Program-made: the position numbers and the translations under genes
NCBI GenBank assembly: GCA_947462335.1
Contig: OX381708.1
Location: 2,046,001-2,110,000, forward strand
Reading direction: 5' to 3'
Origin: Harmothoe impar
Lineage: Eukaryota; Annelida; Polychaeta; Phyllodocida; Polynoidae
DNA: 64,000 bases
Notes under the pieces: model-generated
Told to the model about the DNA's origin: nothing
The model's database searches: none
Seen by the model: the letters and a program-made list of their open reading frames with translations, nothing else
Shown here: positions 1-64,000 of the stretch, piece by piece
Position numbering within the stretch: the first letter of the stretch is position 1
Layout of the letters: the number at the start of each line of letters is the position of its first letter

Positions 1-597
1 GAGTGTACAGCTCCGAGTCCGAAAGTTCCCGGAAAGGAGGGAAACTAGATGGGCGCCAGCGCCTCCTATGAACTCTTAATGCGCAACCATATATATTATA
101 CGGTACTTGTGTATAGATATACATATTAATATATGTATATATATCATATGAACCGGTAGTGACACTGCTAACATACTAATGAAGACCAACTCCATGTGTA
201 CTTTACACATAAGAACATTCCAGCAATGGTCAAATTTACGGTAGTGATGTGGTCCTGGAGGGTTTACACCCAAAGGGAGTCTCATCACCCTATACTAATC
301 TAATTTTGCCTTATATCACATGGGTATTTATTTTATTTTTTACTATATTTACGGAGCCACACGGTTCATTCCTACTCATGTCACCAGATATTGAATTAAA
401 TCAAGCATGGACAGCATTTTATTGCACATGTCCTTGCCTAATGGTAATAGGGTTATATGGGATAAACAAGCCCATTCTGATAACGGGTCTCTGGTCTACA
501 AATTGCATTACGATATGGTCTAATACAACATATGCTTTATACATAGGTGCTCATATTTGGCATGGAATCTCCCTGAGGGAATGTACACACACTTTCA
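1..597. other. AT-rich sequence upstream of LINE endonuclease, no gene seen
   Basis: No open frame here has a recognisable domain. The stretch may hold the 5' part of the LINE that follows, whose first conserved endonuclease residues begin near 640. The first 60 bases are richer in CCGAG/CCGAA words and resemble Gypsy-A composition, so they could be upstream Gypsy-A sequence. I could not place a boundary. Confidence 0.3.
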
Positions 598-3451
598 ATG
601 TCCCATGATTTGAATTTTGATAGGCTAAGAGGTCTACACATGATTAATTATAATATAAGAACACTACCGGGTAAGATTGATGATGCACGACTTATGTTTG
701 AGAACTCACACGCAGACTGTATAGGTATCACAGAGAGCTGGTTGACAACTATGAGCAAGGATGATACGTTCTTACTGGTAGGGTACAATCTTTGTAGGCT
801 AGATAGAGACTTAACACTGCCTGGAGCCAAGACCTGTGGCGGAGGCGTGGTCACATACATAGCAAATGACATAGCTTACATAGAGCAAAAGGATAAAAAC
901 ATATGCAATATTAATATGGAGGTGCAATATATTGTCATAAATAAAGGTAATTATAAGACAATACATATGTTCAATGTATATAGACCTCCTGATGGTAATA
1001 TCCTTACCTTTTTTAAAGAACTAACCACATTACTAACATACCTTAATAAGGTTCCTGGAAAGGAGTTTTTCCTGTTAGGAGACTTTAATATTAATGTGAA
1101 AAAGCCATATGGTGATCATGAAAAATTTAAAAAATTTCATGGCTACTTTTGGACTTAACCAACTTATCACTAATTTTACACATAAAAATCCTCAAGGAGA
1201 AAACACCTTAATTGATTTAATTTTAACCAATTCACCTCAGGTATATTCATCTGGTGTTTCACACATTACAGTGACTGATCATTATCCTATATTTGTGACA
1301 AGAAGGTTTGTAACCCTAGCTAAGGTACCAATTGTATTTACTGGCCGCACTTATAAAGATTACGTAGTAGATAATTATACAACAGGCCTAAAGAATATTA
1401 ATTGGAATACCTTCTGGGATGCCCCAGATCCCAACATAGCTTGGAATATTTTATTGGACAAAATACACTTCCTACTTAACTTTACTTGCCCTATTAAGAC
1501 TTTAAATTGTACACAGAAGAAGAAAGAATGGGTTACTAATGACTTACTAACACTTTTCAAAGACTGGGATGATGCTATGAAAAAATATCGATGCACTTTA
1601 GATGATGATGATCATAATATCGCAATTTTCTTAAGAAATCTGGCCAATAATGAAAAACGCCTTGCACGTAATAGATATAATAAGCAACAATTTGTAAAAA
1701 ATCACAATAAACCGAAAGAATACTGGAAGAGTATCAATAATTTAATGAATCCAAAAAACAAATCTCCTATTTATAGCCTTTATGATAAGACAAATAAGAA
1801 ACAAATTCCATCAGAGCAAACTGCCAACTTTATCAATAGTTATTTTGCAACCATTGGACCAAAATTAGCACAAAACCTAAATTTACCTTTTCAGAGCAAC
1901 ATCCCCCCCCCTACCTCAAAATTTTGCCTTCAAGGAATGTAATGTAGATATAGTGAGGAAATTAATCAAAAAAAAATTAATATGAATAAATCATCAGGAA
2001 TACTTAACATCTCTATACAAGTCTTTAAAGACACATTCATAACACTACCATACCACCTCCTACACATAATTAACCTAGTCATAAGGACCTCTGTTTTCCC
2101 AAATGCCTGGAAAGAAGCCATAGTGACACCCCTACCCAAAAGAGGAGACAGAACAGATGTAAATAACCTCAGACCCATCTCCATATTACCACTGCCAGCT
2201 AAATTAATGGAAAAAGTCCTTCATAAACATTTACTTGATTACCTATCAGATAATAACATACTATATGACAACCAAGATGGAAACAGGCCAAATAGATCAA
2301 CCTTTAACTCAAAAAAATTAACTAATAATATTTTTGAATCATTAAATAAACAAAAGTGTACTACAGCTATCTGCCTTGATTTTTCTAAAGCTTTTGACAC
2401 TTTAAACCATAACATCCTAAAAATTAAATTAACAAATCTAGGCCTTCAAAATTCAGCTACTTCCCTATTAGATAATTATCTCACAGACAGAAGACAAAGA
2501 ACCAAAGCAAATGGTATACTTTCTGAGTATCATAATATTACTTGTGGGGTTCCACAGGGTTCTGTGCTAGGTCCATTATTATTTTTAACCTATATAAATG
2601 ATATGCACTCTTCTTTAACTAACCTACACTGCCAGCACTATGCTGACGATACAGTTATCTATATTGACCATACACCAGAAACTAATATGACTTATTAATG
2701 ATGACTTAAACAATATCTCTCTTTGGTGCAATACTAATAAACTTTCTTTTAACAGTAAGAAAACAAATATATGTCATTTGCCAATAAAGCCCTAAGACGT
2801 CGCCTGGTAAGGCCAAACTTGCGTATAGGTAATGATGTAATTTCCTATGCTCCCTCCTATAGGTATCTGGGGGTCACCCTTGACCCTATGCTGAATTTTA
2901 ACCACCATATACCTACCGTCCTTCATAGTGTGAGACATAAAGTATTTATGTTCAATTATGTAAAATATGAAATGCCTGAAAATGTTGCTGTGACGGTTGT
3001 GAAAACAATGGTCGTGCCCATCATTGATTACTGTGATGTGTTTTATGATGTAGCCTCTAAGACTAGCCTGGAAGGAGTCTAAAAATTGCTAAATAGAAGC
3101 CTCAGAATTGCATACAGAAGGACAGGAATTTTAAATACTGCTGCTTTGCATAGGAAAGCTAAATTAAACAAATTAAAAGATAGAAGACATATGCACATTT
3201 TGGAATATGCTTTCAAAAAATCGCTAAATGTAGATGAGCTACATGTCATTAATGTAGCTACAAGACGCAGGGATCAGCGTTTGCTTATCCAAAAAAGAGC
3301 TATTAATCCTGCCTATGCTAGGAGTCTGAGGTATAGATTGGCTGGGGCATGGAATGAGTTAACTGTCGAAAATAGAGCCATTAGGGACAGTAACAAATTT
3401 TCAGCCTGGAATAAAAAACACCACCTAGATTTAATTGCCACGTATGTTTAA
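598..3451 (+). pseudogene. LINE endonuclease-reverse transcriptase polyprotein, broken
   Basis: The polyprotein nicks DNA and copies the element RNA at the nick. The endonuclease part shows GITESWL, VYRPP, LLGDFNIN, NTLIDLILTN and TDHYPI, the conserved blocks of APE-type endonucleases, between about 640 and 1,300. The reverse transcriptase part shows LRPIS, a DFSKAFDTLNH block, GVPQGSVLGPLLF and the catalytic YADD near 2,640-2,655, followed by the thumb-like segment to 3,451. Breaks: a frame change near 1,110, a TAA at 1,940, frame changes between about 2,690 and 2,770, and a TAA at 3,080. Apart from these the frame starting at 1,109 is shared to the end, so few mutations separate it from an intact ORF2. 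Confidence 0.85.
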
Positions 3452-3825
3452 ATATTCAAACATGCATGATATGTTCATGCCTAGTATTTCCTTATATTCT
3501 ACTTGCGGTTTTTGCCAGAGACCTACCATTACTACTGTTGAATGATTGACCACCATTCAACCAGGACTACAACATCAGTCCAAATGGCAATATCATCAGC
3601 CATCACCATGAGGAACAAAACTAACCCCTATTTCTATTATACTAAGTCATGGCTCTAAGCCTATGCCTATATCTTTTTCTTATATTTATGTCTTATACAT
3701 GTACACTGTGAAGAATCATGTGAATACTTGACATATGTTCCATTGACTGGAATAAGGTGAATACAGGTCTCTGACCTACTATTTTTCCAGTATAAATAAA
3801 AGAATTTTGAATTGAATTGAATTGT
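3452..3825 (+). repeat. LINE 3' untranslated region with (ATTGA)n-type tail
   Basis: Non-coding sequence after the reverse transcriptase stop. It ends at 3,803-3,824 in about four imperfect copies of a TTGAA/ATTGA unit. CR1/L2-class LINEs typically end in short microsatellite-like tails rather than long poly(A). The tail abuts Gypsy-A sequence directly. Confidence 0.6.
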
Positions 3826-5255
3826 GGTCCGAGCTGGCGAACGGACGGCCCCTGGTGATGAAGTACGCCAACATACCAGAGAAGTAGAGCCTAGTGGAGT
3901 TCAAAGGACAGAGAGGGAACCAGGGGTGGCTCCGAACTTGGGGAGTTCGGATGCTGGCCTGGTTAACATCCCAGTCCAACAGTTGCCCGGCAATGAGGCA
4001 GGGAGGCCCATTACGGACAGGGACGAGGAAGTCACGGCTGTCACAGACACCGTTTGGGTAGGGAGTACCCAGCTTTCCCCAGATCATCCCTGTTTCGACC
4101 ATTTGAAGAAACACGGCTTAGATTTGGCTGCTCCGAAGGACTTTAAACGCTTCACTGTAAACCCGTCTCCGCTGGGGGGGGAAACGGTAGTATGTGTCTG
4201 TTACTGTGGCCGGAAGGGCGGGCGAGGTTTTAGTAGATACGGGAGCGAGCCACTCCTTTATCTCCTCAAACTTCTATGCTCTTATGCCGGACAGTCGTGA
4301 TAACTTCAAAACGAAGTTAAGCGCCTGTTTGGCCGATGGGTCGAGTAAGCAGACGTATGGGCGCGCGTTCATACCGCTCCGGATCCGAGGGAAGGAGTAT
4401 GTGGCTTCTCCCACCATCGCTGAAATTGCTGACGACGGTATACTGGGGTTGGACTTTGCGGCGTTATATGACGCGGTCCTGAATCCTGGTACAGGGGTAC
4501 TCCAGATAACGCACCTATACCGTGCGGTGGAGCAGTGTGTGCTCCGACAAGTATCAACAGTGGCAACGGTGGTCCAAACTGTGAAGATTCCTCCCGGACA
4601 GATGTGTGATGTGCTGGTCCGAAGCAAGGGGCTTAGGAGAGAGGAAGAAGCAGTTGTGGAGCCGGATGTGGCTATGTTGGGAAGCATCGGTCTGGTGGGC
4701 ATGGACACCCTGGTGGGTGATGGTGCTTGGACCGTGGTGCCGGTTTCTAACCCAGGGTTAGAAGCTAAGTATCTGAAAAAGGATTCCGTATTGGGGGAGG
4801 TGTTCACCAGCAAGGCAGTGATGCCTGCCGGACATGTGAGCATGAAGGGTGATCCTTCTCCGGCCACTTTAAGTGATGGACTTGAGAAAATGATCTCCGA
4901 GACGGATCTTACGGATCGGAGGGATCTCAATTCTTTGAGAAGGCTGGTAGAAAAGTATCAGGATGCATGGCAAGTTGAGGGGGAGCCTTTGGGCCGAGCC
5001 GACAAGGTGCTGCATTCTATCAATACTGGCGATGCCCAGCCATTTAAAATGCCTTACCGACGCTTGCCGTTGGCTAAGAAAAGAGTTGTTGAAGAACAAG
5101 TGAAAACTATGTTGGAACAGAAGGTGATTGTGCCTAGCACTAGCCCCTGGTCCAGTCCGGTTCAGATGGTTACTAAGAAGGACGGGTCTATCCGATTTTG
5201 TATCGATTATAGACGTCTGAATGGAGTAACCAAGAAATCCTCTACCCCGAATTGA
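3826..5255 (+). pseudogene. Gypsy-A protease and N-terminal reverse transcriptase, frameshifted
   Basis: The retropepsin active site reads [10 protein letters not shown] near 4,230-4,260, preceded by a conserved AGRAGE block. Downstream, the fingers of the reverse transcriptase show [35 protein letters not shown]. Compared with the other Gypsy-A copy (60.1-60.4 kb), one extra G lies in a G-run at about 4,172-4,180 and a TGG codon has become TAG just after it. The frame is lost again at about 5,245, where sequence matching PLPRIDET in Gypsy-B is shortened. The fragment keeps the acidic DTG but cannot give a functional product. Confidence 0.85.
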
Positions 5256-5271
5256 TGAGACCCTGGACTCG

Positions 5272-5991
5272 TTGGGTGGGAACCAATGGTTCTGCACCCT
5301 GGATTTGCAGTCCGGATATTGGCAAATCGGAATGAAAGAGGAGGATAAAGAGAAGGCGGCTTTTACTAGCCATGTTGGACTGTATCAGTTTGAGCTGATG
5401 CCTTTCGGGTTATGCAATGCCCCTGCGACTTTCGAGGCTATGATGGAGACTCTGTTGAGCGATCTATTATGGCGAAAGTGCCTGGTATATCTGGACGACG
5501 TCATTGTTTTTGGCAAGACGTTCAAAGAGTGTGCGTTAAACCTCGGAGAGATGTTGGAGCGAATTCGGTCCAATGGGTTAACCCTGAAGCCAAAGAAATG
5601 TGAACTTTTTCGGAAGTCCATGGTCTATTTGGGCCGGATCATCTCCACCGAGGGTGTGCAGGCTGATCCAGCGAAAGTGGGGACTGTGGAGACTTGGGAA
5701 GTTCCGAAGGGACCGAAGGATGTGAGATCCTTCTTGGGGTTCTGTTCCTATTATAGGGACTTCATTCCCGGATTCTCCAGAGTGTCTCAGCCTCTGCAGA
5801 AGTTGAGCCATTGGACTCCGGGGAGGAAGAAAGAACCTTTCCCCTTGGGGAGCGAACAGAATGAAGCTTTCAAAGAGATTAAGGCGTTGTTCCGAACCAC
5901 CCCCGTGCTGAGATACCCTACGGAGAAGGGGCATTTCATCCTTGACACTGATGCGAGTAATGAGAGCATCGGGGCCGCATTACGGGGATGA
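5272..5991 (+). pseudogene. Gypsy-A reverse transcriptase core and start of RNase H
   Basis: Palm motifs LDLQSGYWQI, MPFGLCNAPATFEAMM and catalytic YLDD (about 5,488) are present, then the thumb and connection with YLGRIIS and FLGFCSYYRDFIPGF. RNase H begins with the first catalytic aspartate in ILDTDASNESIGAAL, then stops at 5,991. Against Gypsy-B, about 70 residues of RNase H, including the conserved glutamate and second aspartate regions, are deleted between this ORF and the next. The reverse transcriptase core itself looks undamaged. Confidence 0.9.
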
Positions 5992-6530
5992 TCTGTCGGT
6001 GGTTGAATCACCTCAGTGAGTTCGGGTTGGAGAACTCTCATATCCAACACCGAGCGGGCACAAAGCATATCGCTGCTGACTGCCTAAGTAGACGTCCGGT
6101 TCACCGTTGTGTGCGTCCGGAGTGTGGGGATTGTGGTGCTCACAATGCCGTGGTAGCGAGTGTGCATTTGCCTTATGACGGGTTGTTGCAGAACCTGTTG
6201 GATTGGTCCATCGACACTATAAGGACGTACCAGATAGCCGATCCTACCATAGCACGACTGAGGGAGCTGGTCCCTACAGGGGTCTGTCCGGTGAGACCCG
6301 AAATATCACTGGAAAATTGTGAAATGCGACGCTTCCTGGCTCAGTTCCATGAACTAGAGATGCGGGATTCGTTGTTGTGCAGGTGGAAGTCTTGTCCAGG
6401 AAAGCGGAGGGTGTTACAAATGGTAATCCTGGCAGCTATGCGGAAGGACATCCTGTACTATTGTCACGGCCATTCCACGAGTGGGCATTTCGGAAAGAAA
6501 AGCTCGCTGGAACGGTTGAGTAGGAGGTAG
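5988..6530 (+). pseudogene. Gypsy-A RNase H end and integrase zinc-binding start
   Basis: The C-terminal RNase H segment (ENSHIQHRAGTKH, ADCLSRRP) is followed by a Cys-rich linker (CVRPECGDCGAHNAV). The integrase HHCC module starts with HGHSTSGHFGKK. A TAG at 6,528-6,530 replaces the first tyrosine of the YYWPGM block seen in Gypsy-B, so the zinc module is cut between its His pair and its Cys pair. The Cys pair lies in the next ORF. Confidence 0.85.
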
Positions 6531-6542
6531 TATTGGCCGGGA

Positions 6543-7412
6543 ATGTCTGGTGACCTTTTGAGGTGGATCGAGACATGTCCGGCCTGTTGTTTTGGCAAAC
6601 CTGGTCCTGGACTGGGAAAATTGCCATTACAACAGGAGCTATTCGGAGTAAGGTTTGCTCGGATAGCCGTAGACATTATTAGTGGAGTAAAACCCACTCC
6701 GAGAGGAAATATGTGTATGATGGTAGTCTCCGACTACTATACAAAATACACCCGCGTGTACCCACTCGAGGATCACACTGCTGTTATCTGTGCGGAAGCA
6801 CTAGTAAAGGGGTGGATCCTCCATCTGGGGGCTCCCTTGATGTTACATAGCGATCAGGGGAGGGAATTTGAATCAAAGTTATGGGCTGCTATGTGCCATC
6901 AGTTGGCTATATGCAAAATTCCGTACCGACCACAGTCTGATAGACAGGTGGAGCGGTTCAATCGGACCTTGATCCAGGTTCTGAAGCCATTAGTGAACTC
7001 CCATATGGATGATTGGGATGACCAGTGTGAATTTGTGGTGCATGCGTATAACAATACGGTCCACACTTCGACAAATTGCACTCCGAACCTACTGGTGTTC
7101 GGGGAGGATCTAATCATGCCAGCGGACTTGGTGTTCGGAGTGGTAGGGATTAATCCGGAGGCGCCTTGTACGGTGCTATTTGTGGAATCTCTCCGGGAGA
7201 GATTCAACTTCGCCTATGAAACAGTTGGGGCTCACTTGCTCAAAGCTGTGAATTGGCAGAAAGTGGGTTATGACATTGGATTGAAGTTACGGCGGTTTGT
7301 AGTGGGGGCTAAAGTGATCAGACTACATGAACCACTCTGTAATGTCAAGCTGGCGAATAACTGGGACAGACCACACACCATTGTAAATGTATCAGTCAAA
7401 CGACTGTATTGA
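6543..7412 (+). pseudogene. Gypsy-A integrase catalytic core
   Basis: Continues the zinc-binding Cys pair (TCPACC), then the rve-fold DDE core: first aspartate in IAVDIISG, second in LHSDQGREFES, glutamate in QVERFNRTL. A short loss precedes PYRPQSD, and a Gly to Arg change lies next to the catalytic Glu, relative to Gypsy-B. After the core come the LKPLVNS and DDWDDQCEFVVHAYN blocks typical of this clade. The reading frame ends at 7,412 by a TGA or frame change; the C-terminal tail continues from 7,409. Confidence 0.85.
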
Positions 7413-7759
7413 TCCAGTCTGAAGCAGGACGCATCCGGACGAGCCATGTGGCTTGGTTGCGTGCTTGGGCTGGGAGGGAGCTCACCCCGGAAATGGAGGT
7501 GGAGGAGGAGAGTTCGGAGGCTAAATTTGTACCTTTGGAAGGGGTGTCAGTGGATCCCCCCAAGAGGCGGGTACGAAGAAAACTCCGGAAGACCTTGAAA
7601 AAGAAAGTCTCGGCAGGCGAAGGAAAAAGGGCACAGAAAACTAAAATCAAGGCTGGATTATTAGTTAAGAACGAGTGTCCTTCGGCCAGGTTACTAGATG
7701 CGAACGGTAATCCTGTTCGACGGAGCCCTAGGCTTGTGGCTAGGGGGGCCGTAACCTAG
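7409..7759 (+). pseudogene. Gypsy-A integrase C-terminal basic tail
   Basis: The short region AGRIRTSHVAWLRAW aligns with GRLYKSNVARLRRW in Gypsy-B, the end of the integrase SH3-like domain. It is followed by a Lys/Arg-rich tail (PPKRRVRRKLRKTLKKK) and ends in RRSPRLVARG. The Gypsy-B counterpart carries an AT-hook-like GPGRPRK. The tail probably helps the integrase bind DNA or chromatin, which is inference. Confidence 0.7.
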
Positions 7760-7839
7760 CTTATTTACACAACGAGTGTGGTGTCCTGTGTTGTCTTTAT
7801 ATGTTGTATGTGTGCTACCGACAGGGGTGCTCAGAGTCA

Positions 7840-7926
7840 ATGGAAAAGAATGTAAGAGTGTTCCCCGAGGGTGGTGGACTGATACTCCGGTGGGATAATC
7901 TTCGATTTCCCATATATATCCACTAA
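7840..7926 (+). CDS. Small conserved peptide between pol and ORF3 (PEGG peptide)
   Basis: A 28-codon frame beginning with ATG encodes NVRVFPEGGGLIL. At the matching place in Gypsy-B (51,548-51,679, - strand) another small frame encodes NVPEGGRRIYPAG. The shared PEGG core and matching position suggest the sequence is constrained, as a separate peptide or the first part of a longer lost product. It is too short to assign a fold, and the function is unknown. Confidence 0.4.
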   Translation: MEKNVRVFPEGGGLILRWDNLRFPIYIH

Positions 7927-8039
7927 TACTCCCGATGAGCTCTTTATTCAAAGTAAATTTGACTTTTGGGGAGCCGCCCGAGTGGCATGATGATCCCTAC
8001 AGCCCGAGTTGCGGGCGGGAGAGGTCATGACCTGATTAA

Positions 8040-8245
8040 CCCGATAATTGGGTCACGCCGGATAACGGGATCGCGTCCAATCACGCGAGACGCTGCGCAT
8101 GCGCTTGGTTTTGAAAACAAAAGCGAGGGATCCGCCATATTGATTTCGGCCTACACCGAGATCAATCGTGGCGGCAGTCGGCAGCGGGGAAGTCAAGTTT
8201 TGGACAGTTTTGGAGAAGTGGAACGCAGATAAAAGAGTGTAAGCA
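8040..8245 (+). promoter_or_regulatory. Putative internal promoter ahead of Gypsy-A ORF3
   Basis: A CG-rich block holds CCAAT joined to CGCGAGAC at 8,077-8,091 and CGCCATATTG (YY1-like) at 8,133-8,142. The same words occur in the same order upstream of ORF3 in Gypsy-B (- strand, 51,376-51,441). There is no TATA box. The arrangement fits a TATA-less internal promoter driving ORF3 separately from gag-pol. The promoter role is inferred from motif conservation only. Confidence 0.45.
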
Positions 8246-8333
8246 GTGAGTACTCTTTTTAGTGGTCTTAGAGACAAAAGAGGGCAGCGGGAAACTTTGT
8301 GTTTCCCGTCAAACTCCTCGTCAAAAGTGAGGA

Positions 8334-8481
8334 TGGCAGAGCAGCAGCTCCGTCACTCCGAACTTAACATGGGCTCCGAGACGGCTTCTGCTGTCAAGGG
8401 GCTGGTTGACGCCCATTACCACGACGGTGATGAGCTTAGTGAAAGTCTAGCGGAGATGTCTGTCGACCCCGCTGTCTCCCC
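8334..8481 (+). pseudogene. Start of Gypsy-A ORF3, interrupted by an LTR
   Basis: The frame opens with MAEQQLRHSEL, resembling MEEQYTPGEGL at the start of ORF3 in Gypsy-B. Both are acidic and Ser-rich. It runs about 49 codons to the point where the solo LTR begins and is then closed inside the LTR. The start is chosen by position after the promoter-like block and by similarity to the Gypsy-B start. Confidence 0.5.
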
Positions 8482-9245
8482 TGTAATTCTGTGCCTAATT
8501 ACGAATTAATTGGCCATCATAATTACGAATTGAGTTACATCGCCAGCAGCAGATCTGGGGCTGTGGTGCTCACTGCAGATATGTATTGTGCAGGAATGAT
8601 AGAAGCGCATGTCAAATAGTAACTAAGATGCTACAGTTAAATATCTATGTGTGTTTTGCATGCAGAGAGTGTGTGAAACAATAGAGATGAGCTGGGGAAA
8701 TGGTTTGACATGGGAAACTGTCATAAAGGTTTAGGGAGCCGATGTATATAGACATAGGATCCCCTGACCCCTGTGGGCCCTAGCAGTAGGCCTAACAGCT
8801 GGTGTTACATGAGGCAGGCTGGGGTCAACTAGGGATCAGCCATGTAACCCTTGCTGACTCAACAACGTAGTATAAACATTGATGGGGTTGGTTGGGTCAT
8901 GGCCTTGGGGTTAAGTATATGTGACCCAGTTGTTATGGGTTCATGGGGTCATGACCCTGACTATACACAGGATTGATGGGGTTGGTGGGGTCATGACCTT
9001 GGGGTTAAGTATACATGACTCAATTGTTATGGGTTCATGGGGTCATGACCCTGATGATACACAGGAGTACGCAGGGGTATATAAGCCAGGACCAGCTCAG
9101 AAATAAAGTAGATTTGTACTTGTAAGTTGTTTTGGAGTTCTTGGATCATGTCATAGCTTCTGACACACGGTAGTATGCTGCTACTCTATAGGCTATGCTA
9201 ATGCCTACAGTCATGGAAGATATACAGATATAACAGTCTTCTACA
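8482..9245 (+). mobile_element. Putative solo LTR inserted in ORF3
   Basis: The block starts TGTAATTC and ends TTCTACA, so its ends form the TGTA/TACA inverted pair usual for LTRs. It contains a TATA box (GTATATAAG near 9,077) and AATAAA near 9,102 in the order expected for U3-R-U5. A clean target duplication is not visible (left CCCC, right CTCA), so the ends may have mutated or be slightly misplaced. Family unassigned. Confidence 0.5.
8879..9066 (+). repeat. Two tandem 94-bp units inside the LTR
   Basis: Units at 8,879-8,972 and 8,973-9,066 both begin TTGATGGGGTTGG and end near TACACAGGA, with a handful of differences. They lie directly upstream of the TATA box. Tandem repeats in U3 are commonly enhancer-like, and that role here is inference. 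Confidence 0.75.
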
Positions 9246-9393
9246 CTCAGGGAGCTTGCTCACATCAGGATTAACATCCCCGATCCGGAAGTCTCCATCA
9301 CCAATGGGCAGTGAGGATTCCGGTCTACTGGAAGGAATCGTGCTCTCCTAACAAGAGCCCGAACCAACTGAAAGTACTGTCCGACCATCCCGG

Positions 9394-9978
9394 TTGGTCA
9401 ATTTGAGCATTTCTCCGACCGTTAAGGAGACAGTGCGTCGCAAGCTGTCGATAGATAGCAGCGAGGAGAGTGACACTACGGGTCCGAAGACTCGTGGTGG
9501 ACATAAGACTAGTCGGAGTCGGTCCAAGTCGTCCGATTCTCGAACGAGCACGAAAGTGCTGAAGCAGTCCGGTGCTGGCAAGAAGCCTCAAGCGAAGGTT
9601 GAGCCTAAGAAGCTAGACCCCAAGAAGAGTGGTACCCAAGGTACCAAGAAGACCGATCCTAAGGCTACCAGTACTACGGGGCCGAAGGATCCGAAAAAGA
9701 CTCCCTCGTCTGTAGTCAAAGACGTGAAGAAGGTGGATCCAAAGCCAACCGGTAGCACGGCGGCTAAGGATCCGAAGAAGAAGGGCCCGACGCCTGCCAG
9801 CAGTACCGCTGCAAAAGCCCCGGTCCCTAAGAAGGAAAAGGGAAAGACCGATCTCCGATCCGTCTTCTCCTCGGCCTCGGTGAAGCCTGAACCTCCACAG
9901 AAGGGTAAAGGCAACACCGAGGAACGGACTGTCACCGCTGCAGCCCCGGCTCCGACGATAGACTTGTTGTCTTTTTGA
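9394..9978 (+). pseudogene. Gypsy-A ORF3, Lys/Pro-rich low-complexity segment
   Basis: The segment is dominated by Lys, Pro, Ser and Thr, with a loose repeat built on DPKK and TGPKDPKK, then an acidic-aromatic end. It is probably disordered and nucleic-acid binding by charge. Its frame differs from the next ORF3 piece (10,202 onward). In Gypsy-B the same position holds a Ser/Thr/Lys-rich stretch with less Lys. No enzyme motif is present. Confidence 0.45.
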
Positions 9979-10201
9979 AGGAGCTGGACACCAGCGCAGC
10001 CGTGGCAGCCACAGCTGCGGCCATTGCCTGCAAAACAGCTTCGGCTAGGGGGTCGGGACACGGTGGAGCACGTCCTAAGACGACGTCTGCCAATCTGGAG
10101 CCTTATGAAGATGAGGCTATGGATGTGGGTGCTCCGACGACGAGCGCACAGCATGTTGAGCGGATAAAGGAGGCTCTGTCTCTGATAGGTCCGACGATAG
10201 G

Positions 10202-11200
10202 GTGCCGGCCCCACCGGGACCTGTGAAGGAAGTGCCAACTCCCACGGAGCCACCTCCTAAGACAACCGAGTCAAGTTCGGAGAATCCAGAAATGGATACT
10301 TCGGACGAGGCCGGGAAACTGGGCGAGGCTGCTGGTGGTAGTCCGTCAGTAAGGGAAGGAGTGCACATTCTAACCCAACACCAACATGACGATTGGGATA
10401 AGGAAAACTCCAAAGTCCCAATTATCCTCCCAGGGAGTATAATGGATCAATTAAGCTCGGAGGAAGTAAAGCTATTCGACTTAGCTTCACTGAAGACTTT
10501 CAGGGGTCTGGACTCTCTCTCGGAGCATTTCCCTGTGTGGTTTCCGGACCGTTTAACTGCAGCTTTGGAGAATGTCGAGGAGGCGTCCCGTAGGGCATGT
10601 CTACTCGCCATCACGGAGGACCGTCCCGAGGCTATCGCAGACTTGGACTTGGATATGCAGACATATTCCCAGATCAAGACCGTCTATAGCAAACGGGAGA
10701 AGAAGCCACACCTAACTCCGGCCATGAGGCTGGCTCGGGGCGTTGCCCAAAAGAAGGAATCCATCTTGGATGCCACCCGGGAGGGCAAGATCGTCCAGCA
10801 GACTACTGCAGCGGTTTGGAGTGCCGACACTGCTTGACTAGAAAGGGCCAACAATCAGGACAAGATCCTGACTGAGACCATCCGGCTGACTTCTCTGGAG
10901 GCGGGTCAATCCCCCGAGGAGGTGGAAGCCATAATGAAGGGCTTGGCGGAGGATACTATTCCTCAGGCCGAACTCCTGGAGTTGGTGGTGACTGCCCTCC
11001 GAGCCAACGCCGCGAGTAAGTTTAAGTACTTCAAACCCATGTGCGTGGGGGACTGCGTAAAGGACAATCGTTGTTCGCAGCACCCTGATCCGATTGGTCC
11101 GGATGGTCTATCGGACGATGAGGAGTGGATCAAGAAAGATCCACTCGATAAGTCGGTACAACTGTACCACTATTGGAAAAGGTCCGGACTTCCCACAAGA
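10202..11200 (+). pseudogene. Gypsy-A ORF3, helical segment and SDDEEW motif
   Basis: Two frame-matched pieces (10,202-10,837 and 10,922 onward) are separated by a TGA at 10,838-10,840. The first is helical and charged. The second holds FKYFKPMCVGDC, then GLSDDEEWIKKD, and YHYWKR. Gypsy-B has FKKFRPKCMEHC and GLSDDEEWMRSN at the same place (49,325-49,897), so the segment is conserved between families. The Cys pattern and acidic motif are unlike any Gypsy enzyme I know. The frame is lost by a -1 change near 11,185. Confidence 0.6.
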
Positions 11201-11769
11201 AGTACCAGACCTACCATCAAAAGACAAAGTTGTCGTGGGCGATGTCGAGATGGTCTCCGGATCGTCCCTGTCCCTTCACGACTTGTCAAAATATCGACGA
11301 GACTCGTGGCGCGCCCCGAACTTGGCCTACCAAGGTCAGGTTCGCCCGTCACGTTATGGGAGCTCATGTGCGTCATTACATGTGGTATGACTGCCTGAGC
11401 GTAGGAGCAAGGGGGAGCAAGGCTTGCCCTGACGGAGGGATGTTTTACTGTCGGTCAGACATCATCCGACACATGGCCAGCAACCACAAGCTGTCCCTGG
11501 AAGCTGGGGCGGAGCGAATCCAGACCGCACATCAGGAAGTCTACTCCAAGTTCGGGGAGCTGGACAAAATGGATAACCTCGACGTGGACTTCGGTTCCAA
11601 CGAGAAGGGGAAAGTCCGGGTGTTCTACAAAGTTAATCCGGATTATAATGCTCTCCACATCCCGGACGGCCAGCTCTTTGACGAGTTTGAGGCCTACCGG
11701 TTGCGGACCAGTAGCAAGAAGGCTCCAAAGAGGCAACACCAGTCTTCAGAGACAGCCGCTGCAAAGTGA
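11173..11769 (+). pseudogene. Gypsy-A ORF3, Cys/His finger-like segment
   Basis: Contains CPFTTC, then RFARHVMGAHVRH, KACPDGGMFYC and IIRHMASNH, a spacing consistent with one or two C2H2-like zinc fingers, followed by a conserved region ending DGQLFDEFEAYRLR. Gypsy-B matches with CPFDSF, FMRHLVECHMHH and LYQELYDWRAAN. It may bind nucleic acid, or be a domesticated finger used in assembly. That is inference. It is in a different frame from the pieces on either side, so the copy is broken. Confidence 0.55.
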
Positions 11770-11869
11770 GCGAGAACGGACAGCTCGGAGAGGCCGTCCG
11801 TGTTGGAGAAGGTGGAACCTGGATACAAGGGGCCCACCTTTACCTCCACTAAGACAGATTGGAAGTCGG

Positions 11870-12565
11870 GTCCTCAAAGCGGACCGACTCACACGCAGTC
11901 CGAACACCACGGACGTGGAGAGCTTCGAGGAAGCTTTCCCGCATGCTAACCTGGTTCCGGGTGGGGAGACACAAGTCTTCACCCAGAGCGGGAAGATGAA
12001 GGCGTCGGCTAAAACCAGGCCCAAGCCTACCAAGACACCGAGTCCCCCTCCGGAGACTCCTTCCGAGGATGCTCTGTTCTTACAGCGCCGAGCTCCAGCT
12101 TCGTTCCCTCGGGCCAACTTCAGCTCCTATGAAGCCGGTCAAGAGACCTTCAATCAGTGGCAGGATAACTTCCATAAGCTGCTCACTGACCTGAGCCAGG
12201 AGGTGGCGATGCTTTCACTTAACTGTGTACATCACCTCCACCTGAAAGAGGTCACCATCCAGAAGGCAGCGGCTGTGGACACCGTTCGGGACGAGATGGA
12301 GAAAGCTCGGACCGAACAGGAAAGCGCTAGGCTTGATCGGAAGAAGCAGAGGAAGGCGGCTAAGAACGCCCAGGATAAACTTGACGCCGAGCGCGCCAAG
12401 TTTCGGGATTGCTTCGCGCATGAAATGCACGAGTGGGATGGATCCAGGGCTATGATCGAAACCTGGCTGACTTTGGCGGAGGCTGAGTCTGACTCCGAGG
12501 ATGAAGATCCACTGGCGGAAGACCTGACTAAAGCCGGAGGAAACGAGGACTCGGACACCGCTTAG
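11870..12565 (+). pseudogene. Gypsy-A ORF3, C-terminal coiled coil
   Basis: After a Pro/Thr-rich linker, a long charged helix runs from about 12,110 to 12,420 with heptad-like spacing, followed by FAHEMHEWDGSRAMIETWL and an acidic tail. The Gypsy-B end (47,676-48,731) has the same order: Thr/Pro-rich linker, coiled coil, then FGIGLTQWSGSLKELQ. The shared W-G/S ending supports common descent. The role is probably self-assembly, as a structural or scaffold-like protein, which is inference. Confidence 0.55.
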
Positions 12566-13066
12566 GATAATCCTATAGGGGGTTCGTAGGAAAGGGGGGG
12601 AGGATTGAAAAATACTGTCCCCATTAGTAAAACACCCTTCAGTAGGGTGTCCTGGGATCCGGACAGCAGAACGGGACAGGCTGGCTACGGGAGGATCCAG
12701 CCTGTCAAGGAACACTGACGGAGGCGTACGAGGAGATCCGGAGGAGGAAACAGTACTCGGGACCGGAGCACCATACTATCTAGGACCTGATACATCAGTT
12801 TTTTTATATTGACATTATACTCAGGACCGAGTGCTCCTTATACTAAATCAGTCTGAAGATCGCCTGGAGGCAGGACTGAATTTTTTTTACATCATGTCAC
12901 GCTCCCGAGTAAGAGCAAATGAACTTTCTTGTTCCGGTTAGTAGGAGCTGAACGAAGTAGGTTCCGAAAGCCGGGCAGAATGCACCATCTCACACCAGGA
13001 GGATCCGGATCTCCACCGAAGAATACGTATGATGTTTTTTTGAAATATTGAAATATATTATAGGTT
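12566..13066. other. Non-coding tail after Gypsy-A ORF3
   Basis: Rich in CCGGA/CCGAG words like the element itself. A G-run at 12,590-12,604 may be the polypurine tract. T-runs occur at 12,799, 12,882 and 13,034. No LTR copy was recognised, so the 3' end of Gypsy-A is undefined. Confidence 0.35.
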
Positions 13067-13128
13067 CTTAAACAAGTGAGGGCGCAAACAGATTACATCT
13101 GTTTGCTAGCCCTCACTTGTTTGAGAAG
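13067..13128. repeat. Strong hairpin (inverted repeat, 5-nt loop)
   Basis: Arms 13,067-13,092 and 13,098-13,128 pair over about 24 bases with a 2-nt bulge, around loop TTACA. AAACAAGTGAGGGC faces GCCCTCACTTGTTT and GCAAACAGA faces TCTGTTTGC. It is not explained by any neighbouring gene. Confidence 0.8.
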
Positions 13129-13319
13129 ATACTGGATTTACTATTTTGGTAGGGGTTGTGTTTGGAAACGCATTAGGCATTTGGAGGTGTGTTTGGGATT
13201 TATTTCAAAGCTGGTGAGGAAATTTGTTTACTTGATGACATAGAGGTTATAAATGACAACAAAGGAATTCCTTCTGTTATAATGGAAACTGATTTTATTA
13301 ATAATTAAAAGGGCAGCAA

Positions 13320-13495
13320 TCAATTGACTTGGATGAAGATTGATATATTGAAGAGTTCCTAGACTTTCTAAATGTCTAGTGGAATTCCTAGATATAGAGT
13401 TTCTAGACCCATTGATGAGTTTAGATACACATGTTGAAGAGTTCCTAAACATGTGGATGAGTTTCCTAGATATGTGGAACAGTTTCTAGATGGGT
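13320..13495. repeat. Degenerate short repeat based on GAGTTCCTAGA
   Basis: Four to five imperfect copies of a roughly 30-35 bp unit containing GAGTTCCTA(G/A)A and CTAGATATG. No gene is seen between 13,129 and 13,554. Confidence 0.45.
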
Positions 13496-13554
13496 TTCAC
13501 GCCCGACTTGTATCCGAAATTCCCTCTCATGAAGTCCATATTTTAAGGGCTAGT

Positions 13555-13719
13555 ATGAGTGTTGTGGGGCCTCTAGTCATGTTGTGGAGCCCCTAGGCGT
13601 AGTATGGAGCCCCTACACGTGTTGTGGAGCCCCTACACGTGTTGTGGGGACCCTAGTCATGTTGTTGAGCCCCTAGGCCTGTTGTGGAGCCCCTAGCCGT
13701 GTTGTGGGGCCCCTAATCA
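13555..13719 (+). repeat. 22-bp tandem array (GTGTTGTGGAGCCCCTA unit)
   Basis: About seven imperfect units of a 20-23 bp sequence with core TGTTGTGGAGCCCCTA. The word AGAGCCCCT also opens the larger repeat units that follow, so the array may derive from their first part. Confidence 0.75.
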
Positions 13720-16700
13720 AGGTTCTGAGTGCTGTGTCCACATGGCCAAGGCTCCCGCTCCTGCGACTCCGGCGACTCATGCTCCCATGGCTCCCATCTG
13801 TGCGACTCCTGCTCGTACCGCTCACGTTCACTGGAAAATATAAGAATTTGCATATAAAATGGCAGAAAAAGAACTTTAAACTTCTGAAGAACCATGGCCT
13901 TTTATTTAAAGTCACTACCGGGTATTTACATGTATTAAAGCACAGACAGCTCTATTAACCTTTCTGAGTGTTAAATACCGGGTATTTACATCTTTTAAAG
14001 CACAGGCAACTCTAATAACCTTTCTGAGGCAGTACTGTGGAGTTTAAGGTCGGACATATATCAAACCAGGGGGGGGGGGACAAAAGGTCACTAATATGCA
14101 CCTAGCTCTGGAACTAAACATGATAGAGGGATAAATTGAACATTTCTGAACTCCTCTCGCCAAGACGCTTCGTTTGGCACTATAATTGGCTCTGAAGAAA
14201 AATTTCAGAGACCCCCCCTGAAGTCAAAAATTGGGTAAATGACCTGGGAATTGTTTTTTATATAAATTCAAGGTCTATCTTTAGCAGTGCGTTAGTGGCA
14301 GTACTGAGAATTAGGCCTAACCCCCTGAAAGTATCCCATGAAAATTGGTCACATTGGGCGCTCAGTCAGTACTGTGGAGTTTAAAATTTGCTCTGAAGAC
14401 CAAATTTCAGAGACCCCCCCTGAAGTCAAAAATGGGGTAAATGCTGATCCGAGGAGGAGTGGTTGGAGCCCCTAGACGTGTTGAAGAGCCCCTGATCAAG
14501 GTTCTGAGTGCTGTGTCCAGGTGGCCAAGGCTCCCGCTCCTGCGACTCCGGCGACTCCCGCTCCCATGGCTCCCATCTGTGCGACTCCTGCTCGTACTGC
14601 TCACGTTCACTGGAAAATATAAGAATTTGCATATAAAATGGCAGAAAAAGAACTTTAAACTTCTGAAGAACCATGGCCTTTACTACCGGGTATTTACATG
14701 TATTAAAGCACAGACAGCTCTATTAACCTTTCTGAGTGTTAAATACCTGGTATTTACATCTTTTAAAGCACAGGCAACTCTAATAACCTTTCTGAGGCAG
14801 TACTGTGGAGTTTAAGGTCGGACATGTATCAAACCAGGGGGGGGGGGACAAAAGGTCACTAATATGCACCTAGCTCTGGAACTAAACATGATAGAGAGAT
14901 AAATTGAACATTTCTGAACTCCTCTCCCTAAGACGCTTCGTTTGGCACTATAATTGGCTCTGAAGAAAAATTTCAGAGACCCCCCCCTGGAAGTCAAAAA
15001 TTGGGTAAATGACCTGGGAATTGTTTTTTTATATAAATTCAAGGTCTATCTTTAGCAGTGCATTAGTGGCAGTACTGAGAATTAGGCCTAACCCCCTGAA
15101 AGTATCCCATGAAAATTGGTCACATTGGGCGCTCAGTCAGTATTGTGGAGTTCAAAATTGGCTCTGTAGACCAAATTTCAGAGACCCCCCCTGAAGTCAA
15201 AAATTGGGTAAATGACCTTGGAATAAATTTTTATATAAATTCAAGGTCTATATTTAGCAGTGCGTTAGTGGCAGTACTGAGAATTAGGCCTTACCCCCTG
15301 AAATTATCCCATGAAAATTGGTCACATTGGGCGCTCAGTCAGTACTGTGGAGTTTAAGATTTGCTCTGAAGACCAAATTTCAGAGACCCCCCCTGAAGTC
15401 AAAAATTGGGTAAATGCTGACCCGAGGAGGAGTGGTTGGAGCCCCTAGATGTGTTGAAGAGCCCCTGATCAAGGTTCTGAGTGCTGTGTCCAGGTGGCCA
15501 AGGCTCCCACTCCTGCGCCTCCGGGGACTCCCGCTCCCGTGGCTCCCGTTTATGCGACTCCCGTTTGTGCGACTCCCGCTCGTAATGCTCACGTTCACTG
15601 GAAAATATAAGAATTTGCATATAAAATGGCAGAAAAAGAACTTTAAACTTCTGAAGAACCATGGCCTTTACTACCGGGTATTTACATGTATTAAAGCACA
15701 GACAGCTCTATTAACCTTTCTGAGTGTTAAATACCGGGTATTTACATCTTTTAAAGCACAGGCAACTCTAATAACCTTTCTAGGGCATTACTGTGGAGTT
15801 TAAGGTCGGACATGTATCAAACCAGGGGGGGTGGGGACAAAAGGTCACTAATATGCACCTAGCTCTGGAACTAAACATGATAGAGAGATAAATTGAACAT
15901 TTCTGAACTCCTCTCGCCAAGACGCTTCGTTTGGCACTATAATTGGCTCTGAAGAAAAATTTCAGAGACCCCCCCTGAAATCAAAAATTGGGTAAATGAC
16001 CTGGGAATTGTTTTTTATATAAATTCAAGGTCTATATTTAGCAGTGCGTTAGTGGCAGTACTGAGAATTAGGCCTAACCCCCTGAAAGTATCCCATGAAA
16101 TCTGGTCACATTGGGCGCTCAGTCAGTATTGTGGAGTTCAAAATTGGTTCTGTAGACCAAATTTCAGAGACCCCCCCTGAAGTCAAAAATGGGGCAAATG
16201 ACCTTGGAATAAATTTTTATATAAATTCAAGGTCTTTATTTAGCAGTGCGTTAGTGGCAGTACTGAGAATTAGGCCTTACCCCCTGAAATTATCCCATGA
16301 AAATTGGTCACATTGGGCGCTCAGTCAATACTGTGGAGTTTAAGATTTGCTCTGAAGACCAAATTTCAGAGACCCCCCCTGAAGTCAAAAATTGGGTAAA
16401 TGCTGACCCGAGGAGGAATGGTTGGAGCCCCTAGACGTGTTGAAGAGCCCCTGATCAAGGTTCTGAGTGCTGTGTCCAGGTGGCCAAGGCTCCCACTCCT
16501 GCGACTCCGGGGACTCCCGCTCCCGTGGCTCCCGTTTGTGCGACTCCCGCTCGTACCGCTCACGTTCACTGGAAAATATAAGAATTTACATATAAAATGG
16601 CAGAAAAAGAACTTTAACTTCTGAAGAACCATGGCCATTTACTACCGGGTATTTACATCATTTAAAGCACAGGTAACTTTAATAACCTTTCTGAGTGTTA

Positions 16701-16740
16701 AATACCGGTTATTTACATGTATTAAACCACAGACAGCTCC
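13720..16740 (+). repeat. Four tandem units of 0.8-1.0 kb with an inner 200-bp repeat
   Basis: The start word GGTTCTGAGTGCTGTGTCCA recurs at about 13,720, 14,501, 15,469 and 16,455, giving spacings near 781, 968 and 986 bp. The size change comes from an inner unit of about 200 bp beginning AGGTCTAT(C/A)TTTAGCAGTGC. This is single in the first unit and doubled in the second and third; the fourth is truncated. Each unit also carries a short GCTCCC/GCGACT minisatellite. Open frames inside are by-products of the repeat and keep no domain. Confidence 0.85.
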
Positions 16741-17805
16741 AGGGGGGGGGGACAAAAGGTTACTAATATTCACCTAGCTCTGGAACTAAAACATGATAGA
16801 GAGATAAATTGAACATTTCTGAACTCGTCTCGCATGCGCCGGTCTCTTAGTCAATAGTAGATGGGTTGGGGGGGGGAGGTCCCTTAGCTAAAAGCCCCCC
16901 CCCCCCTCAAGAGGGGTCAGAATTTTTATGCCCCCCCCCTAGGGAGGGGTCGGAAATTTTTACGCCCCACCCCCTCCCAAACCCACCATGCCATATTTTA
17001 GTTTCAATTTTCACAATATTCTTCATATTGCTCTTTTAAGTTTTGAGGTACCTAGACATGATATTTGAGAATTTCTGGGAGATATTGCATAATATGCAGT
17101 AGTTATTTAGTAAACATGAACTGAACTCGTTGGTGTTAACAGGGGCGCGCACACATTTTTTCGCCCCCCCCCCCATGGGCCCTTTTGAAATGTTCAATTT
17201 TGAGGTACTTATAGACACAATATTTGAGAAATTCTTTTTGCATGGACCACCACAGATGTGTATAGTATAGAATGCAAACATGCACATAGCTCTGGAACTA
17301 AACATGATAGAGAGATAAATCAAACATTTCTAAACTCCTCTCGCTGAGAAGCATAATTTGGAGCCATATTTTAGTTTCGATTTTCACAATATTCTTCATT
17401 TTGCTCTTTTAAGTTTTGAGGTACCTAGACATGATATTTGAGAATTGCCTTTTTCTAGAACTACCACAGATGTCCAAAGAATGAGAATTTCTGGGGGATA
17501 TTGCATAATATGCAGTAGTTAAACAACAACAGGGAAAGCGGGAGCCTACCCAAGAATGCATTTCGTCTGCTCACTCTCCATCCTACTGTCTGCGCTCAAA
17601 TGTAAGACACAAAAGACCTAACATCTGCTAGGAGACTGAGTTCTCACGACACTACCGACCCTCTTTGCGGTATGCTAAGGCATTCCCACAGTGCAGTGTA
17701 GTAGGTCAAACGAACGCCAACGATTTTCCCGCGCCAGGATCGCCAGCAGCGAAGCTGCTGGTTATTTAGTAAACATGAACTGAACTCATTAGTGTTAACA
17801 GGGGC
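16741..17805. repeat. G/C-run and ATTTTGAGGTACCTAGACA repeats
   Basis: Long C- and G-runs at 16,741-16,975 are followed by several partial copies of a sequence containing TTTTAAGTTTTGAGGTACCT and CATAGCTCTGGAACTAAACA. Related text recurs in 14.1-16.8 kb and 17.8-18.9 kb. No gene is seen. Confidence 0.6.
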
Positions 17806-17807
17806 GC

Positions 17808-18902
17808 GCACATTTTTTCGCCCCCCCCCCCCATGGCATGTGCCCTTTTGAAATGTTCAATTTTGAGGTACTTAGACACAATATTTGAGAAATTCTTTTT
17901 GCGGGGACCACCACAGATGTGTGTAGTATAGAATGCAAACATGCACATAGCTCTGGAACTAAACATGATAGAGAGACAAATTTTACATTTCTGAAATCCT
18001 CTCGCCGAGACGCTTTGTTTGGCGCTATGCAAAAGAGTCGAAGTCGATATCATTTTGCGGAAGTCGGAACAACCCGGCTACTGAGCTGTCCGCAATTTCA
18101 CCCCCCATACGAGAGGAGCCTAATCTATCTATATCAACAAAATTTGCGGACTTACCCTTCATATTTGAGCTGTAATCGATGAAATTAACCGTGCACATTT
18201 TTTCGCCCCCCCCCCATGGCATGTGCCCTTTTGAAATGTTCAATTTTGAGGTACTTAGGGAGTGATCATTTATTATCAACAGGGGGGGGGTGGTGGGTTT
18301 GGGGGGGGGGCAAAAAAATTTGGACCCCTTGACCGGGGGGGGGGGCAAAAAAATTTGGACCCCTCTTGGGGGGGGGGGCAAAAAAAATTGACCTGTTTTG
18401 AGCCAAAAAGCCCGTGCGTTACTATGCTTCAAAGGGCCCGCGCGCGAGCCGATTTTCGACCCTAAGGGGGGGGGGGGTAAAAAATTTTGACCCCTTGACC
18501 GGGGGGGGTGTAAAAAATTTCGCGCGCTCCGCGCGGAAACCCACCACCCCCCCCCTGTTGTTAAAAAATGATCACTCCCTTAGACACAATATTTGAGAAA
18601 TTCTTTTTGCGGGGACCACCACAGATGTGTGTAGTATAGAATGCAAACATGCACATAGCTCTGGAACTAAACATGATAGAGAGACAAATTTTACATTTCT
18701 GAAATCCTCTCGCCGAGACGCTTTGTTTGGCGCTATGCAAAAGAGTCGAAGTCGATATCATTTTGCGGAAGTCGGAACAACCCGGCTACTGAGCTGTCCG
18801 CAATTTCACCCCCCATACGAGAGGAGCCTAATCTATCTATATCAACAAAATTTGCGGACTTACCCTTCATATTTGAGCTGTAATCGATGAAATTAACCGT
18901 TA
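17808..18902. repeat. 385-bp tandem duplication, second copy split by a MITE
   Basis: 17,808-18,192 is repeated almost exactly as 18,193-18,902 once the 322-bp MITE plus 3-bp target duplication is removed. The near identity means the duplication is recent, and the MITE inserted after it. A more diverged relative of the right half lies at 20,195-20,335. Confidence 0.85.
18258..18579. mobile_element. Harbinger-type MITE, 322 bp, TTA target duplication
   Basis: Terminal inverted repeats begin GGGAGTGATCATTT and end in the matching complement, continuing inward through a G-run and TGGTGGGTTT. Both sides carry TTA (18,255-18,257 and 18,580-18,582). The unoccupied site GTACTTAGACACAAT is present in the first duplication copy near 17,870, so the insertion and its 3-bp duplication are directly visible. 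A 3-bp T(A/T)A duplication points to PIF/Harbinger. The interior is G-runs and CAAAAAAATTTGGACCCC repeats with no coding. Confidence 0.85.
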
Positions 18903-18986
18903 CCAAATCATTGTGAAAAGAGGGGCGGTATGTCTCGGTCTTCAAGCATATGCTTTGCAACGTTTTACTACTAAGCCTCTGCTAGG

Positions 18987-19120
18987 TGTCATGTTATCCA
19001 GTCTTGGTGTGGCGGGAGACGAAGATCCTCGCATGTAGCGCCATCTGGCGTGTAACTAATAAACCACTTCCGGACCTACATACGGACTCGCTTGACGTGA
19101 CATGGTGGCAGCGGTGGGAT
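18987..19120 (+). mobile_element. Short LTR plus primer-binding site (relic)
   Basis: A 116-bp block starts TGTCATG and ends CGTGACA (perfect TGTCA/TGACA pair) with AATAAA near 19,056. It is followed directly by TGGTGGCAGCGGTGGGAT at 19,103-19,120, which has the form of a primer-binding site. Very short LTRs are known in mag-like Gypsy elements, so a relic of that kind is plausible. No gag-pol follows and no second LTR was found. Confidence 0.45.
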
Positions 19121-20194
19121 TTCTTCAAATTTAGGCCCAAATATGAGTATACAGAAGTGGCATCATAGCGAATTTGAAGATAAGACCCTGTAGAAACAAT
19201 AGGATAGGGAATTCTGTACATAGACATTGTAGAAAAACAGAATCCTATCAAATTGATGACAGTCAAGGTGAGCGATAATAGGGGCTACAGGCAAGTGGTC
19301 AGCCCAGGGAAGTCCTGAATCTAAATGAACACCCCCCCCCCCCACCAAAAACTGTGAACATAAATGAAAAGGGGTGTATATATATGTGACAAAGGATTCA
19401 GTAACAACAAACAACAACAGTGATACACCTAAAAATAGGTGTTGATCTATAAACATCAACAGTGGATAAAAGGCAGAGTTGACAGTTGTCAAGTGGTTAA
19501 ATAGCCTAGGCCTACATCTAAAAATAGGTGTATATCAAAACTGTTTATCACAAAAAGTGGAATCACTTGATATATAATAGATATAGACCTACAGTGCAGA
19601 ACAGACAGTAAAAAGATTCTAGTCAGGCACCAATATCAACAAAATTTAGGTGTCTGTTTCCTAAAAAGTTCAGCGCCGATCAGCTGATCGTTGGCCTATT
19701 TTCAGATTGAGACGATATCTTTTTTTTTTCATTGCCTTCGTTTGGGGGTTAAAATACCTTATTTTTAATGGAAACTAAGCCCAAGAACTACAAACATCCT
19801 ATATTTACACGTACAATAGCTGAATTAGGCCATAGCCCCCCAGAACATTTGGCTGAAGCTTATTTAGTTGATGGATCGGCGAAAAATTGAGACGATAAAA
19901 ATGTGGCCGCCCGGCTTGCGCTTGACAGTGGCAGGCCGCGAGAGGTTTCTTCACCTTTCCCGAAAACTAATATGGTGGTTTTAGGGGTTAGAATAGAGTT
20001 GTTAAAAAAAAGAAATAGCGCACGCACCACAAAAGATCCTATATTTAGACACCTGATAGATGAATTAGGCCCTACCCCCCCAGAATATTTGTTTGAAGCG
20101 TTTTTCAACGGGGACGCCCAACCGCGCTGTCATTTCCCAACGTCTATCATTTGATCATTGGCTCTGTTTTTTGGTCTTAGTAAGTTTAGAGCCC
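19121..20194. other. Non-coding, with a degenerate two-copy repeat
   Basis: No supported gene. Two diverged copies of a sequence with CATCCTATATTTA, GAATTAGGCC and CCCCCCAGAA(C/T)ATTTG lie near 19,790-19,860 and 20,030-20,100. Confidence 0.5.
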
Positions 20195-20335
20195 GGTCTC
20201 CGTCTTTTTGCGGAATAACCCTGCTACTGAGCTGTCCACAATTTCACCCACCATATGAGAGGAGCCTAATCTAGTGATAACAACATAATTTGCGGACTTA
20301 CCTTGCATAGTTGAGCTGTAATCCATGAAATTAGC
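20195..20335. repeat. Diverged third copy of the 17.8-18.9 kb repeat
   Basis: Shares TGCTACTGAGCTGTCC, AATTTCACCC, GAGAGGAGCCTAATCTA and TTTGCGGACTTACC with 18,060-18,190 at clearly lower identity. It probably belongs to a dispersed family. Confidence 0.7.
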
Positions 20336-21319
20336 CAATTTGGTATCGAATCGCCATCCCTCGGCGTATCTGCCCGCCATTTTGAATTTAGGTGCCGGAG
20401 ATTGCCGAAGCGCTCGATAAACAAATAATTTTTTTATCCAGATGGTAATACTGTCCAAAATGTCCGCAACTGCCTATATATTACCTGTAGGAGTAATGAT
20501 ATTACCTTGAAAGTCCGCAATTTGCTTTATTTCGGAAGATAAAATGATACCCGAGCATTTCCGAGTCGCACTCTCGTGAGATCCCGTGAATCGGCGAGAT
20601 GGCCATATTTTGTTTACAGGTCGTTGTGTCGAACGATAGTAAAAGCCTTGATAATGGCTAAATACGATTAAATATGAAAGGAATCGCCCTGCTGAATGGT
20701 AGGCAATAAATTTCTAAGTATTTTGATCATGTTTTCATATCATAATAGGCAAAATAAAATATATCGACATTTTGCGGTTGTCGTCAAAAATCGCATCAAA
20801 TCTCAAGAATCCGACGAGTCAAGTTTCGGTGACTAAACTTTGTCGAAAATCAATCAATCCTCTTCTATTTGGACATTTGAGTTGAATTTTATTGCGGATT
20901 ATAAAAAAATAATATGTTTTCTTTAAGTTGTCAGCTTTTAAGGCAGGAGAAACAATGATAAGTCGTGGAAAATGGACTTCAACCGAGACGAGTCAGTCAA
21001 CTCGCTGACTCGCCTGCAAATTAGTGAAAAGTTCAGAACTATTATAATATGAATCTGTTTAATAATAAGAAAAGTGATAGTGTTTATCACTTATAGTTAT
21101 ATTAATAACGAGTTTAAATAAGCTCGGGGTCCTGGAGGGACGAAATTTTTTTGTGATACCATATTTTTCAAGTGTTCATATTCTCAGGTTTACCTAGAGT
21201 CAATATATATAGGTTAACTCTATTTATCCAAGGGAGTAGAGTGTAATTTTCATTACAGTCGCTATATATATTAATGTGTGTAAATAATAACTTATTGTGT
21301 TCATCAGAACACGTCATAT
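20336..21319. other. AT-rich sequence without recognised content
   Basis: I see no coding frame, RNA gene or clear repeat here. Confidence 0.5.
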
Positions 21320-21848
21320 TGTTAAAAGTGTAGCTTTAATAGAGCCCCTAAGGTGGTATTTATAAGATAATGCCAGTCTGAAGTGTTTTCAGACTTAAAA
21401 CTTAATTATTTACCTCCCGGTTATTATCTGGTAGGGGGTAGTGTAGGGGCTAGGGTTATGCGGGGTTTATATGACGGATTCTGTTGGATGCTGTGTTGCG
21501 AACTCCGTCCGAACCCTTCAGCTCGACGGCAGGTGGCAGCATCTGCTTCGGGCTTGGGGTATGGACAGAGGTCGCTAAAGGCTTCCAGTCTGCGTGTGCG
21601 CGCGCAGGCTGGCTGCCTATATATACCCAGCATCCAATGGGACTCGTCGGTCACTCTGGATCCATGCTGGACAGAGGCCCCGTGATCACAGCGGCTATAT
21701 AAGCCTACTGACCCGTTCCGAACTCTATAGGGAGTTCGCACTGCTAGAACTTTGCCTGTCTAGGTTACTGAATAAACCTATTGATTCGCAACCTGTAACA
21801 CTTGATCCGAACTGTGTTGGCTTTGTTCCTTTACTTAATACTATAACA
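21320..21848 (+). mobile_element. Solo LTR, 529 bp, ATAT target duplication
   Basis: Begins TGTTAAAAG and ends ACTATAACA, a TGTTA/TAACA inverted pair, flanked by ATAT at 21,316-21,319 and 21,849-21,852. A TATA box (TATATAAGCC near 21,692) and AATAAA near 21,770 sit in U3-R-U5 order. The 4-bp duplication suits a Gypsy-type element lost by LTR-LTR recombination. The strand is inferred from the TATA to AATAAA order. Confidence 0.75.
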
Positions 21849-23088
21849 ATATTATAGAGGACCAAAGTATCGTTTATTACAACAGTGATAAAGTGTTATG
21901 AAAAAAGGTCAATTTTAGAAGGAAAAACACTTCCGTGCTGTAGATAGGACAGTGACCTTGAATCCAGCCTTTAAAAGATGAGCGTTCACCCAGACTCCTA
22001 TTCCTGTAGTGGTTAAGTCTAGGTGAGATCAATAAAAATAAGACAAGAGAAAGGCTTTTAGTAGTGAACTTAGATTCCACTGATCTACACTGCCGGCCGG
22101 GTGACCAACACAGTGAAACAGAAACAGGGATACCATAGCTGTTAACGCTTCGTTAGACTGGCTCAAATGGCTTAAATCTACTAGACTAATTTAGATTCAG
22201 CATAACTAATCACAATTATCCATGAACCAAAATAGAAAAATATGAATTTTTTTTTTTTTTTTTGAAAATTTTCGTAATTTTTGAGATAAGACATAAAATA
22301 TCCAACATGGCAAACTTGACTGATTTCACGTCTGTATGGCTGTTCTGATGAAAGTTACATGATTTGAAATCATAGACTACTATAACTATTTTGCCACGGA
22401 TTGGTATGAAATCAACCAATTTGCTGTAATATCCCCATATTCTGAAAAAAAACCACCATAATTTACCAAGGCTAATTAATTATCAATAGTTGTCCTTCAG
22501 GGAAGGTATGAGGCTTTATTTTGTATATAATAACCTCATAATTATAGAAGTATAATGCTACCAGTATGATTAGTCACAGTTGGTTATATATATGTATTAC
22601 TTAGGTTTATACTAAGTTTACCTGGCCTGCCGGCTCTGTATGCCCCAGGTCAGGGTCAAGGTCTCCTTGTTCACTGGACCATTACCAACTACAGGGATCT
22701 ACACCTGTGTATCTTTTTCTTTTTTTTTTACATCAATAAATAAGGGGTGGTTAAATCTACTCCTCCCATCAATCAGGTGTCAAACAAATCACCCAAATTA
22801 TTATAATAGACTTATTACAGCCAGGTCAACACTAGCGCCATCTACTTTAGACCACTGATAAAACCAGTGTATATTGGTATTCATGAAATGGGGATCTATG
22901 AAATCCCTACTTCAGAAACCTTGTTAAAATTGCCTCAATGCACGTGCAAAAATTCAAACTTCAACTGTCATAAGAATTGTAACCACTTGACCGATTTTGA
23001 TGATTTAAACAATTTTTTCCCCATCTACCTGCCTTAATCACTTTTAGAGTTTTGATCATAGCCTCATGTTTCTTACTTATTACTTCAG
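21849..23088. other. Non-coding, probably intergenic or intronic
   Basis: AT-rich sequence with T-runs and no supported gene. The part nearest 23,088 is most simply an intron of the TRPM-like gene, since it ends in a splice acceptor. Confidence 0.5.
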
Positions 23089-23303
23089 CCACACGTTCAC
23101 ACAAGTACAGGGGCAGTCAGCCAAGGTGTGGCAGTACCATTTCTATTTGTTGATGCGTGAATACAAGAACAAGCCGGTGCTGCCACCACCGTTCATCATC
23201 ATCTCACTCCTCTACGGCCTGGTATCAGAATGTGTGAAGGGCTGTAAACAGGATGAACCGTACTGGATCAGGGTGTGCAAAGCTGAACCAGATCCAACAT
23301 TGG
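23089..23303 (+). CDS. TRPM-like ion channel exon, after S6 (TRP helix region)
   Basis: Bounded by acceptor TTACTTCAG and donor G|GTAAGC. The exon encodes TFTQVQGQSAKVWQYHFYLL then REYKNKPVLPPPFIIISLLY. In TRPM (melastatin) channels the segment after the sixth membrane helix has this pattern: TF..V...S..VWK...Y.L..EY...P.LPPP.II. TRPM proteins are tetrameric cation channels in the plasma or organelle membrane. The exon starts with the last base of a codon and ends one base into the next. The rest of the gene must lie outside or in exons I could not recognise, so it could also be a retained fragment. Confidence 0.8.
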
Positions 23304-23523
23304 GTAAGCCTTTTACAATGATTAGAAAAGTCTTTATTGTTGCTTTGATGCATTACCTATCCCACAGGTACAAAACATAATTAACAATGCACAATATGTG
23401 AATCAATGAAAATATATGTTTCTGATATTTTAGCCTATTGTCATATGGCTTTTGCCCAATTATATCTGTGTTATTATCAGATTTGTGTTGTCATTCATCA
23501 GATCTAAATAATTATTTACCCAG

Positions 23524-23616
23524 AGACACCTGAGAAAAAGGAAAATCAAAAGCTGACAGACTTTGAGAAGGAGGGGTGCGAGAAGTATCTGAATGGGAAC
23601 CCGGAGGCACTGACAG
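23524..23616 (+). CDS. TRPM-like ion channel exon, following segment
   Basis: Bounded by acceptor TTTACCCAG and donor G|GTAAAT, and its phase matches the preceding exon exactly (one base plus AG completes Glu). It encodes EKKENQKLTDFEKEGCEKYL, similar to the charged helix after the TRP segment of TRPM channels, where a LxxFE..C...Y pattern is usual. The phase match between two separately recognised exons supports a real spliced gene. Confidence 0.75.
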
Positions 23617-24039
23617 GTAAATCAATACATTAGTCTCAGTACAGGCTGTCTCATGAAATTGGGCCAAGTTCAAAGTCTATGACCGGGTGCAATCTATGAC
23701 TGGGTGCAATCTAACAAACATCAAACAAATCCAGTATTGCAGAAGGGTGTGCCCCGTATTGTGCACATGCTACAAAGTGTCTACATTACGTTTTTCGACA
23801 ACCTTCTATCACAAAGTGTCCACAAATACACTCAAAAGCCACCAGGTCTCAAAAGTGTCCCTTTGGTTGCATATGTTCAATAAAGAGATCACTTTTAGGA
23901 TATTGGATAATATTTCCACCACAGACCCACCTTAGTAACGTCCCCTCCTGCCTCAGGATGGGGTCAAGACTTTTCAGCAGACTTGCCCTGTTGATGATAG
24001 ATCACGGCTCCCTAAATAGGAAAGGGAGATTCATTTATT
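23617..24039. other. Probable intron or downstream TRPM sequence
   Basis: No further exon could be recognised, although a donor site at 23,617 implies one downstream. Confidence 0.4.
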
Positions 24040-24170
24040 AATTACAGGGTGTTTGGTGGGTATGGGAGGGGGTGTAAAAAGTGTACAGGGGGTTGGTGGG
24101 TTTGGGAGGGGGGGACCAAAGAAATTCGGACCCCTTGAAGTGGGGGGGGGGAATTTGGACCTCTTTTAAG
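24040..24170. repeat. Partial relative of the G-run Harbinger-type MITE
   Basis: Shares TTGGTGGGTTTGGGAGGGGG, AATTCGGACCCCTTGA and ATTTGGACC with the interior of the element at 18,258-18,579, but lacks recognisable ends. Confidence 0.55.
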
Positions 24171-26424
24171 CGAGAAGATCAAGATGGCAGCACAGAGTCG
24201 AGGTAAGGAGCGGTCCCACATCTTTCGTCCATACCAATGTAAATCTTTTATACTTATCAACCAAACCTGTCAAACTAATGCAACTCAGTACGGAGATACT
24301 GTATAGTCTATATAAAAATGCCTCAAATGGAGTTGAGATCTAAAAAAAACGAGGATAATGCGGCTGATCAAGAGGAATCGAGACCACCATAATTGCAACC
24401 CAGGGCGTCAATGGACGAAGTCATAGCAGCTTTGAACACATTGAGGGTTCAGGGACTGCCCATGGTATAATAATCCTTTAGTCATTGAACAGCACATAGT
24501 GTTTCACTACATCACACATTCCCAATCCAGAACAAAAGAGAATTCAATAAATTGCAAGGAAAGCAATATGCAAAATACAAATTCAGTCATGCAATATAAT
24601 GGACAGAGTAGAGCCTAATCTGGAAGTAGCCCACTTTCAACCAATACAGATTGTAGTAGAAGCTGTTGTATAATCCCCTGACATTCTACTAATATCCATG
24701 AGAGGATGTCCCTCCATGGGCAGGATGGAGGACAACAATGGTCAACTGTATACATGGCCCCAGTGTTTGTCGTTACTGAGAATTTAACTCAAAGTATCAC
24801 AAGATGCAGCAAAAGAATGTGGTCCTTGAGGGACTTTCTCAGTTTGTACAAGACATTCAAGGGCAGATTAATGAATCATGATCTTAGGAAAACCTCTCAG
24901 ATTTAGCTCTTTTCTTCTCTTTGTTAGTTAGCTATGACAATTCAAAGTATGCCAAAAAATGTGTCTTTCTTTTTACTCTTCTCAATCTTGAGCAGAATCG
25001 TTCAGGAGCAAAAGATCTTTGGAGGATAAATAGATTCAGCATGAGCAGGTCAGAGGTGCCAGCATTAAGAATTGCTGTGTTTATAGCAGTTGAACAAACC
25101 ACTAACTGTCATGCAAAGCCCCATGGAGGCATAAAAGGGTTCAGCAGAAACTCAGTATAACACTGGCTGTGCATGACATGATATTGCACAGCCAGCTAAT
25201 AACAGGCAACAACAAAACTGACTGATCTAGTTAGTGAGAAGTCCACAACGTAACTGAGCTGAGAACATCACTAATGAATAAATGTCAAGGGGATATAGTA
25301 GAATGTATTTTTAACTTCATCAACCCATTTGATGTTGATAACATCTACGTCTTTTATCACATTTCATCTAGCATGCCTGTATCAAGATATTCAGAACAAT
25401 CTGGTCAATGCTGATATGTGGCAGAATGACGCCTGCAAAGACAACTGAGTTTTGATGGCAACAACACCTTCGTTAATCTAGTTAAGATCAGCTCATCCCA
25501 TGGCAATCTAAGTTAAGTAGAAGATATGAAGAAGCTGACAGCAAAATGATACTCCAATGCCTTGCCATCACTAATACATCTCCACCAGAAAGGAAGTGCT
25601 TGTCCTCATACTTAGGTTTCATAGAAAATAGAATGTATAGTCAAGGGAAAAGAGTCCACCAAGGTAAAAAAAAAGAAAACAAAAAAGAAAAAAAAAGACT
25701 CAAGTATAAAATTGAAGTCATCAGCTTTCCAGTGATATATTTTATTAGCAGCTACCACTGCTAGTCTTTGAGAGCTGGCTCCTTGTGTGGGCACTGTCCA
25801 ATCTCAAATGCCAATAAGGGAGCTCCCCCCCCCCTCTCCAACTGTGCCTTGTACTGTGAGAGTGGCCAAAGGTTGCTGTCGCTCAGGCCTGTCACCAGGG
25901 TTGGGTGTGCCCTAAGATAGCAATGGACCATACCAGATCACCAGTGCTTGAAAACTCCATATTGGAGAAGTTTGAGCATTTCACTTGTCTCTTGGGAAGT
26001 ACAGCCAGATATAAATCTACTTTGGTATAAGAAATTCCATGAAAGGATCACTGCTAAAACACAGTAGAAATACTATTATTAGGTTACAATGGGATTGACA
26101 TGAGACTTGTATCCCCCAGCAGGGCTTTTTTTTCGAATGTATATCAAGGGAGCAGATTATCAAGCTTGCATCTGGTGCAAGGCTAATCAGCCTTAGCAAA
26201 CCATCGCCTCACCAGAAAAAGTGAATGGGAGATTGTAGCAGGAAAGCTGAAGTAGTCAGAAGGGGAACTCATGCCAAGAGAGCTGATTGAACTGCTAAAA
26301 GAAGACTCAGGAGATGCATGACAAAGAGGATGATATAGAATTTGGGAGCTTAGCAATCATCATCTTTGACTGAGGTTTTGAATAAGTTGTTTATTGGTAT
26401 CATAATCATATCAATATTACTATG
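24171..26424. other. No gene recognised
   Basis: AT-rich sequence with short spurious frames and A-runs near 25,665-25,700. I see no domain, RNA gene or element boundary until the Polinton-1 target duplication at 26,425. Confidence 0.5.
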
Positions 26425-26430
26425 ACTGTA

Positions 26431-26843
26431 AGTAGTATAGTATGTATCGGAACGGGACTATGCTTAAGTACTGTTTATTACTCACTCGATATGCAGCCAA
26501 TCAGAGGCCTCCATTTGGTCATGTGACCCGTTTAGGACTCTCAGCCAATCAGAAGCCAGCATTCTGGGTGACCTACTGACCTACTTAGAAGCTCTCAGCC
26601 AATCAGAGGCCGGCATTCTGGTAACCATGGTAACGTGACCTACTTACGTCACGTGACCTACTTAGGCTCAGCCAATCAGAAGCCAGCATTCTGGTAACTA
26701 GGGTAACGTGACCTACTTAGGGTTTGTTTGTAAACAACACCACGTGGCTTGTTTGTAAACAACACCACGTGACACGTGACTGTTTGTAAACAAACAAACA
26801 AAAAAGTTATGTAACTTATATATAGAAATAAAAACACAACAAG
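26431..26843 (+). repeat. Polinton-1 left terminal inverted repeat with promoter-like motif array
   Basis: Matches the right TIR over about 410 bp with small indels. It contains four CCAAT modules (AGCCAATCAGA(G/A)GCC), each followed by GCATTCTGG or a similar word and GTGACCTACTTA. Then come CACGTG and TTACGTCACGTGACC, and GTTTGTAAACAA forkhead-type sites near 26,723-26,800, and a TATATATA near 26,817. Such an array in a TIR suggests an inward promoter or enhancer, or a binding platform for replication or integration proteins. Confidence 0.9.
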
Positions 26844-26852
26844 ATAATTTCT

Positions 26853-26895
26853 TTTTTTTATTTTATTCTTTATTTTCATTTCAATCAAAAAAAAC
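26853..26895 (-). terminator. Polyadenylation signals for leftward Polinton-1 genes
   Basis: On the - strand, AATAAA occurs at least twice within AAAATAAAGAATAAAATAAA just after the last leftward gene and inside the TIR boundary. This is a natural 3' end for the capsid-protease transcripts. Confidence 0.6.
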
Positions 26896-26901
26896 ACAAG
26901 T

Positions 26902-27204
26902 TTATGCTTTTTTAGCTTGCTTCTTCGATTTGCAACCCAACAGGCCGCAAAGTCTCACGCCGCCGTCACTCGCACCACACCCCTGACGTCCTCTCTCCAA
27001 CAGACATTGCACGACTTTGGATAAATCCAACACCATTTCGGCAAGGCAGAGAATCTTTGCCTCCATGAAACGTCCGCCATCGCAACAACCCGCTATTTCT
27101 GTCACAACAGCATCATCGATAGCTTCTGACTCACTGTCCGGTCGCTCAGCTTTGGGATTTTGCTCATGCGCATGACGCACTTCTTGGGGTTTCTTGTTCG
27201 ACAT
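26902..27204 (-). CDS. Small terminal gene, function unknown
   Basis: 100 codons starting MSNKKPQEVRHAHEQ, overlapping the end of the protease gene. The middle is acidic, followed by a helix with ILCLAEMVLDLSKVVQ and a Cys/Lys-rich end. Diverged versions occur in both Polinton-2 pieces (38,241-38,452 and 44,778-44,948), each next to the protease gene, so it is a real conserved gene. I recognise no family. The position at the end of the late module hints at a virion or host-interaction accessory. Confidence 0.6.
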   Translation of the reverse strand: MSNKKPQEVRHAHEQNPKAERPDSESEAIDDAVVTEIAGCCDGGRFMEAKILCLAEMVLDLSKVVQCLLERGRQGCGASDGGVRLCGLLGCKSKKQAKKA

Positions 27205-27554
27205 GCTTCAATTAGGAAATGAACGCAATGAGGTCCACAGGTGTCAGCAGAAGTGTCTTGTAGTTGAATGCGGTTTCTTTGCCACTTGAACGGAGCAGAG
27301 CGTTCCACGAAAGACAAGAACTCCGCACTCAGCGGCGGTAAGCCGAAGGAATCAAAGTAGTACACTTCACCCGTGCTCGACACGTAAAACGCTACCCAAT
27401 GCTGACCTGGTAAATGTTGCGGATCTGTGTTGCTCACGAAACAAGTGTCTTTGATAGGGTGCTTCGGAATAGTGTCACAAGCGAAAACACCTAGGAAACG
27501 ATGTTTTGTGTGAACGTTTTCCTTCAACACTCTACTTATTTCAAGCGTATTCAT
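27102..27554 (-). CDS. Adenain-like (Ulp1-fold) cysteine protease
   Basis: 150 residues from MNTLEISRVL. The start is chosen because it follows the capsid stop by 29 nt and is matched in Polinton-2; the upstream frame overlaps the capsid gene. The catalytic set is visible: His in QHWVAFYV, Asp in YYFDSFG, Gln in QLQDTSADTC and Cys in CGPHCVHFL. This order (H, D/E, Q, C) is that of the adenovirus maturation protease family. In Polintons it is expected to process virion proteins during particle maturation. Not visibly damaged. Confidence 0.9.
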   Translation of the reverse strand: MNTLEISRVLKENVHTKHRFLGVFACDTIPKHPIKDTCFVSNTDPQHLPGQHWVAFYVSSTGEVYYFDSFGLPPLSAEFLSFVERSAPFKWQRNRIQLQDTSADTCGPHCVHFLIEACRTRNPKKCVMRMSKIPKLSDRTVSQKLSMMLL

Positions 27555-27583
27555 ACGATACGCTAAGTACCGCTGTCTTGTCT

Positions 27584-28891
27584 TCAGTTCATGTGGTAGT
27601 CGGTGATGGGATGTCGATCTCTGGTCAGCTCGACGACGTTGTCGTACACCAAGTAGAGTAGCACCGTTGTTGTCGCTTGTAGCGCCGAGCGGAAACTGAC
27701 TTCCACCCTCAGCTGACCCGCTCTTATAAGGTTCACGCGACATCCGTCGTGCGATCTGTCTGGGGTTAAATCGAGGGGGAACACTGTGTAACCGTTCAGG
27801 AATTGCTCATATGAAATACCACAGGAGCGCGCGCCCTCGTACATCCCCGTTTCCGTGTGTAGCGCCAAGTACTCTCTCACGGCCGCTTTGGTGTTAAAGT
27901 CGGGCACGTAAGCGTCGTTCGGCACTTTCTGATCGTTCACTATCACTTGAAGCGAGCTGATGTCGTAATGCTTCATCTCGAACAGGTTCTTGGTGTAGCT
28001 ACCATTGAAGGCGTCGTGGTCCAGGAAGCAAATCATCATCGACTTGGGAAGCTGGCCTGTGTTGGAGTGCGTGTAGCTGTGATCTCTGTTACCTTGAGGG
28101 ATGGCGTACGTCGTCACCTCCACTCTGTTCACCGGGTAGTCCAAGGGGCCGTGTTCTATCACCGCTCTCTCGTGCGTTTCCACTACAGCGTCCGCCACCA
28201 ACACACGTCGCACGTAGAGCTTTGCTTTGTAGATCTTCAAGCTGAAGCCCACGTCAGCGGCGCACATCAGATAGAAAGAGGGCGCTGCCTGTTTCAGAGT
28301 GAGATTGATTTCTGTCTCTCCAACGATGAGCTTTGGTTGATGAGCCAGGTCAAAGTGCAGTCGCGCCATCAGCGAAAAGCGCTTGTTGGAGATTAGCTTC
28401 CTGCGCCCTTTGTACCCAGCATTCGCGTTAGTCAACGCGTCAAACTGACCAGGCGTATCTTCATGCCACCCCTGGGCGCTCATGACGCCGCCCTTCACGT
28501 CATTGTTGTAGTTGAGTAACCCTTCCAAGTAAGCTCGGTAAGGGTAGGTCTCGGTGTTGCCAGACACTTCGAAACCGCCGATGGAGACTTGGACGTCTTT
28601 GAAGAGCAAGTGAGCCAAGTTGTTCACCGGAGCTACCGCGTCGGTGTCCTCTAGCGCCGCTCCGTTCGCTTTCAGCACTTGACATTCCAGATGAAGGTAA
28701 TTCTCGTCTAGGTCTGTGTACTCTTGCGACTTGTTGATGGTGAAATTTATGTTACCTCCATCCTCTAAAGAGTTTTTTGTTTCTATCCCGAGGAAAGACG
28801 GCTTTAAGATAGTAGTCTGAGTCGGCGCTACGGTGTGCAGGTCGAGCTCAGAGAGCGCGCACTCGTTACTGCTCTCGTGTACGTAAGCCAT
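27584..28891 (-). CDS. Major capsid protein, double jelly-roll (hexon-like)
   Basis: 435 codons with no breaks. Blocks typical of Polinton hexon proteins are present: an N-terminal SELDLHTVAPTQT, then KDVQVSIGGFEVSG, TYPYRAYLEGLLNY, INLTLKQAAPSFYL, and the C-terminal half with IEHGPLDYPVNRVEV, CFLDHDAFNG, FPLDLTPDRS and VYDNVVELTRD. The protein would form trimeric capsomers of an icosahedral shell. It has its own TATA box 55 nt upstream. Polinton-2 carries a closely similar but frameshifted copy. Confidence 0.95.
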   Translation of the reverse strand: MAYVHESSNECALSELDLHTVAPTQTTILKPSFLGIETKNSLEDGGNINFTINKSQEYTDLDENYLHLECQVLKANGAALEDTDAVAPVNNLAHLLFKDVQVSIGGFEVSGNTETYPYRAYLEGLLNYNNDVKGGVMSAQGWHEDTPGQFDALTNANAGYKGRRKLISNKRFSLMARLHFDLAHQPKLIVGETEINLTLKQAAPSFYLMCAADVGFSLKIYKAKLYVRRVLVADAVVETHERAVIEHGPLDYPVNRVEVTTYAIPQGNRDHSYTHSNTGQLPKSMMICFLDHDAFNGSYTKNLFEMKHYDISSLQVIVNDQKVPNDAYVPDFNTKAAVREYLALHTETGMYEGARSCGISYEQFLNGYTVFPLDLTPDRSHDGCRVNLIRAGQLRVEVSFRSALQATTTVLLYLVYDNVVELTRDRHPITDYHMN

Positions 28892-28945
28892 TGTGTTCTC
28901 TCTTCACGCGGACGACAGACTGACGCCGGCCGCCTCCAGTCTTTT

Positions 28946-28953
28946 TATTTATA
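28946..28953 (-). promoter_or_regulatory. TATA box of the capsid gene
   Basis: On the - strand the sequence is GGTATAAATAAAAAG, with TATAAATA 55 nt before the ATG, leaving room for a leader of about 25-30 nt. A near-identical word, GGTATCAATAAAAAG, precedes the ATPase gene. Confidence 0.65.
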
Positions 28954-28970
28954 CCTGAGCGCCTAGGCGC

Positions 28971-29393
28971 TTACCGGTCGAATACATCCCCTCTACGTCT
29001 CTTGCAAGAGCCACCGCCCGTCTGAGGAGAATGCCGGCGACGTTTCGACCCTTTCTTAGACGCGACAGTTGTCTTTCCTCCTGAGAACGCCGTACTCGCC
29101 AGTCTCTTCAGAGCGCCTGCGCCTTGGTCTTTCACGCTGCTCTTTAAAGTCCGACCCGCCAGCACATCTTTAGCTACGCCCACACCGGCGCGGAGCAGCG
29201 ATTTTCCCACTGACTTCAATAGCGGGGTAGCCGAGACCATCAGACCTAACAGAGCGCCGCCCAAACCGTGCCCGCTCTGGAAAGAGCGCCCGCTGTACAC
29301 GTTGACGCCGTTGCCCAGCTGCGCGTTGTAGTAATCGCTGTACCCTCTGCCGATGGTGCGCCTGGGTGGAAAGTACGGAACGCGTTGACGCAT
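28971..29393 (-). CDS. Minor virion protein, pVI/pX-like
   Basis: 140 residues starting MRQRVPYFPPRR; the ATG directly follows an A-rich leader. A short Gly/Tyr/Asn N-terminus (GRGYSDYYNAQLGNG) is followed by a Gly-rich amphipathic or hydrophobic stretch (HGLGGALLGLMVSATPLLKS) and a basic C-terminus with KRRRH and CKRRRGD. Polintons and adintoviruses carry a protein of this make-up next to the capsid genes, compared in the literature with adenovirus membrane-active or core proteins. A role in particle assembly or entry is inferred from family and position. No copy is left in Polinton-2. Confidence 0.65.
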   Translation of the reverse strand: MRQRVPYFPPRRTIGRGYSDYYNAQLGNGVNVYSGRSFQSGHGLGGALLGLMVSATPLLKSVGKSLLRAGVGVAKDVLAGRTLKSSVKDQGAGALKRLASTAFSGGKTTVASKKGSKRRRHSPQTGGGSCKRRRGDVFDR

Positions 29394-29406
29394 CTTTTTT
29401 TTTCTT

Positions 29407-30525
29407 TCAGCGCTCAATAGGTCTCAGATGAAGTGTCACGGTCACCTCGCCTCTACCGAATGGGATGGAATGGCCGGATCGGTCTCTTAAATAGATGCCG
29501 ACCTCGGTAAACCTCTTGGATTTCAAGGGGAAATAATCCAAATGGGGAAAACTGATAGCTTGCACGCCACCTCGAAGCCTTCCGCCTCTGTCCACCGCGA
29601 CGCAGCGTAACAGCGGCACTTGCATGTCGCCCACACGTCTCTCCTGGATCATGTCGGTGTATATGTACACAGAGTGCACGTCCCCGAAAACATCCATCGA
29701 GTAGGCGCCGGTAGTCGGTGACGCGAATCACGTCTTCTCTCCGAAGCCTAGAACACATGCGAGATGCTGAGTCAGCAGGACAGCGCAGTGTCTCGGCGGT
29801 TTGATGGTGACGCGTTTCGTCTTGGAGTCGTACGACAAGATCCCCATCGGTTTGAGCAGGAAGCTGGTGCCCTCTAGTCTGTCATCTTGCAACGTCTCAC
29901 TCAAGCGCTCGACTAGGGTGTGGTTGGTTCCGGTGAAAATAGGAGGTATCTCGAATATGTTTGGCACAAAACTGCGCACTCCCAGTTCTTTCTCCATCTT
30001 TTCGATCATCTGTCTTGCTTGATCGCTGATCGCCTTCTTCTTCACGGCCGGGGACAAGAACTGCTTGTATACGGCATTCGTCTGTCTCAAGTCCACCTCT
30101 CTCTTGAACCTTTTTGTTTCCGGCTTCAATCGCTGCTCTTGCGACGTGTCTGACATCTCTTCCACCGTTACATAGCTCGCTTCCTTCCTGCTCAGCGGGT
30201 ATTTTGAGCTGAACGTTAGCTTGGTCAGACCGTTCGCGTTTTTCATTCCCCTCCAGTTTACCTGCGTTTTTTTTCTTTCGGCGAATTTAGTGTCTTTTAA
30301 AACGTTGATCGCCTCCTCTAGCGAACCCTTGGTGCGCAGAGGAACAACGATGATCAAGTCGTCGTCGTGCACGTTAGTCCATTCTGTAGGGAGGATGATC
30401 TCAGTCAGAGCCGCTTCGTACGCTTCGGGCAGAAGGAGCGGCGAGTCGAAGTGAGTTCGGAAAGACGTCAAGCTGTTGTCAGGATAATACTCCATAGAGC
30501 TGTTGCTAGGTAGGGTGATGTTCAT
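29407..30525 (-). pseudogene. Penton-type minor capsid protein with one in-frame TGA
   Basis: The start MNITLPSNSSMEYYPDNSL and a conserved FDSPLLLPEAYEAALTEI form the N-terminal part, followed by a Lys-rich linker and VTIKPPRHCAVLLTQ, CVLGFG. A TGA at 29,728-29,730 stops it. The same frame then continues with VHSVYIYTDMI, VGDMQVPLLRCV and GEVTVTLHLR, the C-terminal half of Polinton penton proteins. The single jelly-roll penton fills the five-fold vertices. Exactly 9 nt, all A, separate the integrase stop from this ATG. The TGA is either a disabling mutation or, less likely, a readthrough point. Confidence 0.85.
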
Positions 30526-30534
30526 TTTTTTTTT

Positions 30535-31671
30535 CTACGTTATTTTTTTGACGGGGATCCACTCGTTGAACTTGTCGTCGTAACCTAACCAACGTACGAA
30601 AGCTAGCTCTTTACCGTCGACGGTCTTGCGGCGCAACACCTCGTCTATCAGGTAGTTGTTGTCGTAACGACTCTTGTACACCTTCTGAACCTCTTCCGGG
30701 TAGAAGACGCCTTTTATCTCCTCGCCCTTGTCGTCTTTCAGCTCGAACCCTCTGCTTCCCAACGTTTTAGCAACGTCGACCACTTCCTCGCGCCAGTTTC
30801 CCTCGTACCCTTTGTCAAAGGCGCCTTTAGTTCTCAACATCCTCACTCTGTCACCCGGAGCGATGACGTCGACGGCAGACGTCTTTGTTTTTTTCTTCTT
30901 TTTCCATATTTCGTCGATTTGTTTGTTAGTTGGGAGATCTTGTCAGTAGAAAACTGTTTCGCTGTTTTCCGAGCTGACTTGAGCCGGCGCCATTTTCAAC
31001 GTCTTGTGGTGAGTGCGATTGTAAGAAGACACTATATGGTGCAGTACGTCTACGTAGCGATACGTGCGCTTGTGTGTGAAATAACGCCACAGCTTCTCCT
31101 TCAGACTGCGGTTCAAGCGCTCCACTAGACTAGCTTTGATGTCGTCGTTCTCGCCAGTGAAAAACTCTATGCCCTCGCTCTTCAAGGGATCTTGAAAGAT
31201 CTTGTTCAAAAACTCTTTCCCCTTGTCTGTCTGAACAGTGCGCGGTTGTCTCTCGCCAGTGTCTGTCATCTTTTGGAAGGCCTCGGTAACATCAGCACCA
31301 CTCTTGGATTTAATGGGAACGGCCCACGCGTACCTAGAGAAAACGTCGATCGCCGTCACCACGTACCGGAAGCGGTCGTTGTGAGACGCCAAAGCCTGCA
31401 TGTCCATCAGATATATCTGCCACTGCTGATCGATTGCACCGGTTATAGTCTTGTTCCTTGCGAATTTTCTCCGAATGGGTTTATGTTTAGTGTAGGCGTC
31501 CAGCGACACTAAAGCATCTCGGATGACGGCCGGGTTTAGGTGGCGAAAATGATGTTTCTGGAGTTTAGTCACGCTAGTGAAACTGGAGGGTGCTTTGAAG
31601 TTGGTATATCTAGCTACTACGCGCTTCTTTTCTTTTTCCTTCTTGGTCAGTCTCTTCACCGGTTTTCCCAT
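30535..31671 (-). pseudogene. Integrase (rve) with chromodomain-like tail, one in-frame TGA
   Basis: A retroviral-type integrase that would join the linear element to host DNA. The core begins near IDQQWQIYLMDMQAL (first Asp), has IDVFSRYAWA, QTDKGKEFLN (second Asp), and LVERLNRSLKEKLWR (Glu). A TGA at 30,943-30,945 follows ETVFY. The same frame resumes and encodes an SH3/chromodomain-like tail with GDRVRM, GFELKDDKGE and FVRWLGYDDKFNEWIP, which is normal for Polinton integrases. Polinton-2 has CAA in place of the stop at the same junction, so one protein was intended. Its ATG overlaps the preceding gene by 16 nt. Confidence 0.9.
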
Positions 31672-32868
31672 TGTCGGCCTGATGGAGGAGTAGCACCAGG
31701 AGCGGGAGTGAACGACGCCGCCTCCGCTAGGCGGTTGCGCCTTTTCCTTTTCTTACTCGCCGCGCTCCTATAGGCCGACGGGGGTTTCAGTGTAGTCGGA
31801 GTTTGGAAAAGTTCACTGCCCTCGTCGTCGTCAGAGGATTGATCGTCCACCTGGAGAGAAGAGTCTGCTGCTGCTACTGCTGCTGCTGCTGCTGCTGCTG
31901 CTTCTCCTTCTTCCGAGTCGAAGCTCGGTCGTTTCCGACCTCTGTCAGCAAGCCGTGTGTCCAAACTTCGGCCAAGTCCGCTCGCTTTATACAGATGGTT
32001 TCCGATCAAGGAGTCTGTGGGAACTGCTTCGCGCAGCGCTTTTGTGAACGGAGAGTAGCCCGCCGGTCTGGGCGCCGTCTTCCTGAACCTGGCGGCGTCG
32101 TTCAGTAAGTCCACTATGTTGATGCGATGCTCAGGTGGTATTCTCCGACCCGACATCTCGCGTACCGCACCGTCCTCATTCCACTTGACCACACCAGATT
32201 TCTCCAATTGTTTGTACAGCGCCACGGTCCGGATGCGATTCCTCTTGGGAACTTGGTTCACCAACCGCTCAAGTAGGGACGCGCTGGCTTCTTCAGCAGA
32301 CTGACGGAGGTGAGCCGGGGGCGAAGAAGTGTAGGACGAAGAGATGTTGCTGTTGTTGGGATTCGCGAGAAAAAAATTGCAATCTATTCAACAGCCTTCG
32401 GTATTTCAAAATTTTCTCGCCCGATTCCAAAGTAGGATCGTTCAACACTAAGTCCAAGTCCCTGTAGATAAACTGTAGCACCTGGTGCAAGGCCACGTCG
32501 GGATGAAGGGACTGTTCTGCCTGCTTGTGGTAATAGGCCATATCGGCAGGTAGGCGGGCGGTGGTGGCAGGGGCGGAACTCTCGTTCTTTTCAGTACGCT
32601 CATCAGGAAGAGGAGGAAGGTTTGGAGCAGTAGAAGTACTAGCAGCAGCGACTGCAGTAGTAGCAGCGCTAGTAGTAGCAGCAGCGGGCACATGATGAAG
32701 TAGACCTGCTCGTGATGATTTGTAGAGCGTCTGAGGATCCACGAGCGCTAAGCGTTTGTAGTGTTGTTGCTGCTCTGAGTCCGTCATGGGGACGACGGTG
32801 GCGATGACGCTGGCGGTGGCGGTAGTGGTGGTACTGTCGGCGAGTAGGTGTCGAATGAGGTGTCTCAT
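31656..32868 (-). pseudogene. Conserved Polinton protein with INIVDLL motif, one frameshift
   Basis: The N-terminal part is Ala/Thr/Ser-rich, then shows QVLQFIYRDLDLVLNDPTLE and KYRRLLNRLQF. A run of seven T at about 32,370-32,376 shifts the frame. The other frame is open across this point and carries VALYKQLEKSGVVKWNEDG, RINIVDLLNDAARF and a C-terminal acidic and KKRKRR-rich region. Polinton-2 shows the two halves joined at a shorter T run, so a one-base insertion is likely. A protein with this helix-plus-IVDL pattern is common next to the ATPase in Polintons, and its function is not known to me. The ATG overlaps the ATPase stop as ATGA. Confidence 0.8.
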
Positions 32869-33923
32869 ATACGGAGAATGCTCTTTATAAGCGGTAAGGC
32901 CATCCCTATGAGAGCCGGAATGAGGAAACCTCCCTCTTGTACCAAGACGCGTCTCTTTTTTTTGATGGGCGTAGATTTTTTGCCGACCTCCCTCAACACG
33001 TCAGCCGATTCTCGAAGCTTGTCCAGTTGTTTGTCGCTGAGCGGGATGTTCCCTACGAGTAAATTGTGACAGATCTCACTCAACGCTGCGATCAGATCGT
33101 CGCTTCCAGAGTCTATTAGATGCGAGCAGTCCTTTGGCGAGCACTTAGCTAAGTGCTTGAGAGTACCAAAGTGTCTTTCAAGTAGATGAGAAGACTTTTT
33201 TGCTACTACTTTCTCTTGTTCTTTTTTTTTGTCTAGCGGTACGAATACTAGCTGAGAGTGTATGGACGTCAAAGAGGAGCGTATTCTCAGATCGTCAGGT
33301 GTTGACTGCTTGAAGTCCAGAAGGAGGTATGAGTGAGGTCGCTTGAGTTCATGGGTAAATATACTAGAGAGGGCCGCCGCGTTGGAGGGAAACACCTGGC
33401 GAGACAGACTAGCTATTTGCCCCATGTCGCGCGGGTTCTTGAAAATGATCATGTAGTGAGCGTTCAGTCTCATAGTTCGAAAGTCGGGTGATTTCTGGAA
33501 TAGGTTCTGAGTGATATATATGAAGCTCACGTTACAGTGATGGGAGTATTTAGTAAAGATGTCGGCTACCACTTGCTGATTGTAACTGCTCATCAGATCG
33601 TCCAATATCAGTAGAGTGTGTGGTCGTAAAGCGTCTTCTGCTACTTCCATGTCTCCCGCTATAGACTCTTTGCTAGGAAGACCTTCTCTGAATTCCACAC
33701 CGTACTGATTTTGCATTTTTTCAAACAGAGGTTGCCACTCGCCATAATGGTAAAAAGTCTTTTCCACCGGCGGCGTGACCAAATTGTTCACGTCGCTCAG
33801 AAATTGATCCACCAAGCGCGATTTTCCACAACCCGACGGACCGCTAATGATACAACTAAAGGGTCCTTGTAGTCGAGCGTCGAAATAAATTTCTGTGAAG
33901 AGTTTGCTTTTACTACTCGACAT
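32865..33923 (-). CDS. FtsK-HerA type genome packaging ATPase
   Basis: 352 residues from MSSSKSKLF. An in-frame upstream ATG at 33,989 would add 22 residues; I prefer the inner start because an A-rich leader abuts it, as in two other genes of the element. Walker A is ISGPSGCGKSRL, Walker B HTLLILDDLMSS, followed by FIYITQNLF (sensor-like). The C-terminus ends in a hydrophobic PALIGMALPLIKSIL. This is the A32-like ATPase of Polintons and related viruses, which pumps DNA into the capsid. No breaks. Polinton-2 has lost the Walker A segment. Confidence 0.93.
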   Translation of the reverse strand: MSSSKSKLFTEIYFDARLQGPFSCIISGPSGCGKSRLVDQFLSDVNNLVTPPVEKTFYHYGEWQPLFEKMQNQYGVEFREGLPSKESIAGDMEVAEDALRPHTLLILDDLMSSYNQQVVADIFTKYSHHCNVSFIYITQNLFQKSPDFRTMRLNAHYMIIFKNPRDMGQIASLSRQVFPSNAAALSSIFTHELKRPHSYLLLDFKQSTPDDLRIRSSLTSIHSQLVFVPLDKKKEQEKVVAKKSSHLLERHFGTLKHLAKCSPKDCSHLIDSGSDDLIAALSEICHNLLVGNIPLSDKQLDKLRESADVLREVGKKSTPIKKKRRVLVQEGGFLIPALIGMALPLIKSILRI

Positions 33924-34033
33924 TTTTTGTTTTTTTTCAGCACGCCGCAGAGAGTAGTTGTGTGTCTGACTGTCTGCTGTGTTTCTCACTCGAACGGTCG
34001 GTAGTCAATGGTTGTGGAGAAAAGTCAGCCGAC

Positions 34034-34046
34034 CTTTTTATTGATA
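34034..34046 (-). promoter_or_regulatory. Putative promoter of the ATPase gene
   Basis: The - strand word GGTATCAATAAAAAG lies about 110 nt before the inner ATPase ATG and differs by one base from the capsid gene TATA region. It may be an element-specific late-type promoter. Confidence 0.4.
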
Positions 34047-34181
34047 CCGGCCGGTGTCACAGTAGCGGCGGCAGAAGTGACTTTTTTTTCTTTTTATTTT
34101 TGCGATAAAATTCTATTTTCACTCAATAGTCATAAATGTTTGCATCAGACTCCAGAGGAGTCTGATACAAATATTTATTTT

Positions 34182-34232
34182 AAAAAAAAAAGAAGAGGAG
34201 GAGGAGGAGGAGGAGGAGGAGGAGGGGAGGAG

Positions 34233-34263
<31 letters not shown>
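34182..34263. repeat. Low-complexity (GAG)n and poly(T) tract
   Basis: A-run, then about ten GAG units, then a run of about 24 T, between the ATPase promoter region and the next leftward frame. Confidence 0.9.
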
Positions 34264-34265
<2 letters not shown>

Positions 34266-34269
34266 TCAT

Positions 34270-34563
34270 TTAGGCAAAGCTCGTCGCTTTGCCGCTTTTT
34301 TTTCTTTTTCTGTGTTGTGAAACGATCGTCTCGAAAAAGCAATAAGGCGTGTGAGCGCGGCGGTGACAAATACATATTGGAGCGTATGGTTTAAAATAGT
34401 GTGTCCCTATCTTCTTCAATTTGGCTGCGTTGCAATATGCGGGATAACAAGTGACGACGTCGAAACGTTTAGAGACCGTGTTCACGTCGGCCACAACGCG
34501 CGTCCACCGAGTGGGAGCTGCAGTCACTCCCAAGAAACGGATCGGCTTGTCGAATCGTTTCAT
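34270..34563 (-). CDS. Small basic ORF, unknown
   Basis: 97 codons from MKRFDKPIRFLGV, rich in Arg, Lys, Tyr and Cys (CYPAYCNAAKLKKIG, PICICHRRAH). An in-frame ATG at 34,707 would extend it by 48 residues, so the start is uncertain. A TTATAAAG word lies 12 nt before the inner ATG. I see no counterpart in Polinton-2, and I recognise no family. It could be a chance frame. Confidence 0.35.
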   Translation of the reverse strand: MKRFDKPIRFLGVTAAPTRWTRVVADVNTVSKRFDVVTCYPAYCNAAKLKKIGTHYFKPYAPICICHRRAHTPYCFFETIVSQHRKRKKSGKATSFA

Positions 34564-34707
34564 AGCGCTTATTCTCACTTTATAAGAGGAGGCAGGGTGA
34601 GTTGAGTAGCAGCGCTCTTTCTTTTCATGAAACGAGTGGGGGCGCTGAGAGCGGCTGTTATGCAATGATAGAGTAAATACTGTTCTGAGAAGACGGCTCT
34701 CGGCCAT

Positions 34708-35670
34708 GTCGCTACGTTTTCCTTTTCCGCTCTTGTATAACGACGATTTCTTTGGCACACGGCTTTGCTTTTCTCGAGAATTCGGTACTCTTCAAGAGAA
34801 GCATGAACCTCAACTACGTGACGCTCTCTCCTTTGAGATAAAAAAATAGCCGGGCAGTTGAGGAGGGCACTTTGTTCGCGTGTCCGTCTTTAAGAAACTC
34901 GCGCCCTCTGCAGTGCCATATTTCTTTCCTCCGAAACAAAAAAGACTGAGTGAAAATAAAAATTTTAAAAACGAAAAGCTCAAAGAAAAAAAATAAGCAA
35001 TAAGCAGACTCAGCTCGAAATTCCCTGCTGGCGTGATGGCGGTGACGGTAGGGGCGGCCGGGTGACTGCAGGCGGTGGCGGCGGTCGGCTGGCCGGCGGT
35101 GGCGGTGTCGGCGGCGATGGTAGAAGGGGGTGTGGAAAGAGAGATGCATCTCAGTCTTTTATAGGAGCGGCGAGAGTTCGACTTAGTCTGACATTTTCAG
35201 CTGTCGCATGCTGACCTGCTGCTATCATAAGAGAAACAAAAGCCGCCCTAATCACGCTTTTCAGCTGGATCCTTCCACCCACCAGACATGGATCCAGATG
35301 GGAGGGTGGTTTAAAATTAATCCGTGTATCGACTGTCATACAATAGTGTAATTAGTTGAATGCGTGTTACCTGTATAAAGGATTAGCAGGTCATGGGCTT
35401 AGAGTGTGTATAGAAAAACAACTACAGGTAGCGTGAACAAAGCGACCCCCTCCCTTTCTGTCACTCTGTCTGTGACTAGAGGGCGCGCGTGTGGTAAGCG
35501 GCTTAAATCTAAAGGAAAAAAATCACCCTCTCCTGTCGTCAGCAGTCAGCTGGCCGGCGGCTGGAAAATGCGATTAGAGGGATGATTAGCGCGTAGTAAG
35601 CGACTTAAGGCTAATCTAAAGACCTGCCGTGAGTGGGCAGCTGGCCGGCGGCTTGAAAAAAGGGGGGAGT
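34708..35670. other. Non-coding right part of Polinton-1
   Basis: Where a full Polinton would keep PolB, this stretch has only short frames. A TATAAAAG on the - strand at 35,156-35,163 points to a leftward promoter. The GGCGGTGGCGG block at 35,040-35,120 is low complexity. CTGGCCGGCGG recurs at about 35,088, 35,551 and 35,641. No polymerase motif was seen on either strand. Confidence 0.6.
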
Positions 35671-35674
35671 AAGG

Positions 35675-35683
35675 GTATATAAG
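35675..35683 (+). promoter_or_regulatory. TATA box of the rightward Ala-rich gene
   Basis: GTATATAAG preceded and followed by G-runs, about 118 nt upstream of the ATG at 35,801. A (CTA)n tract at about 35,725-35,760 lies in the leader. Confidence 0.6.
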
Positions 35684-35725
35684 GGGGAGTGAAACCGTAT
35701 TCGTCATCGTCAATCATCATTCACT

Positions 35726-35771
<46 letters not shown>

Positions 35772-35800
35772 CAGCACCACGCCTCAATTTGCAGATCCCC

Positions 35801-36421
35801 ATGATGGAAAGTTGCGACCGTGACATGTAGCAGTATGACGAAGCGGCGCGCGAATGTGAAGCTGATGCTGTAGCCTCTGCTACTGCTGCTGCTAGTGCTG
35901 CTCATCGTGCTACTGCTGCATTTACTGCGGCTGTTAGTGACGCTGGTTGTGATGACGTTGTTGTTGTTGCCGCTGCGGCTTTGACTGCTGCTGTTGCTGC
36001 TGCCGATGCAGCTACTCATGCCGCCGATGCCGACGCTGCTGCTGCTGATGCTGTTGCGGCTGCCGATGTCGCCGCTGATGACGCTGCTAGTGTACGCTCT
36101 CCCGCTCTTGCTACTGTCGCTGCTGCTGTTGTTGCTAATGCTCACGCTACTGCTGCTGCCGCTGCTGCTGCAACCGCTGCTGCCGAGGCTGCTGCCGCTG
36201 CTGCTGATGCTGCTGCTGATGCTGCTGATGCTGCTGATGTTAGTAGTCGCGTCGACAAAGAATCGTCATTTGTCACTCATAAACCTCCAGTTGAACGCGC
36301 GACGGGTAGTAGGGCTACCAACGCGACGGCCGGATGGTGCAAATGGTGTCGTCGCTTCTGCTCGTGCTCTTGCTTTTCTTCCGGCCCTACCTGCTGCTGC
36401 TACAGTATAATAGTGTTATAG
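35801..36421 (+). pseudogene. Ala-rich repeat protein, rightward, one in-frame TAG
   Basis: 207 codons from ATGATGGAA, with a TAG at codon 10 (35,828-35,830) and no other stop. The main part is Ala with periodic Asp (AADAADAADV type), encoded by GCT/GCC and GAT repeats, then a short end with KWCRRFCSCSCFSSGPTCCC. If the TAG is real, a downstream start would give the Ala-rich part only. A separate Ala-rich gene occupies the matching place in Polinton-2 (38,709-39,248), so the gene is kept even though composition dominates. Function unknown; a fibre- or helix-like structural role is a guess. Confidence 0.5.
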
Positions 36422-36501
36422 TGTTTGAATGAGAACGTACGTACACATAGACACTGTAACAGATGTGCTTTTTGAAAATATAATTTTAGCATAACATGGC
36501 A

Positions 36502-36938
36502 CTTGTTGTGTTTATTTTCTATATATAAGTTACATAACTTTTTTGTTTGTTTGTTTACAAACAGTCATGTGTCACGTGGTGTTGTTTACAAACAAGAGAG
36601 CCACGTGGTGTTGTTTACAAACAAACCCTAAGTAGGTCACGTTACCCTAGTTACCAGAATGCAGGCTTCTGATTGGCTGAGCCTAAGTAGGTCACGTGAC
36701 GTAAGTAGGTCACGTTACCATGGTTACCAGAATGCCGGCCTCGGATTGGCTGAGAGCTTCTAAGTAGGTCAGTAGGTCACCCAGAATGCTGGCTTCTGAT
36801 TGGCTGAGAGTCCTAAGTAGGTCACGTTACCATGGCAACGGGTCACGTGACCAAATGGCGGCCTCTGATTGGCTGCGTATCGAGTGAGTAATAAACAGTA
36901 CTTAAGCATAGTCCCATTCCGATACATACTATACTACT
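36502..36938 (-). repeat. Polinton-1 right terminal inverted repeat
   Basis: Complement of the left TIR with minor indels and substitutions, carrying the same CCAAT, CACGTG and GTAAACA modules. Its inner end is CTTGTTGTG at 36,502. The outer end carries ACTACT then the ACTGTA duplication. Confidence 0.9.
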
Positions 36939-36944
36939 ACTGTA

Positions 36945-37133
36945 TAACTGTCATAAATTCCCACGTACTACCTGCATCTTGCATATAACCTGCACCACCA
37001 ACTCAGGAGAATCCTATTTTCTCAAGAGACTTTACAAAGGCCCAGGTACATCAAACACACAGGTGGTTGGATGAAGGCTCAGATTTCACATCACATTTTC
37101 AAATCACATGACATATTTCTTTATATTCTGGTA
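36945..37133. other. Spacer between Polinton-1 and a MITE
   Basis: No gene seen. It begins directly after the ACTGTA duplication. Confidence 0.5.
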
Positions 37134-37657
37134 CAGTAAAACTTGGTTACAACAGTTGCAACCACAGTAATTACTTTGTTGTAAGCAGAGGTAAGCATAG
37201 ACCCCTGTCTATGAAGGGTAGAAGGTACAGACTTGTGAGGGGGGAGGGTCAAGGGGAGTTGCAGGGGGAGGGGGCGGTTTGAGGGCATTTAGTCCATTGG
37301 AAAAGCATTCAGGGTGAACAAAATTCCCAGAAGAAAATTTCAGAAAAAAATATTGTCAGAAATCCTCCTTGGGAAAATGCCTCAATCATATTGACATTGT
37401 GTCATGGCTTCCTCCTGTGATGTGGCTGGGGTGTAGGCACAGACCTGTGAGGGGGAGGGGAGGGGGACAGGGGGAGGCGTGGGCTGTGTCATAGCTTCCC
37501 CCTGTGATGTGGCCGCGGGCATACTGGGAGTAATTACCTTGTTATAAGCAAGTTTCTTTACTATAGAAATGTATAGGATAAGAACAGGATATGTCAATAA
37601 TGCCCATTATAAGCCAGTGCTTATTATATCCATGCTCGTTATAGCCAGGTTTTACTG
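37134..37657. mobile_element. pogo/Tigger-type MITE, 524 bp
   Basis: Begins CAGTAAAACTTGGTTACAAC and ends in GTTATAGCCAGGTTTTACTG, an imperfect inverted pair, with TA on both sides (37,132-37,133 and 37,658-37,659). TA duplications and CAGT(A)AAAC(C)T-GG-TATAAC ends are usual for Tc1/mariner-pogo derivatives. The interior has a duplicated CTTCC(T/C)CCTGTGATGTGGC block and no coding. Confidence 0.7.
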
Positions 37658-37819
37658 TACATTGATATGTTAAATGTCTTCAACGATCGTATGAGTATGA
37701 TAATTGATATCTGTAGAAATAAATTAGAAATAAACAGGTACTTTGTTATATAATCTATCCAGTGTTTTGGTGTATGTCCCTTACTTGACTTTTGTACAAG
37801 ATATTTAAAATCGCAAGTT

Positions 37820-38190
37820 AGTAGTATAGTATGTATCGGGATGGGACTATAGCTCAGCTACTGAAATGGTCCAAACCACAAGAGACCAATCACAGGCCTC
37901 CATTTGGTCACGTGACTGGAAGTGCCCTACTTAATCGAGCTCTCAGCCAATCAGAGGCCAGCATTTGGTTGCCATGGTAACGTGACCTACTTAATCAACC
38001 AATCACAGGCCTCCCTTTTGGCGGGAAATTCAAAAAGGACTGGGAGTGACCTATTTAAGGTGACCTTGACTAGTTACATAACCGGAAGTGATGTCACATA
38101 ACCAGAAGTGACCTAGTTACATAACCGACGTGATTCAATTTTGTAAAGAATTATTTATAATATATAGATGTTATGAAAAAACATAACAAG
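37820..38190 (+). repeat. Polinton-2 left terminal inverted repeat
   Basis: Shares the end word, CCAATCA(C/G)AGGCC modules (at least three), CACGTGAC, CCATGGTAACGTGACC and the inner ACATAACAAG with Polinton-1, at lower identity. The 6 bases to the left are CAAGTT, and no matching copy is seen at the other end. Confidence 0.8.
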
Positions 38191-38240
38191 TGGAGATGTT
38201 TCACATGTTTATTATAAACTGTACACCTTTTTCAAAAATG

Positions 38241-38452
38241 TTAATCAAATTCATTTTCCAACAGACAATCATGTTCAGTGTCGCTGCTTTGAGAGACATT
38301 CATTTCACCCAGCATACGCTGTGTTAATTTTCCCAGTTTAACAGTTAACTCACCTAAACATATAAGATGTTTTTGCATGTGAGGTGAATGGCACAGACAT
38401 GCTACCTTTGTTTGAGGTGCTTGATCCATTTTTTGGATTTCTCGTCCGACAT
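38241..38452 (-). pseudogene. Relic of the small terminal gene
   Basis: Starts ATGTCGGACGAGAAATCC, like the Polinton-1 small gene, then shifts frame. The second frame gives HMQKHLICLGELTVKLGKL, matching the ILCLAEMVLDLSK helix. It lies next to the TIR as in Polinton-1. Confidence 0.5.
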
Positions 38453-38459
38453 ATTGCTA

Positions 38460-38640
38460 GATATTAGGAAATGGGTGTAATGAGCTCAACAGGTGTTAGT
38501 TTATTGGTCTTGTAGTTCAATATCTTTTCTTTTCACCAGAGACGTATAAACTGTATTCTCAGCGGTGGTATACCAGTAGAAGGAATCAAAAGTAGTACAC
38601 CGCGGCTACATCTGTATGTAATAGTGTCCTTGTTAGCCTG
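38460..38640 (-). pseudogene. Relic of the protease gene end
   Basis: Nucleotide similarity to 27,210-27,400 of Polinton-1 is clear: TTAGGAAATG, CAATGAG-type word, ACAGGTGT, GTCTTGTAGTT, CTCAGCGG(T/C)GGTA and GGAATCAAA(A)GTAGTACAC. The frame is lost. Confidence 0.6.
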
Positions 38641-38708
38641 TGGGAACGCTTTTTTTTCCTTTTACGTAATAATGTAATAATAATAACAATATTGATAGCT
38701 CACCGTTG

Positions 38709-39248
38709 CTAACATACATACAGGATAGTGTTTTCTCTAGTTAGACCGACATAAAGACCGAGGTCTAAGGGTACTAGCATGTAGAAGGCTCCCATGTTAT
38801 GAGATGGTAATTCCATACCCTCTACATGGACCATATTGTGTGTGAGGGTGTATACTCCGTTTTCTTGTACGACGGGTGGGGATGGTGTGACTTGGACAGC
38901 AGCAGCATCAGTAGCAGCAGCATCAGTATCCGTAGCAGCAGCAGCAGCAGCAGCTGTAGCAGCAGCTGTAGCAGCATCATCAGCAGCAGCAACAGCAGTA
39001 GCAGTAACAGCAGCAGCAGCAGCAGCAGCAGTAGCGACATCTCCAGCAAGATTAGCGGTAGTCAAAGCTTGTGAAGCAATAGCTGTGGCAGCAGCAGCGA
39101 CTTCAGGTCTATCTTCTATAGCAGCAGCTTCTACAGCAGCGATGTAAGCAGTAGACGCTATAGCAGCAGCAGCTGCGGCCCTAGTGGCAATAACAGAAGC
39201 AGTGTGAACAGTCTCAGATAAAGACATGTTAACTACAGACTGTCGCAT
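38709..39248 (-). CDS. Ala-rich protein with conserved-looking C-terminus
   Basis: 179 codons, unbroken. About 110 residues are mostly Ala with Thr, Val and Asp. A non-repetitive C-terminus includes NGVYTLTHNMVHVEGMELPS and FYMLVPLDLGLYVGLTREN. It is divergently placed to the ATPase, as in Polinton-1. The C-terminal part is not low complexity, so the frame is probably a real gene rather than a chance reading of GCA repeats. Function unknown. Confidence 0.5.
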   Translation of the reverse strand: MRQSVVNMSLSETVHTASVIATRAAAAAAIASTAYIAAVEAAAIEDRPEVAAAATAIASQALTTANLAGDVATAAAAAAAVTATAVAAADDAATAAATAAAAAAATDTDAAATDAAAVQVTPSPPVVQENGVYTLTHNMVHVEGMELPSHNMGAFYMLVPLDLGLYVGLTRENTILYVC

Positions 39249-39259
39249 GGACTGTGCTT

Positions 39260-39475
39260 TCAGTATGCTGCTGCTGCTGCTGCTTCTGCTTCTGCTGCTG
39301 CTGTGTCACCTGCTGCTGCTGCTCTGCTGCTACTCTACTACTACTGGTGATGCTGCTGCTGCTGCATATAGCTGCTGCTGCTGCCACTCTGCTACTGCTG
39401 CTACTCTGCTGCTACTCTACTACTGCTGCTGCTGCTGCTGCTGCTCCTGTTACTGTGGCTGTTACGTGGCGTGAA
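39260..39475. repeat. (CTG/GCT)n trinucleotide-rich tract
   Basis: Dense CTG/GCT repeats between the Ala-rich gene and the ATPase relic. They give long spurious Leu-, Cys- and Ala-rich frames. Confidence 0.85.
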
Positions 39476-39478
39476 AAA

Positions 39479-40396
39479 AACGAAACTTTTTACAGAAATA
39501 GATTTTGATCCTCGACTGCAAGGACCGTTCAGTTGTATCACCTGTGGAAAAAGTTTTTTACCATTACAGTGAGTGGCAAAAAGACTACGGAGTAGAATTC
39601 AGAGAAGGACTTCCCAGGAAAGAAGATATAGCGAGGGACGAAGAAGCAAAAGAATCTACCCCTCTCCCACCTCATACTCTTTTGATATTGGACAATCTAA
39701 TGAGTAGTTCGAATCAGCAAGTGGTAGCGGACATATTTACCAAGTATTCGCATCACCGGAACGTGAGTGTGATATACATCACTCAAAACCTCTTTCCAAA
39801 ATCATCTCAATTCCGGACTATGAGTTTGAACGCTCACTACATGGTCGTTTTCAAGAACCCTCGCGACATGGAACAGATAGCCGCTCTATCTCGTCAGGTG
39901 TTTCCATCCCACTCGACCGCCTTGTCTAGTATTTTTACCCATGAGCTCAAGCGACCTCACTCATACCTGCTGCTGGACTTCAAGCAGACAACACCGGATG
40001 ACCTGAGGATACACTCCTCTCTCACGTCCATATACGACCAGATCACCTTCGTTCCACTAAGCAAGAAGAAAAAGAGGAAGTGATGGCTACTCTTCAGCTG
40101 AGAAAACACTTAGGCACTCTGAAACACATGGCTAAGTGGACTGCAAACATATCGTGAACTCTGGAAGTGATGATTTGATCACGACACTGAGCGAAATCTG
40201 CCAGAATTTACTGGTGGGAAACATTCCACTCTCCAAGGCTCAACTGGAAAGTCTCCGAGAATCTGCTGACATGTTAAGGATGGTGGCCAAGAAAAGTTTT
40301 TCCATCAAAAAGAAGAGAACCGTGTTGGTTCAGGAGGGTAGTTTTATTCTTCCGGGTCTGGCTTTGCCTCTTATAAAAAGCATCCTCCGTGTCTAG
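39479..40396 (+). pseudogene. Packaging ATPase relic lacking Walker A
   Basis: The start (KLFTEI-like, LQGPF) is joined directly to VEKVFYHYSEW, removing the segment that holds the Walker A loop in Polinton-1. Walker B region HTLLILDNLMSSSNQQ and VIYITQNLF remain. A frame change follows at about 40,085, then the C-terminal part continues to LALPLIKSIL. The product cannot bind nucleotide normally. Confidence 0.85.
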
Positions 40397-40439
40397 AGCT
40401 CCTCATTCGTCGCGTCGCCACCACTGCACAGACCGGGAA

Positions 40440-41573
40440 GGAGAGCAACCCTATAAGCGTTTGGCTCTCGTCAACCCAAGACTTCTTTCTAAGTTTTGAG
40501 GACCTATGGATGTGGCACCGGCTTTGGTTGGTGGTCTTCTTCCTACAAGTAGCGCTCTTGCTTCTACTACTTATTCTCCTCATGTTCAACATGAACAGCG
40601 CTCCGCATTCTCCACCGACACTGACGCACCAGCTGCTACCATCACCAGTACTACCGGGAACCATCCTTCATTACGGACAGCACCACCACAACTACTACCA
40701 CCACCACCACCACCACCACCACCACGAACAAAACCCAACATGGCTTATTACCGCAAAAAAGCTGAACAAGGTTTACACTCTAACGCAGCATTACACAAAG
40801 TTACACAAAGTGCTACAGTTCGTCTACAGAGACTTGGACGTTGTGTTGAACGACCCTAATTTGGAATCGGGCGAGAAAATGATTAAATACAAGAAGTTGT
40901 TGAACAGGTTGCAATTTCTCCTCTCAAACCCAAACAACAGCAACATACCATCGTCAGTAGCTGGTGGTGCTACATTTCCCGTCGAGACTCCGGATGAGCG
41001 CATCCTCCGGATGAGCGCATCCTCCGGATGAGCGCATCCGGAGGAAAGTGCTCTACAGCGTTCCAATGAGAAAGCAATCTCAGAGCACTAAATTGTTTGA
41101 CACGCTGCAACGCTCTGACTTGGTGAAATGTGACGACCAAGGGATGGTGAGTAAGATGTTTGGTAAAAAACCTCCTCCTGAGAGTAGAATAAATATAGTA
41201 AAATTATTGGACGACGCCGCCAGATATAGGATGACGGTGAAAAAATGTATTGGCTCGGGAAGATCCCATCGGTGACATGTTCGGAAACCCTCTGTATAAA
41301 GAAGGGAATCAAAACATGGACCAGCGCACTTCACAGCAAGCCCTTACTGCAGACAGAGGTACGAAACGTCTAGCAGAGTCGGACGAAAAGAGCGAATTGT
41401 ACGACATACCCCTTGCTGTTATTTCAGACGTCACTCCTTGTCATTCTAAAGACTACTGCCGTCAACGCACTCATCCCACCCTTAGGAAAAGCAGCAAAGA
41501 AAATAAATCGCGTTCTCGCACGGTCCAACTCGATATCACTCCTTCTCGTTCGAAATGGGAAGGGCTAAAGTAA
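40440..41573 (+). pseudogene. INIVDLL-protein relic
   Basis: Pieces correspond to Polinton-1 31.7-32.9 kb: YKRLALV, a Pro-rich linker, NMAYYRKKAEQ, LQFVYRDLDVVLNDPNLE, RINIVKLLDDAARY. Breaks include a 10-bp duplication TTACACAAAG at about 40,790-40,810 and a 17-bp tandem triplication (CCGGATGAGCGCATCCT) at about 40,990-41,040. Confidence 0.75.
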
Positions 41574-42205
41574 CCAAAAAGGACAAAGAGAGAAGACAAG
41601 TGGTGTATGAGTACACCAATGTTAAAGCACCTGGTAGTATCACTAGTGTCACCAAATTGCAAAAACATCATTTCCCCGACAGAAACGCGGACACCATAAG
41701 AGATGCTTTAGTGTCACTGGACGCTTACACTAAACACAAAATTTGAAAATGGCACCTGCCGACGTTGACTCGGACAACAGGGAAGCTGTTTTTTATCAAC
41801 GCAATGTCCCTATGAAGAAACAGATGGACAAGAAGGTGGGGAAAAAAAGAACCTGGACGCTTGCATACGGATGTGATAGCTCCCAGGGACAGAGTGAGAA
41901 TGTTGAGAAGTAAAGGACCCTTCGACAAAGGTCACGAAGGAAACTGGATGAACGAAGTGGTCAACGTCGATAAAAAGTTGGGCAGGAGAGGTTTCAAACT
42001 GGAGGATGACAGCGCGGAGATGATAACGGGCGTGTTCTACCCCGAAGAGGTTCAGAAGGTCACCAAGAGTCGTTACGGTAACAGTTACCTGATAGACGAG
42101 GTTCTACGCTACAAGACCGTCAACGGTAGGCGTTTAGCTTTCGTACATTGGAAAGGTTACGTCGACAAGTTCAACGAGAGGATTCCTGTCAATAAAATTT
42201 CTTAA
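41555..42205 (+). pseudogene. Integrase relic without catalytic core
   Basis: The N-terminus (MGRAKVTKKDKERR, TKLQKHHFPDRNA, LVSLDAYTKHK) is fused almost directly to the end of the core (MAPADVDS, EAVFYQ). About 0.5 kb with all three catalytic residues is gone. The chromodomain-like tail (GFKLEDDSAE, FVHWKGYVDKFNERIP) survives after a frame change near 41,840. At the junction where Polinton-1 has TGA this copy has CAA. Confidence 0.85.
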
Positions 42206-42220
42206 GAAGAAAAGAAAAAG

Positions 42221-43057
42221 ATGAACATCACCTTACCTAGCAACAGCTCTATGGACTATTACCCTGACCAAACCCTGACTTCTTATAAGACACATTTCCG
42301 CTCGCCCTTACTTTTACCGGAGGCTTACGAAGCGGCTCTGAGCGAAATCATACTGCCGACAAAATGGAGTAATGTACTGAAGGAGGATTTCTTCGTTATC
42401 TCTCTTCTACGGGAAGACCTATCGTAGAAACAGTCGTCGCGACTGTTAAACAACCGACCTCTGTTAGAGGCACTACTAAAAAGTGGACTGGGAAAAGCTG
42501 GAGGAAGATTTGACTCAGGCAGAAACAGTAAGACGAAGTAGTCTAAGAGCGTTAGAGTCACTACGAAAAGTGGACTGGACCAAGTGGCACGCAGACATTG
42601 GTAGCGCAGAAAAAGAAGACAGAGAAGAAGACGGAAAAGAAGACGGAGAAGAAGACGGAAAAGAAAGAGGAGAAGGAGGAGGAGGAGGAGGAGGAGGAGG
42701 AGGAGGAGGAGGAGGAGGAGAAAGAGGGGGTAGTGTTAGAGTGGTTAGGCCTGTAAGTAGCAATGAGAAAAACGCAACGTCACGTTACACACTCAACTCG
42801 AAAGAGGAAGACCTAATTATAGAAAAAAGAGATCCTACCAAAGAGAAAAAAAGAAAAAACTCCACCTCTTAGCACCGCCGATAAAATAGACATGCAAATA
42901 AAAAAATTATCGAGAAAGATGGTTAAAGAACTGGAGAAGGACTACAAGATAGAAATGTTGCTGGAGAAAACTCCAAAGAGAGCACCTCGAAAAAAAGGAG
43001 CAAAACACATTAGTCGAGAACCTGTTCAAACAGGAAGCGGTTCGCAGTGTACGTAAG
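42221..43057 (+). pseudogene. Penton relic with (GGA)n expansion
   Basis: The start MNITLPSNSSMDYYPDQTL and LLLPEAYEAALSEIILP are clear; then the frame is lost. A GAA/GGA-rich stretch (42,600-42,725) and a Lys-rich segment follow. The C-terminal penton half and the neighbouring minor virion gene are absent. Confidence 0.75.
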
Positions 43058-43153
43058 GCTGACATCTTCGACGGCTAGACGGCATATATATATGAATGGG
43101 TTACAGGGTCCCTCTCTCAGTCCACCGTCAGTCGATGCAACGAGGGGTCGCAA

Positions 43154-44396
43154 TGGCTTACGTGCACGAAAACAGCAAGGAGTGCGCACTTAGCGAGCTC
43201 AATCTGCACAGAGTACGACCCACTCAAAAAGTTATCCTCAAGTCCACCTTCGTCGGCCTAGAAACCAAAAATTCTTTGAGCGACGGAAGTAACATCAACT
43301 TCACAATCGGCAAGACGCAAAAGTATACGGACCTGAACGAAAACTACCTACATCTCGAATGTAAGGTAGTGAAAGAAAACGGCGACGCTTTCGGAGTTGA
43401 CAACACATGGCTCCCGTGAACAACTTGGGTCAGGCTCTGTTCAAGGACGTTCAAGTTTCCATCGGAGGTTTCAAACTATCCGGTAACACGGAAACTTACC
43501 CCTACAGAGCTTACCTGGAAGGTTTGCTTAACTACGACAAGGGTGTGAAAGAGGGCATCATGACGGCGCAAGGTTGGTACAGAGACACGGCCGGTAAGTT
43601 CAACGACCTGACAGACGCAAATGAAGGCTTCGTGGCTCGCAACCTGGCTCATCAACCGAAGCTCATAGCTGGAGAAACAGAGATCAACCTCACTCTGAAA
43701 CAGGCTTCGCCTAGTTTCTATCTGATGGCCGCTATCGACAGCAAGTACAAACTAAGTATCAGTAAGGCTAAGCTTTACGTGCATCGTGTTGTGGTTGCTC
43801 CTTCGGTGTCGGAAACGCACGAGAAGGCCATCATCGAACACGGACCCTTCGACTACCCCATAAACCGGGTGGAAGTGACAACCTACGCCATACCCAAGGG
43901 CAACAGAGATCACGCCTACACGGGACAGCTCCCCAAGGCCGTGACCATTTGTTTCTTGGACCACGACGCCTTCAACGGAAATTACAAGAAGAACCTGTTC
44001 GAGCTGAAACATTTAAATATCAACTCACTGCAAGTGATCGTGAACGACCAAAATGTTCCCAACGACGCCAACGTCCCCAACTTTGCCGACAAGCAAGCGG
44101 TGAGGGAATATCTGGCACTACACACAGAAACAGGGATGTACAAAGGTTCGCGCTCTTGCGATATCAGCTACGAAGACTTCCTGGATGGTAACACGGTGTT
44201 CCCGCTAGATTTAACTCCCGACAGATCGCACGACGGTTGCTGGGTCAACCTTATAAAGGCAGGGCAGTTGAGAGTAGAGCGCAGTTTCTCCACCACGCTC
44301 ACAGCGACAACAACGGTGCTACTCGACTTGGTGTATGACAACATCGTCGAGTTGACCAGAGACCGTCATCCCATCACCGACTACCACATGAACTGA
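43154..44396 (+). pseudogene. Major capsid protein copy with one frameshift and one deletion
   Basis: Starts MAYVHENSKECALSEL and aligns along the whole Polinton-1 capsid protein. The frame changes near 43,405, and about 20 residues (the KLISNKRFSLM block of Polinton-1) are missing near 43,640. The rest (TYPYRAYLEGLLNYDKG, CFLDHDAFNGNYKKN, FPLDLTPDRS) is intact. A TATA-like CATATATATATG lies about 65 nt upstream. Confidence 0.9.
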
Positions 44397-44415
44397 GCTG
44401 GTCCACTCGAAGCGT

Positions 44416-44847
44416 ATGAACATGCTAGAAATTGAAAAAGTGTTGAAGGATAACATTCACACGAAAAAACCTGTTTCCTAGGAGTTTTCTCTTGTGACAC
44501 AATTCCCCATAAAGGACACTTGTTTCGTGAGCAACACAGACCCTCAACATTTACCAGGTCAACATTGGGTGGCGTTTTATGTGTCAAGAACAGGAGAAGT
44601 GTACAACTCGTTCGGTTTACCTCTGCCGAGCATAGAGTTTCTATCTTTCGTGAAATGCTCTCTTCCTTTCAAGTGGCAAAGCAACCGTTTTCAACTGCAA
44701 GACAACTCTGTGGACCCCTGTGGACCTCATTGCATACATTTCCTGATAGAAGCGTGTCGGACAAGGAATCCGAAAAGATGTGTCATGCAGATGAGCAGAA
44801 ACCAGAAGTTGAGCGATCGGAGCGCGAGTCAAAAACTCGCGATGTAG
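44416..44847 (+). pseudogene. Adenain-like protease relic
   Basis: MNMLEIEKVLKDNIHTK starts 17 nt after the capsid stop. A frame break follows, then NTDPQHLPGQHWVAFYV (His kept), a gap at the YYFDS position (catalytic Asp region shortened) and DPCGPHCIHFL (Cys kept). Confidence 0.85.
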
Positions 44848-44948
44848 ACGTAAAAGAAAAAAAAAAAGGGTGCCACACGCAGGAAGAGCTCATGAATTTG
44901 GCTGAAATGATTTTCAAACGGTCGGAATTAGCGGAATATGTTGAGTAA
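44778..44948 (+). pseudogene. Relic of the small terminal gene
   Basis: MCHADEQKPEVERSERES matches RHAHEQNPKAERPDSESE of Polinton-1, and NLAEMIFKRSELAEYV matches its helix. A Lys-rich insertion lies between. AATAAAA near 45,070 and 45,128 could end the transcripts. Confidence 0.55.
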
Positions 44949-45109
44949 GCTCAGAAACTGTGAAAGCAGTGACACGAAGTTTTGCGGTCTTTTGCAATGT
45001 CTGTCGAAAAAACTGAGAAAATGACTTCTCCGTAAAAAAAAAATCTTTTTGTTGAAGACATGTACTTATGAAAAATCGACTTGAAAAGAATAAAAATATA
45101 TGAAACATC

Positions 45110-45361
45110 TACTTGTTGTGTTATTTCAATAAAAGAAATAGCGTCTATCCGCGTTGGAACTATAGCGGTCTACAAGAGTAGAATCACAGGTCTGCATTCG
45201 ATAACGTAATAAAATTCTAAAAGGGTTTCATTTTTTTTGCAACCAACCTCTTCAAGCGACTTCTCTTCTCAAGTTAATCTTTTTTTTTTAAATACCAGAG
45301 GCCCGCCGCCGGTAGTTTACCGGTATTACCTTTGGTTCTATCTCGGTAGTACTTATATAAA
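45110..45361. other. Spacer between Polinton-2 and Gypsy-B
   Basis: AT-rich with a short CCGGTAGTTTACCGG palindrome near 45,311. No TIR copy was recognised. Confidence 0.45.
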
Positions 45362-45365
45362 CATG

Positions 45366-46707
45366 TGTAGGGGTTTCATATGCGTATAACGCGAACACAG
45401 GTTCCAAATTCGGTTTGAATGCAACAGGTTTTTATTCGATCACAGCCTCAAAAGTACACGAAGGTTTCTACTCGGTTCACTTGGTCTTTCAACCATTCGA
45501 AGACACACAGGATTCTATCGATAGTTCGAAGTCTTAGCAATACCTGACAGTCAAGCCCTGAGCCAGCATGGCTGGTGCAGGAGCCATAATGTGGGAGGGG
45601 TGTAGGTGACCCTATCAAAGCGAAGGTACGAAAGGTGTGGGTCAGAGCTCGTCCTGGGACAAACTCCCTGAGGTAGCCAACCTCGGCCTCGGCCGCTATC
45701 GACAGCAAGTACAAACTAAGTATCAGTAAGGCTAAGCTTTACGTGCATCGTGTTGTGGTTGCTCCTTCGGTGTCGGAAACGCACGAGAAGGCCATCATCG
45801 AACACGGACCCTTCGACTACCCCATAAACCGGGTGGAAGTGACAACCTACGCCATACCCAAGGGCAACAGAGATCACGCCTACACGGGACAGCTCCCCAA
45901 GGCCGTGACCATTTGTTTCTTGGACCACGACGCCTTCAACGGAAATTACAAGAAGAACCTGTTCGAGCTGAAACATTTAAATATCAACTCACTGCAAGTG
46001 ATCGTGAACGACCAAAATGTTCCCAACGACGCCAACGTCCCCAACTTTGCCGACAAGCAAGCGGTGAGGGAATATCTGGCACTACACACAGAAACAGGGA
46101 TGTACAAAGGTTCGCGCTCTTGCGATATCAGCTACGAAGACTTCCTGGATGGTAACACGGTGTTCCCGCTAGATTTAACTCCCGACAGATCGCATGACGG
46201 TTGCGTATAACGCGAACACAGGTTCCAAATTCGGTTTGAATGCAACAGGTTTTTATTCGATCACAGCCTCAAAAGTACACGAAGGTTTCTACTCGGTTCA
46301 CTTGGTCTTTCAACCATTCGAAGACACACAGGATTCTATCGATAGTTCGAAGTCTTAGCAATACCGGACAGTCAAGCCCTGAGCCAGCATGGCTGGTGCA
46401 GGAGCCATAATGTGGGAGGGGTGTAGGTGACCCTATCAAAGCGAAGGTACGAAAGGTGTGGGTCAGAGCTCGTCCTGGGACGAACTCCCTGAGGTAGCCA
46501 ACCTCGGCCTCTTATATACCCTGAGCGCGGACCAAGCAGTGTCGACGTGGCACTCCTCCGTAGCGCCGTCTGGAGTGCCCTGCCTGGCTCCGCTACCGGA
46601 TAACCGAAAGGACATGGCTGAGGTGTTGCCACCTAGTGTCCATTGGAGGCACTTACCGCTCTGACTCCACGGACCTTATATGTATACGTATTATTCGTGC
46701 CCCTACA
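45366..46707 (-). repeat. Gypsy-B 3' LTR, partly duplicated around a capsid fragment
   Basis: 45,366-45,690 equals LTR positions 1-325 on the + strand. Then comes a 514-bp non-LTR insert, then 46,205-46,707 equals LTR positions 19-521. So about 307 bp of LTR exists on both sides of the insert. Confidence 0.92.
45691..46204 (+). pseudogene. 514-bp copy of Polinton-2 capsid gene inside the LTR
   Basis: Matches 43,727-44,240 of Polinton-2 base for base except one C to T change (46,195). It encodes the C-terminal half of the capsid protein from KLSISKAKLYVHRV to LTPDRSHDGC but has neither start nor stop. The right junction shares TGC with the LTR; the left has no clear overlap, although both sides contain GGCC nearby. 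Confidence 0.93.
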
Positions 46708-47675
46708 TCACCCCTACCAGATTATAACAAGGGTCGAAATACATCTGATATAATATAATATACTCGAATATAGGAGAATAATATCAGTGTACATGATGAC
46801 AATACCGGGGTACATTCAAAGGTACGACATACGTTTTACACATACATGTAGAAAGTACAATTTTAGATTTAGACTGACCTGTTACACCAAACAACACTTA
46901 CATCTCTATGTACATAACAGGGATCTTACAGATCCAACACCATAACGACAAGATAGATACGTGAGTATCCATCTTTAATAAAGATATGAATATATACGAA
47001 TATATATGTTCTATACTATTTCTAACTACAGTGATCACAGATCTGTATGGTTTTTGTTGAGATACAATATTGATTACTACATTAATCATATTGAGGTAGG
47101 TTAAGAGTGCACGATATGTGACTTTTTAGGACGGAATGACACAGAAGTAATGGCTCGAAAATATTTATGTGGGCGAACCGTCCCTGGAGAGGTAATTACG
47201 TGAACTATTGGAATTATAAAATACATGGAACCAACATAGGTGTGACATTAACTCTTATAACCAAGGAATGTAGTAATATTAGCCTCCACATGAGGTAACC
47301 GATATATGACTCTATATCCTAACAATAGATATACTCTCGAAATCCGAGTACCAGTTATTATGTCCAAAAAGAAAATTTTTGGAGATAAAGGTAGGTATCG
47401 AACACTATGTACAGTTTTGGTTCGAATCATAGTATACAGTATAAGTTATACTCCTTAAAGTATGAACACCTTTTTCATTTTTTTATTTTTTTTAGACAAC
47501 GAAGACATTTCTTGACAATTATGCATTTCACACCTGGTTTATGTTATTTTTTCCTCGAATCATGACCTCAATCATGGACGTTTTATAATACGAACACAAT
47601 TATTAAGATATCATCTAAACATCATTTGCACAAGTCATCAAAAACACAACTGAACAAACGAATATTCAAATTATC
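46708..47675. other. Gypsy-B non-coding 3' region
   Basis: AT-rich sequence between the end of ORF3 and the 3' LTR. The - strand just before the LTR reads GGTAGGGGTGA, a possible polypurine tract. No gene seen. Confidence 0.55.
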
Positions 47676-48731
47676 TTATAAGTCCTTCATCAAGCCCTGG
47701 AGCTCTTTGAGGGACCCACTCCATTGGGTGAGTCCTATCCCGAATACTCGAATGAATTTAACCTTCAGCGCCTTCAAAGTGTTGGCCTGATTGTCCAAGG
47801 TGTCCTCAGCAGTTTTCTGGAAGGCACGAGCCGTTGAGAGTTCCCTCTTCGATTGTTCCAGCTGCTTGGTGAGTTCGATCACCTTATCTGGCTCCGACTG
47901 TGCGTCAATCCGTTGTTGTTCGAAGATCTGCCTCAGTCTCTCGACCTCCTTGCCCTGCATGGTGATGGCATAGTCGGCTGATGCCCTTGCCACACAGGCG
48001 GCATATCGCTGCATGCCAGCTAGGTGTTCATGCAGCCATGGTTCATATAGCTCCTTATGCAACACTGCATCAGGAGCCTTCACAGGCTCGAAGTAGTCCT
48101 TTGGAAACTGTACCCTCGGACGAATGTTCTCACCACTTATCATCAGTTCATACCACCTATTCGGATCAACTGCCGGTTCTTCACGAACGTTGGGCCTAAA
48201 AGGCACGGTGGCTGTGGTGGTAGTGGTGGTGAGCCCGGTGTCAGCGACAGTTGCTGCTTTCCCTCCTCTAGTAGTTGTCGTTGGTGTGGTGGTAACTGGG
48301 TTCGAAGTGGTCACTGGAACCGGGTCCACCACTGACTCAGTTTGCATGAATGATGAATTCGCACTAGTAGCAGGGGTCTTACGCCCCACCGACTTTGTAG
48401 AACTGTCAGCCTTCGGTTTCACCTCGTCTACTGCCTGAGGAGTGAGAATGGTGGTCGTCACCACCAAGTCCTTTTTCCCAGGCAGCACAAAGTGATCCGA
48501 ATCCCCCATTTCCACGTTCCAGGAGTCCGGTTGGCGAAGGGCATCCTCTACAGAGATACCCGTGGGGAGATTTTTGTACGGATCCCTCTCAGTCTGTACT
48601 TCCGGACCAGGGGAGTTCATCGAAGGGTACTCAGCCCTGCTAGCCAGGTTACCAGGAGTCAGAGGACGAAGGGTTTGTAGTTGGGACCGACCCCTGGGGG
48701 CCGAGAAGTCTGGACCATAGTCAGGACGCAA
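47676..48731 (-). CDS. Gypsy-B ORF3, C-terminal part: Thr/Pro linker and coiled coil
   Basis: 351 codons. The first half is Pro/Ser/Thr-rich with a TTTPTTTTRGG and TTTTTTATV stretch. From about residue 190 a helix-rich segment begins (RWYELMISGENIRP), followed by a coiled coil with LRQIFEQQR and LTKQLEQSKRELSTA, and a closing FGIGLTQWSGSLKELQ. It is in a different frame from the preceding ORF3 piece, so it may be a downstream part of one polyprotein separated by mutation. It corresponds to Gypsy-A 11.87-12.57 kb. Structural or scaffold role inferred. Confidence 0.6.
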   Translation of the reverse strand: MRPDYGPDFSAPRGRSQLQTLRPLTPGNLASRAEYPSMNSPGPEVQTERDPYKNLPTGISVEDALRQPDSWNVEMGDSDHFVLPGKKDLVVTTTILTPQAVDEVKPKADSSTKSVGRKTPATSANSSFMQTESVVDPVPVTTSNPVTTTPTTTTRGGKAATVADTGLTTTTTTATVPFRPNVREEPAVDPNRWYELMISGENIRPRVQFPKDYFEPVKAPDAVLHKELYEPWLHEHLAGMQRYAACVARASADYAITMQGKEVERLRQIFEQQRIDAQSEPDKVIELTKQLEQSKRELSTARAFQKTAEDTLDNQANTLKALKVKFIRVFGIGLTQWSGSLKELQGLMKDL

Positions 48732-49105
48732 GTCCTGTAGTGGGGACCGGTGCTCAATCGTTGTCGCGCGCCCTCGTGCTGCAGTTGGAGCCCTCGGAGC
48801 CGGAACCTCCGATTTGACCTTTTTACAGTCAGGTTCGGAAGTGGCTGGACTCCTGGTTTCACTTCGTTTCCCCGTAAGGGGTTGGCCGCTCTCCAGTCGT
48901 ACAACTCCTGGTACAAGGTGCTGTTCAGGTCCAGTCGACCACGTCGATCTGCACGCTGGAAGACAGCTGACTGCTTCGAATTCCTGGTCACCTGGACCTT
49001 TCCGAATTGGAAGGTCTCAATCGTGATGCTGTCGAACTTTACTTTGGCTAGGCCTGCCACCAGGGTTGCACGGAGATCTCCTACGTTCTTTCTGGCCAAC
49101 ATCAT
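48659..49105 (-). CDS. Gypsy-B ORF3, segment after the finger-like block
   Basis: Contains NVGDLRATLVAGLAKVKFDS and LYQELYDWRAANPLRG. The second aligns with LFDEFEAYRLR of Gypsy-A ORF3. The N-terminal end overlaps the finger-like ORF in another frame. No enzyme motif. Confidence 0.45.
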   Translation of the reverse strand: MMLARKNVGDLRATLVAGLAKVKFDSITIETFQFGKVQVTRNSKQSAVFQRADRRGRLDLNSTLYQELYDWRAANPLRGNEVKPGVQPLPNLTVKRSNRRFRLRGLQLQHEGARQRLSTGPHYRTCVLTMVQTSRPPGVGPNYKPFVL

Positions 49106-49355
49106 GGCTTGGCCATGACCTTGTATCAGGTGTCATTCTGCCTCTTCGGGTGGTCCACAGTCCCGAACACTTTTTGTTTGCTTTGCCAGTGTCAGCGCAG
49201 ACGTACATCGCACGATGGTGCATGTGGCATTCAACCAGATGCCGCATGAATCGAAGACAAGTAGGCATGGGGCGGTTCTCGTTTGCAAAGTAGGTGCGAA
49301 ACGAATCGAATGGACAATCCTCCCTCACCCCTTCCTTGTACCGGCCATAGCCCAT
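49017..49355 (-). CDS. Gypsy-B ORF3, Cys/His finger-like segment
   Basis: Carries EDCPFDSFRTYF, CLRFMRHLVECHMHHRAMYV and KKCSG, in the same order as CPFTTC, RFARHVMGAHVRH and KACPDG of Gypsy-A. Cys/His spacing suggests a zinc-binding fold. The true start is upstream in another frame, so the displayed start is not biological. Confidence 0.5.
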   Translation of the reverse strand: MGYGRYKEGVREDCPFDSFRTYFANENRPMPTCLRFMRHLVECHMHHRAMYVCADTGKANKKCSGLWTTRRGRMTPDTRSWPSHDVGQKERRRSPCNPGGRPSQSKVRQHHD

Positions 49356-49897
49356 CGAATTTTGGGGCGTCCCTCATGGTTGTAGTAGGACTCGGGGAAC
49401 TGTTTTCGATCATGCAGCCGATTGAACCAGTTTTCTGTCCATGCGAAGGTACTGGGTGAAGTCATATTGGACCTCATCCATTCCTCGTCATCAGACAGCC
49501 CCTCATAGTCCGTTGCTTTGGGACAGGAATACATATCCCTGGATCGTTTGCAATGTTCCATGCATTTGGGCCTAAATTTCTTGAAGCCCCCGGTGGCATT
49601 GCGCCAGATCATCTCTTCCGCCCGAGAACTTGGAACGTCTACTGAGGCGTTTACCCCAGCAGCTGGAGGGGGCGAAGAAACCACAGGTGACGTGTTCGAA
49701 TGCCCCGATTCGGAGGACGTAGATGGGGATACAGGTATGGCAATCTGCACTGGAGTCTTGGTCGGGGTTGTTGGAGGGGTCGAAAGCGTCTTGGCAGGTG
49801 CCCTAGGAGGCGTCGAAGGAGTTGAGGCCGTACTGGATACCACATCCACCAACCTCACAGTTGGAGACATATTAATCGCAGTAGTTTGGGGAGGCAA
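49325..49897 (-). CDS. Gypsy-B ORF3, SDDEEW segment
   Basis: After a Thr/Pro/Ser-rich stretch come FKKFRPKCMEHC and YEGLSDDEEWMRSN, then WFNRLHDRKQFPESYYNHEG. It is in the same frame as the 416-codon piece upstream, separated by a TGA at 49,919-49,921. This is the best-conserved ORF3 segment between the two families. Confidence 0.6.
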   Translation of the reverse strand: MPPQTTAINMSPTVRLVDVVSSTASTPSTPPRAPAKTLSTPPTTPTKTPVQIAIPVSPSTSSESGHSNTSPVVSSPPPAAGVNASVDVPSSRAEEMIWRNATGGFKKFRPKCMEHCKRSRDMYSCPKATDYEGLSDDEEWMRSNMTSPSTFAWTENWFNRLHDRKQFPESYYNHEGRPKIRWAMAGTRKG

Positions 49898-49918
49898 AGG
49901 ATGAGGGAGACAGGGCTG

Positions 49919-51169
49919 TCATGCCTCACTCTTCTTTGCCTTCCGTTTCTGGCTCTTAGAAAGTTCGAATGGGACCTCCTCCACATCCGAAGCGTCGGAC
50001 AAGGACCGTCCCTTTTGCTGTGGATTGGGGTTCTTCCGGGACTGGGCTCGAGTCATTGGAGTTCTGGGGGCAGCTTGCATAGCTTCCAGAGTTAACCGTA
50101 ACTGTTCATTGGCTGCCCTGAGTTCATCGGATTCTCTGACCACCTGAGCATAACGAGCTTCCTGCTCAACTGATCCTGAGGTATCCGAATTGATCTCCAT
50201 CGGAGTCAACTTCACGATAGCTGGATCCTTTTTGAATGGGACTGGTGAAGGTCCCGGAGCTTTCAGAAGAGATTCGGATTGAGACTCAGCGGTCCCAGTG
50301 GTAGTAGTTGGTTCTTCGAATGACGTTGTATGGGGAGTACTCGAAGAGCACTCGGACCGAGCGAGGGCAGGTTCGGATACTCCAGACATGGACGGAGTAG
50401 ATGGAGGAGTACTAGTTTTGGAAGTTTTACGACTACCTCTGGTTTTGGTGAGTTTCTTTTTCTTCCCCTTTGTACTCGTGGTGCTCCCATCACTTGAGGG
50501 CACTGATTCCTCCATTTGTTTGGCTCGTTGGAGATTCCGAAAGTTCGTACCACATCGCAGTAGGATCTGTCCAAAGATCTCGTTTTTGTAGGCACCCCGG
50601 ATGGCTCCCTCGTAACTCTCTAGCCAACTCCCCTCGTGGTGGTAGAACTCGTGTTCTTCCAGCTTGTCCAGCACCATCGCCATGAGTGTGGGATGGAGCT
50701 GCAGCGAGGTGTCGAATGGCGGGTCGCACTCCAGCACTTCCATGAGTTGTTGCTGGGCTAGCGAAACTCGTACGAAGTCTTCCATCTCTTTGTCAGACAC
50801 TGCTTGAATGGGCAATTTCTGACTTACCTCCTCCAACTCCGGCATCTCGTCTTCCTCCTCATCACCTGCTGCGTTGAGCCGGGTTGATGTGGAATTGTCA
50901 ATGTCCTTCGAAGCAACACGTTTTGGGGTATTGCGCCACGGCAACGGCCCCAGGTTGACTGTAGCCGGGGGTGGCATGGCCATGCTGTCCCGCTCAGCCG
51001 TCGAATAGGAGCCGATCCCCGCCACACGGACGGTAACTGCACTCCCGGTGGATTCGGAGACGGATTCATAATCTGATTCCTGAGCATTGTCGAATTGGCC
51101 ATCATCCATCCCGAACAGATCTAGCTCGTCGGACTGGAGGCCCTCACCGGGGGTGTACTGCTCCTCCAT
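49919..51169 (-). CDS. Gypsy-B ORF3, N-terminal part
   Basis: 416 codons starting MEEQYTPGEGLQ. Acidic N-terminus (DELDLFGMDDGQFDN), a helical middle with DFVRVSLAQQQLMEVLE and WLESYEGAIRGAYKNEIFGQ, then a Lys/Ser/Thr-rich region and a short coiled coil with LRAANEQLRLTLEAMQ, ending in KSQKRKAKK. No catalytic motif and no membrane segment, so it does not look like an envelope gene. It is preceded by the conserved promoter-like block. Confidence 0.65.
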   Translation of the reverse strand: MEEQYTPGEGLQSDELDLFGMDDGQFDNAQESDYESVSESTGSAVTVRVAGIGSYSTAERDSMAMPPPATVNLGPLPWRNTPKRVASKDIDNSTSTRLNAAGDEEEDEMPELEEVSQKLPIQAVSDKEMEDFVRVSLAQQQLMEVLECDPPFDTSLQLHPTLMAMVLDKLEEHEFYHHEGSWLESYEGAIRGAYKNEIFGQILLRCGTNFRNLQRAKQMEESVPSSDGSTTSTKGKKKKLTKTRGSRKTSKTSTPPSTPSMSGVSEPALARSECSSSTPHTTSFEEPTTTTGTAESQSESLLKAPGPSPVPFKKDPAIVKLTPMEINSDTSGSVEQEARYAQVVRESDELRAANEQLRLTLEAMQAAPRTPMTRAQSRKNPNPQQKGRSLSDASDVEEVPFELSKSQKRKAKKSEA

Positions 51170-51369
51170 CGAAGTCGAAAGTTTTCAACGAAAACGAAGT
51201 TTAAAATTGAAGATTTGCGGAGTACGAAGCTCCGCGTGTCCAAATGACACTATGAGCGGGAACTAACCAGGTTGGCGCGTATTATGATGTGGTTTTGGAG
51301 ACTTTTGGTCGATAACAAGACCCTTCTTCCTCCTCCTTTGCCCTGCAGCGTCCGCGCGTCTTCTTGGCA

Positions 51370-51445
51370 CTGATCCAATATGGCGACCGCCCTTCTTGTC
51401 TCGCGATGTCACGCCCGCCGCGGGAGCAAAGGTCAACCAATCAGC
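51370..51445 (-). promoter_or_regulatory. Putative internal promoter ahead of Gypsy-B ORF3
   Basis: Contains the CCAAT complement at 51,437-51,441, CGCGAGAC at 51,398-51,405 and CGCCATATTG at 51,376-51,385 (all read on the - strand, apart from the CCAAT orientation). These are the same words as in Gypsy-A 8,077-8,142. Confidence 0.45.
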
Positions 51446-51547
51446 GTTCATGCCTCACCGGATAGCCCTTTTCTAACGGATAACGCGGCGGGAGACGCTC
51501 GCGTTTCCCGCCACTAATCGAATGGGTAGCTCACCGGAGTGTAATCT

Positions 51548-51679
51548 TTATTGAGTCAGTTCTACAGGATCAGGGGTACCACCAATCATGAATTCTTCAG
51601 GAGTGTAGGCAAATGTCATTACGGGTAACATAAGAATACCCGCCGGATAGATCCGTCTGCCACCCTCGGGGACGTTCAT
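51548..51679 (-). CDS. Small PEGG peptide of Gypsy-B
   Basis: 43 codons starting MNVPEGGRRIYPAG and ending PDPVELTQ. It shares NV.-PEGG with the Gypsy-A frame at 7,840-7,926 and lies at the same place, after pol. AATAAA overlaps its stop region near 51,548-51,553 and could end the pol transcript. Confidence 0.45.
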   Translation of the reverse strand: MNVPEGGRRIYPAGILMLPVMTFAYTPEEFMIGGTPDPVELTQ

Positions 51680-51923
51680 GATCAACACGCGCCCTAGTTC
51701 TGCTCACTCGACAGCAATTAGGTCTGTACTACCATCATGGGATCGAAACTTCTTGTTGTGTATACAAATTAGGTCACAGCAGTCCCCCGGTTATGACGTG
51801 GACTGCGCCTTAACCCTACCTTGGGTTCTTTAGACCTGGTCGTCCGGGAAGATTCGACAGGATGTCCAGTAGTCAATTGGACAGCCCTCCTCCCCTTCAG
51901 ACCTTCATTTGCCGAGACTTTTT

Positions 51924-54900
51924 TTACGCACTTTTTATCCTTCTTGCTAGAAGCTCGAATTGGTAAATATTTTTTAGGCCTACCCCGGCCCGCTTTAATT
52001 TACCAATACCAGGAGGCATAGGTTTCTTCTCATCTGAGGGTATCACTAGTTTCCTAGGTCTACCAGGACCACGTCGTTCCGGGGTGGTCGCTCTCCGCTC
52101 AGTGTCCTCTGACTTCGAATGCTCTCCTGACTTCGAATGCGCTGAAGCATCACCCTGCCACCGACGTAGACGAGCTACATTGGATTTATACAAGCGTCCC
52201 AACAAGGATTTGATCACCACTGTAGATTCTGAAACAATCCGAACCACAGTAAATGGACCATCCCAGTTGGGTGACAGCTTCAACTGCTGTAGGGGGTCGT
52301 GTAGCCTAACTACTTCATCCCCTACTCGAAAGGACCTAAGTTTCAAACCTACGTCATAGCCCACTTTTTGCCATGAAGCAGATTTGCTTAGCTCACATCG
52401 AACCATCTCGTATGCGGACTTGAATTGATCCCTCAATGCCTCCACGAACATCACCTGACAGGGTATTTCAGCGTTTATCCCAGCTACGCCAAACACCAAG
52501 TCAGCAGGCATAATCAAGTCCTCTCCGAATACTAACAGATTGGGGGAACAACCGGTGGAAGCATGCACCGTACTATTATAAGCATGTACCACAAACTCGC
52601 ATTGCTCGTCCCAATCATCCATCTGACTGTTGACCAGAGGCTTCAGGACTTGTATCAAGGTTCTGTTGAACCTTTCTACTTGACCATCAGACTGAGGCCT
52701 GTACGGATTCGTTCTGGTTTTGCATATAGCAAGGTTATGGCACATTGCTGCCCATAACTCGGATTCGAATTCTCTGCCTTGATCACTATGCAACATCAAG
52801 GGTACGCCTAGATGAAGCACCCAACCCTTTACAAATGCACGAGCACATGTATGAGCCTTATGATCTTTCAGAGGAAACACTCTAGTGTACTTCGAATAGT
52901 AGTCAGAGATCACCATCATGCACGTGTTTCCATCAGGAGTGGTTTTAAGGCCACTAATGATATCAACCGATATGCGTGCAAATCTAACTCCCCAAAGCTC
53001 TTGAGTTAGTGGCAACTTCCCCAGGCCTTCACCTGGTTTGCTCAGACAACAATCTGGACAAGTAGAGATCCACCTAAGCAGATCTTTACTCATGCCAGGC
53101 CAGTAATACCTTCTGGAGAGTCGCGCAAGGGAGCGCTTCTTTCCAAAATGTCCACTGGTCTGGTGTCCGTGTACGAAATACATGATATCCCTTCGCATAG
53201 CTGTGGGTATCACGATTTGCCGAATTTTCGTCTTGTACGGTGTTATCTTCCACCTACATAAGATACCGTCAACAACAGTTAGCTCAGACCATTGAGCAAG
53301 TAGCTGTCTCATTTCCCGGTTCTCAATCGAAATGGCTGGTCTTTGTGGTTGGGCACCACTGGAGACCTGTTCTATTAGTCTTGACATGACAGCATCACCC
53401 TTCTGGAATTGCCTGATAGTTTCTGTGGACCATTCCATTGCTTTAGAATGTCCTACATCATACGGCATTCGATCTCCAGCTATTACAGCGTTATGGGCTC
53501 CACAATCATCACAATCCATTCTAGAACATTTCCGTATGGGTCTTCTCGAAAGGGCGTCAGCATTGATATGCTTGCTCCCTGCTCTATTTTGGATTTGGCT
53601 ATTTTCCAACCCGAACTTGGACAAATGGGGTAGCCATCGACCGATCATTCCTTCTGCTTCCTTAAAGTTCAACAGCCACCTTAAGGAGGAGTGATCTGTC
53701 CGTAAAGTAAAGTCACCTCCCCAAAGGAAGTGCTTAAACTTCTTCGTATACACCACTACCGCCAACAATTCGCGCTTAGTGGTACAGTAATTCCTCTGAG
53801 CCTTATTGAGGGTATTACTAGCGAAAGCCAGTGGCACTTCTATCCCCCCTTGCATCTGGGACAGAGCAGCACCTATACTGTCGTTACTGGCGTCTGTGTC
53901 CAGTATGAAATGTCCATCAGCTGTTGGATATTTCAAAACTGGGGTGGTTCGAAATAGGTTCTTCACGGCTTCGAATGCTAGATCTTGTTCCGGACCCCAT
54001 GGGAAAGGCTCCTTCCTTCTACCCGGAGTCCAGTGAGCTAGAGCCTGCATAGGCTGAGCTATTCTGGCATACCCCGGTAGGAAGTCCCTGTAGTAACTAC
54101 AGAAGCCCAGAAAGGACCGTATGTCTTTAGGTCCCTCTGGCTTTTCCCATTCCGACACAACATCCAGTTTCTCAGGATCTGCTTTAACTCCCTCAGTGGA
54201 TATTATCCGACCGAGATAGTTAATGGAAGTCCTAGATAGGTGACACTTCTTTGGTTTCAATTTCAAACCATTGGTTATCAACCTCTCGAAAATTTTGACT
54301 AGAGTAGCCAGGCACGATTCGAAGGTCTTCCCAAAGACAATTACGTCGTCCAGGTACACCAAACACTCCTTCCACAACAGATCACTCAACAGAGATTCCA
54401 TCATGGCTTCGAATGTTGCAGGGGCGTTACACAATCCGAACGGCATCACATTGTACTGGAAAAGACCGACATGGCTCGAAAAAGCTGTCTTTTCCTGATC
54501 CTCTTCCTTCATTCCAACCTGCCAGTATCCGGATTGCAAATCCAGCGTACAGAACCATTGGTTTCTGCCCAGGGAATCAATAGTCTCGTCTATACGGGGG
54601 AGAGGATAGGAGTTTTTCTTAGTACAACCATTCAATTTTCGATAATCGATGCAGAAGCGAATTGTGCCGTCTTTCTTAGTCACCATCTGAACAGGACTGG
54701 ACCAGGGGCTAGTGCTGGGAACAATCACCCCTAATCTCAGCTGATCAGCGATTTCCTTCTCGGCCATCAATTTCTTCTTCAAAGGTAGGCGTCTGTAAGG
54801 GATTTTGAAAGGTACAGCGTCCTCTGTAGTGATGGAATGTAGCACCATATCAGTTCGCCCCAAACCAGTGGGCTCCCCGAAGGCTGCATCATATTCCACC

Positions 54901-55190
54901 AATACCCGTCTCAACTGATCTTTCTGGTCCCCCGTCACCAAGCTCGAATCGTCCACCAACTTCTGAAGTTCCGGACGCAAATCGAACATCCCTTCAAGGT
55001 TCGGTTTGGTATCTTCTGAGAGAATACTGGTGCTTGCCTGTGCAACGATCACCTGCCCCACGGGAGTACCTTTCATCAGATAACGGACTTCACCACCAGG
55101 ATTCGAAATAGGAATTAAATTCCTGCTGCCACTGCCTACGAAAGTATCTGCAATCTCGGAAGATACTGTCACTCGAAAACAGCACATCAC
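51924..55190 (-). CDS. Gypsy-B pol: reverse transcriptase, RNase H, integrase
   Basis: 1,088 codons without a stop. Reverse transcriptase: RFCIDYRKLN, LDLQSGYWQVG, FGLCNAPATFEAMM, YLDD. RNase H: ILDTDASNDSIGAAL, TTKRELLAVV, RTDHSSLRWL, then AGSKHINADALSRRP. Integrase: HGHQTSGHFGKK with CPDCC for zinc, then ISVDIISGL, LHSDQGREFES and GQVERFNRTL for the DDE core. The tail has an AT-hook-like GPGRPRK. The listed start is not a true ATG; synthesis would come from the protease frame by a +1 change near 55,185. Copies the element RNA and inserts the DNA. Confidence 0.93.
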   Translation of the reverse strand: MMCCFRVTVSSEIADTFVGSGSRNLIPISNPGGEVRYLMKGTPVGQVIVAQASTSILSEDTKPNLEGMFDLRPELQKLVDDSSLVTGDQKDQLRRVLVEYDAAFGEPTGLGRTDMVLHSITTEDAVPFKIPYRRLPLKKKLMAEKEIADQLRLGVIVPSTSPWSSPVQMVTKKDGTIRFCIDYRKLNGCTKKNSYPLPRIDETIDSLGRNQWFCTLDLQSGYWQVGMKEEDQEKTAFSSHVGLFQYNVMPFGLCNAPATFEAMMESLLSDLLWKECLVYLDDVIVFGKTFESCLATLVKIFERLITNGLKLKPKKCHLSRTSINYLGRIISTEGVKADPEKLDVVSEWEKPEGPKDIRSFLGFCSYYRDFLPGYARIAQPMQALAHWTPGRRKEPFPWGPEQDLAFEAVKNLFRTTPVLKYPTADGHFILDTDASNDSIGAALSQMQGGIEVPLAFASNTLNKAQRNYCTTKRELLAVVVYTKKFKHFLWGGDFTLRTDHSSLRWLLNFKEAEGMIGRWLPHLSKFGLENSQIQNRAGSKHINADALSRRPIRKCSRMDCDDCGAHNAVIAGDRMPYDVGHSKAMEWSTETIRQFQKGDAVMSRLIEQVSSGAQPQRPAISIENREMRQLLAQWSELTVVDGILCRWKITPYKTKIRQIVIPTAMRRDIMYFVHGHQTSGHFGKKRSLARLSRRYYWPGMSKDLLRWISTCPDCCLSKPGEGLGKLPLTQELWGVRFARISVDIISGLKTTPDGNTCMMVISDYYSKYTRVFPLKDHKAHTCARAFVKGWVLHLGVPLMLHSDQGREFESELWAAMCHNLAICKTRTNPYRPQSDGQVERFNRTLIQVLKPLVNSQMDDWDEQCEFVVHAYNSTVHASTGCSPNLLVFGEDLIMPADLVFGVAGINAEIPCQVMFVEALRDQFKSAYEMVRCELSKSASWQKVGYDVGLKLRSFRVGDEVVRLHDPLQQLKLSPNWDGPFTVVRIVSESTVVIKSLLGRLYKSNVARLRRWQGDASAHSKSGEHSKSEDTERRATTPERRGPGRPRKLVIPSDEKKPMPPGIGKLKRAGVGLKNIYQFELLARRIKSA

Positions 55191-55932
55191 ATGTCTGTCC
55201 TGGGGGTGTCTTAACCGTCTGTACCACCGAGGCTACAGAAGATACCTTCCTCAACACGCATTGCACGGCCACCTTGTACGGATGTTCTATCTTTAGCATC
55301 CCCCTACAAGGTTCCAACATTGCCCCGTACAACGCAGCGAAATCTAATCCGATGATGCCATCATCACTCAGATCAGCAATAGTAGGTGACAGGAGATAAT
55401 CCTGTCCACCTATATTGATTTCGAAAAATGCTTTACCAAACGTCTGCATGCAGCTACCGTCGGCCGAATGAGCTTTTACCCTCGTTGTGAAGTTATCTGG
55501 TTCATCGGCTACAAGGTCATGGAATCTCTTAGAGATCATGGAGTGACTAGCTCCAGTATCCACTAGGAATTCCGCAGACCTTCCATTCACTGCTACAGTC
55601 AAATACCACCTCTTCCCATCCAGTGGTGATGGGTTAACGGTGAAACGTTCGAAATCCTTAGTGACACCAAGATCTACTCCCCGTCGTTTCAAGTGCTTCA
55701 AACAGGGATGATCCGGGGACAATCGGGCACTGCTGACTACTTCCAGCTCCTGTATCCAATTCGCCGCTTCCCCAGTACTTCCTCCTCGGATGTCTACTTT
55801 TCTGGGTTCATTGGACATACTTAGAAGGGACTGATCAGGCCCCTCCTCTAAGCTTCCAATCTCTACTGCACCTGGGACTTCCTCGCTTGCACCGCTGGCG
55901 ATAAGCTGGCTTTCATTCACCTTAGGGGTCAC
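55090..55932 (-). pseudogene. Gypsy-B protease, frame differs from pol
   Basis: Retropepsin DTG in [14 protein letters not shown], followed by [14 protein letters not shown]. The C-terminal end PPGQTCDVLF leaves the frame where Gypsy-A continues into reverse transcriptase. An extra T in a four-T run near 55,174-55,177 would explain it. The gag-to-protease step is a -1 shift, as in many Gypsy elements; the second shift is probably a mutation or sequence error. Confidence 0.8.
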
Positions 55933-55958
55933 TACCTTGCCATCCCGAGCAACCCCCT

Positions 55959-58064
55959 CTAGTTTTCCGTTTTCTTCTCCTCAGGCTTTGGTACCGGCTT
56001 CTCAGCTGGGCATTCTGCAGCAAAGTGTCCCAGGGCCTGACACCTGTAACACTTCCTAGTGGTCTTGTCCACTCTCGGCTTCGAATTCCTCCCTGTTGAT
56101 TGCTGGTTTCCAGACATCAAGTCAGTCAACCTTAACAAAAGTTCTTCCATAGAACTGGGAGTTGAGGATGTAGTCGAAGGTGCGCTTGTAGCTCCTGGGG
56201 TCACAGGTGGTGTTTTCCTGTCAGCCTTCGGATAGCGCTTCGAATTCGAATTGGAATAAGATTTGCCGCTGTTCTTTTGAGCAACTGCGCCAATCTCCTC
56301 CTCCCTTCCAGAATCACCTTCCTCTGTATCAGAGGCTGGTGGGTCTTGTACCATACTGGAAGTTCTCGAAAGTACTCTCGAAGATAGCAGATGCCGTTTC
56401 CTGTCATAGTCTTCTATGGCCATGAACAAATCAGTGAGAGAAGTTCCAGCCTTCCAACTATCACATGCTGCGGTCCGTTCATCAGAATCCCTTAATCCCT
56501 CAATGAATTGCGAGAACAAATCATCTAGAAACTGTAAGTCATCTAACTGCCATCTTGGTCTAGCCCTTTGCAAGAGAGCTTGCAATTCTAGACCGAACAC
56601 ACGGTGCGACTCGTTTGGTTTTTGAGTCCGTTTCCGAAACAATCGAAGCGGATCCTCATTACCCACATTACCGATCAGATAACTGGCGTATTCCACCAAT
56701 TGGGTAAACGATCCGGCACCATGCAGTGTTCTCCATCTCGAAACAGCTAGCTTGCCGGGGCCATTTCTCAATGCCCGAAGAAGCTCGTCCAACGATTCCT
56801 CCTCTGACCACCGATTATACCTCATATCGTCCATGAAGTCTGCAAACCAGTCCTGCCATGGCTGTCTGCCTGTGAACGGAACCGGAGTGCTTGCAGTGCG
56901 TCTAGCAGCGTTGTGGTTGTCTCTGTGCAACAGAAAAGACTGCTCAATGCTCCAGTCAACGATATCAGCATTATCAGCTTGTCTGCTAACACAGTCAACT
57001 CCCATTTCAGCAATGCAGGGGTTCGAATCATAAATCAATTTCATCCCAGGGGACATTGATTCGCGTCGAGAGACTCGTCTACCTGCATTTGTAGGAGATC
57101 TCCCTGACCTCCTTGAGGGCCCACTCGAACGCTCGTTCGGATCGGATCTCGAAGATCCATCATTCAAACCCGGACGGCTTGGTCTCTCTCGAGAGCTCGA
57201 ACGGCTGGGAGGATTTGAATAGTCGTCATCATATGACGTTGGGCGTTGGTCACGCCGTGAAGATCTTCCATCCGAATCACCTGTATCAATGGTCACCCGT
57301 TTCGGTCTCCCCCCGGTTGAGGCAGCGGCACCACCCCCACCAGATGCCGAGTTGTATATGCCACCACTGACATGATCGAACCCCGAATGGCCACTTCGAG
57401 TTGACTCCTCTTCTCGTTTCTTCTGTAAATCTTTCACTTCCCGGATCAGACGATCCTTTTCTTCCATCATCGCCTTGGTTGCCTCTCGGATCGTATCATG
57501 GAGCTCGTCCTAATCTTGTATGGTCTTATCTTGACGTTGTTCAAGAGCCTCAGTACGTCGCCGCAAGACATTCTGCTGATGAGAGAACTGGTCTTCCATA
57601 TGTTCCAGTTCCGCTTTCGTTGTGTCTAAGCGGTTCTGTTTCTCCATTGTCGCCCCGTCTAAATCTTCATTCTTGTTTCGGAGCTGTACCAACCGATGAC
57701 TCAAAGCTTCAAACTCTTCATTCATCCTGTCCATCTCTGCAATCCTTGCTTCCTCGAATCGATTCTTCTCTTCGGGGAAATGACGACGTGTCACTTCCTG
57801 CCGCTGGTGTCGTTCAGCATGCAGCATGCTCATGCCCTGTGTTGGCATAGGAGCAATGTGCCTCTTCGAACCGCCAGTTTCAAACAAAGAATCCTCTAGG
57901 TTTGACCCCAGATCTTTTCGAATAGTATCAGGATTGCCTCTCCTTGGTTCTGGTGTCGAACTCGAACGGCTTGGCCCATAGTGTTTCTCAAGGGCTGCTA
58001 CCACCTCCGGATCCGGACTCGAAATAGGATGAAGGGACGCTCCACCCTTTGCCTGTTCAGCCAT
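55959..58064 (-). pseudogene. Gypsy-B gag with one in-frame TAG
   Basis: Starts MAEQAKGGASLHPIS. An N-terminal coiled-coil (LVQLRNKNEDL, LEHMEDQFSHQQNVLRR) is followed by a TAG at 57,510-57,512. The frame stays open afterwards: a Ser/Arg-rich linker, capsid-like core (FADFMDDMRYNRWSEEESLD, GNEDPLRLFRKRTQ, SHRVFGLELQALLQ), and zinc knuckle CYRCQALGHFAAEC near the end. Gag forms the particle and packages RNA. One base change would remove the stop, so the copy is barely damaged. Confidence 0.85.
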
Positions 58065-58102
58065 GTTCACCCTAACCAACTGTGCTATTCTGTGTTTCAC
58101 CC

Positions 58103-58120
58103 GAACTGGTCACGGCACCA
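58103..58120 (-). other. Gypsy-B primer-binding site
   Basis: One base after the 5' LTR the - strand reads TGGTGCCGTGACCAGTTC, as expected for pairing to a tRNA 3' CCA end. I could not name the tRNA. Confidence 0.7.
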
Positions 58121-58121
58121 A

Positions 58122-58642
58122 TGTAGGGGTTTCATATGCGTATAACGCGAACACAGGTTCCAAATTCGGTTTGAATGCAACAGGTTTTTATTCGATCACA
58201 GCCTCAAAAGTACACGAAGGTTTCTACTCGGTTCACTTGGTCTTTCAACCATTCGAAGACACACAGGATTCTATCGATAGTTCGAAGTCTTAGCAATACC
58301 GGACAGTCAAGCCCTGAGCCAGCATGGCTGGTGCAGGAGCCATAATGTGGGAGGGGTGTAGGTGCCCCTATCAAAGCGAAGGTACGAAAGGTGTGGGTCA
58401 GAGCTCGTCCTGGGATGAACTCCCTGAGGTAGCCAACCTCGGCCTCTTATATACCCTGAGCGCGGACCAAGCAGTGTCAACGTGGCACTCCTCCGTAGCG
58501 CCGTCTGGAGTGCCCTGCCTGGCTCCGCTACCGGATAACCGAAAGGACATGGCTTAGGTGTGGCCACCTAGTGTCCGTTGGAGGCACTTACCGCTCTGAC
58601 TCCACGGACCTTATATGTACACGTATTATTCGTGCCCCTACA
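58122..58642 (-). repeat. Gypsy-B 5' LTR
   Basis: 521 bp, intact, TGTAGGGG at one end and CCCCTACA at the other. It serves as the reference for the rearranged 3' LTR. Confidence 0.93.
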
Positions 58643-60060
58643 CATGTTACATAATTATACATACCAGGTGGTGCTGCTGGTGTGGTCAGGTGACCCCCAC
58701 AGAGCTGTATAAAAGGTGGACTGCTTCCCATTGGAAGCCAGTCAGGTTTTGGGACTGTTGAGGCAAGACCACCCTGCACTCTGGGTTTAACACTATGTTG
58801 TAGCGTTACTTCCCTGTATTATTGCGATCCTGATCTGATCACTGTATAACTGCTGGTTCTACTAGTAAATAATACTCAAGCATTCTCCTTTCAATAAAGT
58901 CGCCGTATTTCAAAGTCTAATTCTACCTTGTCTGGTATTTTGTTCTCATGCGTTCACACTAGTAGTACTAGACCAACTAAATTCCCTTGCAATATTGAAA
59001 ACATTTGGTTGAACTCTTAATGAATAATAATGAGTGTGCTAATAATCAGAGAATGATAAACACATCTATGTCCTTTAAATTTTAGCTTATCATATTCTTG
59101 AATCATTATTTGTGGAACACCCCAGGTCAACAGCCGCTGTGCACTAGAAGTACCATTTTCATGAATATTAAAGAGTATACATATGGGATAATGAAAATAT
59201 GTCTATTCTGTCATGAGCAGCATGCCATGAGCTACATTTTGGTACCAGTTTTATGTTTGTATCCCAAATATTAAGGAAGTGGTGTCAAAAATACTGTTTT
59301 CGCTGATATCTCCGATTCAATGGATAAGATTTGTAACCAGCCAATGTCATACGTAATGAATAATTCTAAAATGCAACAACCCCTTTTTCCTACAGCCAGC
59401 CACAATTTAATTTAATCTCCATTATTAGTACTTTAGCTTGTTTTATTTGTGATTTAGTCATTGCGTAAGTCAAATATTGTGAACTTTTAAAAATAAAAAT
59501 CAAGATGTTCATGAATATTTAATACATGCAAATGAGATAATTATTACATTAGGCATTGGAGTCAAAGGGCTATCTCTGGGCTTCAATTTGGTTTGAGTCT
59601 GACATTCCTAACTTAATAATTAAGGAAGCAGTGACCATAAATAGGTTGTTGGGAGGAATCCTAGAAATTGATGCGATTCTGAACATGCTACCACCCTCAT
59701 GGTCACACCCACACATGAATCAAGTGCAGATAAGTGGATTAATATAGCTCATATACATGGGTATCAAGAAAAAAGGGTCTTACAAAATCCCCAGGTGGGT
59801 GCAGGGTTTCCCTATCTGGACCATGGACCATAATGCGAGTCCTTACAGTGCAAAGGGGTCAGCTACGCTGAATTTCAACCTGTCTGGAGGGGGGAACAAA
59901 AAATGTGGATCTCCTCCTTTCTACTTTTTATTGGCCGAACCTTAAATGATTGTGTTCTTGTGAGGCATGCTTTCGTACTGCAGAAGCAATAAATAGTCTT
60001 TAAAATTGATTACAAATGATTTTCTGGATAGGGGGTTTGATACTTAGGGATCTTTTGTAG
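58643..60060. other. Non-coding; possible old LTR at its left
   Basis: GTATAAAAGG near 58,709 and AATAAAG near 58,892 lie in LTR-like order, so Gypsy-B may have inserted into an older LTR. Ends could not be set. The rest is AT-rich without a recognised gene. Confidence 0.35.
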
Positions 60061-60068
60061 GGCAGCCA

Positions 60069-60362
60069 CTAGAGGGGTAGGTTTCGAATCAGTCTTGGTT
60101 GGGGTTTCTTTGAATCAGCATCCACTTCAGATTTCACTGGGGTTTTAGCTGCGGCCTTCTTCAATTTCTTGTGCTGGGCCTCAATGAGTTTGAATGGCTC
60201 TTCTGTGTTAGAAGCTGGCTCGCGACTACTCGGCATAAGAGCATAGAAGTTTGAGGAGATAAAGGAGTGGCTAGCTCCTGTATCTACTAAAAACTCAGCC
60301 GCCCTACCGGCCACCGTAACAGACACATACCACCGCTTCCCTCCCAAGGGTGACGGATTCAC
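60069..60362 (-). pseudogene. Gypsy-A protease fragment
   Basis: Reads [20 protein letters not shown] with [15 protein letters not shown], then diverges into SREPASNTEEPF and a Lys-rich end unlike the first copy, so the boundary lies near 60,230. The preceding part is separated from gag by frame changes and stops near 60,365-60,650. Confidence 0.8.
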
Positions 60363-60649
60363 AGTGAAGCGTTAAAAGTCCTTCTGAGCAGCCAAATCTA
60401 ACCAATGTTTCTTAAGAGGATCGAAACACGGGTGATCCAGGGAAAGCTGGGTACCCCCTACCCAAACGGTGTTCTCGACATCCGTCACCTTCTTGGGCCT
60501 CCTGCCTCATTGCCGGGCAACTGTTGGACCGAGATATCCATTAGGCTGGTGTCCGAACTGCTCAAGTTCGCACCCGCTCCTAACTTCATTTCTCTCCTAG
60601 GGACTCCACTAGGCTCTACCTCTCTGGTATGCTCGATCGCCAAGCACCG

Positions 60650-62014
60650 CTAATACTTGGCAGTTTTCCTGTTGACCTTCATCCTAGACTGCTGAGCCCC
60701 TTCTATGGAAGTTGTCATCTTTTCAAACAAAGCCGTAAAAAATGAGGCATCCATGACCGGTGCCTTTTTCTGGGAAGGCTCCTTCTTTAGTGGAGGGTTC
60801 CCTTTCCCCTCCGGTTTCTTGCTCCGCCACACAGGTTTAGAGGTTTTTCCATTCCTCTTAAACTGTGCGGCTAACGCAGTAGCATCCTCCTCACTATCCT
60901 CGTCCTCTGATAGGTCCGGCGACCTATCCAGGATCGCCGCTGCTCATAGCGGAACACGATCCCCAAGAAGCGACTTCTTGAGAGCATGTATCTTGATGGT
61001 CTTTAAAAGGTCATCCAAGGAGGTATCAGCCCTCCAGGTATCATACACAATGTGTTGTACCTCCGGATCTCTTAGTCCAGCTACGAACTGTGAGAACAAC
61101 TCCTAAGAAAATAAGGCATCACGGATCCCCGAAGATGGGTGTACCTTTTTCAGGAGTCTCATCAAGGCTAGACCAAACACCCTCGGGGCCTAGTTCTTCC
61201 CCTGGACCCGCTTCTTGAAAGCGACCATGGGATCTGTCCGAGCGGAACCCCCGAACAACATAGTGCATGTTTCCACCAGTTGTTTGAATGTTCCCCTCGG
61301 CCCACAATCATCCTTCCAACGGCAATGAGGCCATCTCCCATCCGTAACCCCTTACAGATGTATGGAATAACCTCACTCTGGTCCCATCCACTGTGCTCCA
61401 CTCTCCTCTACCGTAGCGCCAAGCCACTCCTCCTAGGAGTTTTTCTGCCAATAAGGACTAGGTTCACTAGCAATCCGCCGAGCTGCGTTGGTCGAGCCCA
61501 GGATCTCCGACGTGATGGACAAACATTTTATGACCGCTGCCGAAGCGTCGGGCTGAATTCCCACGTTGTGCAACCCAATCCCGGCTATAGCTGGATTGGT
61601 ATCGAACAGCTCCTGCATGGCTGCACTCAACAGGGACCGCCTAGGAGTCTTTTTTAGACTCCTTCCACCTCCTGCGGCTGGCGGGTTCGTCTGCCCCTTC
61701 AATCAATCCAGATAAGCCTGGTACGTTCCGTACGCAACTATCTCCTTCGTCGGATCGATCCCTTGGTTATACCACCAATTCTTCTCAGTATCAGACATGT
61801 ATTGACACTGTTGGGACAAAGCCGTCAGGAACTGATGCTCTGCCTTCTCTTTTTCAAGTAGTTTGGCCTGGTCCGAGGCTTCCTGTTCCCGCCGGGCCTC
61901 CTCCACCTTAACCTTGCAAGCTTCCCCAGCCGCCTTCAAACCCTCTGCTAGGGCTCTCAGCATGGCTGCCTCTTGTTCAGCCAACTGCTCTGCCACAGCA
62001 GCATTCTCCACCAT
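60650..62014 (-). pseudogene. Gypsy-A gag core and C-terminal part, broken
   Basis: Pieces in alternating frames match Gypsy-B gag: an N-terminal coiled coil (EQLAEQEAAMLRALAEGLKA), NWWYNQG, IAGIGLHNVG, then a core with VIPYICKGLRMGD, frames giving RTDPMVAF- and RVFGLALMRLL-like text, and a basic end with KKPEGKGNPPLKKEPSQKK. Several stops and frameshifts are present. No CCHC knuckle was seen. Confidence 0.75.
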
Positions 62015-62023
62015 TCGCTTCCG

Positions 62024-63176
62024 CTACATCTCTAGTGCTGCTTCCTGCGCCTGGTAGACTTCCCGTCGCTGATCCTCCAAGGCTTTTTGCTCCTGGAACA
62101 TCTTCTCGATCTGGGCGGTTTGCAACTTGGTCAAGGAGCTTAGGGTATGAAAGCCCTTCACTGCTTCCTCTTGAGCCGCATAGGCTTTTTCGTGTTCTGC
62201 TTCCAACTCCTTTTGTTGTTGGAGTATTTTCTTATTCTGAGCCCCTTGCCACTCAGCTTCCGAGGCTCTGCTTCGCCAGATCCTGAAGGTCCAGCAGCCA
62301 AGTTTTTCTCCATCTGCTTATCCCGGGTATACCTACCAGGGGTAAGTCTATGTATACTCACCATGCCTCGACCACTAGCCTTTCCTGGCCTGCCCGGGGT
62401 AGAAGCCAACAGCGCGCCTTCCACAGTTAATCCCTGACCACCAGGTATGTTTGGTGTGTCCGAGAAGCTCATAAAATGCCCTCTGGACATACTGCCATTT
62501 TCTGGCGAAGAAAATGAGGTGCAGATCCAGGCTATCTTTAGCTTCCAACAGAACTGTTGCATTGCCGCCTTCTTCTTTCACAGAAGTTCCACTTTTGACG
62601 TAAGACTACAGCGAGTCTCCTTCAGATTCTTGGCTTCTTGAATCATTTCCATCCGGATAACCTTGTTTTCGTCTGCCATCCGCCTTCTTGCCTGGCACAG
62701 TCTGTTCAGGTCCATATTTGTTGTATCAAATTTGGACCGAACTCTCGACAAGGATTGTGTTAGCTTGTCGTTCAACGTTACCAGCTCCGACAAACGTGCA
62801 TCCTTCTCTTTTAATTTGGAATTGCGATGACATATCGCCCCTTCCAAACACTGTACTTTATCAGTCCATGCTAATGACCAATATGTAGGGCGATGAGTTC
62901 CCTCTGTGCAGTGCAGAGTCGCTCCTGAACTCTCGCTTCTCTGGCGTCGTCAAACTGACCCTCCTCCGAATGTACCTCCATCCGAGGTGTGGGTGCAGCT
63001 TGTCCGGACCCCCCGACACAGAATGTCGACAGGTTTATGTCCTGGAGAGATCGATTGATTAGACCTCTGGCCCTTCCCATCAGAGAGAATCCCCTCCCTG
63101 CTGGGGTCATTGCCCTGCCTCGAGCAACTATTCCACTCGTTGGTGTTACCCTAGTAGCAAGCCCGCACGGGGCCAA
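62024..63176 (-). pseudogene. Gypsy-A gag N-terminal part, coiled coils
   Basis: Frames at 62,871-63,176 (MAPCGLATRVTPTSG, then an acidic helix QFDDAREARVQERL), 62,578-62,847 (LSELVTLNDKLTQSLSRVRS), 62,158-62,562 and 62,024-62,206 (EKMFQEQKALEDQRREVYQA) are Gln/Glu/Lys-rich helices, the counterpart of the Gypsy-B gag N-terminus. Multiple frame changes. Confidence 0.65.
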
Positions 63177-63199
63177 GTTGGTTTTAGCTCGGATTGGCT

Positions 63200-63480
63200 G
63201 TTTGAAGTCGGAAAAACTGAGCTGGGTTTCATGTTGGGCAGATGGCTGGGCTGAAGTGTGGCCCCAATCGGGCTGCCCATTATGGGCTCAGATCAGTTTC
63301 AAAGTGGTCTGCCCGCTTTGGATTCATGTGGGGCAGATGACAGGAACCTGCTCTGAGCCCAATTCGGGCAGCCCACTTGGGGCCACACCAAAGCCCAGTG
63401 CCCTAAACCAACGGGTGCCCAATGGTTAGTCCACTCCGGGCCAATGAGGGCTGAGGTTGGGTTTGGATAGGGCAACTGGT
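63200..63480. repeat. GGGC-rich imperfect inverted repeat
   Basis: GTGTGGCCCCAATCGGGCTGCCC and neighbouring text near 63,256-63,300 faces GGGCAGCCCACTTGGGGCCACAC near 63,343-63,388 in reverse. GGGCAGATG also recurs as a direct word. It may be a foldback or MITE-like element. Confidence 0.6.
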
Positions 63481-64000
63481 CAGGTATTTCTGTTGATTGA
63501 CCCCAGATGTCACTACTATACAATATATAGAGTTTTCCAACAAAGCCAGATGAAATTGACATTATACAATAATACAATAAAATGTGAAAGTGATGTAGAA
63601 TAGGAAACAATGAACAGATGCTCTCACAGTTTGGAAATAAAGTAGACTATATATATTTGAATGAAGAAAAGAAGGTTCTCCAAGCAGCTATCCAGTGTAG
63701 ACACTATTTACGTGGTATTACAATTTGCTTAACACAGTCTCATATGCTCCATGTGGGTATGAACTATGGATTTGAAGGCTAATGTACACCCTAGACACTT
63801 GCTATGCTGCATGTGGCTCAAACCTGATGATAAATGCTTGATACTTCCATTATTGGGTAGGAAGAGTATGATTATGCCTTGGGTTGATTAGCAGGACCTA
63901 GGATATTTGGTTCAACAAATACGAGAAATCATTGTGGAATGATTGAATAGATTCTAAAAACACATAATTATCAAATTAGCTGTTCAAAAACAGATCTGAG
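63481..64000. other. AT-rich, no gene recognised
   Basis: I see only short frames and no repeat boundary up to the end of the window. Confidence 0.5.

What the first reader, a model, noticed from the sequence alone, without database searches (positions are those of the whole stretch)
26431..36938. A capsid-forming Polinton lineage without DNA polymerase B
Seen: an element with perfect 6-bp target duplications, matched TIRs and a full morphogenesis set (ATPase, capsid, penton, minor protein, protease) plus integrase, in only 10.5 kb. Known: Polintons/Mavericks and adintoviruses normally encode a protein-primed PolB of over 1,000 residues. No PolB motif or space for it is present. Polinton-2, diverged at protein level, has the same gene order and also no PolB between its Ala-rich gene and ATPase. 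Inference: loss happened in an ancestor and the lineage persisted, either replicating with host polymerase or as a satellite using PolB from another element.
Basis: partly seen in the sequence, partly recalled or inferred. Interest (0 to 1): 0.88.

Follow-up and report, generated by a model that had tools for sequence, protein, structure and literature searches.

The report
Polymerase-less virus-like transposon, massively multiplied
This 10.5-kb mobile element has virus-like capsid, packaging and integrase genes but no DNA polymerase gene, and an identical stretch of a close relative's integrase gene occurs more than a thousand times in the same genome, so the family likely multiplies by borrowing a polymerase from other elements.

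Summary
The element at 26431-36938 has a 6-bp target duplication (ACTGTA), ~400-bp terminal inverted repeats, a capsid protein modelled as double jelly-roll, adenain-like protease, packaging ATPase and integrase. It has no PolB and no room for one. It is not a two-copy curiosity. In the host (1.51 Gb, unnamed eukaryote, probably animal) all 97 scored capsid copies are full length (95 stop-free), all 109 scored integrase copies are identical and stop-free (best candidates of capped lists), and a 40-base integrase stretch occurs exactly 1,061 times. All 9 copies with both ends read have perfect 6-bp duplications; 7 are 10,459-10,537 bp. Eight pieces span ATPase to right repeat without PolB. PolB Polintons coexist: 68 loci, none within 25 kb of a listed family hit; at 20 of 24 examined a capsid was found, 22-26% identical. 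So a PolB-less lineage exists and expanded very recently. It keeps (AGT)2 ends as in protein-primed Polintons and partly homogenises its two repeats, so I favour a PolB supplied in trans (inferred, 0.5). Integrase-driven cut-and-paste with host replication is the main rival. The window's own copy has a stop inside its integrase.

The parts
26425..26430 (.). left target-site duplication ACTGTA
26431..26833 (+). left terminal inverted repeat, starts AGTAGTATAG
27102..27743 (-). adenain-like cysteine protease; overlaps the capsid ORF in another frame; H115, D131, Q162, C169 present
27584..28891 (-). major capsid protein, predicted double jelly-roll
28971..29417 (-). small basic protein in the PW position; 33-34% match at PolB loci L009, L011, L023
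29728..30525 (-). putative penton/minor capsid protein (by position only)
30538..31671 (-). integrase (rve) plus chromodomain, 378 aa in relatives; one in-frame stop in this copy after residue 242
31656..32264 (-). ORF in the PZ position, unknown
32293..32868 (-). ORF in the PM/PZ region, unknown
32865..33926 (-). packaging ATPase (about the first 231 residues from the ATG) fused here to a second ORF of about 120 aa; Walker A GPSGCGKS
34270..34563 (-). p97, conserved small protein at the former PolB position
35981..36421 (+). Ala-rich ORF pointing at the right repeat; coding status unsure
36511..36938 (-). right terminal inverted repeat
36939..36944 (.). right target-site duplication ACTGTA
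37820..46500 (+). Polinton-2, degraded relative in opposite orientation, also without PolB between ATPase and left repeat

Best explanation
The element is one copy of a recently expanded Polinton-derived family that encodes capsid, protease, packaging ATPase and integrase but carries no DNA polymerase B in the copies examined, and it is likely replicated in trans by the protein-primed PolB of other, PolB-carrying Polintons in the same genome. Shown: intact 10.5-kb PolB-less units lie at several sites with perfect 6-bp duplications; the integrase is identical in over a hundred places; the ends keep (AGT)2; the two repeats of a copy share substitutions that separate subgroups. Inferred: linear DNA is copied from its ends by a borrowed terminal-protein polymerase, packaged by the family's own ATPase and capsid, and inserted by its own integrase. 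That makes it a capsid-bearing satellite of other Polintons rather than a dead deletion product.
For: 9 of 9 copies with both ends read have exact 6-bp duplications, 7 of 9 are 10,459-10,537 bp. 8 pieces span ATPase to right repeat without PolB; none of 17 pieces matches PolB, controls positive. 1,061 exact matches to a 40-base integrase stretch, control 0; 109 of 109 scored integrases identical. Ends: 39 of 40 scored repeats match from base 1, one from base 2; (AGT)2 is the commonest Maverick end motif; a 19,776-bp PolB-carrying B1 copy shares the first 8 bases. Columns 34, 56, 129 (and 39 in one copy) changed in both repeats together. Capsid and integrase dN/dS 0.23 and 0.24. Young PolB Polintons are present: six group A loci 98.9-99.7% identical to L002, B1 copies 99.6% over 7.8 kb.
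Against: No observation shows PolB acting in trans. Terminal protein is part of Polinton pPolB (PMC11071308), so the family lacks its own primer too. The repeats of sampled PolB elements do not match this family's repeat by blastn; only 8 terminal bases are shared with B1, six of them general to Mavericks. (AGT)2 could be kept for the integrase alone. Homogenisation is partial: columns 22, 196, 277, 341-344, 393 are side-specific. dN/dS of p97 (0.86-1.01) and of 114 ATPase residues (0.99) is near 1 on few changes. Group A ends were not found.
Confidence: 0.5

Rival explanations
1. The integrase acts as a cut-and-paste transposase, as in Ginger elements, and copy number rises through host DNA replication; the capsid genes serve occasional packaging or ride along.
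For: Only the integrase and repeats are needed; integrase identical and stop-free in 109 of 109 scored places; no polymerase found.
Against: Capsid dN/dS 0.23 and 95 of 97 scored capsids stop-free suggest capsid function; Ginger elements make 4-5 bp duplications, Polintons 6 bp; parallel changes in both repeats are not expected of simple cut-and-paste.
Confidence: 0.26
2. A PolB-bearing or other helper virus that is not resident in this genome, for example an exogenous adintovirus, replicates the family during infection.
For: The nearest capsid and integrase relatives are on database contigs; the integrase occurs on a 10,510-bp contig, which could be a free genome or a collapsed repeat.
Against: Resident PolB Polintons are young and suffice; no relative found among viral contigs.
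Confidence: 0.12
3. The region between ATPase and right repeat encodes an unrecognised replication protein (p97 or the Ala-rich protein) that recruits the host polymerase.
For: p97 is conserved in this clade at the former PolB position.
Against: p97 is about 100 aa with no family hit for the ORF that holds it and no usable model; its dN/dS between copies is near 1.
Confidence: 0.08
4. The PolB-less copies are independent internal deletions of a PolB-bearing family.
For: Polintons normally carry PolB.
Against: Uniform length and perfect duplications in 7 of 9 copies; same layout in three subgroups; no PolB-bearing member found.
Confidence: 0.04

Closest known systems
Polintons/Mavericks (vertebrate set, PMC8097293, passages and section 7)
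   Same: Same gene order, rve integrase, 6-bp duplications, (AGT)2 ends, capsid module, repeats of similar length
   Different: No pPolB; 10.5 kb against 12.7-24.6 kb for intact vertebrate elements; genes on one strand
Adintoviruses (PMC11071296, passages and section 16)
   Same: Adenovirus-like virion genes plus integrase with C-terminal chromodomain
   Different: Adintoviruses are defined by a PolB with an OTU-like domain, absent here
Polymerase-less Polinton-like endogenous viruses of protists (PMC10120064, passages and discussion)
   Same: Capsid-bearing integrated elements without detectable polymerase, in high copy
   Different: Protist hosts, described only in general; the authors could not exclude an unrecognised enzyme. 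Here a uniform 10.5-kb unit, co-resident PolB families and a very young burst
Ginger-type DNA transposons (PMC10045372, passages)
   Same: Related integrase, terminal repeats; no polymerase and no capsid genes as recalled
   Different: 4-5 bp duplications; this element has 6 bp and a capsid module
Virophages / helper-dependent PLVs (PMC10120064 discussion)
   Same: Would be a capsid-making parasite of another virus-like element
   Different: Helper would be a sister Polinton, not a giant virus; dependence not shown

Membership tests
Polinton/Maverick | retroviral-type (rve) integrase with 6-bp target duplication | tested here: met
   rve 1.2e-12; 9 of 9 fetched copies plus the window copy with exact 6-bp duplications
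Polinton/Maverick | long terminal inverted repeats with Maverick-type ends | tested here: met
   403/428 bp, (AGT)2
Polinton/Maverick | double jelly-roll capsid, packaging ATPase, adenain-like protease | tested here: met
   protease exactly at its cut-off
Polinton/Maverick | single jelly-roll minor capsid (penton) | tested here: inconclusive
   by position only; no hit, fold not predicted
Polinton/Maverick | protein-primed DNA polymerase B | tested here: not met
   so filed as Polinton-derived, not as a full Polinton
Adintovirus | PolB with N-terminal OTU-like domain | tested here: not met
Adintovirus | integrase with C-terminal chromodomain | tested here: met
   Chromo 0.00014, below cut-off; one 378-aa protein in relatives
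Ginger DNA transposon | 4-5 bp target duplication | tested here: not met
   6 bp in 9 of 9; definition
Virophage | dependence on a giant virus | not testable with these tools
   no infection data

The most novel reading that the evidence does not exclude
A capsid-building satellite Polinton: a lineage that discarded its own polymerase and terminal protein, lives off the PolB of sister Polintons in the same genome, packages and inserts itself, and has outrun its helpers to more than a thousand near-identical copies - an intragenomic, virophage-like parasite of Polintons.
Probability: 0.45. Interest if true: 0.88.

Novelty: new variant of a known kind. Interest (0 to 1): 0.74.

Why it matters
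PolB is treated as the hallmark of Polintons. Here a PolB-less form is the successful one: 1,061 exact integrase matches against 68 PolB loci found (a lower bound, since 83 of 695 PolB candidates were scored). That separates the integration and capsid module from replication in a recent burst and gives a system in which helper dependence can be tested. It also warns that surveys keyed on PolB miss capsid-bearing lineages.

Tried and rejected
1. Hidden polymerase: no polymerase among Pfam hits of 10 ORFs. tblastn of six PolB queries (two group A, four group B parts) against 17 family pieces, the window element and Polinton-2 gave nothing at E<=0.01, controls positive. Three of the 17 (L056, L059, L061) showed no family ATPase or repeat and say little.

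2. A dead packaging ATPase: 110 of 115 scored ATPase copies show an in-frame TAG. In the two copies readable at this site (L027, L028) it is the gene's own stop before an overlapping ORF, so not decay.

3. A second protease in Polinton-2: it looks like a degraded inverted protease end, not a gene.

4. AGTAGTAT as the end of the PolB family at L017: rejected, similarity runs through it in 4 copies. For L022 no partner end was found.

5. Relatives in IMG/VR: 14 and 9 pattern matches, none confirmed.

6. p97 fold: model too poor to search (pLDDT 44). No tRNA gene was found at the group A end.

7. Not completed, genome server busy: p97 in the genome, a count of family ends, a count of PolB group A.

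8. Literature searched for PolB-less Polintons: (open-licence PMC papers only). I found the two general remarks cited and no description of this family; that is no proof that none is in print.
Full report
The element. At 26431-36938 a 10,508-bp element is bounded by AGTAGTATAG...CTATACTACT and the 6-bp duplication ACTGTA. Reading from the right repeat on the minus strand, the genes are: a small gene (p97), the packaging ATPase with a following ORF, two ORFs in the place of PM/PZ, integrase with chromodomain, a putative penton, a small basic protein, the capsid protein and an adenain-like protease. Intact vertebrate Mavericks have pPolB, ATPase, PM and PZ in one module and integrase, minor capsid, PW, capsid and protease in the other (PMC8097293, passages and section 7). 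The window element is that order without pPolB. The capsid assignment rests on a confident model (pLDDT 85.5) whose best structural matches are PBCV-1, Sputnik and mavirus capsids. The penton is named by position only.

No polymerase. Between the ATPase and the right repeat the longest stop-free stretch in any frame is 196 aa, and between protease and left repeat there are 268 bp. PolB in this genome sits in open frames of about 1,130-1,570 aa at most loci. PolB queries find no match at E<=0.01 in the element, in Polinton-2 or in 17 family pieces, while the same queries find each other's loci.

The family. With the capsid as query, 97 places were scored (2,815 candidates): the window copy and 96 others at 96-97%, all full length, 95 of 97 without stops. 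With the Polinton-2 capsid ORF, 122 places were scored (2,709 candidates): the window copy, six relatives at 85-90%, and 115 at 78-79%, most with one identical score. Two places occur in both lists, which gives 210 distinct copies of the window/burst type and 7 of the Polinton-2 type. The database integrase P0037 is found identical and stop-free in all 109 scored places (7,852 candidates). A 40-base stretch of the burst integrase occurs exactly 1,061 times, reversed control 0. P0037 comes from two contigs, the longest 10,510 bp, the length of the element; I take the source tag for read-archive assemblies (recalled). That contig may be a collapsed repeat or a free genome.

Copies examined. I fetched right-end pieces of 10 of the 97 and of 7 of the 122. 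Eight (L025, L029-L032, L055, L057, L058) run from the ATPase into the right repeat, colinear with the window element at 91-96% and without a large insert. L027 enters the repeat before the piece ends. L026 and L034 show the right end of shortened elements. L033 is colinear for 2.4 kb and then diverges. L028 is shifted and does not reach the repeat. L060 is a Polinton-2 relative with ATPase, a p97 relative and an Ala-rich ORF. L056, L059 and L061 gave no useful family match. For nine copies both ends were then read. All nine have exact 6-bp duplications, eight by script and L030 by eye because of one variant base. Lengths are 10,459-10,537 bp for seven and 8,352 and 8,793 bp for two. Two burst copies differ by 3 mismatches and 26 gap positions in 3,354 columns. 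So the PolB-less unit itself moves.

PolB elsewhere in the genome. A PF03175 search gave 129 matches (83 of 695 candidates scored, so a lower bound), which I collapsed by hand to 68 loci. None lies within 25 kb of a listed family hit; the family lists are incomplete, so this is supportive, not exhaustive. At 24 PolB loci I looked for the neighbouring capsid: 20 had one in the piece, all 22-26% identical to the window capsid; 4 had none. In a capsid tree of 56 rows the window element, a burst copy and Polinton-2 lie in one 100/100 clade with six database proteins. It used 19 of the 20 PolB-linked capsids (one match under 300 residues was dropped); 17 form another clade (100/99). The two group A capsids sit nearest the PolB-less clade (98/92) on a branch of length 2.19, so their place is unsure.

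How it may replicate. (a) The ends keep (AGT)2, the commonest Maverick end motif: 39 of 40 scored repeats (1,568 candidates) match from base 1, one from base 2. A PolB-carrying B1 copy of 19,776 bp (duplication CATGTA) shares the first eight bases; otherwise the repeats of the sampled PolB elements do not match. (b) In twelve repeats from six copies, columns 34, 56 and 129 separate two subgroups identically in both repeats, and column 39 is private to both repeats of one copy. Parallel change is expected if one end templates the other (as recalled for adenovirus panhandles). Other columns (22, 196, 277, 341-344, 393) are side-specific, so the effect is partial. (c) Capsid and integrase are under constraint between the window copy and a burst copy, dN/dS 0.23 and 0.24. 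p97 (0.86-1.01) and 114 ATPase residues (0.99) are near 1 on few changes, which neither supports nor excludes constraint. (d) Young PolB Polintons coexist: six group A loci are 98.9-99.7% identical to L002, while L001 does not align, and two B1 copies are 99.6% identical over 7.8 kb. In Polintons the terminal protein is part of pPolB (PMC11071308, abstract and section 11), so the family lacks the primer too. Together this favours a borrowed PolB, but nothing shows it. Cut-and-paste by the integrase is the main rival; Ginger elements make 4-5 bp duplications, Polintons 6 bp (PMC10045372, passages).

The former PolB position. p97 is conserved in the other copies (93-95%), in a Polinton-2 relative (51% over 63 residues) and in two database proteins (67%, 59%). 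An Ala-rich ORF pointing towards the repeat is present in the window element, Polinton-2 and L060; homology between the window element's and the Polinton-2 group's ORF is not shown. A shared gene in place of PolB argues for one ancestral loss.

State of the window copy. Its integrase carries one in-frame stop; intact copies exist. Its ATPase ORF is fused to the next one by one extra A in a homopolymer.

Prior work. Two papers remark on polymerase-less relatives: many endogenous Polinton-like viruses of protists lack a detectable polymerase (PMC10120064, discussion read), and some animal contigs join adenovirus-like virion genes to genomes without recognisable PolB and integrase (PMC11071296, section 16 read). 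Starrett et al. 2021 was not read. I therefore call this a new variant of a known kind. The unusual parts are the retained integrase, the uniform PolB-less unit, the scale and recency of the burst, and the co-resident PolB families.

Noticed in passing
window 33231 region; L027, L028, L060: The ATPase ORF ends in an A-rich stretch and overlaps a second ORF in another frame (A8 in two copies, A9 in the window copy); possibly a frameshift or reinitiation site.
   Followed up: partly
window 27584-27743: Capsid and protease ORFs overlap by 160 bases in different frames.
   Followed up: no
window 38431-38616: An inverted, degraded protease-like end lies at the ATPase side of Polinton-2, as if the repeat end had been copied to the other side.
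   Followed up: partly
L009-L012, L035-L038: PolB group A: two copies 99.1-99.7% identical over more than 20 kb; the left end was not reached and a tRNA-like stretch lies where right-hand similarity stops.
   Followed up: partly
L013, L016, L018, L020, L022: Group B PolB elements have PolB on the strand opposite to the capsid module, next to the capsid end, a different layout from group A.
   Followed up: no
window 45381-46501 and 58137-58436; 43727-44026 and 45691-45990: Near-identical 300-nt repeats tie the Polinton-2 end to the edge of the neighbouring Ty3-type retrotransposon, and part of the Polinton-2 capsid is duplicated.
   Followed up: no
window 598-2698, 4194-7412, 51924-57470: Non-LTR and Ty3-type LTR retrotransposon coding regions (RVT_1, RNase H, rve, aspartyl protease).
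   Followed up: no
window 13500-18900: Dense tandem and direct repeats with long G tracts.
   Followed up: no
P0046, P0047, P0049, P0050, P0065: The next-nearest integrases (52-58%) lie on contigs of 12-18 kb, long enough to hold PolB; their gene content could not be read here.
   Followed up: no
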